Source: Candidatus Poribacteria bacterium
GTDB taxonomy: Bacteria > Poribacteria > WGA-4E > WGA-3G
NCBI GenBank assembly: GCA_022822085.1
Contig: JAJECK010000007.1
Span: 1-47,605, forward strand
Direction of reading: 5' to 3'
Length of the DNA: 47,605 nucleotides
The position numbers were made by a program, and so were the translations under genes. Shown piece by piece: positions 1 to 47,605 of the stretch. Numbering within the stretch: position 1 is the first letter of the stretch; every line of letters begins with the position of its first letter. The notes below the pieces were generated by a model that did no database searches, had not been told where the DNA came from, and saw only the letters and a list, made by a program, of their open reading frames with translations.

Positions 1-2
1 TT

Positions 3-83
3 GGTGGTTTTGCACTCGGTGTTTTCTTGAACCAATGTTTAGGACGCTCGCTAATGGCACTCAAAGACGTTGTTTACGCATAA
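3..83 (+). CDS. C-terminal end of an upstream gene (partial)
   Basis: The third forward frame is open from the window edge to a TAA at 81-83 and gives 26 residues ending ALKDVVYA. The other two forward frames either stop early or give Cys/Trp-rich nonsense. The composition (GGFALGVF, then RSLMALKDVVYA) looks like a genuine enzyme or membrane-protein C-terminus. It is too short to name a family. Sequence to the left of the window would settle it. Confidence 0.35.
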   Translation, partial: GGFALGVFLNQCLGRSLMALKDVVYA

Positions 84-117
84 TGAAACTAAAACGATAT
101 TAAATACTTTACAAAAA

Positions 118-142
118 GTTAACTGGCACAAGTCGTTATTAG
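118..142 (+). promoter_or_regulatory. Upstream motif shared with position 42568
   Basis: The stretch has the form GTTAACTGGCAC followed by AAGTCGTTAT and lies about 40 bases before the start codon of the isomerase-like gene. Nearly the same string occurs at 42568-42592 before a small membrane-protein gene, with the AAGTCGTTAT core identical. Conservation outside coding sequence at two similar positions suggests a regulator site or an unusual promoter element. No good -35/-10 pair coincides with it here. The function is inferred only from recurrence. Confidence 0.35.
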
Positions 143-181
143 TAGTAAAATATCATTGAATGAATTGAGGATAAAAGGACA

Positions 182-961
182 ATGTTAACTGTTTGTTATG
201 ACCCTTATTCTGGCACATTAGGTAGATTTACTCGTGCGGAGATTTTTGACCTTGTTTCCGATGCTGGCTATGAAGGTATTAATATACCCGTGAATTCAGC
301 GTTTCTCGGTGAACTTTCTGCAGAGGAGATTGATGATGCGGTGAATCTTGCAGAAAAACACAATCTTGTTGCACCGACGATCGGTTTTGGGAAGCACATT
401 TTGACGACACCTACCCGAAAAGACGAAGCGTTGCGGCACTTTGAGATCGTGCTTGAAGTTGCAAAACAATTTGAAGCGGAGTTTATCGGTGTTTGGGTGA
501 ATCCATCTGCAGATGTTTCACGGCAGGATTCGCTGGACTCACTTGCAGATAACTTGGCTCAAATGGTACCAGCTTGTGATGAACATGGTATAAAGATCGC
601 GCTTGAGTTTGAAAAGGGATGCCCCCTTGATAACTATCGTGAAGGTGTTGCATTTGTATCAGATACTGGATTGCCGGTCTATTTGACATGCGACACGTAT
701 CACCTATTCAATGACGGTGCGGATCCTCATGCTGCAGCATTGGCAATGCAAACGTGTTTAGGTGATGTCCACATGTCTGGAAGTAATCGCGGTGAACCGG
801 GAGGCGGAGTGTTTGACTTCGAGACTTTTGCGAAGGGATTGAAAGAGATCAATTTCTCTGGACCGCTTGTCATTCAGTATAAGATGGAAGATGTTGCGAG
901 TATTAAACGGAGTTGTGAATTTACGCGGAAGTTCAGAGAGATGGTACAAGCGGATAGCTAA
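182..961 (+). CDS. Sugar phosphate isomerase/epimerase-like TIM barrel protein
   Basis: This 259-residue protein has the pattern of the xylose isomerase-like TIM-barrel family (AP_endonuc_2 fold), which interconverts sugars using a bound metal. Candidate metal ligands are the Glu in ALEFEKG (around residue 142), the Asp in TCDTYHLF (around 170) and the His in GDVHMSG (around 198). The usual last Glu appears to be replaced by Gln in VIQYKMED, so the chemistry may differ. There is no signal peptide, so it is predicted cytoplasmic. The start ATG follows AAGGA closely, and a GAGG lies 11 bases upstream. The substrate cannot be read from sequence. It stands alone, with a LamG protein gene 91 bases downstream. 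Confidence 0.8.
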   Translation: MLTVCYDPYSGTLGRFTRAEIFDLVSDAGYEGINIPVNSAFLGELSAEEIDDAVNLAEKHNLVAPTIGFGKHILTTPTRKDEALRHFEIVLEVAKQFEAEFIGVWVNPSADVSRQDSLDSLADNLAQMVPACDEHGIKIALEFEKGCPLDNYREGVAFVSDTGLPVYLTCDTYHLFNDGADPHAAALAMQTCLGDVHMSGSNRGEPGGGVFDFETFAKGLKEINFSGPLVIQYKMEDVASIKRSCEFTRKFREMVQADS

Positions 962-1052
962 CCGGGTGAGGATCGAAAAAAGACACAAACAACAGAGGAC
1001 ATGAACAGCCTCTCATCATTTTCTCAAATCCTGACATTATAGGAGAAATTCA

Positions 1053-1952
1053 ATGAAAAAACTGGTGTTAATCCTAACTTTGACTCTGACAGGTTTAATG
1101 ATAACTGTCAATGCTTTTACGAAAACTATCGTAACAGATGGTTTGGTGAGCTATTGGACTTTTGATCAAAGCACGATAAAAAATAACATCGTTCAGGATG
1201 TTTGGGGTGAAAACGATGCAATAATTGAGGATAATCCAACTATCACAGCGGGAACCGTCAAGAGAGGAATCAGATTAGATGGAATTGGGGATTATGTCAT
1301 TTTACCAAACATCGGCAATTTTGGAAGCCGCATTGGAGCGTATACTTTTGAAGCTTGGTTTAAAACGACCCACACCAACAGTTGGAGTGCGATCTATAAT
1401 GTCACTGAACCGCCTTGTAACAGGCATAAAAGAGGTTACGGAATTCTAATTAATGCTGCGTGGGATGATAAATGGAATGACATCATTGAGACTAAAAAGA
1501 ATTCATTCCTCATTCAACGTATGAACAAGGTAGGCGAGGGTGGTTGTGCTGGCGGTTCCTCTACACGAACACTTCCAGTTTCAGATGGCAAGTGGCACCA
1601 GATTGTATATACAACACGCACACCTACAGACGAAGAATTAGCTGACTTCCCATTTGGAAGAGCTGTGGGGGTGTGTAGTACAATTGGAGTTTATCTTGAT
1701 GCACAACTACTTAGCGAGGCAGCTGGTTGTACATCCGGTCCACTCCGTCCCTATACAGAACCTATTTATTTGGGTGCTGTAAACGATGATGGTAAAGCAT
1801 TAGGATTTTTTAATGGTGTTTTTGATGAAGTGCGGATATATGACCGTGCACTTACTCATGAAGAAGTGATACGCAATTATGATCTTGTCCTGAGCGTGGA
1901 GGCAGGTCAGAAACTGTCTACGGTCTGGGGTTCGTTGAAGGCGAAACGTTAG
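1053..1952 (+). CDS. Secreted LamG-domain (concanavalin A-like) protein
   Basis: The protein has 299 residues. Residues 1-22 are a Sec signal peptide (MKKLVLILTLTLTGLM, then a small-residue cleavage region). The rest is one LamG/concanavalin A-like jelly-roll: LVSYWTFD opens the fold, YTFEAWFKT and KWHQIVYT are typical internal strands, and FNGVFDEVRIYDRALTHEE is the signature last strand. Such domains bind glycans or proteins outside the cell. Extra cysteines (in EPPCNRH, GGCAGG, GVCST, AGCTSG) may form disulfides. The TAGGAG ribosome site sits 8 bases before ATG. The tail ends in a short basic segment (TVWGSLKAKR). No catalytic residues are evident, so binding is the likely role. Confidence 0.85.
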   Translation: MKKLVLILTLTLTGLMITVNAFTKTIVTDGLVSYWTFDQSTIKNNIVQDVWGENDAIIEDNPTITAGTVKRGIRLDGIGDYVILPNIGNFGSRIGAYTFEAWFKTTHTNSWSAIYNVTEPPCNRHKRGYGILINAAWDDKWNDIIETKKNSFLIQRMNKVGEGGCAGGSSTRTLPVSDGKWHQIVYTTRTPTDEELADFPFGRAVGVCSTIGVYLDAQLLSEAAGCTSGPLRPYTEPIYLGAVNDDGKALGFFNGVFDEVRIYDRALTHEEVIRNYDLVLSVEAGQKLSTVWGSLKAKR

Positions 1953-2151
1953 AACGGGCATGGAAATGATGCATACTTTTCCGCATGTTGACTGCATTAG
2001 AAGTTCATTCACATTATAGGGACGGCCTCTATGTCTTTCCTTGTTTCGGTGCCCAGAGATACGTGACAAGGCACAGAGACCTCGTCCTACAAATAACCTA
2101 TGAGATAAATTGATGTTTGAGTCAAGATTTACCTTTTTCAACAACTTTCTA

Positions 2152-3846
2152 CTATGGGTCAGGAATTAAAGGTTTTAGGTTGTCTTTTCCAGCTTCATAT
2201 AGATAAGCATCTCTCTTATTAAAATATGTTTTATACACACTTTGCCAATCGCTGTTTGTTAACCCCCATCGTGGAGCCGGACCGAGTTTAAAATAGATAA
2301 TATTCGCTTCTTCCAGACTCTTAAATGGATAGTCACCTACTGGTGCATCGCGTGTTCTGGGGACAAAAATAACAGCGTCGTGAACATCAAATTTCTTAAC
2401 CAACGGAGGTAATTTCTGATAAACTGCACTCCAATTCTGATACACCTTCCCAATCCACACATAACTCCATACAGTGTTCACACTGAGCAGTATTAGACAT
2501 ATTCCAGCGACATAAGCGATTTCATTTGTCCAGATCGGTTTTTTGAGTCGTTGATATAGAATAAACATACCTCGTGCTGTTAATGGTATGAATCCGAGAA
2601 AAATTGCTTCGGTGTAGTAGCGTGCGTTGACTGGCGTAAATCCCCATGTTGATCCTTCAAAGTAAAAGAAGGCATAAAGTATAAGACTTCCCACAATAAA
2701 AGCCAAACATAACACATCATATCTATTTCGTGAGGAATGAAAAAATGGGACAAGCGCGAGGCACCAAGGGATTAATAAAGGTAGAAAATCAAGGAAAAAC
2801 TTGGGAGTTACCTTTGCGTCAATTAGGAGTCTGGGTTTGTAATTCCCCCACCCAAGTGTGTTGAAACTGATACATGGCAGAATGTGTTGCCATGTCCTTC
2901 TGACCGACCATTGTGGCTTAAATTCCCATCCACTATCAAGTGGAACATAATACCCTTCAGTACGTTTGCCAAAACCGATTTTGTCGTAAGGTTGTGCTGC
3001 TGTGTGCGTGAACTTGAGTGGATTTCCTGTGAAATGGTGATTCCACGCCATACATACCATGACCATAAATGCAAAGGGTATTAAGAAAATCCCTAACCGA
3101 GTCATCAATTGTTTCTGGGTAGGTGTGTCTAATTGATTCTGCTCATCTGTTTCGGTGGATTCGTCTGCAACTTTTGGTTTATAGAGGTGATATAGTGCGA
3201 ATCCTGCTCCGACAACACCAAAAACTATGGCGGAGAGTGGACGCGTATTGAAAGCGTAGCCTAATGCAAATCCTGAGAGTAGTGGATAGATAAGATTCTG
3301 TGAACCATTTAGGATTCGGACAAGCGTGAATAGAAAGAGTGTGAGGTAAAATCGGCTTACCGGTTCGCTGAACCATGTTGATCCCATTCCTGCTGTTGCG
3401 GGTGAGATCAGTGCAATAATCGCTGCTATAAGTGCGATTGGTTTGCCGTAGGTGTCTTTGACCAAAAAGAAAAGTAGAAATATTGCGCCACCTGTTGCAA
3501 GAGCGGGAATAAGCCAAGGCGCGTTGAAGAATACACCAAACATTAGCATGAGTGCATTTCCGAATGGATATTTGGAATACCATTTTCCGTTTAACATGTT
3601 GATGTGTGGCGACGGAGAAAGTCCATATTCAGGCATCGGTTTGCCGTTTGGGTCTTGAACTGGTGTTCCATCATTTGTTTGGATAGGTACTGGTATGGAG
3701 ATTTTGCCTTGCGTGAATAATTTTGCTTGGAATAGGTATGAAGCGGTGTCGGGTTCAAAATAGGAGAAGTTGAGATAGATCCCGCTTAGGATTATTGATA
3801 GTAGTACACCGAGTCCGGAGATAATCAGAATAGATTTGTTTTTCAT
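2152..3846 (-). CDS. Membrane glycosyltransferase, GT-C fold, family 39-like
   Basis: This is a 564-residue polytopic membrane protein. A transmembrane helix at the N-terminus is followed by a periplasmic-type loop with an acidic motif (YFEPDTASYLFQAKLF), the hallmark position of the catalytic Asp in GT-C lipid-phospho-sugar transferases of the PMT/ArnT type. About ten hydrophobic segments follow, then a soluble C-terminal tail. The ATG at 3846 is chosen because the longer reading begins inside the preceding gene and adds a charged non-hydrophobic leader. It starts 4 bases after the stop of the protease-TPR gene, so the two are probably co-transcribed. It probably moves a sugar from a polyprenyl-phosphate donor. 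The acceptor is unknown. Confidence 0.72.
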   Translation of the reverse strand: MKNKSILIISGLGVLLSIILSGIYLNFSYFEPDTASYLFQAKLFTQGKISIPVPIQTNDGTPVQDPNGKPMPEYGLSPSPHINMLNGKWYSKYPFGNALMLMFGVFFNAPWLIPALATGGAIFLLFFLVKDTYGKPIALIAAIIALISPATAGMGSTWFSEPVSRFYLTLFLFTLVRILNGSQNLIYPLLSGFALGYAFNTRPLSAIVFGVVGAGFALYHLYKPKVADESTETDEQNQLDTPTQKQLMTRLGIFLIPFAFMVMVCMAWNHHFTGNPLKFTHTAAQPYDKIGFGKRTEGYYVPLDSGWEFKPQWSVRRTWQHILPCISFNTLGWGNYKPRLLIDAKVTPKFFLDFLPLLIPWCLALVPFFHSSRNRYDVLCLAFIVGSLILYAFFYFEGSTWGFTPVNARYYTEAIFLGFIPLTARGMFILYQRLKKPIWTNEIAYVAGICLILLSVNTVWSYVWIGKVYQNWSAVYQKLPPLVKKFDVHDAVIFVPRTRDAPVGDYPFKSLEEANIIYFKLGPAPRWGLTNSDWQSVYKTYFNKRDAYLYEAGKDNLKPLIPDP

Positions 3847-3850
3847 CGTT

Positions 3851-6340
3851 TTATTTATCGGATTCAAGTTCTTTTGCCTTCGCGAAGTCCTTTTCGGCCT
3901 CATCAGACTGTCCGAGCACTTTCTTTGCGTTTCCGCGGTTTGTGTAAGCAAGTACATCCTTTGGGTTAATCTTTATTGCTTGTGTGTAATCGTCTATAGC
4001 TGCTTTATAAAGTTGTTGTACTTCTGCTGCATTACCCTGATCCGCTTTAGATTTTCCAATCAGATACTTCACCCATCCCCGATTGTTGTATGCCATAGCA
4101 TACTTAGGAAAAAGTTGTATTGCTTGTGTATAATCATCAATAGCTGCTTGATAAAGATGCAGTGCTTCAGTTATATTTCCTTGATTTGCTATTGATCTAC
4201 CAAGGACTGTCCTCGTTAACCCGCGATGGAAATACGGAAAGTCATACTTAGAGTCTATCTTAATTGAGTGCGTATAGTCATCAACTGCTGCTTGATAGAG
4301 ATGTTGCGCTTCCGCTACATCACCTTGACTTGCTTTGAATTTCCCAAATTCATGCTGTGTCCACCCCCGATTGTTGAGGGCGAGGGCAAACTCAGGATTG
4401 ATCTTGAGGGTCAGTGTGTAGTCGTCTATAGCTGCTTGATAAAGTTGCAGTGCTTCTGCTGCATTCCCTTGATTAACTTTTGATTTACTAAGACCATATT
4501 TCGCTCGTCCACGCCAGAAGTATGCTCGGATATGTTTAGGGTTTTGTTGGATAGCATTATCAAAACTAATTATTGCCTTGGCGTAGTCTCCCGCATTGAA
4601 TCTACCTTCTCCTTCATGGTGGTAAGCGTGAGCACGGATATGAGGGTGCTTTTGCCACTGTGCCAGAGGTTCGGGTGGAGCTGACTGAGCAAGTAATGCT
4701 TTAAGTTTATTTGATGGGACTTCAAAACTGTAATAATCTGAGCGGGCGTGAATTCCGATGACTTCTCCTTTACTGTTTAGCACAGGACCGCCACTCCTTC
4801 CTTTGCCAGGTTTAGCTGTTGTTCCAAGCAAATTGTCACTTTTTCGGATACCGTGTACATTTCCAGTTGTGACCTTGTATTTTCTACCAGGATATCCCAT
4901 AGCAACAACAGGTTGCCCTTTTTGAACTAAATCGCTGTCTCCCAAAGGCAGCGGTGTGCCTTCGCCTGAGAGTTTCAAAACAACGATATCATATTCCACA
5001 TCATACGCGACTACATCCTCAACTGCCCAGATTGTTTCCTTGTCGCTGAGTTTTGCAAAAATGGGACCAGGTTTTGCCACAACGTGGATGTTCGTTACAA
5101 TTTTGTCCTTATCTACGAAAAACCCGCTACCATAGGGAAATCCAATTGAAGGACCAGCCCAACACATAACCCGTACTGTAGATACTCTACCTTTCTCGAA
5201 ATCCAATCCTGATTTCTGTGCATTTGCATCTGCTATTTTAAAGTAGTCCGCGATACCTGATTGATACAAGCTGCGCGCATTCTTCGGATTCCCTTGAGCG
5301 AATAATATGTCCCCAAGAGCAGCCTTTGCCCGTCCGCGATTATAGTGAGCATGAGAATGTTCAAGATCAATTGAAATTGCTTGTGTGTAGTCATTTATCG
5401 CTTCTTGATAGAAGTTCTGTGCTTCTGCTACATTCCCTTGACCAGCTTTAGATAGACCAAGACTATACTTCGCCCATCCACGGTTGTTATAGGCAACAGC
5501 ATGTTCAGAGTTTAGTTTTATTCCGCGTGTATAGTCATTTATCGCACCAGTATAGTCACCAAGATTGGACTTCGTGAGTCCACGCTCCAAGTAGGCAAAG
5601 GTATATTCGGGATTTAGTTGAATAGCTTTATTGAAAGCAGCTATTGCTCCATCAAAGTCCTCAGTGTTATATTTATTTTCACCCTCATTGAAGTAAACAT
5701 AGGCACGGATAAGTTCTCGTTTTTGCCATTCTGCTAAAGATTCTATTACATCTAATCTTGGAAGCAAGACCTTGAGAGCACTTGAGGGAATAGCATAAGC
5801 GTAAACGCCTGAGCGAGCAACAATCCCTATAACCTCTTGCTTACTGTTTATCACTGGGGATCCGCTACGCACTGAAGCAGTGTTAACTTTCGTCCGGATC
5901 CATTTGTCACTGTTTCGGATACTATGTACTTTCCCTTTTGTTGCCTTGTATTTTCCGTCAGAGTACCCTATGACGGAAATAAACTCATCGCTTTGAACCG
6001 CATCGCTGTTACCTATAGGAAGGGGATTGCCTTCGCCATCGAGTTTTAAAATGACGAGATTGTTTTTAACATCATACGCTGTAACACCTTTAACTGATAA
6101 GATTTTTTCTGTGTTGCTAAGTTTAGCGAAAACAGGGCCGGGTTGTGCGACAACATGGATATTTGTTGCAATTTTATCCTTATCCACAAAGAATCCACTA
6201 CCAAGCGTAATTGTTTTTCCAACTTGACTTATCAAGCGGACTGTCGTTTTTCTGTCAACCTGTTGGGGTGCCTGTGCGCATGATAAAATAAATCCCAAGG
6301 TTACCAGTAAACTCAAGAAAGTTATGATGCGATGTTTCAT
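3851..6340 (-). CDS. Lipoprotein with two trypsin-like protease-TPR blocks
   Basis: The protein has 829 residues from the ATG at 6340, which begins a lipoprotein signal (MKHRIITFLSLLVTLGF, then ILSC as lipobox). A longer start 27 bases upstream would spoil the signal. Layout: protease domain 1 (about 35-190), TPRs (about 195-350), protease domain 2 (about 370-540), TPRs to the end. Domain 2 has a complete triad: His in TNIHVVAKPG, Asp in EYDIVVLKL, Ser in GRSGGPVLNS. Domain 1 keeps His (TNIHVVAQPG) and Ser (RSGSPVINS), but the aligned Asp is Asn (KNNLVILKL). Domain 1 is therefore probably impaired or a binding module. The TPR units are long and carry a recurring QGNxAEAxxLYQAAIDDYT segment. 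Predicted location is the periplasm, membrane-anchored. It is the first gene of a two-gene unit with the downstream glycosyltransferase. Confidence 0.85.
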   Translation of the reverse strand: MKHRIITFLSLLVTLGFILSCAQAPQQVDRKTTVRLISQVGKTITLGSGFFVDKDKIATNIHVVAQPGPVFAKLSNTEKILSVKGVTAYDVKNNLVILKLDGEGNPLPIGNSDAVQSDEFISVIGYSDGKYKATKGKVHSIRNSDKWIRTKVNTASVRSGSPVINSKQEVIGIVARSGVYAYAIPSSALKVLLPRLDVIESLAEWQKRELIRAYVYFNEGENKYNTEDFDGAIAAFNKAIQLNPEYTFAYLERGLTKSNLGDYTGAINDYTRGIKLNSEHAVAYNNRGWAKYSLGLSKAGQGNVAEAQNFYQEAINDYTQAISIDLEHSHAHYNRGRAKAALGDILFAQGNPKNARSLYQSGIADYFKIADANAQKSGLDFEKGRVSTVRVMCWAGPSIGFPYGSGFFVDKDKIVTNIHVVAKPGPIFAKLSDKETIWAVEDVVAYDVEYDIVVLKLSGEGTPLPLGDSDLVQKGQPVVAMGYPGRKYKVTTGNVHGIRKSDNLLGTTAKPGKGRSGGPVLNSKGEVIGIHARSDYYSFEVPSNKLKALLAQSAPPEPLAQWQKHPHIRAHAYHHEGEGRFNAGDYAKAIISFDNAIQQNPKHIRAYFWRGRAKYGLSKSKVNQGNAAEALQLYQAAIDDYTLTLKINPEFALALNNRGWTQHEFGKFKASQGDVAEAQHLYQAAVDDYTHSIKIDSKYDFPYFHRGLTRTVLGRSIANQGNITEALHLYQAAIDDYTQAIQLFPKYAMAYNNRGWVKYLIGKSKADQGNAAEVQQLYKAAIDDYTQAIKINPKDVLAYTNRGNAKKVLGQSDEAEKDFAKAKELESDK

Positions 6341-6402
6341 GAAGATGTGGGATTCTTGTTTTTGCATTGCTACCCGCAGTGTAAATTATACCAGTTTTTT
6401 GT

Positions 6403-6430
6403 TTGACACACTCATTAAATATGATACAAT
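6403..6430 (+). promoter_or_regulatory. Sigma70-type promoter for the DUF5069 gene
   Basis: TTGACA at 6403-6408 and TACAAT at 6425-6430 are separated by 16 bases. They lie in the divergent gap between the reverse-strand protease gene and the DUF5069 gene. The start codon at 6480 is about 50 bases downstream and preceded by AAAGGAAA. This supports the later ATG over in-frame codons upstream, which lie before or inside the promoter. Confidence 0.55.
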
Positions 6431-6479
6431 ATCGTTAGTAGATATGATACCACATTTTCAAATTGAAAGGAAACGAATT

Positions 6480-7763
6480 ATGGATTTAACACGTCAACCA
6501 CCACGGCGTCCTTCAAATCTCGGTGTTGCAGGGATTGTCGGTGCGGCACGTATGACTGACAAAGCACGCGCACATAATAAAGAGATGCTCGGGGAGTTTG
6601 TTTATGGAAGATATTCAGGTTTAGATAGACGCATTTTAGAGTTCTTAGGTATTTCTGCAGACGATTTTGCAGAAGCAGCAGATGAACATGATGATGGAAC
6701 ACTCAGTAACTGGATGCTTGAGCAGGGAAATAAGACAGAAGATGAGATTGCGGCATTTAATCAATCGGAATTAGAACGACTGCCTGCAGACAAGAAACAT
6801 AAGCAGTTACTTGAAGAGAGATTGGCTAAGTATGCTCCGGATCGGACAGATATTAAGACCGTCCTACAGTCCATTGAACTTGACGATTGGGGTTGTTTCT
6901 GGCAGGTAGACCTTACCGTGCGTCCACCACGCAGTGCACGTACACGTGATGTTGCTGGTATTTGTGGTGTTGCGCGTATGGCGGATAAAGCGCGAGCAGA
7001 ACGCGCAGGGAAAATTGGGGACTATAAATACGGTGATATTTCTGGACAAGATGTTCGGATTTTGGCGTTCCTTGATGTTTCAGCAGATGATTTTCAGGAA
7101 GCAGCGGTTAGCAACCCGAACGATATTGAACTTGGTGAGTGGGTACAGGAAAACTGTGATAAATCAAAACAGGAAATTGATACTTACAATCAGGCTATGA
7201 TCAATCGGGGACCAGATGAAACGACACATGAACGGTTTGAAGCGCGTCGTCAGGAAGTGGAGGCAAGTCCCACGGACATCACAACATGGGTAGCACTGCA
7301 AGATTTGGATGACGAGTTGAGTTTTGGTATCGTTGATCTCAATCGGCGCGCCCCACGTAGCCCTTATGATACAGATGTTTACGGTATGGTGCATCTTGCA
7401 CGATTGATAGACAAAGGTAGGGCATTTAACGGTAACACTTTGGGTGAGTATTTCTATGCAGAGGATTCGGGAATGGACAGGATGGCACTCGGTTTTCTCG
7501 GTGTATCTGCCGATGACTTTACTGACGCGCTAAAGGAATATTCTACCGATGCTGAGATTGAGTCGTGGTTGCAGGAGAACTATTCAAAAAGTGATGCGGA
7601 GATTAGTGCATTTAATGAAAAGATGACGCACATGGGACCCGAAAATGAGCGATATCAAACGATGATGGACCGTATGCTCAAAAAACTTGGTGCTGAGGAT
7701 ACGAATATTAGGACTTGGTTCGCTCTGATGGACCTTGATGATGAGAAGACGTTTGCGTTGTAG
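6480..7763 (+). CDS. Protein with three tandem DUF5069 domains
   Basis: The protein has 427 residues and contains three consecutive copies of the DUF5069 domain, starting near residues 1, 142 and 285. Each copy has a D/N-L-T/N-R-R/P-P-R start, a V..ARM/L.DKAR block, an LGEF/IGDY/LGEY.Y segment, D.R/M..LGFL/LEFLGISADDF, and a final AFN/TYNQ stretch. Each copy ends in a short LDDE-type tail. No catalytic motif is known for the family. There is no signal peptide or membrane segment. The start at 6480 has AAAGGAAA at ideal distance and a promoter about 50 bases upstream. Single-domain DUF5069 proteins are the usual form, so the triple fusion is the unusual feature. Confidence 0.85.
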   Translation: MDLTRQPPRRPSNLGVAGIVGAARMTDKARAHNKEMLGEFVYGRYSGLDRRILEFLGISADDFAEAADEHDDGTLSNWMLEQGNKTEDEIAAFNQSELERLPADKKHKQLLEERLAKYAPDRTDIKTVLQSIELDDWGCFWQVDLTVRPPRSARTRDVAGICGVARMADKARAERAGKIGDYKYGDISGQDVRILAFLDVSADDFQEAAVSNPNDIELGEWVQENCDKSKQEIDTYNQAMINRGPDETTHERFEARRQEVEASPTDITTWVALQDLDDELSFGIVDLNRRAPRSPYDTDVYGMVHLARLIDKGRAFNGNTLGEYFYAEDSGMDRMALGFLGVSADDFTDALKEYSTDAEIESWLQENYSKSDAEISAFNEKMTHMGPENERYQTMMDRMLKKLGAEDTNIRTWFALMDLDDEKTFAL

Positions 7764-7803
7764 TATTTCATAGGAAGTTATATGAGTCTGTAGGAATCGG
7801 ACT

Positions 7804-9069
7804 ATGAAAAATGTTGAAGCGATTGCTGATGTTGAATCGGGTAAGAGGACAGATGCTAATGCAGCGTGGTGGGGATTTGATCCTGAAGATGCAACAGAAG
7901 GATTGCAGGCGGCTATTGATTCTGGTGCAAGACGTTTGATTGTACCAAATATGCATGCTGATTGGATTGTCCGTCCGATTAGACTTGCCAGCAATCAGGA
8001 AATTATCTTTGAGCGGGGCACAGTCGTCTCCGCGAAACGCGGTGAATATCGCGGCAAAGGTGATTCCATGTTTACGGCACAAGATGTGGAGAACCTAACC
8101 ATACGCGGATATGGTGCGACTTTTCGTATGTGGAAACAGGACTATATCACAGGACTTGTGCTGGAACAATTTGATTGGCATCGTTGGTATGGACAGTATC
8201 CTAAAGCAGAATGGCGGATGACGTTGTCAATTCGGGGTTCCGAAAATGTAAGTGTCTACGGTTTGACACTCAAAGATAGTGGCGGAGATGGTATTTATGT
8301 GGATGGTAGTAAGGAACAAAGATACTCAAAAGGAGTCCTGCTGCGCGATCTCGTCTGTGATAACCATTATCGGCAAGGTATCAGTATAATCAGTGTTGAA
8401 AACCTTACTGTTGACAACTGCATTTTTTCTAACACGTGGGGAACGCCTCCTTCATCCGGTGTAGATATTGAACCTGACCTGCACAATCAGCGTGTCAAAA
8501 ATGTACAATTCTCTGGTTGCCACTTTGTTGACAACGCAGGGGATGGAATAGAAATATTCTTAGCACATACCACAGATGAAACCGAAGATGTGACGATCCG
8601 ATTTGACAATTGCTATATTAGCAGTGAGCATGGATCAGGAATTCGTGTGTCAAAGATTGCGGATAAAGGACCGGGTGGACATATTGAATTCAATAACTGC
8701 ACAGTTGATAACACAAACGGTTATGGCATCAAGGTTCAGGAGAAATCAATTAATGGTGCACGTGTGGTCTTCAGGGATTGTGTTGTCATGGATACTGCAA
8801 CAGATCGGCAATTCAACGATGAATGGGTTCCAATTCTGATATCCTTACCGAAAACGGACATAGTACAATCTGTGGGAGGGATTGATTTCATTGATTGTTT
8901 TGTTGGGGACAATTATGACCGTACTGCTATTGCCTATACTCAACAAAATAGCCGTTTACCACTTCAGGATGTCACAGGGACAATCACAGTGTTGAACCCA
9001 AATGGTGTTCGTGCTGAGTTAGGTAAAGATAGAGAAAAACTTCCGTTGATTGTCACACCGTATAAATAA
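7804..9069 (+). CDS. Right-handed parallel beta-helix protein (pectate lyase-like fold)
   Basis: The protein has 421 residues. From about residue 85 it shows coil repeats typical of right-handed beta-helices: VENLTIRGYG, SENVSVYGLTLKDSGGDGIYV, VENLTVDNCIFSN, VKNVQFSGCHFVDNAGDGIEIF, VTIRFDNCYISSEHGSGI, IEFNNCTVDNTNGYGIKV. The N-terminal part (DATEGLQAAIDSGARRLIVPN) is the common cap of pectate lyase or pectinase-like enzymes. No signal peptide is visible, so it may be cytoplasmic or exported by another route. Catalytic residues of a particular polysaccharide lyase or GH28 family cannot be assigned. TAGGAA precedes the ATG, 40 bases after the DUF5069 gene, so the two are probably co-transcribed. 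Confidence 0.75.
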   Translation: MKNVEAIADVESGKRTDANAAWWGFDPEDATEGLQAAIDSGARRLIVPNMHADWIVRPIRLASNQEIIFERGTVVSAKRGEYRGKGDSMFTAQDVENLTIRGYGATFRMWKQDYITGLVLEQFDWHRWYGQYPKAEWRMTLSIRGSENVSVYGLTLKDSGGDGIYVDGSKEQRYSKGVLLRDLVCDNHYRQGISIISVENLTVDNCIFSNTWGTPPSSGVDIEPDLHNQRVKNVQFSGCHFVDNAGDGIEIFLAHTTDETEDVTIRFDNCYISSEHGSGIRVSKIADKGPGGHIEFNNCTVDNTNGYGIKVQEKSINGARVVFRDCVVMDTATDRQFNDEWVPILISLPKTDIVQSVGGIDFIDCFVGDNYDRTAIAYTQQNSRLPLQDVTGTITVLNPNGVRAELGKDREKLPLIVTPYK

Positions 9070-9076
9070 GGTGTAA

Positions 9077-9172
9077 ATTCATCCCATATTAGAAGGTGCT
9101 GATGAACATCTGATACGCATCCTCGGCAAACATCCAGAAATGATGGCACGTGAAGCAATGGTGAGTGTTTAG
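9077..9172 (+). pseudogene. Possible decayed gene fragment
   Basis: Between the beta-helix and carbonic anhydrase genes, one forward frame is open for about 31 codons without a start. It reads like protein (LEGADEHLIRILGKHPEMM, then AREAMVSV before TAG at 9170). The codon use resembles that of the neighbours. It may be the last part of a lost gene, but this length can arise by chance and I do not recognise a family. Confidence 0.2.
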
Positions 9173-9273
9173 ATATAGATATAAATGACTACTGCGGAGA
9201 CTCTGACGAGATTTTCCAATGGATGCTAATACTACAAAAAGGCATCTACTCCGCAAGGAATGTTAATGTTAAA

Positions 9274-10149
9274 ATGAATAACTATGCAAAGTTAACTTTA
9301 GGGCGTGGTTTGCATCATATTACAAATTCATTGATAAGTATTATGTGTGTGCTTATGTGTATAGCAGGCTGTGGAAAGGCACGGAGTGTCACATCCACTA
9401 CCGGGAAGGTGGAATGGGGCTACGAAGCAGAAAATGGACCAGACGTTTGGGGGCAGCTCAGCCCCGAATACTGTTTGTGTGCTGAGGGGAAACACCAATC
9501 GCCAATTGATCTCATGAATCCCACACCAGCAAAACTTCCGTTTATTCCGTACAACTACTATCCAACAAGCTTGAACCTCCGCAACACTGGCCATACAATT
9601 GAAGTTGCATGTCCGGAAGGGAGCTGGATTGAGGTTGATGGCACGCGGTATCAGCTGCTCCAATTCCATTTCCATGCCCCGAGCGAACACACGGTGGACG
9701 GTAAGTCCTTTGATATGGAGGTGCATTTCGTTCACAAAAGTGAGGATGGTATGTTGGTGGTCGTTGGATTGCTAATTAAGAGAGGTCGACACAAGTTTGC
9801 ATTTGACCCTATTTGGTCCCATCTACCCGCAGTCCCAGGTGAAACGCAACGTATTGAGAATATCACTGAGGATGGCAGCTTGATAGTCGATCCTCGTTTT
9901 ATGTTCTCGCCAAATGACCAAATAGAAGATATAGCTCCGTCAGGTTTCGGGAATTACTATCGTTACGACGGTTCGTTGACGACTCCGCCCTGTTCAGAAG
10001 GTGTCAAATGGATTGTGCTGACAACGCCAATTGAGATGTCTGAAGCACAGATCGCAGCATTCAAAACGATTATTGGTGACAACAACCGCCCGGTACAACC
10101 CTTGAATGGACGAAAACTGTTTGTGAATTCTGCCGGAGACGAACGATGA
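9274..10149 (+). CDS. Alpha-class carbonic anhydrase lipoprotein
   Basis: This is an alpha-carbonic anhydrase (reversible hydration of CO2 to bicarbonate). Diagnostic segments are EYCLCAEGKHQSPIDL, the zinc-site pair in QFHFHAPSEH, the third zinc His in MEVHFVHK, and the LTTPPCSEGVKW loop with the Thr that gates the zinc-bound hydroxide. The N-terminus has a hydrophobic stretch ending IAGC, a lipobox, so the enzyme is probably lipid-anchored on the periplasmic side. I start at the ATG at 9274 (291 residues), with AAGGA 14 bases before it. An in-frame ATG at 9223 would only lengthen the leader. The stop overlaps the start of the next gene by 4 bases (ATGA), which suggests translational coupling to the HAD hydrolase. 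Confidence 0.92.
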   Translation: MNNYAKLTLGRGLHHITNSLISIMCVLMCIAGCGKARSVTSTTGKVEWGYEAENGPDVWGQLSPEYCLCAEGKHQSPIDLMNPTPAKLPFIPYNYYPTSLNLRNTGHTIEVACPEGSWIEVDGTRYQLLQFHFHAPSEHTVDGKSFDMEVHFVHKSEDGMLVVVGLLIKRGRHKFAFDPIWSHLPAVPGETQRIENITEDGSLIVDPRFMFSPNDQIEDIAPSGFGNYYRYDGSLTTPPCSEGVKWIVLTTPIEMSEAQIAAFKTIIGDNNRPVQPLNGRKLFVNSAGDER

Positions 10150-10787
10150 TTGCCATAATATTTGATATTGATGGCACCTTGGTCGAAAGTTTCGGTTTTG
10201 ATGATGCTTGTTACGTTGCCGCAGTAAGAGAAGTTCTGGGTGACGTTTACATCCATGACGACTGGAGCCAATACAAAAATGTAACCGACACGGGTAGTTT
10301 GCGACAAATTATGGAAGAGAATAAGATTCAGGAAAAGGAACAAATCAAGGAAGTTCGCACAAAATTCGGCGAATTGATTCGGCAGTATCTTCAAAACGGT
10401 GGCAAATGCCTCCCAAAAGGAGGTGCTATTCATTTGATTAATAAACTTCTCGATGCAGAGGACTATGAAGTTGGATTCGCGACAGGTGGTTGGAGACATA
10501 CCGCGAAAATGAAACTTCAGCACGCAGGATTTAACTTGAAGAATGCGATTTTAACTTCCAGTGATGATGGTGATGAACGCGTGGTAATTATGAAGAAATG
10601 CCTATTGCAGTTAGGTCATTGCTTCCAGCGTGTTGTATACATAGGCGATGCTGAATGGGATATGCAGGCAACTAAAACACTCGGATGGCACTTCATAGGA
10701 GTCGGCTCGCGATTAAAGGGAAAATGCGAATATTGGGTCGAAGACTTCTCAAACTGCAATACATTCATGAAAATGCTATGTGCCTGA
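10146..10787 (+). CDS. HAD-family hydrolase
   Basis: The protein has 213 residues. Motif I is FDIDGTLVE, with nucleophile Asp7 and acid Asp9. Motif IV is YIGDAEWDM, and the motif II region is FATGGW (Thr in place of the usual Ser/Thr-Asn). A helical cap lies between about residues 15 and 90, the class I arrangement of small-molecule phosphatases such as phosphoglycolate phosphatase. The substrate cannot be assigned. It has no signal peptide. Its ATG overlaps the TGA of the carbonic anhydrase gene, so it is translated from the same message although its product should stay in the cytoplasm. Confidence 0.85.
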   Translation: MIAIIFDIDGTLVESFGFDDACYVAAVREVLGDVYIHDDWSQYKNVTDTGSLRQIMEENKIQEKEQIKEVRTKFGELIRQYLQNGGKCLPKGGAIHLINKLLDAEDYEVGFATGGWRHTAKMKLQHAGFNLKNAILTSSDDGDERVVIMKKCLLQLGHCFQRVVYIGDAEWDMQATKTLGWHFIGVGSRLKGKCEYWVEDFSNCNTFMKMLCA

Positions 10788-10834
10788 GAAAGAAACCGTG
10801 CTGTTTATAGCGCGTTGATAATAGAAAACAAACA

Positions 10835-11254
10835 ATGTATTTATATCACGGAAGCAAGCAGCCTTTTCCAAAATTGAGAAAACGCAAGGCTAACGCACCA
10901 CCAGGGAGACCTCCCGAAGAAGCTTTGGAAGCGATCTATCTCACTCCTGATTTTCTCTTTGCATTGGCTTGCGCGGCAAGACCACCCGGCACCTCAAATA
11001 TAGATCTAACAGAACGAACCATTTGCTTTGAAAATCCAGATCAGTTTGAGCCAGAAGAGACAATTTACATCTACTTTGTTGACCCTACAAAAATCTCAGA
11101 GGATAAGAAAATCTACATTGACCCGTACCAGGTTGCTGTGATTGAGGATGAGATAATACCGGACAAGGTTGAAATATATAAGTCTGGTGACTTGTTGAAA
11201 CACTATCGCGTTATCGACGAATGGATTGATACAGATAAAAAAGGATCGGACTAA
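10835..11254 (+). CDS. Small protein of unknown function, possible ADP-ribosyltransferase-like fold
   Basis: The protein has 139 residues and starts MYLYHGSKQPFPKLR, followed by EAIYLTPDFLFALACAA. A Y/H-G-S element followed by a (V/I)Y-T-D-..A element resembles the NAD-binding half of ADP-ribosyltransferase or DUF3990-like folds. I see no clear catalytic Glu context, so the match is only suggestive. The C-terminal half is acidic with short strands (TIYIYFVDPTKIS, KIYIDPYQVAV). It lies 47 bases after the HAD gene. No upstream antitoxin-like partner is visible. Confidence 0.55.
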   Translation: MYLYHGSKQPFPKLRKRKANAPPGRPPEEALEAIYLTPDFLFALACAARPPGTSNIDLTERTICFENPDQFEPEETIYIYFVDPTKISEDKKIYIDPYQVAVIEDEIIPDKVEIYKSGDLLKHYRVIDEWIDTDKKGSD

Positions 11255-11494
11255 TGTATAAATAGATTTTGTGCCGACATTATAGAGGCATTAGAGAAAA
11301 TTTCACATGTTAAGGATGTTCACACCAGTTGCAGTTGTCTGTGATCGGACGATGATTCGGGAAGCAGATGCCCTTCGGCACGCACTTGAAAATTTTAGGT
11401 TACAAGTTGATTTCCACAAAAGCAGCACAACTTGACCCGTACTTTCGCTTCGGAACGAAGATATTTAAACGCTGGACAAAAAAGGAGATAAGTA
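11255..11494 (+). other. Intergenic region with possible gene remnants
   Basis: These 240 bases hold no convincing gene. Two short open stretches in different frames read like protein: one around 11275-11340 (ADIIEALEKISHVKDVHTS) and one from the ATG at 11316 to a TGA near 11434 (VCDRTMIREADALRHALE). Two adjacent frames with protein-like composition could mark one frameshifted, decaying gene. The last bases carry AAAGGAGATA, the ribosome site of the next gene. Confidence 0.25.
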
Positions 11495-12466
11495 ATGTAT
11501 ATTGGAACATACAACGCTATTTATAGGATTGAAGAGAATGGGAACGGTGAACCTGTCAAGGTCTTTGAAGGCACAGATCACCAGGACCTTGATAGAAGGG
11601 GACCTTATTGTGCAATGGTTACGCTGTCAGGAGGACAAGCGGCGGCATGTGCTCTGTCGGATGGAAACCTGCTGGTTATGTCGGAGGATGGTGATCGGCG
11701 AATTTCAACAGGTATAGAGGATCCAATTGCTTCGTTGCTGGTTGTTCGTGAGGATCCGTTGACAATGCTCATTGGAACGGATGAAGGGGCTTATGTCTAC
11801 CGCCTCGTTGGCGAAGAAGGACCGGCTGAAAGGGTCTCCTCGTTTGACGAATTAGAATGTCGGAAAGATTGGTATACGCCGTGGGGAGGACCACCTGCGG
11901 TGCGAACTCTTGCCAAAACCCAAGACGGTTATTGTTATGCAGATATCCATGTCGGAAGTATCATGCGTTCCAGCGATGAAGGGATTTCATGGGAACCCGT
12001 CACGCCAGACCTCAATAAAGATGTCCATCAGGTCGCTACGTGTGCTGCAGACGATAATCGAGTTTATGCGAACACACAGAACGGTGTTTATGTCAGTGCC
12101 GACCGTGGGCACTCTTGGAAGAATCGGGTCGAAGGGTTGCCAGTTCGCTACGGCACCGCTATTGCAGTCCATCCATCAGAACCCGACTTACTGATAGCTT
12201 CAGTTCAGAACGGACCGAGAGGTGGCGGGGCTTGGCTCTGTCGTTCAGACAATGGTGGAGAAACTTGGACTGAACTCAGCGATCAGCTCATGGAATCTAC
12301 TGATCGGATTAGAACGGGGGGTATAGCCTTCACATCTAATGGAACAGCCTGGGCAGTTATCGGTAAGACGTTATACATCGGGCAGGATCGAGCCACAGAT
12401 TGGGAACCTTTCTGGACAGCACCCGACGATGATAATGAATATCCAATACAGACTTTAGCCGCCTAA
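11495..12466 (+). CDS. BNR/Asp-box beta-propeller protein
   Basis: The protein has 323 residues and carries repeated Asp-box motifs (S.D.G.SW type): RSSDEGISWEPV, SADRGHSWKNR and RSDNGGETWTEL. Blades such as GTDEGAYVYRL and VYANTQNGVYV are typical of sialidase-fold or sortilin-like (VPS10) propellers. No signal peptide is seen, and no sialidase active-site arginine triad or FRIP motif is evident. It is more likely a binding propeller or an uncharacterised glycosidase relative than a sialidase. A strong AAAGGAG precedes the ATG. It is followed by the palindrome array at 12528. Confidence 0.75.
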   Translation: MYIGTYNAIYRIEENGNGEPVKVFEGTDHQDLDRRGPYCAMVTLSGGQAAACALSDGNLLVMSEDGDRRISTGIEDPIASLLVVREDPLTMLIGTDEGAYVYRLVGEEGPAERVSSFDELECRKDWYTPWGGPPAVRTLAKTQDGYCYADIHVGSIMRSSDEGISWEPVTPDLNKDVHQVATCAADDNRVYANTQNGVYVSADRGHSWKNRVEGLPVRYGTAIAVHPSEPDLLIASVQNGPRGGGAWLCRSDNGGETWTELSDQLMESTDRIRTGGIAFTSNGTAWAVIGKTLYIGQDRATDWEPFWTAPDDDNEYPIQTLAA

Positions 12467-12527
12467 TATGTACTATAGTATGGACAATTCTTGTCTCGTG
12501 GCAGTTGAGTTTTCAATAGAAAATGCT

Positions 12528-12678
12528 GCACTCCAGCGGAGTGCTATGTCTATAGAAAACGGTCTGCACACATTCTCGCACTCCAGCGGAGTGCTATGTG
12601 TTGGAAATCACGGACCGCTCCGCTGGAGCGGATAGGTAGGCACATAATGCGGCTATAAACGTATTGCTCCGCTGGAAC
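12528..12678. repeat. REP-like palindrome array (four copies)
   Basis: Four related short hairpins occur within 151 bases. Two identical copies, GCACTCC-AGC-GGAGTGC, lie at 12528-12544 and 12578-12594, exactly 50 bases apart. A third in inverted orientation lies at 12615-12631 (CCGCTCC-GCT-GGAGCGG). A degenerate inverted fourth lies at 12666-12678. The loop AGC/GCT and the flanking CTCC/GGAG are constant. Placement between two same-strand genes suggests a REP or BIME-type element or an mRNA-stabilising stem array. Confidence 0.75.
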
Positions 12679-12802
12679 AAAGAGGGTTCTGTTTTGTCCG
12701 TTGTGTCTTGACTTGGTGAAAAAAGTAGTGAACCAATTCCTTATATCAACTCACGTTTGAAAAAATTGTCCAAAGTTTAGTAATATGTAGTAGGTTGAAA
12801 AT

Positions 12803-13168
12803 ATGAATGTCTTAGGAATTGATTTTACATACTTTGCGGTGAGTGATATGCAGAGATCGCTCACCTTTTATCGTGATGTGCTTGGGATTCCGCTGGCTTG
12901 TTTAGTGCATGATGGCACATGGGCAGAATTTGAAATAAATCCTGGGACGCTTGTGTTAGGACAAGATCATGATTTTACATCACCTGGTGGCGGAACAGTA
13001 GCACTTGCAGTTGAAGACGCAAAAGCCACCGTCCAAGAATTAGAACAAGCAGGGATCCATATACAGGCGCCTCTGGGAGAATCCGTAGTATGTTTTTGGG
13101 CGATTGTCGCAGACCCTGATGGCAACCGTGTTATCATCCATCAGCGGAAGGATAAGACAGTTGGATAA
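12803..13168 (+). CDS. VOC-superfamily (glyoxalase/bleomycin-resistance fold) protein
   Basis: This 121-residue single VOC module opens with FTYFAVSDMQRSLTFYRDVLG, the usual beta-alpha start. It continues with GTVALAVEDAKATVQELEQAG and ends with AIVADPDGNRVIIHQR. At the typical metal-ligand positions, the first His is Thr/Tyr (FTYF) and the final Glu after DPDGN is Ile. Classic glyoxalase I metal chemistry is therefore unlikely. It may be a binding protein or need a partner module. No strong Shine-Dalgarno is visible. It is isolated between repeat arrays. Confidence 0.8.
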   Translation: MNVLGIDFTYFAVSDMQRSLTFYRDVLGIPLACLVHDGTWAEFEINPGTLVLGQDHDFTSPGGGTVALAVEDAKATVQELEQAGIHIQAPLGESVVCFWAIVADPDGNRVIIHQRKDKTVG

Positions 13169-13234
13169 ACATGATTGACATAGAGGTTTTTGTGAATAGC
13201 AAAAAATCCGATTTAAACGAATGATTAAATAAAT

Positions 13235-13263
13235 TTTACAATATACGAAATTTGTGGTATAAT
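13235..13263 (+). promoter_or_regulatory. Orphan consensus-like sigma70 promoter
   Basis: TTTACA at 13235-13240 and a perfect TATAAT at 13258-13263 have the ideal 17-base spacing. No coding region follows within 900 bases on this strand. Transcription would enter the palindromes at 13345 and 13419. It could drive a small RNA or simply be a relic. Confidence 0.4.
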
Positions 13264-13344
13264 ATGTCAGGAATTAGATATAAGACTTCAATTATTATTG
13301 CAGTAAGGCAATGCCTCTAAATTGCGGACACGATTCGTCTCGGT

Positions 13345-13368
13345 AGGTGCGGTTTCCTAACCGCACCT
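13345..13368. repeat. Perfect hairpin, 10-base arms
   Basis: AGGTGCGGTT and AACCGCACCT are separated by TCCT. No T-run follows, so it does not look like an ordinary terminator. It opens the repeat-rich gap from 13169 to 14207, which has no confident gene. Its relative at 13419 uses a GGCGAGG stem with the same TTTCC(T/G)AA centre. Confidence 0.7.
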
Positions 13369-13418
13369 AATGCCAATAAAACAAGATAAACCCAGTTAAT
13401 TTGGTATAATCTACTGCT

Positions 13419-13476
13419 GGCGAGGTTTCCGAACCTCGCCAAAGGACCGATTTATTTTCTTAATCTTCATGAAGTT
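13419..13476. repeat. GGCGAGG-type palindrome with flanking arm
   Basis: GGCGAGGTT-TCCG-AACCTCGCC (13419-13440) is followed by AAAGGACCGA and a segment read on the reverse strand as TGAAGATTAAG...CGGTCCTTT. The same arm (GAAGATTAATTTTTTAATTCGGTCC) bounds the large element at 41584. This is therefore a truncated copy of the same dispersed family. Confidence 0.65.
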
Positions 13477-13590
13477 TGTGCTACTTATGTGGCAACTTAG
13501 GTTATAGTAGTATCATCCAATGGATAGAGGGGTGTTGCGACCTTTGTGTGTCGGCTGATGAGAAGCAATTCATTTCATCGGTTTATTCAA

Positions 13591-13652
13591 GTCCCGGCGG
13601 GACGAAAGGTGTATAGGTGTGGACATCTACCAAACACAAGCACCAGCGGTGC
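13591..13652. repeat. Two short palindromes of a REP-like unit
   Basis: GTCCC-GGC-GGGAC (13591-13603) and GCACC-AGC-GGTGC (13640-13652) are each followed by GAAAG. They resemble the 5-7 base stem, 3-base loop design of the array at 12528, especially the AGC/GGC loops. No gene is nearby. Confidence 0.55.
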
Positions 13653-13668
13653 GAAAGCGTGTCGAATT

Positions 13669-13985
13669 ATCAAGCTCACGTTGGGATAATCTTTTTGAAC
13701 TGACACCGATGATCTCTATCCCTATTAGCGGGGGAACGTAAAGACTTAGGAATATCATGGATATATTCATAAAACGGCTCGAAGGGGAAGCACCAGACCA
13801 GTGCCCGAATCTGAGTCACAAGGAACCGAAAAAACCCTCTAAACATAGACGGTACAAGGATCGGGTAATTCCAAAAAGCTGAAAAATAGGGCACAATAGG
13901 GCACTCAACACCAGTCATGCAGAACGCAATTCGTACACTCCCCAAACCCATTTGGTGTTGATTGATAATATAACGTGAGCTTGAT
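13669..13985. mobile_element. MITE-like element, 317 bases with 14-base inverted ends
   Basis: The element is bounded by ATCAAGCTCACGTT (13669-13682) and its exact inverse AACGTGAGCTTGAT (13972-13985). Its left end contains the 32-base segment shared with 24539-24570. A 91-codon open frame on the reverse strand (13676-13951) and a 41-codon forward frame (13757-13882) lie inside. Neither resembles a transposase. A non-autonomous insertion is the best reading. Target-site duplications are not clear. Confidence 0.5.
13757..13882 (+). CDS. Possible 41-residue basic microprotein inside the repeat element
   Basis: TAGGA ends 5 bases before an ATG that opens 41 codons: MDIFIKRLEGEAPDQCPNL at the start and a Lys/Arg-rich second half (HKEPKKPSKHRRYKDR). 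The ribosome site and basic composition are compatible with a small nucleic-acid-binding peptide or a transposase relic. It lies wholly within the 317-base inverted-repeat element and overlaps an open frame on the other strand. Either or both may be spurious. Confidence 0.2.
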   Translation: MDIFIKRLEGEAPDQCPNLSHKEPKKPSKHRRYKDRVIPKS

Positions 13986-14144
13986 CAAAGAATTCAATTT
14001 TGATAGGATAGACGCATTCTCCCCTTGATAAGGGGGGTTAGAGGGTTAGAAGTCGCTATTTCAGTTATTGACCCCTAAATCCTCTTATCAAGGGACTTTA
14101 AAGAGGCATGCGTCCATCCTGTCCTATTATCAAACTCACGTTAT
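13970..14144. mobile_element. Imperfect palindromic MITE-like element, 175 bases
   Basis: The ends are ATAACGTGAGCTTGATCA (13970-13987) and, inverted, 14127-14144, with 16 of 18 bases matching. The interior is itself roughly palindromic: GATAGGATAGACGCATTC near the left is mirrored by AGGATGGACGCATG on the reverse strand near the right. CCTTGATAAGGGG and its CCTCTTATCAAGGG counterpart flank the middle. It shares its left end with the element at 13669-13985, so the two abut or were formed together. Confidence 0.5.
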
Positions 14145-14207
14145 AACCTACAAATATTTTAAATCGGGGTTAGAAACCCTTCCAACAAGAAATGGAGTTA
14201 GTAACTT

Positions 14208-15032
14208 ATGGAGCAGAAATTTACAATAGAACCACCAGGAGAAGTGAAAGAACATCCTTTTCCACCAACCCGTCCTGATATTTCAATAGTTGAAAGTTCG
14301 GATAAAATCTATGAGGTAGATTGTCAGGAGTTGCAGTGGTGGTTTATGATTCCCAAGATGGGTGAACGTTATATGTGGGCAGAATATGATGGTGAAACAA
14401 ACCAGTTGGACGCTGTTACTGAGATGATACCGACAATGCCTGCAATTATACGGGATATTGACTGCGTTGAAATCCAGTTCAAGGAATACCTTGCGAATGA
14501 TTGGCCACCGTCACCGGATTTGATGTATGTTACGATTGATGAAACGCACACAAGATGGATTTCTGTGGTAATGACTTTAGATGGCAAACGGATTTACAAT
14601 TCAGTTGGTGACGAATGGTTTGAAGACCAGTGGGGACCTGATGGTAAACGCCAAATCGTAGATGATGGAAGGTATGAAGTACAACCCGATGGTTCCTATA
14701 AAACCACAGATGGCGTAGGGATAGGTGCTGGCACGTATGATGTGACGATAGGTGAAAGGACCTTTCACTGTCTACGTGTTTTATATCCTGATCTTGATGC
14801 AGAACATGGTGGGGAAATGTGTGAGGTATATATTGAGGAGGGTGGCCGCACTGTTTTCTTTAGACGATATGATGGACGTTATTTACGGGGTGATTTGCTG
14901 AAAAAGTTTCCGAACAATCGTCGTGTGGTGATTGACGACATCACCTATATCCATAGTAATTGCACAGGTTGGTTTCACGATACAATTACGTTGGCATCTC
15001 TTGGTATGACTGGTAATCAACAAATAGAATAG
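14208..15032 (+). CDS. Unrecognised cytoplasmic protein
   Basis: The protein has 274 residues with no signal peptide, membrane segment or repeats. I do not recognise a family. It is acidic and rich in aromatics (QELQWWFMIPKMGERYMWAEY, SVGDEWFEDQWGPDG). Strand-rich stretches include YVTIDETHTRWISVVMTLDGK, GTYDVTIGERTFHCLRVLYP, CEVYIEEGGRTVFFRRYDGR and RVVIDDITYIHSN, suggesting a mainly beta fold. GGAG lies 10 bases before the ATG. It stands between the repeat region and the giant TPR gene, 150 bases upstream of the latter. Codon use matches the neighbours, so it is probably a real gene. Confidence 0.7.
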   Translation: MEQKFTIEPPGEVKEHPFPPTRPDISIVESSDKIYEVDCQELQWWFMIPKMGERYMWAEYDGETNQLDAVTEMIPTMPAIIRDIDCVEIQFKEYLANDWPPSPDLMYVTIDETHTRWISVVMTLDGKRIYNSVGDEWFEDQWGPDGKRQIVDDGRYEVQPDGSYKTTDGVGIGAGTYDVTIGERTFHCLRVLYPDLDAEHGGEMCEVYIEEGGRTVFFRRYDGRYLRGDLLKKFPNNRRVVIDDITYIHSNCTGWFHDTITLASLGMTGNQQIE

Positions 15033-15182
15033 TTTTTATGCAAAATTTGTGATTTATCAACGATGCAGACAATGCTATAGCAGTAAAAGTTCTATCCTAT
15101 CTCATATAAACGTCTCAATATTATATAACCTACATTCACTATTTTCATGTAAGAAATACTTTTATCTCAAGGAGTCTTCCCT

Positions 15183-18100
15183 ATGTTTGCTAAAAAATAC
15201 ACAATCTTGTTTTGTATCATATCTGTTATTTGCTCAAGTCTTTTTATTCCTATGCTGAGTTTTTCACAAGATGAAGCGACTGACGAAAAAATCATTGAGC
15301 GATACAAATTGATGCTCATTCAGAAACCTAAAGAGGGGAGTACTTTTGATAGGCTCTATCAGTTTTATCTTGAGGATGCGGGTTTAGATGCAATGGTGTC
15401 TGATTATCAATCTGAAGCTCAAGCAAAACCTAACAATCCGAACATTCAACTTATCTTGGGGCATATCTACAAACGCCTCGGCAAGGATAAAGATGCACTC
15501 ACTGCGTATCAACGTGCTGTAGAGTTATCACAAAATGATTACTACGCACATTTTGCATTAGGGCAGTTGTACGTGATACTCCGTCAACATGAAGATGCCA
15601 TTAGCGAATTGACGAAAGCAGCATCGTTATCAGAACAAACACAGACTATCTCTCCCGAAGAATTAACAGATATTTACAAGACACTTGGACATGCGTATTT
15701 TAGTCGAGATATGTTAGATGAAGCGATTAAGGCGTGGGAAAAGATCTCGGCACTTGATCCTGATGATATCTTTGCACGGACTGAACTTGCTGACCTTTTC
15801 CGTGAGCAGGAACTTTATCCACAAGCCATTGCTCAATACGAAGCAATCATTAATATAAAGAAAGATGACACATACCGTAAATGCCTAAGTATGCGGGAAA
15901 TTGGTAAACTATATGAAGAATCCGGGGAATATCAAAATGCATTGAAGCAGTATGATGGAGCGTTAGACCTAACCGCACCTGGCAATTGGCTCAGAAAAGA
16001 TCTGCAACAAAGGATCATTGCTATTTATTCGGCTGATGCTAACTGGAAAGACTTAATCGTTTATTATACAGGCAAACTTGCTACAAATCCGAATGATACT
16101 GAAACACTCGGTCTACTTGCTGGAGCGTATATTGAGAATCAGCAGCTTGAGGAAGGCATTGGGACATATAAGAAAGGGTTGACGCTTGCCCCAACAGATA
16201 CGAGTCTTCGGCTTAACTTAATTGGTGCGTTTCGGGATTCGGAAAAATATGAAGATGCGGCTGCGGAATATGAAGCACTTAGTGAACAACACCCTGATGA
16301 CATAGGAATTTATCGTGAACTTGGGAAATTGTATTTGCAGCTTGAAAATGAAGTAAAGGCGAGAGAAGTTTATCAACGTATGATTGATCGTGATCCTGAG
16401 GGTGCTAACATATACATTACTCTTGCTGAGATATACGCTGGACACGAATGGCTTGAAGATGCTGTAGCTGCGTACCAAAAGGCAACCGAACTTGATCCAG
16501 ACAATCTTGATTATATTGAATATTATGGCGAATTTTATTATAGACAAGGAGATCGTAATAAAGCAATTGAAACTTGGAATCGGATGGTTGCGGCAACCAA
16601 AAACAGTGCAGAGAATTACGACCGTCTGGCGCGTCTGTTTGAAACGAAGAAGTTCTCCGATGAAGCGATTGGGGCGAGCAGAAAAGCGGTTGAACTGATG
16701 CCTGAAACTTACCGTTTCAGAGAAGCGTTAGCCAAGCGACTGATGAACGATGGGCAATATGACGAGGCACTTATAGAATACACTGAAGCGTTGAAACTTG
16801 CCCCGAATACGTTTTTTGCTGAACAGATGGACGATAAACTGATTGAACTCTATAAACGACAAGGAACGCTCCTTAAAAAGATAGAGGAAATTGAAACAGA
16901 ACTTGATAAAGCCGGTCTCGCTGATAATGACAAATTTGTACAACAAAAACGGCTTGCAAAGATGTATCTGAAGTTAGGAAATACGACCTACGCGCTGGAA
17001 ATTCTCTTGAAGGCGAAAAAACTGCAGCCCGACGATATAAATGTGAATCGTTGGACAGCGAATGTTTATATCAAACAGGGAAGACGTGATGAAGCGGTTA
17101 CAATCTACCGTCATTTAACAGAGATAGATAACGCCAATGCGCGTGAGTATTATTCTAATATCGCAAATATCCATCTGGAAGCCTTGAATTTTGAGGAAGC
17201 GACTGCGGCAGCGAAGCAAGTCATCGCGCATAGTCCGCGTAATCCGGAGGGGCATCAGTTACTTGCACAAATCGCTAAACAGTCAGGTGATTTCGATTCA
17301 TCTGCGAATAGTTTTAAGCAAGCAATTCGTTTACGTCCAGAAGCGATTGATGTCCGCAAAGAACTTGCTCAACTGTACCATGTTTCAGGTAAATTCAGAC
17401 TTGCAATTGCGCAGTATTGGCGTTGTTGGAACCTAAGCAACAGTGTTAGTGACAAACTGAGTTTCATTAATCCACTTGGTGAAGCATATTATAACTTAGG
17501 TAGGCGTTCGGAACTGGCAGAAAGACTGAAGCAGATGGTGAAATCTAATACATCTGGTATTGTCCCTGTCTTAGCACTTGCTCAGGTCTATCGGAGTGAA
17601 GGCGATCTATCAAGTGCGCGGTTCCAGCTTGCCCGGGCATTAGATCAGCAGCGTAACAATCCAGAACTTTTGTACCAACTTGTTGGAATTAGTTTAGACC
17701 TTGCCGATATTGATGAGGCGTTGAGTTACCAACAGCAGCTTGTCAAGGTAGATCCTGATCCTATACATTTACAAAAACTTGGCGAACTCTTATTTGATGT
17801 TGGGCGCGAACAAGAAGCTGTTCAGACATGGTCAAAAGTGTTGCATCAAAGGAAACATACACTTGATGCGGAAATTAGACTTGCGAAATTACTGATAAGA
17901 CACGGTTTAATGGAGGAAGCTCTCTTTGCTCTTGACAACGCAGCGGAAAAGATATCTGATTCCGATGCTCATATTGGGTTATACCGAATCGGCGCGACAT
18001 TAGTTAACATGAGCGAACCTGAAAAAGCGTTACCATACTTTCGGCGCATTATTGAGATGTCAAAGCCTGTCCTCGAACAGGGTGTGGAACAAGGTGTGGC

Positions 18101-21100
18101 AACATCTACGAAAAAAACAAAGGCTACTAATCCCAATTCATTTTATGGTCCACCGGGGATAAACACGAACAAACTTCATCTTGCGACTATTCTCTCACAT
18201 CGTGTGCAAACTCAGCAATATTCTACAAGAAATGTCACACCGTGGTTACCGAACACTTTTGAAGAGGCACAAGCCGCAGCACTTGTGCAGTTGAAGACGA
18301 TTTCAGATGATCTTGGGAAATTGGATGAGATGTTTGTTGAATTTGAAGAAAAGGGCACCACGAATCCCAAGGATGTCCACACCCTTGAACTATTAGCACA
18401 ACTCTATATCTTGACAGAAAATCAAGAAAAAACCGATGAAGTCTTAGATAAATTGATTGTTGCGTCTCCTAATAATTTGGTCTACCGAGGCATTAAGTTA
18501 AAATCGTTGGTTAATCAAGAAGAGTTCAAATACACTAATTTAATAAATTATCTTGATGAGATGGCCGGATTGTCAACAGATGGTAAAAATTGGTATCTCT
18601 TAGAATATGCCTCTATATTCATGAGTCAAGGAAAACGTGATACCGCCGACAAACTTTTGGATGAGCTTGAGGAAATGAATGTGCTTCATCTCAGTAATGG
18701 TCATAAATTGGTTGATCTTTTTGTGAGAATGGGACGGATAGAACAAGCAGAAAAGAGACTTTCAGAAATTTCTGTAAGTGCTGCTTCACAACATTCAAGC
18801 CAGTATATTCGTAACTATGAAACGATTATGAATACTTATCTGAGCAATGGAGAGACTGACAAAGCCATAGAATTCTTTTGGAAGTATATTGAAAAGACAA
18901 ATCCTAAAGTTACCAGTGGAAGGCACGTAGCAAGTTTATCTTATTCACCATACTATTCGCAAACCCAGAGATATCAGACCAATTACCCATCACCTTCATT
19001 ATATTATAGCCAGACTCGGTTAAATAGTCTGCAAAGGTTTTTTAATAAAGTATGGATCAAGGACCAACAAGAATTATTCTATACATCATTAGAGGCTAAA
19101 TACAATGGGGCAGAAGGCAGAAGTCGTATCTATCCGGCATTAGCAATCAGTTACTGTAAATGGTGGGATGGACAACGCGCTAAATCGCTTGATGTGCTTC
19201 ATCAGTTGCAAACGGAATTTCCAGATGACCTGACACTCAAAATGAACACAATATTTGTTTCAATCCAATCTGGGAAACACAATGTCGCATTAGAAGTGCT
19301 ACAGGAACTAATTCAAACGGATCCGAAGAACCTCTTTCAATATTACGATTTGACGTTACAAATTGCGACGTATTCAGGTGATTCGTCTGTAGTGCGTGAG
19401 TTGATGAAACACCTGCTAAACTCTCCGACAAGTGTGCAGCAGCTTTACGGTTTCTCTCAGAAATTGCAAGCTGCAGGGTTCACACAGTACGCTGCTGCGG
19501 TCTCACAAAAAGCGATGGATTTAGCCCTGAGAGAAAGGGATCCAGGTTTCCTAAGACAATTTAGCACTCATCTAAACGATTTGGGACGCGGACAGGATGC
19601 TGCACGTTTGGTGCAGCGTGCAGTGAAGTTGGAAAATTTGAAAGCACTATCTGGGCAAGCATTACCGGTGCGGAATACTGGCACAATGACATATACGCCA
19701 AAACAGCTTAAAGTGATACAGGACAGAGAGACGAAATTAGTCAAAATTGCAGAGCAGAATCCGAAATCATTCAAAGCTCAGTCCAATTTAGCAGCATACT
19801 ATTCACGTAGAAATCAGGTGCAGAAAGCAATAGAGACGTATCAGGCAGCACTTGAACTCCGACCGAATGATAGTACGTTACGCAATCAATTCGCAGACAT
19901 GTTACGGCGAGTCGGAGAAGTTAAGAAAGCAGTTGAGCAATACACATATTTACTAAAGAACAACATCTCCAGTTCACAATACGGTTATTACCAGTATGAA
20001 TATATCATAGAGACATTTATCCAAGCAGGTGAAATAAACAAACTTATTTCAATTGCCAAAGAAATGGTTGAGGACAGTCAAAATTATGGACGTAGGTATG
20101 AATTTGTTCAAAGAATTGCCCAACATTTCAGAAACAGTGATAATGTCAAACCCTTGATTGAGATATATGAAAAAGCAGTCGAGTCTGGGTCAGAGAATTA
20201 TTTTAATGACTTGGTTTCAGCATACATTTCTACTGGTAACCGTGATAAAGCAAAGCAACTATTGGTAGATAAACTCAAGACTGGACATGTAGAAAATCAA
20301 ATTAATGTGATACTTAGGTTATCTGAAGTAGATGATAGTTTAGTTGATTTGAACAATTTGGTAACAGAATACGAGGAGAAGTTTCCCGTTGATTCTGCTG
20401 AACCATCAATGTTATATCTGCTTGCGATCTTGAATATAGTAACAAACGATATAGAGGATTCAGATACTTATGTTGAAAAGCTGCTGCATGACATTCCTAA
20501 AAATACACGATTGCGGTGGCTCAATACTATTGCAAACACTTATCAGAAAAAATCACAGTCGGATCGCCAACTCCGTTTACTTGAGGCTGCTATTGAAAAC
20601 GTAGATCCTAATAATACGTCATATCTATCAGGTATATACGAGACACTTGGTACGATTTACACTGACAAAGGAGAAAAAGAGAAAGCCAAGAATGTCGTCC
20701 GAAAGTCGGGGCATCTCCGTCTGATGCGTAGTGGTGGTCCCCGTTATTGGGAAAAAGAATCAATTGCCCGAACTTATATGGAGCACGGTATGTATGACGA
20801 AGCAGAAGTGCTGTTGATAGAGGTTATCAATGACTTATCTGCACAATCTTATTATAGGGAACGTGCCCAAGAGCAATTAGCAACTATCAGACTTCAACGG
20901 GATGGTCCGGATGCTAACTCCGATGTGAATAACCAAATGGAAGATATGAATATTGCTTTACTCCGAACAAAAGCAGAGGAACATAGGAGAAGACGAAATA
21001 ATTACGAGGCAATAAAAGTCTATGAACAGATAGTCAAAAAAGTGCCAGACGACCTTGCCTCACGCGCAACACTTGCATCTCTTTACAACGAACAAAATCA

Positions 21101-24100
21101 ACCTGATGAATCAATAGAAATGTGGGATGCCTTGCTAAAAATTGATCCTGAGAATACTAAATATCAGGATGGACTTGTTGCCGCATACAAAAGTTCAGAT
21201 AGAATTGATGAAGCGATTCAATTGGCACAAGGATATATTCAAGAGAATCCAGATATTGGTTTATATCATTCTCGACTGGCAGATTTATATGCATCTAATG
21301 GACAAAATGATGCTGCGATTACAACCTATAAAAAGGCAATTGAACTTACCCCGAGCGATGCAAAATCGCATGAGGAATTGGCAAAGGTCTATGTGAAAAT
21401 AGGTGATGATGAAGCTGCGGAAAAGTCGTATAACGATGCCCTAAAATACGCTGCGCCTGGAAGTAATCAAGCGAAATTAAGACAGAATCTGATGAAGATA
21501 TACCAACGTCAAGGAAAGTTAGAGGAGGTATTGAAGCAAGCTGAGGAACAGGGCACACTGACATTTGATATGCAAAGAGAAAGGGCACGTATTTATCAAA
21601 ACAGTGGAAAGTTGGAAAAAGCAGCGAGTGCTTACCAGAAAGCCTTGGGAATGACAGCAGACAGATATGCACGCGGTGATATTCAACGACAATTGATTAC
21701 TATCTACTCAAATCTCGGTAAATTAGATGAATATCTAAAAGAAGCGGAGGAACAAGGGGCAATATCTTTTGAGATGCAAAAGGAGATAGCGCGGAGATAT
21801 CAGAATAATCGTGAATATGAAAAAGCAGCAAATGCATATAAGAAGGCGTTACAAATGACGACGCAGTCGCATGAGCGGCATCAACTTGACCGAGAAATGA
21901 TGAGAATGATTCGACAATCTGGGAAGATAGAACAATTTTTAAAAGAAATGGAAAAGGATGGTACGCTGTCTTCTGAGATGCAAATGGAACTTGCCAGACA
22001 CTACAGTTCACGCGGTCAATCCAAAAAAGCGATTGAAGCCTATAATAAGGCATACGATATGACAAATTCAACTGGAGACCGAGAGGAAATAACAACTCAG
22101 TTGATGCAAGAATATGTCCGTCTTGGTGATACAGACAAACCAATAGAGTTATATGAAAAACTCATTAGTAATGCCTCAGATAGACGTTCAAGTACTTCAT
22201 ATAGTGGACTTTCTGGATTCAGAATAATCTCTGACAAAGATCAGGCACGCGAATCTTTGATTCACGCCTTTAAACAGAATAGAAAAATCAGCGAACTTGA
22301 ATTGATTTTCAACACTAAATTGGAAAGCAATCCGGAAGATCCAGATATTCTTTTATTAATTGCAGAGATACACCGTTATTCAAACAAACATGAAAAAGCT
22401 GCGGAAGTCTATCAGTCTCTAACTAAGATAGAACCGAATAATCTTCAACACTACTATTATGCTGCCGCGTCTTTGTACAAAAGCGAACAGAAAGAACAAG
22501 CGAACGAACTCATCAAACAAGGAAATAGTGCGCTTTCATCAAGTTCAAATAATAAAGATGCGATGCTCTTATGTACGCTGGGATCAATTTGCTATGAAAG
22601 CAAGATGTACGAACCAGCGATTGCATTGTTCGAAGATGCAGCCAAAGTCCATGAAATATCTGGGATCAATGACAGTAATAGATGGCAAAATCAGAATATC
22701 TATGAAACACTTGGAAGAAGTTACATGGAAACCGAGCAGTATGAGAAGGCAGTTGAAGTATATCAACATTTGAAGAAAATATCGTCAAGCAGTTACACGA
22801 AAGAGAATGCAGATAAGGCAATAAAACGCGCTTATGATGAAGGGAACCTTCACGAAAAACAAATCCCAAAACATTTGGAAAAAGTCAAACAGAATCCGAA
22901 TGATGTGAACGCGAGAATTACGCTTGCAGAGAGTTATGAATCCAGTGAAAGGTATGATGAGGCTATCGCGCAGTATGAGAAACTCAGTGAATTGCAACCT
23001 AACTCTCCGAAATGGCACAAGACTATCGGGGATTTATATGGAGAGACGAACAATACAGAACGGTTACAAAAGGCAGCTGCTGCTTATGAGAAAGCAATTG
23101 CACTTGATCCGAATTCGTATGAATTCTATGACACTTTAGCAAAGTTGTATTCGGAAAATGGTGATTCTGCGAAAGCCGAAAGTGTCTTTCTGCGAGTACT
23201 GAATGTTTCCCAAAATCCTAAAGAACATGATAGGATTGTCAATGCCATTTTTGAGCTTCACGATCCAAAAACGTATGTGGAAAAACTGAAAATATTGGAA
23301 AGTCTTCAAGCAAAAACTACTCACAGCATACTTCTACATAGGTTATTAGGTGATGTCTATTTAGGTGATGGAGATACTGATAAGGCACAAATTTCATACA
23401 AGAAATGGTTAGAAAAAACTAATAATAATCATGGAAGGGAATTACATCAACTCGCTGAAAGTCTGATGGATAAAAACAAATTACCAGAAATTGCATTAGA
23501 AGCAGCCAAACAAGCAACGGACATCAACTCGGATTCAATCAATATTACCACATTAGGAAATGCCTATCTGGTTAATGAGCAATATGAAGAAGCATTTAAG
23601 CAATTTGCACTTAGTATTAATCTCAGGGATCAATCTGGAGGCTTTCGTGGTAATCAAATCGAACCTCTACTGAGACGTATTTCACATGTGAGTAAGAATA
23701 TAAAGGATAATACACAGTATCAGGAACTGATGGGTAAATTAGTTGCTTCAATCTCGACTGGTGTTGAAACTGAATTAGATACGAACTTACTATTGGCTGA
23801 GTTCTGCCGTGAACTCCAATTGACTGACAAGGCAAAGGAATTCATGCAGAAAACAGGTTTCTTCCCTGAAACTGCATGGTTAACACTCGGTCCTTTTGAT
23901 AATACCAAAGGTGTAGGATATAGTACTGCTTTCATACCTGAAGAACAGCCGCAGATTGATAAGTCTGCTGAATATGATGGTATAGCAGGGAAGATAAAAT
24001 GGGGTAAAGGTTCAGATGAGACTTTTGATGGGTTCTTTGATTTTGGCAATGATGAGAATTTCTATGCTGCTTATGCCTGGATTTCATTTACATCCCCTGA

Positions 24101-24356
24101 TGAAAGGAAAGCAGAAATTCGATTTGATAGTGATGACCAAGGCAAAGTATATTTGAATGGGAAAAAAGTATATGCACATAGAAGAACCCGTGGGGCATCC
24201 ATTGACCGTCGGACTATCCCTATAACGCTTGTTACAGGAGAAAACACGATTCTTGTCAAAGTCTGCAATGAATCTCTGCCATGGGGATTTTACTTGCGTA
24301 TTACAGATACGGATGGAAAACCTTTTGACGATTTGAAAATCGTTAATGAAGATTAA
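15183..24356 (+). CDS. Giant exported TPR protein (3057 residues) with C-terminal beta domain
   Basis: A Sec signal peptide (MFAKKYTILFCIISVICSS, then LSFSQ) is followed by several dozen TPR helix pairs from about residue 35 to 2890, with typical A..Y..AIELDP endings. Residues about 2064-2335 are four tandem 68-residue units (see 21372-22187). The last 160 residues (from AWLTLGPFDNTKGVGY, about 2896) form a separate domain with EIRFDSDDQGKVYLNGKKVY and GFYLRITDTDGKPFDDL. This resembles galactose-binding or PA14-like beta sandwiches and is shared with the 716-residue gene downstream. AAGGAG lies 8 bases before the ATG. It probably acts as an extracytoplasmic scaffold binding proteins along its superhelix. 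The partner is unknown. The reading frame is intact across 9.2 kb. Confidence 0.88.
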   Translation: MFAKKYTILFCIISVICSSLFIPMLSFSQDEATDEKIIERYKLMLIQKPKEGSTFDRLYQFYLEDAGLDAMVSDYQSEAQAKPNNPNIQLILGHIYKRLGKDKDALTAYQRAVELSQNDYYAHFALGQLYVILRQHEDAISELTKAASLSEQTQTISPEELTDIYKTLGHAYFSRDMLDEAIKAWEKISALDPDDIFARTELADLFREQELYPQAIAQYEAIINIKKDDTYRKCLSMREIGKLYEESGEYQNALKQYDGALDLTAPGNWLRKDLQQRIIAIYSADANWKDLIVYYTGKLATNPNDTETLGLLAGAYIENQQLEEGIGTYKKGLTLAPTDTSLRLNLIGAFRDSEKYEDAAAEYEALSEQHPDDIGIYRELGKLYLQLENEVKAREVYQRMIDRDPEGANIYITLAEIYAGHEWLEDAVAAYQKATELDPDNLDYIEYYGEFYYRQGDRNKAIETWNRMVAATKNSAENYDRLARLFETKKFSDEAIGASRKAVELMPETYRFREALAKRLMNDGQYDEALIEYTEALKLAPNTFFAEQMDDKLIELYKRQGTLLKKIEEIETELDKAGLADNDKFVQQKRLAKMYLKLGNTTYALEILLKAKKLQPDDINVNRWTANVYIKQGRRDEAVTIYRHLTEIDNANAREYYSNIANIHLEALNFEEATAAAKQVIAHSPRNPEGHQLLAQIAKQSGDFDSSANSFKQAIRLRPEAIDVRKELAQLYHVSGKFRLAIAQYWRCWNLSNSVSDKLSFINPLGEAYYNLGRRSELAERLKQMVKSNTSGIVPVLALAQVYRSEGDLSSARFQLARALDQQRNNPELLYQLVGISLDLADIDEALSYQQQLVKVDPDPIHLQKLGELLFDVGREQEAVQTWSKVLHQRKHTLDAEIRLAKLLIRHGLMEEALFALDNAAEKISDSDAHIGLYRIGATLVNMSEPEKALPYFRRIIEMSKPVLEQGVEQGVATSTKKTKATNPNSFYGPPGINTNKLHLATILSHRVQTQQYSTRNVTPWLPNTFEEAQAAALVQLKTISDDLGKLDEMFVEFEEKGTTNPKDVHTLELLAQLYILTENQEKTDEVLDKLIVASPNNLVYRGIKLKSLVNQEEFKYTNLINYLDEMAGLSTDGKNWYLLEYASIFMSQGKRDTADKLLDELEEMNVLHLSNGHKLVDLFVRMGRIEQAEKRLSEISVSAASQHSSQYIRNYETIMNTYLSNGETDKAIEFFWKYIEKTNPKVTSGRHVASLSYSPYYSQTQRYQTNYPSPSLYYSQTRLNSLQRFFNKVWIKDQQELFYTSLEAKYNGAEGRSRIYPALAISYCKWWDGQRAKSLDVLHQLQTEFPDDLTLKMNTIFVSIQSGKHNVALEVLQELIQTDPKNLFQYYDLTLQIATYSGDSSVVRELMKHLLNSPTSVQQLYGFSQKLQAAGFTQYAAAVSQKAMDLALRERDPGFLRQFSTHLNDLGRGQDAARLVQRAVKLENLKALSGQALPVRNTGTMTYTPKQLKVIQDRETKLVKIAEQNPKSFKAQSNLAAYYSRRNQVQKAIETYQAALELRPNDSTLRNQFADMLRRVGEVKKAVEQYTYLLKNNISSSQYGYYQYEYIIETFIQAGEINKLISIAKEMVEDSQNYGRRYEFVQRIAQHFRNSDNVKPLIEIYEKAVESGSENYFNDLVSAYISTGNRDKAKQLLVDKLKTGHVENQINVILRLSEVDDSLVDLNNLVTEYEEKFPVDSAEPSMLYLLAILNIVTNDIEDSDTYVEKLLHDIPKNTRLRWLNTIANTYQKKSQSDRQLRLLEAAIENVDPNNTSYLSGIYETLGTIYTDKGEKEKAKNVVRKSGHLRLMRSGGPRYWEKESIARTYMEHGMYDEAEVLLIEVINDLSAQSYYRERAQEQLATIRLQRDGPDANSDVNNQMEDMNIALLRTKAEEHRRRRNNYEAIKVYEQIVKKVPDDLASRATLASLYNEQNQPDESIEMWDALLKIDPENTKYQDGLVAAYKSSDRIDEAIQLAQGYIQENPDIGLYHSRLADLYASNGQNDAAITTYKKAIELTPSDAKSHEELAKVYVKIGDDEAAEKSYNDALKYAAPGSNQAKLRQNLMKIYQRQGKLEEVLKQAEEQGTLTFDMQRERARIYQNSGKLEKAASAYQKALGMTADRYARGDIQRQLITIYSNLGKLDEYLKEAEEQGAISFEMQKEIARRYQNNREYEKAANAYKKALQMTTQSHERHQLDREMMRMIRQSGKIEQFLKEMEKDGTLSSEMQMELARHYSSRGQSKKAIEAYNKAYDMTNSTGDREEITTQLMQEYVRLGDTDKPIELYEKLISNASDRRSSTSYSGLSGFRIISDKDQARESLIHAFKQNRKISELELIFNTKLESNPEDPDILLLIAEIHRYSNKHEKAAEVYQSLTKIEPNNLQHYYYAAASLYKSEQKEQANELIKQGNSALSSSSNNKDAMLLCTLGSICYESKMYEPAIALFEDAAKVHEISGINDSNRWQNQNIYETLGRSYMETEQYEKAVEVYQHLKKISSSSYTKENADKAIKRAYDEGNLHEKQIPKHLEKVKQNPNDVNARITLAESYESSERYDEAIAQYEKLSELQPNSPKWHKTIGDLYGETNNTERLQKAAAAYEKAIALDPNSYEFYDTLAKLYSENGDSAKAESVFLRVLNVSQNPKEHDRIVNAIFELHDPKTYVEKLKILESLQAKTTHSILLHRLLGDVYLGDGDTDKAQISYKKWLEKTNNNHGRELHQLAESLMDKNKLPEIALEAAKQATDINSDSINITTLGNAYLVNEQYEEAFKQFALSINLRDQSGGFRGNQIEPLLRRISHVSKNIKDNTQYQELMGKLVASISTGVETELDTNLLLAEFCRELQLTDKAKEFMQKTGFFPETAWLTLGPFDNTKGVGYSTAFIPEEQPQIDKSAEYDGIAGKIKWGKGSDETFDGFFDFGNDENFYAAYAWISFTSPDERKAEIRFDSDDQGKVYLNGKKVYAHRRTRGASIDRRTIPITLVTGENTILVKVCNESLPWGFYLRITDTDGKPFDDLKIVNED
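21372..22187 (+). repeat. Four in-frame 204-base (68-residue) repeat units
   Basis: Within the giant TPR gene, the segment ending G(T/A)(L/I)(T/S)..(M)Q recurs with its CAA codon at 21573, 21777 and 21981, exactly 204 bases apart each time. A fourth unit follows without that ending. Each unit holds two helix pairs, one of them ending AA.AY.KAL.MT. The paralogue at 27022 has only two such units, so the block expanded here. Confidence 0.75.
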
Positions 24357-24387
24357 AAAATGAATTAGAGCGTATTTCATAATCACT

Positions 24388-24463
24388 TGTAGGGGCGGGG
24401 TCTCCCCGCCCGTTTAGAAGAATCCTTTCTATATAATAGGGACGAGGTAACATCGCCCCTACG
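24388..24463. repeat. Nested palindrome with GGGCGGGG hairpin
   Basis: TGTAGGGGCG at the left and CGCCCCTACGA at the right form outer inverted ends. Inside, GGGCGGGG-TCT-CCCCGCCC (24393-24411) is a perfect GC-rich hairpin. It lies 32 bases after the giant TPR gene stop. It could end or stabilise that message, but no T-run follows. It opens the gene-free gap 24357-24842. Confidence 0.6.
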
Positions 24464-24538
24464 ATGAAGGTGTCCTATTATGATTTATGAGATATACTGT
24501 AGATCCTTATAGAATTTTACTCGGTGCTAATAAGGTCC

Positions 24539-24570
24539 GAGATCATCGGTATCAGTTCAAAAAGATTATC
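24539..24570 (+). repeat. 32-base segment repeated in inverse at 13685-13716
   Basis: GAGATCATCGG followed by TATCAGTTCAAAAAGATTATC matches the reverse complement of 13685-13716 at 31 of 32 bases. In both places it is part of a short open frame reading RDHR(Y/C)QFKKII. It is a dispersed repeat rather than a gene. Confidence 0.65.
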
Positions 24571-24598
24571 ACGTATTTGTGGTTCTTCAGTCCCGTAC

Positions 24599-24702
24599 GA
24601 AGATTAAATAATAATTTCGGTGATGTGGCGAGGTTAGGAAGAAATCAAGAAATCAAGAAATCAACGGTATGAATGCCATTTAGGCATTCCCCGCCTCGCC
24701 AG
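24599..24702. repeat. Dispersed palindromic element, single GGCGAGG unit
   Basis: A GAAGATTAA...TTTCGGT arm is followed by a 74-base unit bounded by GGCGAGG (24627-24633) and CCTCGCC (24694-24700). Inside are AATGCC-ATT-TAGGCATT and the string AACGGTATGAATG, which is the inverse of the strings in the three tandem units at 41651-41858. AAATCAAG is stuttered. It is an inverted single copy of that element in the gap before the 716-residue gene. Confidence 0.7.
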
Positions 24703-24842
24703 TAGGAGCACAACTGCCCTCGCCCAAATGGTATAAACATGATCAGATGTCTACGCTATAAGAAAAAACACCAAACTGCATCCGAAAATGTGTATATATA
24801 GTTTAACAAATTTCTATTTGCAAAATCACATGGAGGAATTAG

Positions 24843-26993
24843 ATGAAAAAATACAGAAATTGGGTGTTCTCCCTATTCTTTCTATGTTTCAGTATAACAT
24901 CACCTTTATTTTCTCAAGAGAAGGTGAATGAGGAGAAAACAGATCAAAACAATCAACAAACAAAAGTTGAAAATATTGAAGATGTAATTGATGTTGCATT
25001 AGATTTAGACGGTGAATTGAGTTACGTAGAAATTGAAGACAGTGAATTATTAAACAAAATTAACGGACAAGTAACGGTGTGCGCTTGGATTAAACCGACA
25101 AACTTTCCCACCCGATATCTACCGATCATCTACAAAGGTGATGAACGTATGCCCGGTATCACAAACCGTAGTTTTACGCTGTATTTACGACATGATGGGG
25201 CATTGCAATTCGCTTCTTCGCCTGATGGTAAAAACGAAAAGTATATCTTCTCACCACAGGGGGCAATCAAACTCAATCAATGGCATCATGTCGCATGTGT
25301 TATTGACACGACGAGAAATATTATCAGTGTATATGTTGATGGTGTGGAAGCAGGTTATAGAGATTTTGGCAGAAACAGAAGATTTTATGAAAGTACCTTA
25401 CCTTTAAAAATCGGTGGCACACATGAAGAGACCAATCACAACCACAGATCATTTGTCGGACAAATTGATGAGGTAAGTGTATGGGACGTTGCCTTGACTG
25501 AAGAGCAAATCCATAATTTTATGGATAGCCGTATGACAGGAAATGAAAGAGGATTAGTCGGTTATTGGAAATTCGATAATCAGAATGATGGCGAAATTTC
25601 CGATATAACTCACAATAAACTCAATGGCAAGTTAGTTGCCAATGCAAGGTTAGTAGATTACATCCGTCCTATTCCGAAAGAACTAAATCCGGAACAACTT
25701 GCAGAACATGTAATCCTCTATGAAAAAGCACTCAAACGTGGCACAAATTCTTATGAGATATACCGTACACTTGCAGAAATATATGTCAAAACAGGACAGA
25801 CTGCTGAAGCAGAAAAATTATATCTACAATCTTTTGAGGTGGATCTCCAACAGTCTGAACATGATGAGGCTATGAAATCTCTTTGGCAATTATATGATGC
25901 TGCGGGAAAAGAAAAAGAATTTATCACACTATTGGCAAAGTTGAAACCGAAAATGAAAGAAAGTTCAACCCTATTTGAACTCTTAGGTGATGCTTATACC
26001 GAAGTCGGTGACAAGCCAAATGCTAAGGATGCTTACACACAATGGATCAATCTGCGAAAAGACGAAGTTTTTCAGCAAGGTCTGTCATCTGCCTATTATG
26101 AACTTGCGGATAAACTTCTTGAGAAAAACATGTTTCCTGAAGTTGCGTTAGAGTTGATTTTGAATGCGACAGATTTTGAACAAGACACAGATTACATATT
26201 AGTGATTGCACATGCTTACGTCGCAAATGAACAGTATGATGATGCGTTCCGCATCATAAAGAACATCTATGACATGTCGTATCTGCCATTTGTTGAACGT
26301 AGACTATTAACGCGTGTTGTGAAAGCCGGGAAAACTGTCAAAGATAAAGAAGGATATGAGAATATGTTGAATGAACTCATAGAATCCTTGTCTGACAATT
26401 TACGTTCACAACTCCATACCATGCTTGTTTTAGCACAAACCTATCAGGAAGCTGGAGAACATGAAAAGGCTGATAAACTCATTCGGCAAACAGGATTCAT
26501 CACCGAAGATGCATGGTTGGTTCTCGGTCCTTTTGATAACGTGGGTGGTATAGGCTACAATACACCTTATATCCCAGAAAACCTACCGATGATTGATACT
26601 TCCAAAGAATATGAAGGCAAAAATGGGACGGTGCGTTGGCAAAAGATAAAGAATATTTCACTTTTGGGAGATATCCGTTTGGGTAAAGGGACAGATTGGA
26701 GCGTTGCGTATACTTATGCGACAGTCCATTCGCCTGAAGAACGTGAAGTGGAATTTCGGTTTGATTCAGATGATCAAGGCAAAATCTGGGTGAACGGTAT
26801 TGAAGTGTTTGCACATACGAAGGCGTTTACTGCCGAAATTGACAATTTCAAATTTCCTGTAAAACTCAATGCGGGGTTAAATAGCGTTCTCGTCAAGGTA
26901 TGTGAAGAGACAGGTGGTTGGGGTTTTTATCTAAGAATCACCGACAAAGACGGTAATACTTTTGATGATTTAGACTTCATGAAAGTAGAATAA
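24843..26993 (+). CDS. Exported LamG-TPR protein with C-terminal beta domain
   Basis: The protein has 716 residues. A signal peptide (MKKYRNWVFSLFFLCFSITS, then PLFSQ) precedes a LamG domain at about 50-265 (LDLDGELSYVEIEDSE, VCAWIKPTNF, NQWHHVACVIDT, GQIDEVSVWDVALTEEQI, GYWKFDNQNDG). TPR-like helices follow to about 550. The final 160-residue beta domain (AWLVLGPFDNVGGIGY, EFRFDSDDQGKIWVNG, GFYLRITDKDGNTFDDL) is clearly homologous to the end of the giant protein. The TPR part aligns with the C-terminal TPRs of both neighbours. GGAGG lies before the ATG. The next gene starts 28 bases after the stop, so the two are probably co-transcribed. LamG suggests glycan or protein binding outside the cell. 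No enzyme motif is seen. Confidence 0.88.
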   Translation: MKKYRNWVFSLFFLCFSITSPLFSQEKVNEEKTDQNNQQTKVENIEDVIDVALDLDGELSYVEIEDSELLNKINGQVTVCAWIKPTNFPTRYLPIIYKGDERMPGITNRSFTLYLRHDGALQFASSPDGKNEKYIFSPQGAIKLNQWHHVACVIDTTRNIISVYVDGVEAGYRDFGRNRRFYESTLPLKIGGTHEETNHNHRSFVGQIDEVSVWDVALTEEQIHNFMDSRMTGNERGLVGYWKFDNQNDGEISDITHNKLNGKLVANARLVDYIRPIPKELNPEQLAEHVILYEKALKRGTNSYEIYRTLAEIYVKTGQTAEAEKLYLQSFEVDLQQSEHDEAMKSLWQLYDAAGKEKEFITLLAKLKPKMKESSTLFELLGDAYTEVGDKPNAKDAYTQWINLRKDEVFQQGLSSAYYELADKLLEKNMFPEVALELILNATDFEQDTDYILVIAHAYVANEQYDDAFRIIKNIYDMSYLPFVERRLLTRVVKAGKTVKDKEGYENMLNELIESLSDNLRSQLHTMLVLAQTYQEAGEHEKADKLIRQTGFITEDAWLVLGPFDNVGGIGYNTPYIPENLPMIDTSKEYEGKNGTVRWQKIKNISLLGDIRLGKGTDWSVAYTYATVHSPEEREVEFRFDSDDQGKIWVNGIEVFAHTKAFTAEIDNFKFPVKLNAGLNSVLVKVCEETGGWGFYLRITDKDGNTFDDLDFMKVE

Positions 26994-27021
26994 TAATTCA
27001 TTTCATAAGGAGATATTGTAA

Positions 27022-30000
27022 ATGTCATGTTCAAAATTGTCTTTCTGCTTTGTCATTCTCATTTTGATCACAGTAGGTGCTTTCATAGCAGGACTTGAAG
27101 CACAAGAGACTGAAGAAAATAGCACACCCTTAGAAGAATTCGTAGAAAGAGCGCAGGCGTTAGTGAGACGGATGCAATTGGAGGAAGCAATAGATATCTA
27201 CGAACGAATTGTGATAGCAGCCCCCACAGACTATGCCTCTCTTCTGAATCTCGCTATTCTATATTCACGCACAAATCAGCACGAAAAAGCCGCACAAACC
27301 TATAGTGAACTACTTGAATTTGACTCAGAAAATATAACCTATCAAGATGGACTTGTTAGTAACTTACAAGCTGCTGGCAAACACGACGAGGCACTTGAAC
27401 TCGCACGGTCATACATCCAAACAGAGCCAACAGTAGGCGAACATTACGCACGCCTTGCAAAGTTTCATGAAGTTGAAGGTAATGAAGCTGCGGCGCTCAC
27501 TAACTATAATAAAGCAATTGAATTGGATCCTGGTGATAAACAAACGTATCTTAAGCTCGCAAGACTTAATTTTTTGAATGAGGACATGGAGGCTGTAGAA
27601 ATGGCATTGAAGGATGCCATTCTATCAACCCCATCTGAATCGGAGCGGCAAGATATTGAAAGTCAATTGATCAGTTTTTATCGCTACCATGGGAATTTAA
27701 AAGAGAAGTTACAAGAAGCAGAAGATGAGGGTACAATCACATTCCAGATGCAGAAAGCCTTTGCCGAATACTATCATAAAATAGGAGAATTGGAAAAAGC
27801 TACTGATGCTTATATCAGAGCACGCGACATGACAACCAGTTCCTATGAGATAGATAAGATCTATGCTGAATTACTTAAGGTATATGTACAACTTGATGAT
27901 ATAGACGCAGTTATAGAACCTTATGAAACTGAGGTGAATTCATATACAAACAGCGAAATACTGGCTTTCACATCGGAAAGAATCGCAGTGACGACTTCAA
28001 GAATTGCGGCGGTATACAAATTTGAGACTGAACGCGATTTATTGATTGATGCTTTCAAAAGCCAAGATAAACTTGATGTGTTAAAAGCATATTATGAAAG
28101 TGAACTTAGAGAAAATAAAGAGCATCCTACTGCACGAATAATATTGGCAAGAATATATTGGGATGAAAAGGATTATCAGAAATCTGCTGAAATGTATGAA
28201 GCACTGGGAAATTCAGAAACAGACAATGTCCGCTATTTTTATTATGCTGCAGCGGCATTGAAAAGAAACAAACAACCTGAATTAGCCAAAGAAATGATCA
28301 ATCAGGCGAAAACAGCACTTGCATCCTGCAGCGTGAAAGATGATGCGTGGTTTCTCGGTTCACTCGCAACAATCTGCATTGAAAATAGGGTGTTTGAACC
28401 TGCAATTGAACTTTCCAAATCCGCGATTGAAATGAGTGATAGCGAAAGAGAGAGTAGGATTCTGGATACTTTGCACGGAATACTTGCGAAGAGTTATCGT
28501 GAGACAAAACAGTACGAAGAAGCTCTTGACATATATCAGCAAATGGCAAGCGAGGAAGGCTATAGCAGCATACGAAATATGGCAAATAACGCTATCCGAG
28601 AAATCACCAAAGAGCCAAAACTATATGAAAAATTGCTACCGGAACAGCTGAAGAATGTCGTAGAAAACCCCGACAATCCAAAGTTGATCCAGGAACTTGC
28701 GGAGAGTTATGAAGCCGTAGATAGAATCAAAGAAGCAATTGAGCAGTATGAAAAACTGACTAAACTTCAACCTGAAAATAGTCTGTGGTACAGAAAGTTG
28801 GGAGATCTGTATCAAGAAGTGGATCGGGAGGTAGACGAGGTAGTAGAGGACAGCGCACTTAGTTTAGATGGAGATGGGAGTTACGTTGAAATCGTGGACA
28901 GTGAAATCATAAACAATATATCCGAACAAGTTACGGTATCTGCATGGATCAAACCAACAGATTTTCCAAACACCTGTACGACTGTACTTTTCAAAGGCAA
29001 CAAACGAACACCTAATCTTACGCATCGTCAATTCGTGCTCTGGTTGTTTGATGAAGGTTTAGTTTATTTTGACGCATCGCCAAATGGACAATTTATAAGA
29101 TGGATTGCGTCTGCAAGTGAAACTATCCAAAAAAATCAATGGTACCACGTAGCAGGAACCATTGATGCAAAGAATGATAGCATCAAGTTATATCTAAACG
29201 GTGATGAAGTCAGTAGAAGTAATTTTAAGGGAGAGACCAATTTGACTAAGACCACACTGCCATTACGTATCGGTTGTTCGCATGAAGAAGAAATATCTGA
29301 GCACGCATCATTTGCTGGACTAATTGATGAAGTCCGGGTTTGGAACATCGTGCGTACTGAAAATCAAATTCGTTCCGATATGAATAAGCAGCTGCAAGGA
29401 GATGAAGCCGGTTTAGTCGGATATTGGAAATTTGACGCAGAAATTGAAGGACGCGTGTCCGATAGTTCACTCCATAAGCATGATGGCAGACTTGTCAGAA
29501 ATGCAAAGATTGAACCTTACAACCGACCAGTGTTGGTAAGTTTAACAGCTGAGAACTTGACAAAGGCTGCATCCTATTATGAAAAAGCGATTGAACTCAG
29601 ACCAACTACGGACCAGTATTACGATCGGTTAGCAAAATTGTATATAGATCAAAACCAGATATCAGATGCTACTTATGTATATCTGCGAGCATTAGATGCG
29701 CCTTTGGGACAAGCAACCCATGATACATTAATTCACGCTATCTCCAAACTTTACACTGATGAAGGGCAAGAGGATAAACTCATTGCTATCCTTGAGGAAG
29801 TAGAACCGAAAATGCAGCAGAGTATCGTCCTGCACGAGCTTTTGGGTGATCTCTACAAAAAAACAGGTGATGTTAATAGAGCTGAACTTGCGTACGCTAA
29901 GTGGTTGAAATTGAGAGAGCAAGAGGTGAACGTACAGAATGCAAATTACCATCGTTGGTTTGCTGAAGAATTACTTGATAAAGGTATCTTTCCAGAGACG

Positions 30001-30279
30001 TCACTTAAATATGCGTTAAGTGCCTTACATGGCAATACAGAGACGAGTTATCTCTATCCAATGACACTTGGACATGCGTCCGTAGCGAATGGACAATATG
30101 ACGATGCACTTAGATATTACAAATATGCGCTCAGTATTCTATCTACCGACGATTCCTTAGACTATTTTTGGGAACAGATTGCTGATGCAAGTGAGAATTC
30201 AAAAGACAGAAAACGTTACAAGCAAATGTTAGAAGCTTTGAAAAATTCTATTCCACGTGACTTGTCAAGTTCTGAGTAA
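27022..30279 (+). CDS. Exported TPR protein with LamG inserted between TPR blocks
   Basis: The protein has 1085 residues, with a signal peptide (MSCSKLSFCFVILILITVG to LEAQE). The first TPR block (about 35-600) is collinear with residues about 1920-2625 of the giant protein, but with two instead of four 68-residue units. A LamG domain (about 611-830: ALSLDGDGSYVEI, VSAWIKPTDFP, NQWYHVAGTID, LIDEVRVWNIVRTE) sits where the giant protein reads straight from GDLYGE to AAAAYEKAIAL. TPRs then resume (KAASYYEKAIEL) to the end. It lacks the shared C-terminal beta domain. AAGGAG precedes the ATG. It follows the 716-residue gene by 28 bases and precedes the LRR gene by 59, so it is part of one transcription unit. 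Confidence 0.88.
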   Translation: MSCSKLSFCFVILILITVGAFIAGLEAQETEENSTPLEEFVERAQALVRRMQLEEAIDIYERIVIAAPTDYASLLNLAILYSRTNQHEKAAQTYSELLEFDSENITYQDGLVSNLQAAGKHDEALELARSYIQTEPTVGEHYARLAKFHEVEGNEAAALTNYNKAIELDPGDKQTYLKLARLNFLNEDMEAVEMALKDAILSTPSESERQDIESQLISFYRYHGNLKEKLQEAEDEGTITFQMQKAFAEYYHKIGELEKATDAYIRARDMTTSSYEIDKIYAELLKVYVQLDDIDAVIEPYETEVNSYTNSEILAFTSERIAVTTSRIAAVYKFETERDLLIDAFKSQDKLDVLKAYYESELRENKEHPTARIILARIYWDEKDYQKSAEMYEALGNSETDNVRYFYYAAAALKRNKQPELAKEMINQAKTALASCSVKDDAWFLGSLATICIENRVFEPAIELSKSAIEMSDSERESRILDTLHGILAKSYRETKQYEEALDIYQQMASEEGYSSIRNMANNAIREITKEPKLYEKLLPEQLKNVVENPDNPKLIQELAESYEAVDRIKEAIEQYEKLTKLQPENSLWYRKLGDLYQEVDREVDEVVEDSALSLDGDGSYVEIVDSEIINNISEQVTVSAWIKPTDFPNTCTTVLFKGNKRTPNLTHRQFVLWLFDEGLVYFDASPNGQFIRWIASASETIQKNQWYHVAGTIDAKNDSIKLYLNGDEVSRSNFKGETNLTKTTLPLRIGCSHEEEISEHASFAGLIDEVRVWNIVRTENQIRSDMNKQLQGDEAGLVGYWKFDAEIEGRVSDSSLHKHDGRLVRNAKIEPYNRPVLVSLTAENLTKAASYYEKAIELRPTTDQYYDRLAKLYIDQNQISDATYVYLRALDAPLGQATHDTLIHAISKLYTDEGQEDKLIAILEEVEPKMQQSIVLHELLGDLYKKTGDVNRAELAYAKWLKLREQEVNVQNANYHRWFAEELLDKGIFPETSLKYALSALHGNTETSYLYPMTLGHASVANGQYDDALRYYKYALSILSTDDSLDYFWEQIADASENSKDRKRYKQMLEALKNSIPRDLSSSE

Positions 30280-30338
30280 GCGTTTGTCAATTGATGATTT
30301 AGACTTCAGGAAAGGCAGAGAAATTTGGGTAAATTAAA

Positions 30339-33300
30339 ATGAAAAAAATATTGACACTCTTTCTGATTTTATTAGTAGTATTCGGATGTTCATCCCGCCA
30401 ATATGTTGAAATTCCGGATGAGAATTTAGCTGCAGCAATTCGGGATGCCCTGAAATTACGTCAAAATGCAAAAATTCCAAAGTTGAAACTGGCAGAATTG
30501 ACAGAATTAACCGTACCAAGAAAGGGTATTAAGGACCTATCAGGTTTGGAGAATGCGGCTGAGTTAACCAGTATAGTACTATACGGTAATCAAATTCGCG
30601 ATATAACCCCACTTGCAGGTTTGAAAAAACTGACGAAGATATCAATGGGTGCCAATCAAATCAGCGACATTACTGCTTTAGGTAATATGTCGCAACTTAC
30701 GACTCTGCATCTGCCTAATAATGAAATATCAGACATTTCCCCACTTACGCAGTTACCGGAACTCAAGGAATTATCCATAGGAAGAAACAAAGTAAGCGAC
30801 ATTTCCCCGCTCTCCAAATTGACACAACTGACAGGATTGTACCTTAGCAATAGCAATATCAGCGATTTAACGCCACTTTCTAAGTTGACACAACTAAGAA
30901 ATCTGGGTCTTATAAACAATAAAATCAGTGATATTACGCCACTATCTGGTATGGTGAAGCTTCGGTCATTATGGATTGATAATAATCAGATTGAAGACAT
31001 TTCAGCACTTGAAGATATGACAATTATGAACATATTGACAATCGGTAATAACAAAATCACAGATATAACACCTTTGTCAAATATGCGTCATCCGTACAAC
31101 TTTATGTTGGCAAATAACAGGATTAACGATATTTCTCCACTTGCAGGAATAAAAGACCTTCGGCACTTAAATCTGAGTGGGAATCAAGTCCGAGATATAA
31201 CACCGCTTGCTGAATTAACAATTCTTATGGCTTTAAAACTTGATAATAACAATATCAGTGACATGGGTGTTATTGAAAACCTACAAAGATTAGAAAAACT
31301 TGATATCAAGAATAATCCAATAGAAGATTTTACGTCAATCCGCAGATTGATGAAAGAAAGATCATGGTTAGTTATTGATATTGATATTCCATCTGTAGAA
31401 ACTGATGACAACGCGCGTGCTGCCCTATTCCCAGAGGCAATACGACGGCTTGGAAAGGGTGGCATCAACATCATGCGATTTTCACCTGATGGTTCATTGC
31501 TTGCTGTAGGCACCAGCATCGGTGTGTGGGTGTATGATATAGCCACTGGTAATGAAAAAATCATGAGCATGGTTTATCCAAAGCAAGTCAACGCATTAGC
31601 ATTTTCACCTGATGGAAAAATCCTCGCAAGCAGCGGGGCCGGCAATAATATTATTCAATTTTGGAATCCAAAAACTGGAATGGAGATCTCTTCACTTCGT
31701 CCTTCTACAGATGAAAAGCATAGATTTTCGGCTGCAAGACATAACTATGCTTCAAATATGGGTTTAGCATTTTCTGAAGATGGAACAACACTTATGGGTG
31801 TAAGTAATCTAACTTCAATTTCCATTGCACATTGGGATGTCAAAACCGGTAATGAACTCGCAAAGCACTATTACCTTGATCAGGCAATAACAGCAGCAAT
31901 TCATAGTGACACAAGCACACTTGCTCTCGGACGGCATAATGGAAAAATCAACTTGTGGAATTCAGAAACTGGAAAGAAGTTAGATGTTCTCAACGGACAT
32001 TCAAAATTTTACATAAATGAGTTTCTCGCAAATCTATTTAGAAAACATAATAGACATAAGTATCAGGGGATACAAGCATTAGCATTTTCCACAGATGGCA
32101 AGATACTTGCTACATCGGGGGTAGACAATCTGGTTAAATTGTGGAATGTGAAATCTCGAAAAGTACAAAGAACTTTGATTGGACATACAGAATGGGTAAC
32201 CGCTTTGGGTTTTTCTACGGATGATAGTACTGTTGCAAGTGGTGACATCTATGGAAATATCAAACTATGGGATGTCAGTTCTGGTAGTGAACAGGTGTCT
32301 TTCAATGGTCATCGGAGTAAAGTGTCTGTACTAACATTTTCTCCGGACAGAAGGACGCTTGCAAGTGCAAGTGATGACGGTACAATTAAGTTTTGGGATG
32401 CTAATACAGTGCAAAGTCTTTCTACCGTAGCAACGGAACATACGAGATGGGTGAAATCAATGGCGTTTTCTGAGGATGACACAACATTGTCCAGTGTGAT
32501 GTTCAACGGCACAGTTCAGAAATGGAATGTGAAAACTGGACAAGAAGTGTCAGTGAGTATACCTGAAAATCTTAATCTCATATTGGCAACTGCTTTATCT
32601 CCACAGGCAAAACTTTTTGCTGCTCAAAACGCTGAACTTCGTGATAGACAAGACGGTGGTATAAGATTATTCAGCGGATCAAACCCAGGAGATTCAAGGT
32701 TTTACAGATATGGCAACAGGATTACTTTACTGGATTTGGAAAGTGGGGAATCACTTCCTTCCCTCACGCTTGAAGAAAGAAACTTAAATGTTAATATGGC
32801 ATTTTCACCGACAACTGAAATACTTGCTTGTGTAGATCAATGGCAAGATGTACGTTTGTATGATGTGAGAACTGGAAAAGAACTGTTCAAATTAGACGTT
32901 CAAATACATTCAGGAACCGAAGCAAAATTGGTATTCTCACCTGATGGGACAATGCTTGCAATAAATGGAAAACATTTTCGTCCAACACATGTATGGAACG
33001 TGGAAAAACGTGAAAAAGTTGCGACATTACCTGAAGGTGATGAGGTATTGGCATTTTCACGTGACAGTACGATGCTTGCAACCAAAGGCGACATGGTTGC
33101 TATATGGGAAATCACACCGTCCAAAGAAGTCCTTCCAATCAATGAATTCGAAGCAGAAGGTGATGAAGATCACCTTCTGTTTTCTCCCGAAGGACACATC
33201 CTACTGACCGTGGACAGGGATGGGACACTTTTGCTATGGGATATTGAAATGGCAAGTGAACTGCTGTCTCTATCATTAGGACATACAACACATATTACAT

Positions 33301-33413
33301 CCTTAGTCTTTTCTCATGATGGTTTGACCTTGGCAAGTGGATCTAAAGATGGCACAGTAATATTGTGGGATTGGAAGAAAATCTTAGCAAAAATCAAACC
33401 AGATGATAGATAA
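30339..33413 (+). CDS. Lipoprotein with internalin-type LRRs fused to WD40 propeller
   Basis: The protein has 1024 residues. MKKILTLFLILLVVFGCSS is a lipoprotein signal with cleavage at Cys17. Residues about 25-345 are about twelve 22-residue internalin-like LRRs (LSKLTQLTGLYLSNSNISDLTP type) with the usual cap (IPDENLAAAIRDAL). From about 366 (RLGKGGINIMRFSPDGSLLAVGTSIG) to the end are roughly a dozen WD40-type repeats, enough for two propellers, with repeats such as LASASDDGTIKFWD. Both modules bind proteins. Together with the lipid anchor this suggests a periplasmic or surface recruitment platform. The WD40 part is homologous to the next gene, with an identical C-terminus (WDWKKILAKIKPDDR). 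The Shine-Dalgarno is weak. Confidence 0.88.
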   Translation: MKKILTLFLILLVVFGCSSRQYVEIPDENLAAAIRDALKLRQNAKIPKLKLAELTELTVPRKGIKDLSGLENAAELTSIVLYGNQIRDITPLAGLKKLTKISMGANQISDITALGNMSQLTTLHLPNNEISDISPLTQLPELKELSIGRNKVSDISPLSKLTQLTGLYLSNSNISDLTPLSKLTQLRNLGLINNKISDITPLSGMVKLRSLWIDNNQIEDISALEDMTIMNILTIGNNKITDITPLSNMRHPYNFMLANNRINDISPLAGIKDLRHLNLSGNQVRDITPLAELTILMALKLDNNNISDMGVIENLQRLEKLDIKNNPIEDFTSIRRLMKERSWLVIDIDIPSVETDDNARAALFPEAIRRLGKGGINIMRFSPDGSLLAVGTSIGVWVYDIATGNEKIMSMVYPKQVNALAFSPDGKILASSGAGNNIIQFWNPKTGMEISSLRPSTDEKHRFSAARHNYASNMGLAFSEDGTTLMGVSNLTSISIAHWDVKTGNELAKHYYLDQAITAAIHSDTSTLALGRHNGKINLWNSETGKKLDVLNGHSKFYINEFLANLFRKHNRHKYQGIQALAFSTDGKILATSGVDNLVKLWNVKSRKVQRTLIGHTEWVTALGFSTDDSTVASGDIYGNIKLWDVSSGSEQVSFNGHRSKVSVLTFSPDRRTLASASDDGTIKFWDANTVQSLSTVATEHTRWVKSMAFSEDDTTLSSVMFNGTVQKWNVKTGQEVSVSIPENLNLILATALSPQAKLFAAQNAELRDRQDGGIRLFSGSNPGDSRFYRYGNRITLLDLESGESLPSLTLEERNLNVNMAFSPTTEILACVDQWQDVRLYDVRTGKELFKLDVQIHSGTEAKLVFSPDGTMLAINGKHFRPTHVWNVEKREKVATLPEGDEVLAFSRDSTMLATKGDMVAIWEITPSKEVLPINEFEAEGDEDHLLFSPEGHILLTVDRDGTLLLWDIEMASELLSLSLGHTTHITSLVFSHDGLTLASGSKDGTVILWDWKKILAKIKPDDR

Positions 33414-33429
33414 TGGAGAGAAGAAACCA

Positions 33430-35511
33430 GTGAGAAGAAAAAATCTATTTTACATTCTAATTTTATCTTTCACGCTAATAATTTTTCCTGTTTTTGCACA
33501 ACCAAAATTAATAAGAGGTCTACCCGATGGGGCAATAGCACGTCTCGGAAAAGGCGGTATCAATGTCATACAATTTTCACCTGATGGAACGCTTCTTGCT
33601 GTCGGAACGGATGTCGGTGTACGACTGTATAATGTTACAACCAGAGAAGAAATATCACTCCCCAACAGAATCGTAGGACAGATCAACACTATAGCCTTTT
33701 CAAAAGATGGACGTATACTTGCATGTAGTGGATATTTTAACCCTATTATTCAGTTATGGGATGTAGAGTTCAGAATGGAACTGCCATCAATACCATCATC
33801 AAAACCAAAGACTTATATGTATTTGGAACATTTTCCCATATATTCGCGTATCGCATTAGCTTTCTCAGAAAATGGAAGCACACTCATTGGTGTAGATAAT
33901 GAAGGACTATTTACATACTGGGATATAAACTCACAAAAAATTGAATCAGAACAACAAGAGTATAGTATTTTCAGGTTAATGGTGTCAGCATTGTCTCAGG
34001 ATGGACGTGTCTTCATTACCGGTAGTGAGACTGGTGAGATCTCACTGTGGGATACACAGACAGGTAGCAGAGATGCAATTATCAAAGGACACAAACCGCT
34101 ATTTAAATCGTCTAAACGAGACCCGAGCATACGGACTTTAGCATTCTCCCAAGATGGAAGCACATTTGCAAGTGGAAGTAAAGACAAGACTGTGCGTATA
34201 TGGGATACAGAACGGCGTAAAAGGAAAGCGACACTTAAAGGTCATAAGGCTTGGGTCACTGCAATTGCTTTTTCACATAATGGAGAATATGTTACAAGTG
34301 GTGATTCGAATGGAGAAATCAGAATTTGGGATACTCGCAGAAAACGTCTAAAGACAAAACTTGATGGTCATACAAATAGTATTATAACGCTTGCATTCTC
34401 ACCAGATGGGAAAACTTATGCAAGTGGCAGTGCCGATGGAACAATAAAATTGTGGAACACAAATACATGGAAAGAACCGGTTACTTTGGATACTGATTAT
34501 ACAGAGTGGGTGCGATCTGTCGCTTTCTCATCAGATAATACAACGGTCTCAACAGCAATGTTTAACAATACAGTCCAAATATATGATGTCAACACAGGTA
34601 ACAAACTTAAGGTATTCACCGACGCAAATCAGAATCTAACACATTCTGTTACCCTATCACCTGATGCGAAATTACTCGCTTGCCATCCAGTCCAAGGAAA
34701 TATTGTATTTAATGCAAAGCAAAAGTGGCATACTGAATTCCATTATGAGGGGCATGAGAAAATTCAAATTTGGGACCTTGAGGTTGCTCAAGAACTTCCT
34801 CCACTCATCAATGCTTATAATAATATTGTGTTTTCTCCTGATAGCGAAACTATTGCTTGTGGTTCCTCTGAAGGGATTAAGATATGGTGGTCTGGCGTTC
34901 CTTCAGGAACCTATAGACATGGAGGTGATGGAATCGATATTTGGAATGTGAGAATTGGTCGGAGAACGAGACATATACCTTCAATTGATGATGCTATTGC
35001 ATTCTCACCAGATGGCACTAAACTTGTTACAGAAGGTGATAGTTCATTTGAGGCACTCCTATGGGATGTAGAGTTATCTGATATACACCTTACCATTAAT
35101 GAACGCGTAGATGCCGCGGCTTTTTCACCTCATGGTACTATCCTTGCAACAAAAGAGCGTATTGGTTCTGATATACATTTATGGGATACTGAAACAGGAG
35201 AGATGTTGCGTAAAATCCATCCCAGAGGACCGAATGCAGTGGAAGGAACAACTATAACCTTCTCACCTGAAGGATCCATGCTCCTTGTTTCAAAAGTCGA
35301 ACCTGTTATGGCATTTCCATCAGACTTCATTGAAATCATTGATGTAGTTTCTGGAAAAACTTTACGATCTCTTCCTGGCCATACAGAACCAATTGAAGCA
35401 TTGGTTTTCTCACATGATGGAAAAATCCTGGCAAGCGGTTCTGAAGATGGTACAGTGTTGTTGTGGGATTGGAAAAAAATCTTAGCAAAAATCAAACCTG
35501 ATGACAGATAA
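33430..35511 (+). CDS. Exported WD40-repeat protein, paralogue of the upstream gene
   Basis: I choose GTG at 33430 because GGAGAG lies 9 bases before it and the product then starts directly with a signal peptide (MRRKNLFYILILSFTLII, FPVFAQ). An in-frame ATG at 33403, overlapping the previous gene by 11 bases, adds nine polar residues and has no ribosome site. After the signal come RLGKGGINVIQFSPDGTLLAVGTDVG and about a dozen WD40 repeats (FASGSKDKTVRIWD, YASGSADGTIKLWN). The end is the same WDWKKILAKIKPDDR as in the LRR-WD40 neighbour. It is therefore a tandem duplicate without LRRs, not lipid-anchored. Function is probably protein interaction. Translation may be coupled to the upstream gene. 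Confidence 0.85.
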   Translation: MRRKNLFYILILSFTLIIFPVFAQPKLIRGLPDGAIARLGKGGINVIQFSPDGTLLAVGTDVGVRLYNVTTREEISLPNRIVGQINTIAFSKDGRILACSGYFNPIIQLWDVEFRMELPSIPSSKPKTYMYLEHFPIYSRIALAFSENGSTLIGVDNEGLFTYWDINSQKIESEQQEYSIFRLMVSALSQDGRVFITGSETGEISLWDTQTGSRDAIIKGHKPLFKSSKRDPSIRTLAFSQDGSTFASGSKDKTVRIWDTERRKRKATLKGHKAWVTAIAFSHNGEYVTSGDSNGEIRIWDTRRKRLKTKLDGHTNSIITLAFSPDGKTYASGSADGTIKLWNTNTWKEPVTLDTDYTEWVRSVAFSSDNTTVSTAMFNNTVQIYDVNTGNKLKVFTDANQNLTHSVTLSPDAKLLACHPVQGNIVFNAKQKWHTEFHYEGHEKIQIWDLEVAQELPPLINAYNNIVFSPDSETIACGSSEGIKIWWSGVPSGTYRHGGDGIDIWNVRIGRRTRHIPSIDDAIAFSPDGTKLVTEGDSSFEALLWDVELSDIHLTINERVDAAAFSPHGTILATKERIGSDIHLWDTETGEMLRKIHPRGPNAVEGTTITFSPEGSMLLVSKVEPVMAFPSDFIEIIDVVSGKTLRSLPGHTEPIEALVFSHDGKILASGSEDGTVLLWDWKKILAKIKPDDR

Positions 35512-35529
35512 GTAAAATTGATTTAATCC

Positions 35530-35559
35530 TTGACATACTCAATGTAAATGTAGTACACT
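35530..35559 (+). promoter_or_regulatory. Sigma70-type promoter of the MoxR operon
   Basis: TTGACA at 35530-35535 and TACACT at 35554-35559 have 18-base spacing. They lie 57 bases before the start codon at 35616, which has AGGAGG at 35602-35607. This separates the MoxR operon from the WD40 gene, which ends at 35511. Confidence 0.6.
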
Positions 35560-35615
35560 ATTATCATACTCAAAAATAACCTACAATTGACGATACTCCA
35601 TAGGAGGTTTACTTC

Positions 35616-37121
35616 ATGCAGGAAAGAGTGATTCTTGAAAAAATTCGTCACGTCCGCCGCCGTTTGAACGTGCAAGGTTATTTTCAAACCCTTGCCGAGT
35701 TCTTACTCATTGGACTATTAGTTTGTGTGCCCGTAGTTATTGTTGATAGTTTAATCACATCGTTTAATATTCCATCCTTTGTATATGCCTGTGTAGCAGG
35801 TGGGATTGCATTAGCAGCTTTCGTCGTCCGTCTCATTCGTCCGGTAGATCTACACGCAGCTGCCCGTGCGATTGATATTGACGGTTCCCTTAAGGATCGT
35901 GTGATAAGTGGATTAGAGCAAATTGAACATAAATCGAATGAACCGTTGTCAGCATTGCAGCTGCAAGATACATCTAAAAGATTACAAACAATACCGTTGA
36001 AACAGGTAGCGCGTTATACAGTTCCCCGTGAAACCAAATATGTTGCACTTGTGGCTATTTTTGTCGTCGCATTCTCGTTTGTTGAATTTTTCGCTCCACC
36101 CGCGACATCAACTGAAATAGACTATTCACCACAAATCGCTGCAGAAGCGGATGTCCTATTGAGGACAATAGATGAAGCGAAAAAAGATGCCGAATTGAGT
36201 GAAGACGAGGAACTCAAAGAGATTTTGGAAGAGATTGAAAAACGAACTCAGGAACTGAAAAAACCGCAGATTGCTCCGAAAGAAGCACTTGCCAGAATGA
36301 CCGAATTGACTGCATTATTGAAGACGAAGTTTGATCCGATCAAAATGGCACAACAAGAGGCACTGATGAAAGGGCTCGGTCAACAGTTCATCGGAAATCC
36401 GATTCTTGGTGAATTCGGGCAAAAATTGAAAAAGGGTGATTACAAGGAAGCCGCTGACAAACTTGATAAAGTTTCAGAGGATATTCCAAAGTTTGACCAA
36501 GAGCAAAAACAGAACTTATCTGATGAACTCAAACGTGCAGGTAATAGTCTAAAAGATTCCGATCTCAGTGGACTTGGTGGGCAATTATCTGGTGCGGGTG
36601 ATGCATTGGAGGGCAATGATGGTGAAGGTGCACAGGGAAAACTAAGTGAATCCAGTAAAAGCATCCGTAATTTCGACCTGCTCAAAAATCGCAATCAGAA
36701 GTTGGAAGAATTGTTGTGTGCATGTGAAGAGTGTAAAAACTGCATCGGTGCATGTTGCGGTAGTGGAAATGGTAACAAACCTGGAGGTAACAAACTTGGT
36801 AGCGGGTTGACACAACTGTTATCTGACAAACCGAGTGATAAAGCGGGAATGAAAACATCTGAATCGCAACAAGGTGATTTTACTTCATTAGATTCTACAC
36901 TGAACCTTGAACAGCTGAAAGGGGTTCAAGGAGAAGGGGATTCTTCGGTTGAAACCACGAAAGCATCTGCAGAAGGACAGGAATCTTCACTCAGTTATAA
37001 AGATGCTTATATGAAGTATCAGAAGTTATCTGAGGATGCATTGACAGAAGAGAAGATCCCTCTCAGTTATAAGTTCTATGTGAAACGGTATTTTGAGTCA
37101 ATCAAACCTGCAGAAAAGTAA
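35616..37121 (+). CDS. Membrane protein with coiled coil and six-cysteine cluster, first gene of MoxR operon
   Basis: The protein has 501 residues. Three hydrophobic helices lie at about 28-46, 54-72 and 141-160. A long charged helical region follows (about 175-350; EEIEKRTQELKKPQ), with a QNLSDELKRAGNSLKDSDLSGLGG stretch. At 368-381 is a dense cysteine cluster, C.C..C..C...CC, in LLCACEECKNCIGACCGSG. A Gly/Ser/Asn-rich linker and a C-terminal helix (SYKFYVKRYFESIKP) close it. The position before MoxR, DUF58 and VWA genes is typical of large membrane subunits in such operons. I cannot match a named family. The cluster could bind zinc or another metal or form disulfides. A strong AGGAGG and promoter support expression as operon leader. 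Confidence 0.75.
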   Translation: MQERVILEKIRHVRRRLNVQGYFQTLAEFLLIGLLVCVPVVIVDSLITSFNIPSFVYACVAGGIALAAFVVRLIRPVDLHAAARAIDIDGSLKDRVISGLEQIEHKSNEPLSALQLQDTSKRLQTIPLKQVARYTVPRETKYVALVAIFVVAFSFVEFFAPPATSTEIDYSPQIAAEADVLLRTIDEAKKDAELSEDEELKEILEEIEKRTQELKKPQIAPKEALARMTELTALLKTKFDPIKMAQQEALMKGLGQQFIGNPILGEFGQKLKKGDYKEAADKLDKVSEDIPKFDQEQKQNLSDELKRAGNSLKDSDLSGLGGQLSGAGDALEGNDGEGAQGKLSESSKSIRNFDLLKNRNQKLEELLCACEECKNCIGACCGSGNGNKPGGNKLGSGLTQLLSDKPSDKAGMKTSESQQGDFTSLDSTLNLEQLKGVQGEGDSSVETTKASAEGQESSLSYKDAYMKYQKLSEDALTEEKIPLSYKFYVKRYFESIKPAEK

Positions 37122-37136
37122 ACTGAGTATACATGC

Positions 37137-37175
37137 TAAATCACCGCAGAGATGTCCTATCTTTGCGGTGATTTA
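37137..37175. terminator. Strong hairpin after the first operon gene
   Basis: TAAATCACCGCA (37137-37148) and TGCGGTGATTTA (37164-37175) form a perfect 12-base stem with a 15-base loop, 16 bases after the stop codon. There is no long T-run, so it may attenuate or protect the 3' end rather than terminate fully. Confidence 0.4.
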
Positions 37176-37210
37176 ATGTCTATAGTGGATAGTCCAGACT
37201 AAATAAGTAG

Positions 37211-37284
37211 GTCGGGTAGAGGAACGAAACCCGACACGTGATGATTATGTCTATCTTGTCGGGTTTCGCTTCGCTCTACCCGAC
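37211..37284. repeat. Inverted pair of GTCGGGT palindromes (BIME-like)
   Basis: GTCGGGTAGAGGAACGAAACCCGAC (shown in parts: GTCGGGT ... ACCCGAC, 37211-37235) is each other's inverse with 37258-37284 (GTCGGGTTTCGC ... CTACCCGAC). Both are also hairpins on their own. The pair sits between the coiled-coil gene and moxR and may affect mRNA stability within the operon. Confidence 0.65.
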
Positions 37285-37334
37285 GGACAAGTTTAACTTT
37301 GACTTTCCAATAGCCTGCTACCGTAAGGTGAAAT

Positions 37335-38318
37335 ATGTCCGAACAAGTAGAACAAAAACACGCAGAATTTCGCGAGACATTTCTAAAAATACAAGAAGAG
37401 ATTTCAAAACGTATCGTTGGTCAAAAGGAGATTATTGAAGGTGTCCTGATATGCTTGATGACGGGAGGACATGCACTTTTAGAAGGTGTTCCAGGTTTGG
37501 GTAAAACGCTACTCATCAGTACACTTGAGAAAGTACTTGACCTTGAGTATCAAAGGATTCAGTTCACACCTGACCTAATGCCTGCAGACATCGTTGGAAC
37601 GACCATCGTTGCAGAGGACGAAAACAGACAGAAGTTCTTTGAATTCCAACCTGGACCCATTTTCGCTAACCTCGTTCTTGCTGACGAAATCAACCGTGCA
37701 ACCCCCAAAACACAATCCGCTCTGTTAGAAGCAATGCAAGAGAAGTCTGTCACCGTTGCAGGACAGCACCGCTCCCTTGACCTTCCTTTCTTTGTGATGG
37801 CAACCCAAAACCCGTTAGAAATGGAAGGCACATATCCTCTGCCAGAAGCACAACTTGACCGCTTCTTTTTCAAGTTAAAGGTAGAATTTCCCTCTCTTGA
37901 CGAACTTGATTTAGTTATGGAACGCACAACAAAACGTGAAATGCCGTCTGTTGAAAAGGTAAGTGATGGCAAGCAGATAAACGAACTGGAACAGATTGTG
38001 CGTGATATTCTCGTCGCAGAAGATGTACGAAGGTATGCATTGCGTCTTGTACTGGGAACTCATCCCGAAACCGATGATGCACCCGAAAAGACAAAGCAGT
38101 ATGTGCGTTACGGTTCAAGTCCTCGTGGTGCACAAGCATTGATTTTAGCAAGTAAGGTCCGTGCAATTCTGGACAGCCGGTATAACGTCGCTCGTGAAGA
38201 CATCCAAGCGGTCGCATTGCCGAGTCTACGTCATCGACTGATCCTAAGTTTTGAAGGTGAAGCGGAAGGAATTGACCCTGACGAAATCATTCTGCATCTG
38301 TTAGAAGTAATAGACTGA
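37335..38318 (+). CDS. MoxR-family AAA+ ATPase
   Basis: The protein has 327 residues. Walker A is GVPGLGKT (residues 51-58, Lys57). Walker B is LVLADE (113-118) followed by INRATPKTQSALLEAMQE, the MoxR signature. Sensor 1 lies in VMATQNPLEMEGTYPLPEAQLDRF, and sensor 2/lid in the YVRYGSSPRGAQALILASK region. MoxR ATPases act as chaperones that load cofactors or assemble complexes together with VWA proteins. The downstream DUF58 and BatA-like genes fit this. AAGGTG precedes the ATG. Cytoplasmic. Confidence 0.95.
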   Translation: MSEQVEQKHAEFRETFLKIQEEISKRIVGQKEIIEGVLICLMTGGHALLEGVPGLGKTLLISTLEKVLDLEYQRIQFTPDLMPADIVGTTIVAEDENRQKFFEFQPGPIFANLVLADEINRATPKTQSALLEAMQEKSVTVAGQHRSLDLPFFVMATQNPLEMEGTYPLPEAQLDRFFFKLKVEFPSLDELDLVMERTTKREMPSVEKVSDGKQINELEQIVRDILVAEDVRRYALRLVLGTHPETDDAPEKTKQYVRYGSSPRGAQALILASKVRAILDSRYNVAREDIQAVALPSLRHRLILSFEGEAEGIDPDEIILHLLEVID

Positions 38319-38407
38319 AAAATTAGAGTAATCTGATTGCTTAATCCTGTTCATCTCTCCTACACACAAAAAACTGTCCTAAACCCTTGACAGTACTAAG
38401 GTTTTAT

Positions 38408-39298
38408 ATGCAAAACGATACACAATCCGCATTTGACAGTGAATTCCTGAAGAAGTTGGAATATCTTTATATAGTCTCAAAAAAAATATTTTCTGGACGT
38501 ATCAAAGCAGAACGGCGCAGCACAAGACGTGGCGTGAGTGTAGAGTTTGCGGATTACCGGAACTACACACCTGGCGATGATTTCCGATATATCGATTGGA
38601 ATGCGTTTGCAAGGTTAGATGAACTTTTGCTGAAACTCTATGAGGAACGTGAAGACCTGCACATCTATTTCCTCGTAGATGTAAGTCAGTCCATGACTTA
38701 TGGGGAGTTACCAAAACTAATTTATGCAAAACGTGTGGCTGCTGCGCTTGCTTATATCGGTCTATCAAACCTTGATCGCATCGGAATCACAGCATTCAAC
38801 ACAACTGACATGAATAGGTTACCTACAGAACGTGGTAAGGCGAAAATCTTTACCGTCCTGAATTTCCTGGATCAGATCAACGGTAGTGGAGAAACGGATA
38901 TGGAACACGCATTCCAGAATTTTGTACATCAGACGAAACGACGTGGATTGGTCGTGTTGATATCCGATCTATTTGACCCCAAAGGGTTCACTGCTGGTCT
39001 GAATATGCTAAAGTTTCAGAAACATGACCTTTTCGTCGTCCATATTATTGATGAAAAGGAAGCAGAACCCACGCTTCTTGGCGATTACCACCTTGTTGAT
39101 GTTGAAACCAATCAACTCCGACCTGTCACCATCAATGAGAATCACATTAAACGTTACCACGCTCTTTTCCAAAAGTATTGTGATGACCTTGACCGATATT
39201 GTAGACAACGTGAGATTAGCCTTGTGCGGACGATGACAAAAGCACCTTTTGAAGAACTTATTCTGAGAATTTTTCGTATGGGTGGTTTTGTGTCATAA
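38408..39298 (+). CDS. DUF58 (VWA-like) protein of the MoxR operon
   Basis: The protein has 296 residues from the ATG at 38408, which has AAGG 6 bases upstream. A TTG 21 bases earlier is the only longer alternative. The DUF58 signature is complete: RRGVSVEFADYRNYTPGDDFRYIDWNAFAR, shown here as its ends RRGVSVEFADY and RYIDWNAFAR, followed by a VWA-type nucleotide-like core (IYFLVDVSQSMTYGELPK), in which DVSQS is the metal-binding DxSxS. There is no membrane segment, so it is predicted to be the soluble partner of MoxR. The gene lies 89 bases after moxR and 43 before the BatA-like gene. Confidence 0.92.
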   Translation: MQNDTQSAFDSEFLKKLEYLYIVSKKIFSGRIKAERRSTRRGVSVEFADYRNYTPGDDFRYIDWNAFARLDELLLKLYEEREDLHIYFLVDVSQSMTYGELPKLIYAKRVAAALAYIGLSNLDRIGITAFNTTDMNRLPTERGKAKIFTVLNFLDQINGSGETDMEHAFQNFVHQTKRRGLVVLISDLFDPKGFTAGLNMLKFQKHDLFVVHIIDEKEAEPTLLGDYHLVDVETNQLRPVTINENHIKRYHALFQKYCDDLDRYCRQREISLVRTMTKAPFEELILRIFRMGGFVS

Positions 39299-39341
39299 CG
39301 GATCAATCTTGATATAAAATTGTCCGTGTTAGAATAGATAG

Positions 39342-41384
39342 ATGAATTTTTTGTCACCTACCTCACTATTCCTATTTACTCTCGCCATTCCGATCATCGG
39401 GCTGTATATTCTTAAACTGCGGCGAAGACGTGAACCCGTCTCTACCTTGATGTTCTGGGAGCAACTCTTCAAAGAGAGACAAACAACATCTCTGTTTCAA
39501 AGACTAAAACATCTACTGTCACTATTGCTTCAATTGCTTTTTCTTGCCCTTTTAGTGCTTGCGATTGCACGTCCGCAATTCGCATTTATTACGAAGTCTG
39601 CCAGACAACTTATCTTGATAATTGATAACTCCGCGAGTATGAATGCTGTGTTGAAGCTTGATCCTGATAATCCATCTTTAGAAACACGTTTGGATTCCGC
39701 TAAAGAACAGGCAGGACAGTTAGTCCAAGGACTACGTTTTATAGACGAAATGACTATCGTTAGTAATCATAAACAGCCAACAATTCACACACCGTTTACG
39801 GGTCATCAGAAAACACTGAGAGAAGCGATTTTATCAATTGCTCCGACCGATATTAGAACAGACCTAAAACCAGCAGTCGATTTAGCGTACACAATCGCTG
39901 AAACAAAACCGAATCCTGAAATCATTATCATGAGCGACTTTCATGCAGTTACCGAAAAGACAATCACACAATTTCAAGAAACACAATCAGAAGGACAGGC
40001 GACTGAAGAGGAACAGGAAAGTGTGGAGAAACCTAAACTTCATCTGATTAGGATAGGTGAAGATAACGATAATGTCGGTATCACACAGTTTCGTGTACGG
40101 AAAAGCATAGTAAATGTCTTTGATTACGAAACATTGTTGACTGTTGTTAACGCTTCTGATGAAGAAAAGAGATGTAGTGTTGAACTATATTTCAATGACA
40201 GTCTCTTTGATGTGCGTCCTTACACACTTGCCCCTGGTGAGAATAAGTCAGAAATCTTTAGTAATTTTGCTTTTGAAGGTGGAGAATTGAAAGCAGTTTT
40301 AGACATCACCGATGCCTTATCATCGGATAATGTTGCGTATGCTACCTTGCCGAAACGCGAGCAAATCTCTGTTTTGTTAGTTACAGAGGAGAATCCGTTT
40401 TTAGAAAAAGTGCTTTCTGTTGATGAGAAACTCAATCTAAGTGTTATGAAACCATCGGACTATGAGGCTGCTCCAAAAACCGCACAAGTGGTCCTCTTTG
40501 ACAGATACAGTCCGACGAATATAAGTGACGGCAATTATATGTTTATCTATCCTCCGAAGTTAGAGACGGGTGCGCATGACTCTGTGTTAACTTGGGACAT
40601 CGGGGAAGCACTCGAAACACCAATCATCACGGATTGGGAACGGACACATCCAATTTTACAGCACGTTCATCTGGAGAATGTGTTAATCGGAGAGGCATAT
40701 CAGATTACGCCACCATCTACTGCACAGATTTTGGCGCGTTCGTTTGAATCTCCTGTTCTATTCATTGATGTTACGCAGAACAGAAAGGTTGTCTTTGTTG
40801 CAATTAACATCTTGGAATCGGATTTGCCGTTGCGTATTGCCTTCCCTGTTATCATCGCAAATACGATCCAATGGTTTCAACACAGCGAAGGCATACAGGA
40901 GTATCACCTGCAGACAGGAGAAGTGTTAAGATATAAGTTTGAATCGGAATATCTTACCAACACAGAGATTGAACAAGTAGAAGTTCCCGCTGGAAGGACA
41001 CAACACACCTTGACGGTTACTGGTCCACAAGATAAATCGTGGGATGTTCCTATTGAAAATGATGAGATACTGTTTGAACACACGCAACAGGCCGGATTTT
41101 ACAAGGTGACAGATTCAAACGAATCTAATGAGGAACCCGTAGATGAGCCAATTTCCGACAACGAAGAAACAGAGGAACCGAAGCAGTTGTGGGCAGTCAA
41201 CATTGCCAGCGAAACAGAATCTCATATCGGTATTGCAGATGGAATTGAAGACTTGTTAACGAATTCTGAGGTATTGGTCGGTAGTTCATTTTTTCGCTAT
41301 CCGCCTTGGATATATTTAGTTCTGTTGGCAGTCGTATTGACTGTTGTGGAATGGTTCCTATATCAACGGAGAAGAATAGAGTAA
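39342..41384 (+). CDS. BatA/VWA-domain membrane protein
   Basis: The protein has 680 residues. The N-terminal BatA-type region (MNFLSPTSLFLFTLAIPII, LKLRRRREPVSTLMFW) contains two helices (about 4-23 and 56-77). A VWA domain starts at LIIDNSASMNAV, with the DxSxS metal site at Asp95-Ser99, and runs to about 240. Beta-rich domains follow, with a glutamine amidotransferase-like segment about 345-480. A final helix (IYLVLLAVVLTVVEWFLY) anchors the C-terminus, so the middle is probably periplasmic. It is the last gene of the operon. In aerotolerance-type operons such proteins work with MoxR and DUF58. An acidic insert, SDNEETEEPK, lies near the end. Confidence 0.88.
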   Translation: MNFLSPTSLFLFTLAIPIIGLYILKLRRRREPVSTLMFWEQLFKERQTTSLFQRLKHLLSLLLQLLFLALLVLAIARPQFAFITKSARQLILIIDNSASMNAVLKLDPDNPSLETRLDSAKEQAGQLVQGLRFIDEMTIVSNHKQPTIHTPFTGHQKTLREAILSIAPTDIRTDLKPAVDLAYTIAETKPNPEIIIMSDFHAVTEKTITQFQETQSEGQATEEEQESVEKPKLHLIRIGEDNDNVGITQFRVRKSIVNVFDYETLLTVVNASDEEKRCSVELYFNDSLFDVRPYTLAPGENKSEIFSNFAFEGGELKAVLDITDALSSDNVAYATLPKREQISVLLVTEENPFLEKVLSVDEKLNLSVMKPSDYEAAPKTAQVVLFDRYSPTNISDGNYMFIYPPKLETGAHDSVLTWDIGEALETPIITDWERTHPILQHVHLENVLIGEAYQITPPSTAQILARSFESPVLFIDVTQNRKVVFVAINILESDLPLRIAFPVIIANTIQWFQHSEGIQEYHLQTGEVLRYKFESEYLTNTEIEQVEVPAGRTQHTLTVTGPQDKSWDVPIENDEILFEHTQQAGFYKVTDSNESNEEPVDEPISDNEETEEPKQLWAVNIASETESHIGIADGIEDLLTNSEVLVGSSFFRYPPWIYLVLLAVVLTVVEWFLYQRRRIE

Positions 41385-41650
41385 GTGAGATTTCGTTGAT
41401 TAAGCTGCTACTATATGCAAGCGTACTTCGCAAATAGTGCTACTATATGTTGATACATTCAGTTGTCGAATGTCTGAACGCTGAATGGGGCTAAATTAGA
41501 GAAACGCGTCAGTTCGGCAAGCAAAATTCACCTCTACACACATAAACCTGTCAGGACTTACGCATTTCCTCTTAAAAGTCCCGTTGAATGAAGATTAATT
41601 TTTTAATTCGGTCCTTTTTATCCGTCCGAGGCAGGTTCCCCTCCTCCACT

Positions 41651-41858
41651 GGCGAGGCGGGGAATGCCTCAATGGCATTCATACCGTTGATTTCTTCCTA
41701 ACCCCGTTCTCTTCCCAATGCTGCTGGCGAGGCGGGGAATGCCTCAATGTCATTCATACCGTTGATTTCTTCCTAACCTCGGCCTCTTCCCAATGCCGCT
41801 GGCGAGGCGGGGAATGCCTAAATGTCATTCATACCGTTGATTTCTTCCTAACCTCGCC
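41651..41858. repeat. Three tandem 75-base palindromic units
   Basis: Unit starts at 41651, 41726 and 41801 are exactly 75 bases apart. Each starts GGCGAGGCGGGGAATGCC, has CATTCATACCGTTGATTTC in the middle and ends TTCCTAACC(C/T)CG. The third ends CCTAACCTCGCC, which pairs with the GGCGAGG start. Units differ at a few positions (TCAATGG, TCAATGT, TAAATGT). Confidence 0.85.
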
Positions 41859-41927
41859 TATTATTAAACCCCGTTTTAACAGGATAACAATTTTTAAAAA
41901 AAGTCGAGCAGAATAGAAGTGCGTTAC

Positions 41928-42025
41928 CCTTGGGTAAAGGCGAGGTTAGGAAACCTCGCCAGCGGTAGATGATGAGCAGCGAGGGTGCCTTGGGTAAAAG
42001 CGAGGTTAGGAAACCTCGCCAGCGG
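41928..42025. repeat. Two tandem 60-base units with GGCGAGG-type hairpin
   Basis: CCTTGGGTAAA(G/A)GCGAGG followed by TTAGGAAACCTCGCCAGCGG occurs at 41928-41965 and 41988-42025, with starts 60 bases apart. The stem GCGAGGTT/AACCTCGC is a hairpin of the same core as the 75-base units. Confidence 0.8.
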
Positions 42026-42383
42026 AGGGGAAACCTGCCTCGTACGGATAAAAAATTACTGAATTAATAAATTAATCTTCATTCAGTTTGCGCACTCAGA
42101 GGCACAATTTCACAGATTGTGCTACTTGAACTTAAGAACGGCACATGGCGTGTGCGGACTACCTTTAAGCACGTATTTAAATCGGAATTATTAATGCACA
42201 CCCCTCAAATAGCCAAAATGACGACTTTTTAACCCCCTAACCCCTTATCAAGGGGAATGCGTAAGTCCTGATAGTTATTTGAGGATGCTACTGTTTTTGA
42301 GTCAATAATGTGATGTAATCGAGGGAGAAAACCCCTCCCACATGAAAAAAAGACGGAATTTTGCACTTTTTTTGTAATTTTAT

Positions 42384-42413
42384 TTGACAAACATCCGTAT
42401 TATGTAGTATAGT
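42384..42413 (+). promoter_or_regulatory. Possible sigma70-type promoter
   Basis: TTGACA at 42384-42389 and TATAGT at 42408-42413 have 18-base spacing, followed by a TATAAA. The nearest start codon is about 215 bases downstream, so the message would have a long leader that includes the shared motif at 42568. Confidence 0.4.
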
Positions 42414-42567
42414 ATAAATATCATTTTAAGACATGGTCAGTGTTACAAATAAGTTGTGGGTTATAGATGTAAATGATGTAAATGTCCAATATTAAATGTT
42501 AAGGTGTGTCTGGGTGTGGCGGAATAAAGTCCAAATAAGACAGAAACTCACTTAACGCTCTCATATA

Positions 42568-42592
42568 GTTAATTAGCATAAGTCGTTATAAT
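42568..42592 (+). promoter_or_regulatory. Upstream motif shared with position 118
   Basis: GTTAATTAGCAT followed by AAGTCGTTAT matches the motif at 118-142 except for a few bases. Here it ends in TTATAAT, so the right end could double as a -10 element. It lies 36 bases before the ATG of the 77-residue gene. Confidence 0.35.
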
Positions 42593-42627
42593 ACTCATAC
42601 TTGTAAATTTCGAATGTGGAGATTGAA

Positions 42628-42861
42628 ATGAATCGGCTACTTGTGAACACTACAATTCAGTTTCGGAAAATGGACGCGTCAGGTGTTCATGACATTTCTG
42701 TGCTCCAGTTTAACTATAAGTTAATACCCCCTTTTTTTATATTCGTTAATTTATACATATTACAAGGTCTAATCGCAGGAATCTTATGCTGCGATATTTT
42801 TGTGCTCGCACGATATATTTCGCCGCGGGCATTTGTTGTTGCATCAAATCGTTCTCACTGA
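42628..42861 (+). CDS. Small membrane protein of unknown function
   Basis: The product has 77 residues from the ATG at 42628, with GGAG 6 bases upstream. A GTG four codons earlier overlaps that ribosome site and is less likely. One long hydrophobic segment (PPFFIFVNLYILQGLIAGILCCDIFVLA, given as PPFFIFVNLYILQ plus GLIAGILCCDIFVLA) should span the membrane, followed by a short basic/polar tail. I do not recognise it. The shared motif and a possible promoter upstream favour a real gene. Confidence 0.4.
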   Translation: MNRLLVNTTIQFRKMDASGVHDISVLQFNYKLIPPFFIFVNLYILQGLIAGILCCDIFVLARYISPRAFVVASNRSH

Positions 42862-42961
42862 ATGCATAATGGTTTGATGTGTGTTACTTCTACTCAATCC
42901 GTGCGTAATGCATGATGATAGAAGATGGATTTTATGAAAAAATTTTGATGGAGGATAGACA

Positions 42962-43690
42962 ATGTATCGAGATGTCTTAGTTAACAAGTGGTTTCTTGGT
43001 GCTTTCATCTTTTGTGTTATTAGTTCTATCGGATGTTCGATCTGGTATCAAACTGATATGGCGAAGTTTCGAAAGGAGATGAAAGTCTACGATGACCTTA
43101 GTGTTCAATTAGCGGATGAGAAAAATGATGCTAAGGTAGCGAAACGCACTAACGTCTCTGGGAAAATCATACAGAATAAGAGGAGCGAAAATGGAGAAAC
43201 GGCTGCTGAGGACGCAATTGCTGTGAATAATGCTACCTTGCCAAAAACACAGAACCATAGAACAAACGTTTCCCCTTATGGGTTCGGTCCCTATCCTGAC
43301 ATTCCTGAGGATTGGCCAGGTAAATACCCATTCAACAATAGTTCTGCAGATCACGAACTGATAGCTCGTGTCCGAGTGGAGTTATGGAAGAAACAGAAAG
43401 TGCACAGCAAAGGCGGTATTATTGGGAAAAATGGATTAGTTTATCCAATTATACCTGGCAAAGTGTATGTTGAATGGCGCGAGTCCACCGATGCAGATGG
43501 TACGATAGTTAGAACACCAGCTCGGGTCCTTGGGCACCCTGATGATTTACCTACAGATCAAGAGACACCCGAAGAAATACTAAGACGTGCCACATACAGA
43601 ATACCAAAAGTTATAAATCTACCTTCTCACTTAGAAATTTTGAGTTTTGATGAAGGAATTGATCCCTACGAATTTTTAGATTTACCATAA
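42962..43690 (+). CDS. Membrane-anchored exported protein, unrecognised
   Basis: The protein has 242 residues. An N-terminal hydrophobic segment (about 10-29, WFLGAFIFCVISSIGCSIWY) either spans the membrane once or acts as a weak lipoprotein signal at Cys25. A coiled-coil-like charged part (about 34-62) follows, then a Pro/Gly-rich domain (PYGFGPYPDIPEDWPGKYPF) and a C-terminal domain ending DPYEFLDLP. Asn-X-Ser/Thr triplets are dense: Asn64, Asn90, Asn102 (followed by Pro), Asn125 and Asn126. An STT3-like gene lies two genes downstream. GGAGG precedes the ATG. The next gene starts 14 bases after the stop. No known domain is recognised. Confidence 0.65.
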   Translation: MYRDVLVNKWFLGAFIFCVISSIGCSIWYQTDMAKFRKEMKVYDDLSVQLADEKNDAKVAKRTNVSGKIIQNKRSENGETAAEDAIAVNNATLPKTQNHRTNVSPYGFGPYPDIPEDWPGKYPFNNSSADHELIARVRVELWKKQKVHSKGGIIGKNGLVYPIIPGKVYVEWRESTDADGTIVRTPARVLGHPDDLPTDQETPEEILRRATYRIPKVINLPSHLEILSFDEGIDPYEFLDLP

Positions 43691-43704
43691 AGGAGATATT
43701 CATA

Positions 43705-44493
43705 ATGAGAAAGTTTTCTATTTTTCTAAATATAGTCCTAATCCTCAGTATTACCACTTTTGTATTGTCATATCGTGGTGAAGAAAACGGGAGATTAAGC
43801 AATCGTGATGCTCATCAAGTAGTTGTAGGATATTGGGCAGATGCCAGCGGGAACTTTGAACGTATATTGGGTGAAAAGATACCTTTATCTGTGCTTTATT
43901 TGGGCAAGGATAGCGACGAAGGACCTGTAAACGGACCTTTGAAAGCCCATAGTCAGGTTACGTCAGTAGTTTCCATTGATGGGCAACGCGGTCATTTTAT
44001 AGATGCATCGAGTTATGTAAAATGTGAAGGTGTTGATGAAGATTACGAAGGTCGTTTCAGTGTACGTGCTGCGGTTCATCCTGCGTGGAATCCTGGGACA
44101 ATGTCCCTTGATTGGGAAAGTGGAATACCCTTTCAAGGCGAGTTAGTCGTACAGGAGGATAATAACGATAAAAATGGAAATCCTGCTGATGGAGAAGTTA
44201 GGACCACTGCTGAAGATCCGGAAAATGAATACGATGTATTTGCCCTGGCAGCGAAATGTGATACGCATGCTTGGATCTACGGTTGCGAACCTGAGGAACC
44301 TGATAATGCTGAAAGTCCCTCTGGTGGTTGTGGTTCTGGTGGTTGTGGTTCTGGTGGTGGAGATGATGATGAACCTGATTGTCATGGGGCTCGGTCATAT
44401 GCCCCCTTTGATATGCCAGAACCGGAAGACTTGCAATACCCTGATGGGATTCCACTCCCAGCTCCAGATTATGTTCCTTTTCCTACTGCATAG
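43705..44493 (+). CDS. Secreted protein with Gly-Cys-rich tail, unrecognised
   Basis: The protein has 262 residues with a signal peptide at about 1-22 (MRKFSIFLNIVLILSITTFV). The middle is beta-like (VVVGYWADASGNFERILG, HSQVTSVVSIDGQRGHF, GTMSLDWESG). After CDTHAWIYGCEPEEP comes a tail, SGGCGSGGCGSGGGDDDEPDC, followed by HGARSYAPFDMPEPED and a Pro-rich end. The Cys/Gly/Asp tail may bind metal or form disulfides. AAGGAG lies before the ATG. It forms a two-gene unit with the upstream protein. No family is recognised. Confidence 0.65.
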   Translation: MRKFSIFLNIVLILSITTFVLSYRGEENGRLSNRDAHQVVVGYWADASGNFERILGEKIPLSVLYLGKDSDEGPVNGPLKAHSQVTSVVSIDGQRGHFIDASSYVKCEGVDEDYEGRFSVRAAVHPAWNPGTMSLDWESGIPFQGELVVQEDNNDKNGNPADGEVRTTAEDPENEYDVFALAAKCDTHAWIYGCEPEEPDNAESPSGGCGSGGCGSGGGDDDEPDCHGARSYAPFDMPEPEDLQYPDGIPLPAPDYVPFPTA

Positions 44494-44536
44494 GAGTTTT
44501 TTACAATAGAATGTTTAGGAACTCATCAGGACCTAA

Positions 44537-44556
44537 CATTGTGTATATACACAATG
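44537..44556. promoter_or_regulatory. Perfect 20-base palindrome over the STT3-like start codon
   Basis: CATTGTGTAT and its exact inverse ATACACAATG abut with no spacer. The last three bases are the ATG of the STT3-like gene. It could be an operator or, in RNA, a stem hiding the start codon. An in-frame TTG at 44539 with AGGA 7 bases upstream offers an alternative start. Confidence 0.5.
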
Positions 44557-46956
44557 AAAAAGAAAAATATCCCTTCCACACATTTTTGCATTGGTGCACT
44601 CTTCTACTGCATCGTGCTATTGACTTTCTGGATACGGATTCAAGGCGTGTACCAACTTCCTACAGGACAGTTTACTGAAAACGACGCTTATCTTTATCAT
44701 TGGCAAGCAGGCATTATAGGCAAAAACGGTATGCTTCCTGCAAAGGATATGCACCGTTGGTTACCTATCGGAAGAGATAATGGACTGGTGCTTCCGCTCT
44801 ATTCCTACGCCATCGCCTATACTCATAAAGCGGTGGCGTGGGTATTTCCACAACTTACACGTTATCACATTCAACTTTACCTTCCCGTTTTCTGTTTCAC
44901 CTTAGGACTTGGTGTACTGTTGTTCTATATTACCCGCACTCACGGACTGCTCTTTGCAACTATCGTTGGCATGCTGTTGGCAACCTTGCCCGGTAGTGTT
45001 GAACGTAGTGCAGCAGGTTTTGGAGATAGGGACGCATGGTGTTGGATGTTTGGTGTGCTTGCTGTCATTAGTTATTTATGGAAAGAGTCAATGGAACCAG
45101 GAAAACTTAGACTCGTTGTAACACTCCTCTCTGGATTTATCGTTTTCTTAGGCGGACTTTCCTGGGAAGCATTTGGATTTTTCGTGCTGATAATACTCTG
45201 TGCTGAGATATGGAAGTTCTGTACTACCGACACCGAACAGCACTTGAAGGAGTTTCTGATTTGGATACTCATGTTTGTTCCATTACTCTATCTTTTTGTT
45301 CCTGCCTATCGAAGTGGCTACAGTTTCTGGACACACCTCACTGCCTTTATGATCGTTCCGTCCCTCACGGTTTTCTTGATACGTGGGATAAGATACCTAC
45401 TTCTTATGTACGTTGAATATTTCCGTTCTCATGCTCGTAAACTCTCTTTCTGCCTTACCCTATGTGCTGCCATAATAGGTGCTAGTTATTTTCTTTCCCA
45501 ATTTGGCACATTTGAAACAACTGCATTTGCATTTAAGGAGAGTAGACTCATGAAAGATATGACAGAACTTGTTGATCCGCATTATGGATATTGGACCGGG
45601 AGATATGGAACTGTATTTATCTTAGGCAGTCTCGGGTTGGTAATTGCCAGCCTTCATCTCTGGAAATGGAACGGATTGCCCCTTGCTTTCGCGCTCTCAC
45701 TCTTTATCACAACAACCTTTTTCCGATGGCAGGTCAGTGATTGGATTGGCGCGAACACATGTAACACACTGTTTTTGATTTCATTCGGACTCTCAATTTT
45801 CTGTTTTGCTGCTGCCTCCTTCCGGAAATTGACTGAGAGGACAGACCAAAACGAATTGGTAGTACTTGCTATGCTTGCATGGTTTCTTTTATGGGTGGCA
45901 CTCTCGCGCGGCGGAAAGCGATATGACTTTTTTATTGGTCTACCTCTTGCCTACGGTACTGCTTGGGTACTCTGTGTTTTACCTGGACATCTACTGCAAA
46001 AACTCAAAAATATAAAGGAGTCATATTCCTATCTAAGCCAACGATGGGTAACCGTCTGTTTTGCAATTATTGTGTTAATTCCTATATTCTTTTGGAATCC
46101 GCTCGGTGGACATGCAAACCGTGCAATTGCAGCTGCAGCAACATGGCGGCATCCTATTCCTGGTGAAGGCACACCGCTGGCACAAACATTTAAATGGATG
46201 AAAAAGACGCTCTCTCAAGACGATGTTGTGGCTGCAAATTGGAGTATCGGAAGTCAACTTAACGTTTTCGGTGGTGTCAAAACTATCACGGATCAGGATA
46301 CCTTCCTACCCTATTGGATTCATCTCTACTACAGACATGTGTATTGTGCTAAATCTGCACTCGAAGCATTAGAATACCTTAAAACTCACGGTGCAACACA
46401 TCTCATACTTAGAGAATGGGGATTAACCGATCGTGCCTATACCTATTCTTTTATCGGCAGCGACGAAAAAAGCGATAGGAGATTTGGGTTCACACGGTTA
46501 TTTCAAGATAGTAACAAGCAGCTCATTAGTACAAGAAGTACCCGTTTTCGGCACATAAGTACAACTGACATAGAGATTAAGAACCTGTCCGCCCCCTACT
46601 TAAATGCGCGTCTGAAAACAGGACATGTCGCACGACTTCCTTATGTAGTGTTCAAAGGCACTAAACGTCACATTTATCAAACACCTGGTGATAGCAACCC
46701 ACACGGTGGTGTAATTCTCTATTACGATCATAACGGTTCCTTTAAGAAAGCTTACCATATTTCCAGTCTTGGTTGGAAAAGTCTTGCAGTACGTCTCTAT
46801 TTCCTCGGTGAGAAGACTGATATCTTTGTCCCTGTCTATCCAGAAGACGGTAATGATACCACTTCTATCAAGGTTTGGAAAATTCACTATCCATCTGATA
46901 TAGAGACAAATCCAAAATATCTTGCGACAGAACCCGAGGTCCTTCATGATGAATGA
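44554..46956 (+). CDS. STT3-like oligosaccharyltransferase (GT66 type)
   Basis: The protein has 800 residues: a polytopic N-terminal part (about 13 hydrophobic segments to about residue 550), then a soluble C-terminal domain. STT3 landmarks: an acidic first loop motif (FTENDAYLYHW, Asp44), a second DxD in RSAAGFGDRDAW (Asp158 and Asp160), an external loop FETTAFAFKESRLMKDMTELVDPHYG, and NWSIGSQLNVFGG (Trp563) in the place of the WWDYG sequon-binding motif. That last motif is strongly divergent. STT3 enzymes transfer lipid-linked glycans to Asn. The divergence leaves glycan and acceptor open. The start is uncertain: ATG 44554 lies in the palindrome, TTG 44539 has the better ribosome site. It overlaps the next gene by 11 bases. 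Confidence 0.78.
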   Translation: MKKKNIPSTHFCIGALFYCIVLLTFWIRIQGVYQLPTGQFTENDAYLYHWQAGIIGKNGMLPAKDMHRWLPIGRDNGLVLPLYSYAIAYTHKAVAWVFPQLTRYHIQLYLPVFCFTLGLGVLLFYITRTHGLLFATIVGMLLATLPGSVERSAAGFGDRDAWCWMFGVLAVISYLWKESMEPGKLRLVVTLLSGFIVFLGGLSWEAFGFFVLIILCAEIWKFCTTDTEQHLKEFLIWILMFVPLLYLFVPAYRSGYSFWTHLTAFMIVPSLTVFLIRGIRYLLLMYVEYFRSHARKLSFCLTLCAAIIGASYFLSQFGTFETTAFAFKESRLMKDMTELVDPHYGYWTGRYGTVFILGSLGLVIASLHLWKWNGLPLAFALSLFITTTFFRWQVSDWIGANTCNTLFLISFGLSIFCFAAASFRKLTERTDQNELVVLAMLAWFLLWVALSRGGKRYDFFIGLPLAYGTAWVLCVLPGHLLQKLKNIKESYSYLSQRWVTVCFAIIVLIPIFFWNPLGGHANRAIAAAATWRHPIPGEGTPLAQTFKWMKKTLSQDDVVAANWSIGSQLNVFGGVKTITDQDTFLPYWIHLYYRHVYCAKSALEALEYLKTHGATHLILREWGLTDRAYTYSFIGSDEKSDRRFGFTRLFQDSNKQLISTRSTRFRHISTTDIEIKNLSAPYLNARLKTGHVARLPYVVFKGTKRHIYQTPGDSNPHGGVILYYDHNGSFKKAYHISSLGWKSLAVRLYFLGEKTDIFVPVYPEDGNDTTSIKVWKIHYPSDIETNPKYLATEPEVLHDE

Positions 46957-47605
46957 AAATATAGCAGTTTCTGTCGTGATGCCATGCCTTAACGAAGAAG
47001 AAACGCTTGGTACCTGTATTGAAAAAGCAAAAACGACTTTAGACACATTAGGTATAAATGGTGAAGTCGTTATTGCAGATAACGGTTCCACCGATAATTC
47101 AGTTGCGATTGCCGAACGCCTCGGTGCGCGCGTCGTCCATCAGTCAACGCGCGGCTACGGAGCTGCTTATCTTGCTGGCTGCGCCGCTGCACAAGGACAA
47201 TTCATCGTCATGGGAGACTCCGATGATACCTACGATTTCACAGATTTAGAGCGGTTCATTACACCTCTGGGAAATGGATATGACTTCGTCATCGGTAATC
47301 GGTTTAAAGGTGAAATTCTTCCAGGTGCAATGCCGTGGGCACGAAGATACATCGGAAACCCAGTCCTTTCCGGTATGCTACGTATCCTTTTTGGCACATA
47401 CATCAGTGATTCTCACTGTGGGATGCGTGCATTCACCGTAGATGCTTACAAACGAATGGATTTGAAGACAACGGGCATGGAATTCGCATCTGAAATGGTC
47501 ATTAAGGCACTTCAGGCTGAATTGAAAATACTTGAAATTCCGATCACCTACCACCCACGCGGAGGCGAGTCTAAACTCAATGAAATTCGGGATGGATTGC
47601 GGCAT
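46946..47605 (+). CDS. Glycosyltransferase family 2, dolichol-phosphate mannosyltransferase-like (partial)
   Basis: The frame is open from ATG 46946 (MMNENIAVSVVMPCLNEEE) to the window end, 220 codons without a stop, so the 3' part lies outside. GT-A fold motifs: VSVVMPCLNEEETLG, the ADNGSTDNS loop, the DxD-like MGDSDDTYDF, FVIGNRFKG and SDSHCGMRAF. These fit polyprenyl-phosphate glucose/mannose synthases, which load sugar onto the membrane lipid. It overlaps the STT3-like gene by 11 bases, indicating translational coupling. The two may form one lipid-linked sugar synthesis and transfer pathway. Confidence 0.88.
   Translation, partial: MMNENIAVSVVMPCLNEEETLGTCIEKAKTTLDTLGINGEVVIADNGSTDNSVAIAERLGARVVHQSTRGYGAAYLAGCAAAQGQFIVMGDSDDTYDFTDLERFITPLGNGYDFVIGNRFKGEILPGAMPWARRYIGNPVLSGMLRILFGTYISDSHCGMRAFTVDAYKRMDLKTTGMEFASEMVIKALQAELKILEIPITYHPRGGESKLNEIRDGLRH

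Follow-up and report, generated by a model that had tools for sequence, protein, structure and literature searches.

How three neighbouring genes of a Candidatus Poribacteria bacterium came to share blocks of tetratricopeptide repeats (TPRs), and what the proteins that they encode do, are the questions raised by a locus on contig JAJECK010000007.1 (assembly GCA_022822085.1). The whole stretch of 47,605 nt that we analysed is called the window here, and it belongs to a genome of 5.6 Mb in 158 contigs. A preliminary description had read the three genes as a TPR/LamG family built by module shuffling, in which a single ancestral gene was duplicated locally and domains were gained and lost. The open reading frames of P0001, P0002 and P0003 were recovered at the starts given in that description, all on the plus strand. 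Family blocks were defined on the giant protein P0001 as N (residues 1-1925), M (1926-2623), C (2624-2862) and END (2886-3057), plus LamG. The genes and their modules are as follows.

14208..15032, + strand: P0007, 274 aa, with no Pfam match; adjoins the family genes
15183..24356, + strand: P0001, giant TPR protein of 3057 aa, N-M-C-END without LamG; signal peptide by eye
15183..20957, + strand: N module of P0001 (aa 1-1925); residues 76-900 are its conserved part
20958..23051, + strand: M module of P0001 (aa 1926-2623), common to P0003 (BLASTP, M tree)
21543..22154, + strand: 68-residue unit of two TPRs, in three tandem copies in P0001 and a single copy in P0003
23052..23768, + strand: C module of P0001 (aa 2624-2862), common to P0002 and P0003 (BLASTP, C tree)
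23838..24353, + strand: END domain of P0001 (aa 2886-3057), weakly similar to GH2-N/PA14 sugar-binding domains
24843..26993, + strand: P0002, 716 aa, LamG-C-END; signal peptide by eye
24963..25667, + strand: LamG (PF13385) of P0002 (Pfam), pentraxin-like in the model
25686..26462, + strand: C-module TPRs of P0002, starting with an unpaired helix B
26484..26990, + strand: END domain of P0002, a beta-sandwich in the model
27022..30279, + strand: P0003, 1085 aa, M-LamG-C without END; signal peptide by eye
27142..28821, + strand: M module of P0003 (aa 41-600; BLASTP, M tree)
28837..29526, + strand: LamG of P0003, set into one TPR between its helices A and B
29551..30270, + strand: C module of P0003 (aa 844-1083; BLASTP, C tree)

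Further upstream, a single protein with three DUF5069 domains is encoded at 6324-7763, and the minus strand at 3851-6367 encodes a protein with, by sequence, two apparent trypsin-like parts, each followed by TPRs.

The collinear blocks noted in the preliminary description were confirmed by BLASTP, with scores of 129-348 bits and a consistent order. P0003 aligns with the giant from about residue 1920 to the end of its TPR region, as had been claimed: residues 43-295 match giant 1930-2182 without gaps (38% identity, 171 bits), 52-601 match 2041-2623 (31%, 248 bits) and 844-1077 match 2626-2857 (37%, 129 bits), the blocks following in the same order. The match of P0002 to the giant comprises the C-terminal TPRs and end domain only (282-713 with giant 2624-3054; 39% identity, 310 bits), again as described, and P0002 38-522 aligns with P0003 598-1083 over LamG and TPRs (39%, 348 bits). 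Off-register TPR matches inside the same three protein pairs reached at most 56 bits, and non-family TPR proteins, drawn from all open reading frames of the fetched loci, at most 67 bits against TPR-block queries. The collinear matches with the giant, at 129-310 bits, lie far above these backgrounds, so the resemblance is more than generic TPR similarity, and coincidental likeness of the three proteins is ruled out. A search of a plasmid collection returned only generic TPR matches (at most 30% identity among the matches listed), and a PDB search returned engineered TPRs, OGT and similar proteins.

All three proteins carry several TPR matches above the Pfam cut-off, and helix pairs are visible in the structure models of P0002 and P0003. 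The Laminin_G_3 model (PF13385) matches P0002 with 99.1 bits and P0003 with 97.3 bits (cut-off 27.6). Of 76 PF13385 matches in the genome, three fall in the window, at 1278, 25011 and 28867, and thus none inside the giant; the label of a TPR/LamG family suits P0002 and P0003 but not P0001. When 21 M-to-C junctions are aligned, LamG falls inside one TPR, with helix A ahead of it and helix B behind; from alignment A2, the misaligned row L107 was left out before folding. The AlphaFold2 model of P0003 476-1085 (mean pLDDT 87) has a helix at 112-122, then the LamG strands, a helix at 368-384 and a regular helix pair next. In the P0002 model (mean pLDDT 84) the TPRs open with the matching helix B, at residues 283-298. 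The LamG slot is therefore fixed, being the loop that joins helices A and B in the TPR located at residue ~2623 in the giant. Because the first TPR helix of P0002 is an unpaired helix B, we infer that P0002 descends from a longer protein, that the whole part ahead of LamG was lost and that a new signal peptide was gained.

The same modules recur across Poribacteria, in the fixed order N, M, (LamG), C, END. Among 94 family genes in the fetched loci, the architectures (L for LamG, E for END) were NMCE in 25, LCE in 15, NMLCE in 12, N alone in nine, MCEE in eight and NMLCEE in six, with others besides; some low-count architectures reflect genes truncated at contig ends or by frame breaks. Seven of the N-alone genes encode 1923-1950 aa and two are shorter. 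Compared with the giants, short members are missing N and/or M, or else END. Among these 94 genes, M-LamG-C without END is confined to the window and G046. G046, a Candidatus Poribacteria MAG (OY282386.1), was the closest relative in the contig search and the one close relative found, with a P0002 match of 88% identity. Module shuffling with domain gain and loss is thus borne out, through many architectures and exchange at fixed junctions, and it is Poribacteria-wide rather than peculiar to this locus.

We then asked whether the three genes were born in place, by tandem duplication of one ancestor and later domain gain and loss. The genes lie side by side in one direction with collinear blocks, G046 has the same giant-LCE-MLC order, as a gene-order comparison with related genomes confirmed, and LCE genes adjoin giants in G044, G045, G030, G032 and G042. 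The trees nevertheless split them. These were 'quick' trees with SH-aLRT support only, of 79 rows for C (superseding a 40-row version) and 63 rows for M. In the C tree the giant groups with operon-linked giants (15 rows; support 99, starred), P0002 falls in a LamG-C-END clade of genus-wide proteins (16 rows; 100, starred) and P0003 among NMLCEE/NMLLCEE giants and short forms (25 rows; 100, starred). The M tree agrees, with P0003 and its G046 orthologue sister to the NMLLCEE giants of G045 and G030 (99, starred); outside G046, the nearest kin of P0003 are therefore distal giants, and P0003 groups with these and not with its neighbour P0001; it derives from a different giant. In AU tests a single clade uniting the three window loci and the G046 orthologues was rejected (p = 5e-9), as were both tested pairs, P0001 with P0003 (p = 0.0015) and P0002 with P0003 (p = 1e-4). 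The AU tests and the M tree rule out a recent tandem duplication for P0003.

Each of the three genes belongs to an old subfamily of its own; they are not sisters, and the duplications predate the genus. Local duplication of one ancestral gene, as first proposed, thus fails at least for P0003, for which birth in place is largely refuted, and as an account of all three genes it is improbable. Since LCE genes adjoin giants in several genomes, the giant and LCE may be an old tandem pair, which makes an old tandem origin of P0001 and P0002 possible.

The LamG domains tell a different history from the modules that flank them. In the LamG tree, grouping of the P0002 and P0003 domains was rejected (p = 5e-4), as was a single LamG clade of the LamG-C-END genes (p = 0.019). 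Four NMLCE genes stand together in the C tree (43, not starred) and the M tree (92); their LamG domains do not (p = 6e-6, for a group picked after inspection of the tree). Because the LamG trees conflict with the C and M trees, LamG domains must have been swapped between genes. These evolutionary claims are well supported, and the apparent local duplication in the window is a single instance of a wider mix-and-match system.

Conservation along the giant is uneven. Across 38 giants, mean identity to the window giant per 75-residue window is 63-70% over residues 76-900 and 31-54% after residue 900, falling to 5-21% in the triplicated stretch; END has a mean identity of 59%. The triplicated stretch lies in the M block, where a unit of 68 residues (two TPRs) is repeated in tandem at residues 2121, 2189 and 2257; P0003 has this unit once, and the triplication accounts for part of the giant's extra length. 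A conserved N-terminal part followed by a variable C-terminal part is what would be expected of a dock with variable heads, a possible reading among other reasons for such a pattern. The N-termini of P0001, P0002 and P0003 look by eye like Sec signal peptides, and the family proteins are probably exported.

If the N-terminal part is a dock, the genes downstream offer a candidate partner. They are the following.

30339..33413, + strand: LRR-WD40 protein with a lipoprotein-type signal (FGC), by sequence inspection
33403..35511, + strand: WD40 protein with a signal peptide, by sequence inspection
35616..37121, + strand: D4175 (a label coined here), 501 aa, membrane/coiled-coil protein with no Pfam match
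37335..38318, + strand: MoxR AAA+ ATPase, AAA_3 and AAA_lid_2 (Pfam)
38387..39298, + strand: DUF58/vWA protein (Pfam)
39342..41384, + strand: membrane protein with BatA N-terminal domain and vWA (Pfam)

The MoxR protein matches PF07726 with 206.7 bits and PF17863 with 59.6 bits, the DUF58 protein matches PF01882 with 142.8 bits, and the BatA protein matches PF07584 and PF13519 with 52.7 and 52.8 bits, respectively. Because MoxR, DUF58 and BatA match their Pfam models, we call the operon Bat-like. Promoter and terminator scans performed no better than shuffles. Beyond the BatA gene lies a 1.6-kb stretch (41385-42961) with no open reading frame of 100 aa, which holds repeats, with copies at 41940 and 42000; the 21-mer GCGAGGTTAGGAAACCTCGCC occurs 201 times without mismatch across the genome (95 + 106, against 0 for the reversed control) and is REP/MITE-like. 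In G046 the BatA gene is followed by a 381-aa gene that has no match in the window, and a 307-aa gene also lies downstream.

The window and G046 have the LamG-C-END, M-LamG-C and WD40 genes between giant and operon; most other genera have D4175 immediately after the giant. The giant gene, counted as N1, was found upstream of D4175 on the same strand and within 25 kb in 28 of 39 cases, many at about the giant's own length. Among the other 11 genomes with D4175, the two are truly separate in G044 (on the same contig, hundreds of kb apart) and lie on separate contigs in others, for which draft assembly may be the reason. Among 85 genomes, N1 was present in 39, D4175 in 39 (leaving out weak matches of 24-25% identity in G021 and G022) and BatA in 40. 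Giant, D4175 and BatA were all found in 38 of the 85 and none of them in 45, and two of the three were found in the drafts G051 and G019. The link between giant and operon, uncorrected for phylogeny, is strong (N1 versus D4175, Fisher p = 7e-22 with genome kinship uncorrected). G043 has no giant, D4175 or BatA genome-wide and no DUF58 at the locus, which keeps MoxR, P0007, two LamG-C-END genes and WD40 genes. Within the genus P0007 is 73-90% identical and keeps its position beside family genes, including in genomes that no longer have the giant (G043, G031 and G037).

This gene set resembles two known systems. In the Bat (Bacteroides aerotolerance) and MoxR-vWA operons of Bacteroides, Leptospira and Borrelia, a MoxR AAA+ ATPase, a DUF58/vWA protein, a BatA-type vWA membrane protein and a TPR protein are likewise clustered, and a periplasmic complex has been proposed for MoxR/vWA Bat operons (PMC3557215). 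The TPR partner here seems to differ from known Bat TPR proteins, being a giant of ~3000 aa that carries END and is probably exported, and the operon has in addition a membrane coiled-coil protein with no Pfam match. Scanned against P0002, the NCBIfam BatC model gave E = 0.15, below cut-off. The other comparison is with the MoxR-vWA-beta-propeller ternary conflict systems (PF20030; eLife 52696), with the TPR and propeller proteins as third components. Here too MoxR, vWA, beta-propeller and TPR genes are clustered, the third component of those systems has TPR and beta-propeller regions (PMC7159879, eLife 52696), and our MoxR matches the bpMoxR model PF20030 with 44.9 bits, above the cut-off of 27. 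The same protein has, however, a far higher score as a classical AAA_3 ATPase (206.7 bits), the TPR and propeller proteins bear what look by sequence like export signals, and the vWA proteins are of DUF58 and BatA types with no propeller match. None of the TPR or vWA proteins was recognised by PADLOC as a defence component, and membership in a known defence system was rejected on this result. We regard a ternary conflict system at this locus as very improbable. The genomic evidence points to a partnership of the giant with the MoxR/DUF58/BatA operon just downstream, an operon that the preliminary description left out.

What the variable parts might bind is suggested by LamG and END. The nearest folds to the P0002 LamG in a Foldseek search of the P0002 model were pentraxins and one putative carbohydrate-binding protein; LamG and TPR matches dominated that search, which gave no structural identification of the END fold. 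The END domains of the window proteins score 15.9 and 18.1 bits against GH2-N, under the curated cut-off of 28. Among 20 END members, 10 match GH2-N at E <= 0.05 (best 4e-5), nine match RhaB_D2 and four match PA14, and PDB profile matches were to GH2-type enzymes at a non-significant E of 0.06-0.2. T9SS-type sorting domains (TIGR04183) are reported on some poribacterial proteins (PMC3909097); the NCBIfam model matched neither END, and the idea that END is a type IX sorting domain was rejected. END is also fused to WD40 proteins in Poribacteria (L074 on its own contig C22, L064 and L051), and so it occurs on TPR and propeller scaffolds alike. To judge from sequence and models, LamG and END would be ligand-binding domains, and the heads of the scaffold may be exchangeable and sugar-binding.

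Such properties would also suit a repertoire of surface adhesins or receptors with which a sponge symbiont meets its host, the link to the MoxR operon being merely positional. Poribacterial genomes are rich in TPR, LRR and WD40 proteins, many with signal peptides, for which a host-microbe role has been proposed (PMC3909097), and the eukaryote-like repeat proteins counted there share the high TPR, WD40 and LRR content seen here. That paper counts domains; LamG, laminin and MoxR did not turn up when its text was searched, and the section consulted describes no modular giant family. The pentraxin-like LamG and its swapping, and C-terminal blocks that vary while N is conserved, are consistent with such a repertoire. 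A merely positional link sits poorly with giants that occur in nearly the same genomes as D4175 and BatA, and with an operon order that is common in other genera, and we consider this reading unlikely, though less so than birth of the three genes in place or the ternary system. A host-interaction role and a partnership with MoxR are not mutually exclusive. Side-by-side genes for giant extracellular proteins are likewise described, in the abstract of PMC12863079, for the giant surface proteins of Apilactobacillus kunkeei; this is another phylum, and the likeness is one of description. In the open-access literature, outside which most subscription journals lie, we found no paper on this family or its MoxR link.

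Taken together, we favour, as somewhat the more probable account, an old modular family of probably exported TPR-solenoid proteins whose giant member is the scaffold of a Bat-like MoxR/vWA machine. The conserved N-terminal ~900 residues of the giant would dock on the extracytoplasmic side of the machine, and its variable C-terminal TPRs, together with the pentraxin-like LamG and the galactose-binding-like END, would recognise glycans or proteins of the cell surface or the host. Having no N dock, P0002 and P0003 could then serve as accessory binders or assembly partners. The exported scaffold role is what these observations suggest for the family, and the interacting surface or periplasmic scaffolds of the preliminary description are in this respect plausible. 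More tentatively, a Bat-like machine may have had its exported TPR part turned into a scaffold of ~3000 residues, with a conserved dock, two fixed slots (the A-B loop and the C-terminus) and heads swapped between paralogues in lineage-specific sets.

MoxR/BatA operons are widespread and their function is unsettled; in the words of one study, 'Bat function remains elusive' (PMC3557215). A partner that is co-present with the operon and offers a long conserved region as bait would give a direct route to the target of the machine. The family also shows clearly how domains are exchanged at one site within a repeat of a solenoid, and it offers many natural variants.

Follow-up and report, generated by a model that had tools for sequence, protein, structure and literature searches.

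The repeat feature of about 0.7 kb analysed here is a nested stack of gene-less mini-repeats of known kinds, and the new point is that one of them, MITE A, targets the centres of hairpin loops. This pile of non-autonomous repeats was probably built by the REP-carrying MITE A entering hairpin loops through a structure-guided transposase supplied in trans, while a RAYT spread the palindrome R.

The window, i.e. the whole stretch of 47,605 nucleotides that was analysed, is an entire contig (C5) of a draft genome assembly (5.63 Mb, 158 contigs, 96.5% complete) of a Candidatus Poribacteria bacterium. Candidatus Poribacteria are sponge-type bacteria. Elsewhere in the window there is a very large ORF of 3057 aa (15183-24356) and a 15-bp tandem repeat (TCTGGTGGTTGTGGT, 44320-44358) within the ORF 43705-44493.

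Structure of the nested repeats

The repeat stack begins about 165 bp past the last of a series of MoxR AAA ATPase, DUF58 and BatA/VWA-like genes (37335-41384). It contains no ORF of 90 aa or longer, and neither an Rfam family nor a plasmid match was found. The predicted folding energy of the strand was -164.5 kcal/mol, versus -89.5 +/- 6.7 kcal/mol for shuffled sequences (z -11). The following parts were distinguished:

41551-41587 (+): outer MITE D, left part, with TIR TCAGGACTTACGCA at 41551-41564; interrupted at the A insertion; matches the 120-122 bp D subtype (L051, C19:30508)
41588-41657 (-): right half of A, inverted (ATGAAGATTAAT... to GGCGAGG); copies about 90% identical genome-wide
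41649-41873 (no strand): three tandem 75-bp units, each an R palindrome whose loop holds the 36-bp hairpin insert B (AAATCAACGGTATGAATGCC...GGCATTCCCCG)
41860-41938 (no strand): spacer K between opposite-facing R palindromes, REP-dimer-like; K is also present in L003, L005 and L008
41939-41960 (+): R palindrome GGCGAGGTTAGGAAACCTCGCC (REP)
41999-42020 (+): another R palindrome, with 1 mismatch; R-containing blocks spaced by 60 bp
42014-42082 (+): right half of A, direct (...TTAATCTTCAT); full A copies, 113-117 bp long, are numerous
42083-42204 (no strand): right half of an E-type hairpin (CAGTTTGCGC) and repeat M, the latter common to C122:34447 and C99; boundaries approximate
42205-42271 (+): outer MITE D, right part, with TIR at 42258-42271 and the CCCCTTATCAAGGGG hairpin; left boundary approximate

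All the layers of inverted repeats described in the sequence-only reading were recovered, exactly or within a few bases, and the arrangement is indeed an element within an element, with MITE D outside and a rearranged copy of MITE A inside. The outer inverted pair is perfect (TCAGGACTTACGCA at 41551-41564 on the plus strand and 42258-42271 on the minus strand); these are the only 2 matches in the 47.6-kb window, against a chance expectation of 0.25. The inner pair, which had been given as 70 bases long, has contiguous arms of about 72 bp (41585-41657 and 42014-42085) with a complementarity of 89-93% by segment. The arms pair as claimed, but they do not form an intact element, being two inverted right halves of A. 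Similarly, the three 75-base units are tandem copies (identity 100/93/80%) but not simple palindromes, each having the 36-bp hairpin insert in the loop of R; the same R+B form occurs inside A copies of 150-152 bp. The two 60-base units correspond to 38-bp blocks at 41928 and 41988, spaced by 60 bp and 97% identical. Both the 75- and the 60-bp tandem units look like local duplications. The GGCGAGG/CCTCGCC cores, which had been called constant, are not fully so: the 75-mers hold CCCCG and CCTCGG variants.

Since the feature holds no ORF, it is not an insertion sequence, in line with the reading, which had found it unexplained by common insertion sequences. Its further proposal of a self-amplifying repeat is unsupported, because there is no coding capacity and the layers, every one an ordinary non-autonomous repeat (MITE or REP), need proteins in trans. 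In a genome-wide search for each layer the A/R unit was found at about 100 BLAST places, the outer end at 43 and the core palindrome at 277.

The left flank of the A copy in the window is the internal hairpin of D, while its right flank is the hairpin of family E with M; thus, this copy is a hybrid. The D MITE would have taken an A insertion in its internal hairpin, and afterwards recombination among A and REP copies, together with local duplication of R+B, may have led to the three 75-bp and two 60-bp units. The origin of the window's A flanks in different hairpin families, together with the clustering of R palindromes at contig ends (10 of 58 within 500 bp, expected 1.3), means that the composite of two A right halves around tandem R units could be due to recombination or to misassembly through A copies. 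An assembly chimera via multi-copy repeats is a serious candidate for the window copy, though somewhat unlikely: similar R+B and K blocks are found at L002, L003, L005 and L008, and the pair of outer D ends is intact. It would concern the window copy alone; the general behaviour of A and the loop-targeting result presented below are independent of it.

Properties of the MITEs

MITE A has the TIRs ATGAAGATTAA/TTAATCTTCAT and no coding capacity; it is 113-117 bp long, or about 150 bp when R holds B. A stricter TIR identity was applied in scanning for its ends, since a loose scan yielded mostly chance pairs, and 75 canonical-size copies were obtained in 2.18 Mb of the host genome. MITE D is 112-136 bp long, with CAGGACTTACGCA ends and internal CCCCTT...AAGGGG hairpins, and has a target duplication of constant length, 3 bp in 20 of 24 copies. 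In L123:1600-2931 (OX639992) a MITE C (TATAGTAAAACC ends) lies within A elements, which is another direction of nesting.

An autonomous A element or transposase was looked for between A ends up to 3.5 kb apart in the same 2.18 Mb, and none was found. One 2.9-kb TIR pair with a matching F hairpin, on contig C107, was considered as such an element and rejected, as it consists of two separate A copies; the interval holds a host gene, which we take from its translation to encode a WD40-repeat-like protein.

Insertion of A at the centre of hairpin loops

The surroundings of A were examined by deleting the element from each copy and checking the flanks for pairing with a stem of at least 5. Such a stem was present in 62 of 97 A copies, while at random sites the frequency was 2.0-2.2%. 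When only canonical-size copies were considered, 57 of 75 lay centrally in an inverted repeat, and in 47 of these the unpaired bases numbered exactly 2+2. The same loop test gave 0/24 for MITE D and 0/23 for MITE C in the host genome. In other Poribacteria 31 of 36 and 17 of 22 A copies were found in hairpins, often of different sequence.

The target hairpins belong to the families CACAAACT, AGTCCC/CGTCCC, GAATGCC and CCCCCTT, and apparently unique hairpins outside these families are also filled by A (for example C22:11830, C25:113704 and C21:20205). When flanks were swapped between A copies, 21% still paired at a stem of at least 5. Since this value arises from the recurrence of the hairpin families, the random sites and the C and D elements are the relevant controls. 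Judged from the genome sequences, A occupies the middle of hairpins that were there before it and that have many different sequences, as a rule with two loop bases left on each side. Its choice of target appears to be set by shape and not by sequence, the element landing almost only in hairpin-loop centres.

About 24% of the canonical A copies are without flanking stems, and many of these have half-hairpins of two families. Many stem-less copies, the one in the window among them, have left and right flanks from differing hairpin families, which suggests either that recombination between A copies has rearranged the genome or that the assembly was joined at these places. Examples of mixed-family flanks are C117:8508, C102:46780, C99:48271 and C119:23806.

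The footprint at the target site

The 2+2 footprint is exact in 51 of the 62 stem-flanked copies. In 47 of these 51 the inner flanking bases (left -1 and right +1) are identical, where 15.5 would be expected, and the same was found at 10 of 10 such sites in the relatives. Where hairpins with the same stems stand empty, the loop is 3 (GTA, TAC, GAT/ATC) or 5 bases (TAAAT/ATTTA) long, while the filled sites keep four loop bases, two per side. Therefore one base is duplicated in 3-base loops and one is lost from 5-base loops, the latter cases being few (about 5 copies). A has no target duplication of constant length, and its footprint changes with the length of the loop; the length of the duplication would equal 4 minus the loop length.

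Orthologous empty sites were searched at five loci, and only at C25 was the alignment clean across the junction. There the relative G001 is without A and one base shorter at the junction; the identity is 70% and the hairpin is not conserved in that genome. For C11, the orthologous site does not preserve the hairpin region. An in-frame insertion of A at C25 was considered and rejected, as no ORF of 150 codons or more spans the site.

The R palindrome and the RAYT gene

R (GGCGAGGTTAGGAAACCTCGCC) is present in 277 near-exact copies in the 5.6 Mb genome, while the reversed-pattern control gave 0. An intact RAYT (REP-associated tyrosine transposase) gene was found on contig C138 (159-aa ORF, L093:1435-1914, plus strand; NF047646, 112.6 bits at a cut-off of 80). 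R-type palindromes lie on both sides of it, about eight upstream and several downstream, and several of them are GTAG-headed. In RAYT/REP units the gene is bordered by its REPs (PMC2817692), an organisation like that of C138. The gene order and the family match point clearly to R being the REP of the host genome's RAYT gene, and this locus is the likely source unit of R. A GTAG head is seen at the RAYT locus (GGTAGGCGGGG...) as well as in the A cores of the relatives, and is absent from most dispersed R copies. Two IS200-like genes, L091 and L092, both scored under the RAYT cut-off, L092 being barely over the IS200 cut-off. A lone R-type palindrome (GGCGAGGTTCGGAAACCTCGCC) occurs in the window at 13419-13440 on the minus strand.

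The placement of R was classified in 2.18 Mb (n=125): whole A elements held 65 of the copies and half-A 21, MITE C accounted for 10 and K blocks for 6, and the other 23 lay outside these. In relatives, D-type MITEs also have R at their centre (L114, L118, L171). The presence of R inside A, C and D means that one palindrome is common to three MITEs with unrelated ends. Blocks of opposite-facing R copies with a spacer (R-K-R) were found in the window and in at least 3 other loci.

Scanning about 85,000 species genomes gave at least 91 stretches with R, and among the matches listed all were from Candidatus Poribacteria. Among 84 genomes of the phylum R is confined to one family, apart from some stray copies in three genomes that belong to another family, and within the genus its copy number varies from 0 to 181. 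RAYT genes were found in 72 of the 84 genomes, and the link between RAYT and R is not strict across the phylum: RAYT without R occurs, and in G004 (81% complete) R is present and no RAYT was detected.

The core of A is exchangeable. Congeners with few or no R copies keep the ends of A and carry another, usually GTAG-tagged palindrome (L314, L322, L325, L326, L327, L328). In one of them, G010 (L325), the flanks of an A copy form the palindrome GCGCGCTT...AAGCGCGC, which is of the type that this copy has as its core.

Possible mechanisms of A insertion

In the explanation that we favour, RAYT would have placed R into A, C and D, and the REP-carrying MITEs would in turn insert in palindrome loops, those of REPs among them. 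A putative transposase may act in trans on the ends of A; it would recognise an extruded cruciform or hairpin and cleave both strands at a distance of about 2 nt from the stem. Such an enzyme could possess a structural ruler, so that an extruded hairpin of any sequence is cut two bases past the stem and the loop size sets the length of the duplication; we hold this part tentatively, at slightly below an even chance. The cutting model rests on the footprints, as neither an autonomous A element nor its transposase was found.

The placement of A might instead reflect survivorship, if A inserted near-randomly and the insertions in hairpins persisted since genes and regulation stay unharmed. Intergenic hairpins are abundant in the host genome, and none of the 62 stem-flanked copies is wholly within an ORF of at least 150 codons. 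Selection of this kind, however, would give neither the exact loop centre nor the fixed 2+2 footprint with its equal flanking base, and it is at odds with the 0/47 result for C and D, which are MITEs of the same genome, so that we consider it very unlikely. That the flanking inverted repeats are simply the outer part of a longer TIR of A, without any target choice, is barely credible: the flanks often come from a few families (CACAAACT, AGTCCC, GAATGCC, CCCCCTT), but there are at least four families besides the apparently unique flanks, other species differ, and the same hairpins occur A-free with short loops in 15-26 copies per loop type.

Two known kinds of enzyme could also be involved. RAYT itself might move A as single-stranded DNA, using the internal REP as a handle, into hairpin loops of the lagging strand. 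RAYT genes are widespread, and a GTAG-type palindrome forms the A core in most relatives without R; nevertheless, the precise symmetric TIRs of A are kept from one species to the next, whereas the core palindrome differs, the gain or loss of bases at the target misfits a simple strand transfer, and the IS200/IS605 relatives are without TIRs or larger duplications (PMC2817692). We regard this as improbable. An IS1272/IS1182-type transposase mobilising A in trans would account for structure-based targeting of inverted repeats, and joining at the level of the loop has been drawn as a possible pathway (PMC5678879). This is quite unlikely here, since IS1272 replaces the stem-loop while A keeps the stems on both sides, and PF13751 was found neither in the host genome nor in 56 of 57 genomes of the family, a model outside which some members may fall. 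Taken together, a structure-recognising transposase in trans fits better than the survivorship, longer-TIR or simple RAYT models.

Comparison with known systems

The nearest mechanistic precedent is IS1272 (IS1182 family), as it selects inverted repeats by their structure (PMC5678879). It shares with A a target of variable sequence and the lack of a conventional duplication, but it removes the target stem-loop, whereas A enters the loop with a 2+2 footprint and the stem is kept. A target rule of the structural-ruler type is not described for the transposons compared here. Insertion sequences that target REPs (IS1397, ISKpn1, ISPpu9/10, IS621; PMC1525189) also use palindromic repeats as insertion sites; they have been described as choosing particular REP sequences, in contrast to A, which uses many unrelated hairpins, some of them apparently unique.

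R resembles the REPs of REP/RAYT systems (GTAG REPs, BIMEs; PMC2817692, PMC3733652) in being a short, abundant, imperfect palindrome with a RAYT gene between R arrays, and the paired opposite R copies with a spacer look BIME-like. It differs in that most R copies are carried by MITEs (of 125 copies, A in whole or half form holds 86 and C holds 10) and do not stand alone, and in that the GTAG tag, clear at the RAYT locus and in the relatives, is eroded in the dispersed copies.

Parts of the picture were already known, since REPs within palindromes (PMC3733652) and a MITE holding a GTAG REP (PMC10969869) have been noted earlier. The latter, QMITE2 of Coxiella, is a gene-less TIR element with a GTAG palindrome, as is A; here, however, one REP is found in three unrelated MITE types, and the palindrome of A varies by species. 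The palindromes within palindromes of A. variabilis (GTAG-15), T. roseum (GTAG-23) and H. neapolitanus (CGTC-1) were mentioned in passing (PMC3733652), with empty host palindromes in T. roseum only and with no loop rule given. No published description of the loop-centre rule, of the sharing of R by three MITEs or of the core swapping was found in a search that covered few of the subscription journals.

If confirmed, the behaviour of A would make it a native, sequence-independent reporter of hairpins and cruciforms in living bacterial cells, and its transposase an integration enzyme that reads DNA shape. It would also explain the spread and nesting of REPs, as REPs travel inside MITEs and MITEs insert into REP loops. 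With its two loop bases per side, the site rule gives precise, testable predictions.

The mitochondrial double-hairpin and palindromic elements (PMC2670323, PMC2800124) are likewise proliferating gene-less hairpins; going by the descriptions of them that we compared, they differ in being organellar and without a REP/RAYT link.
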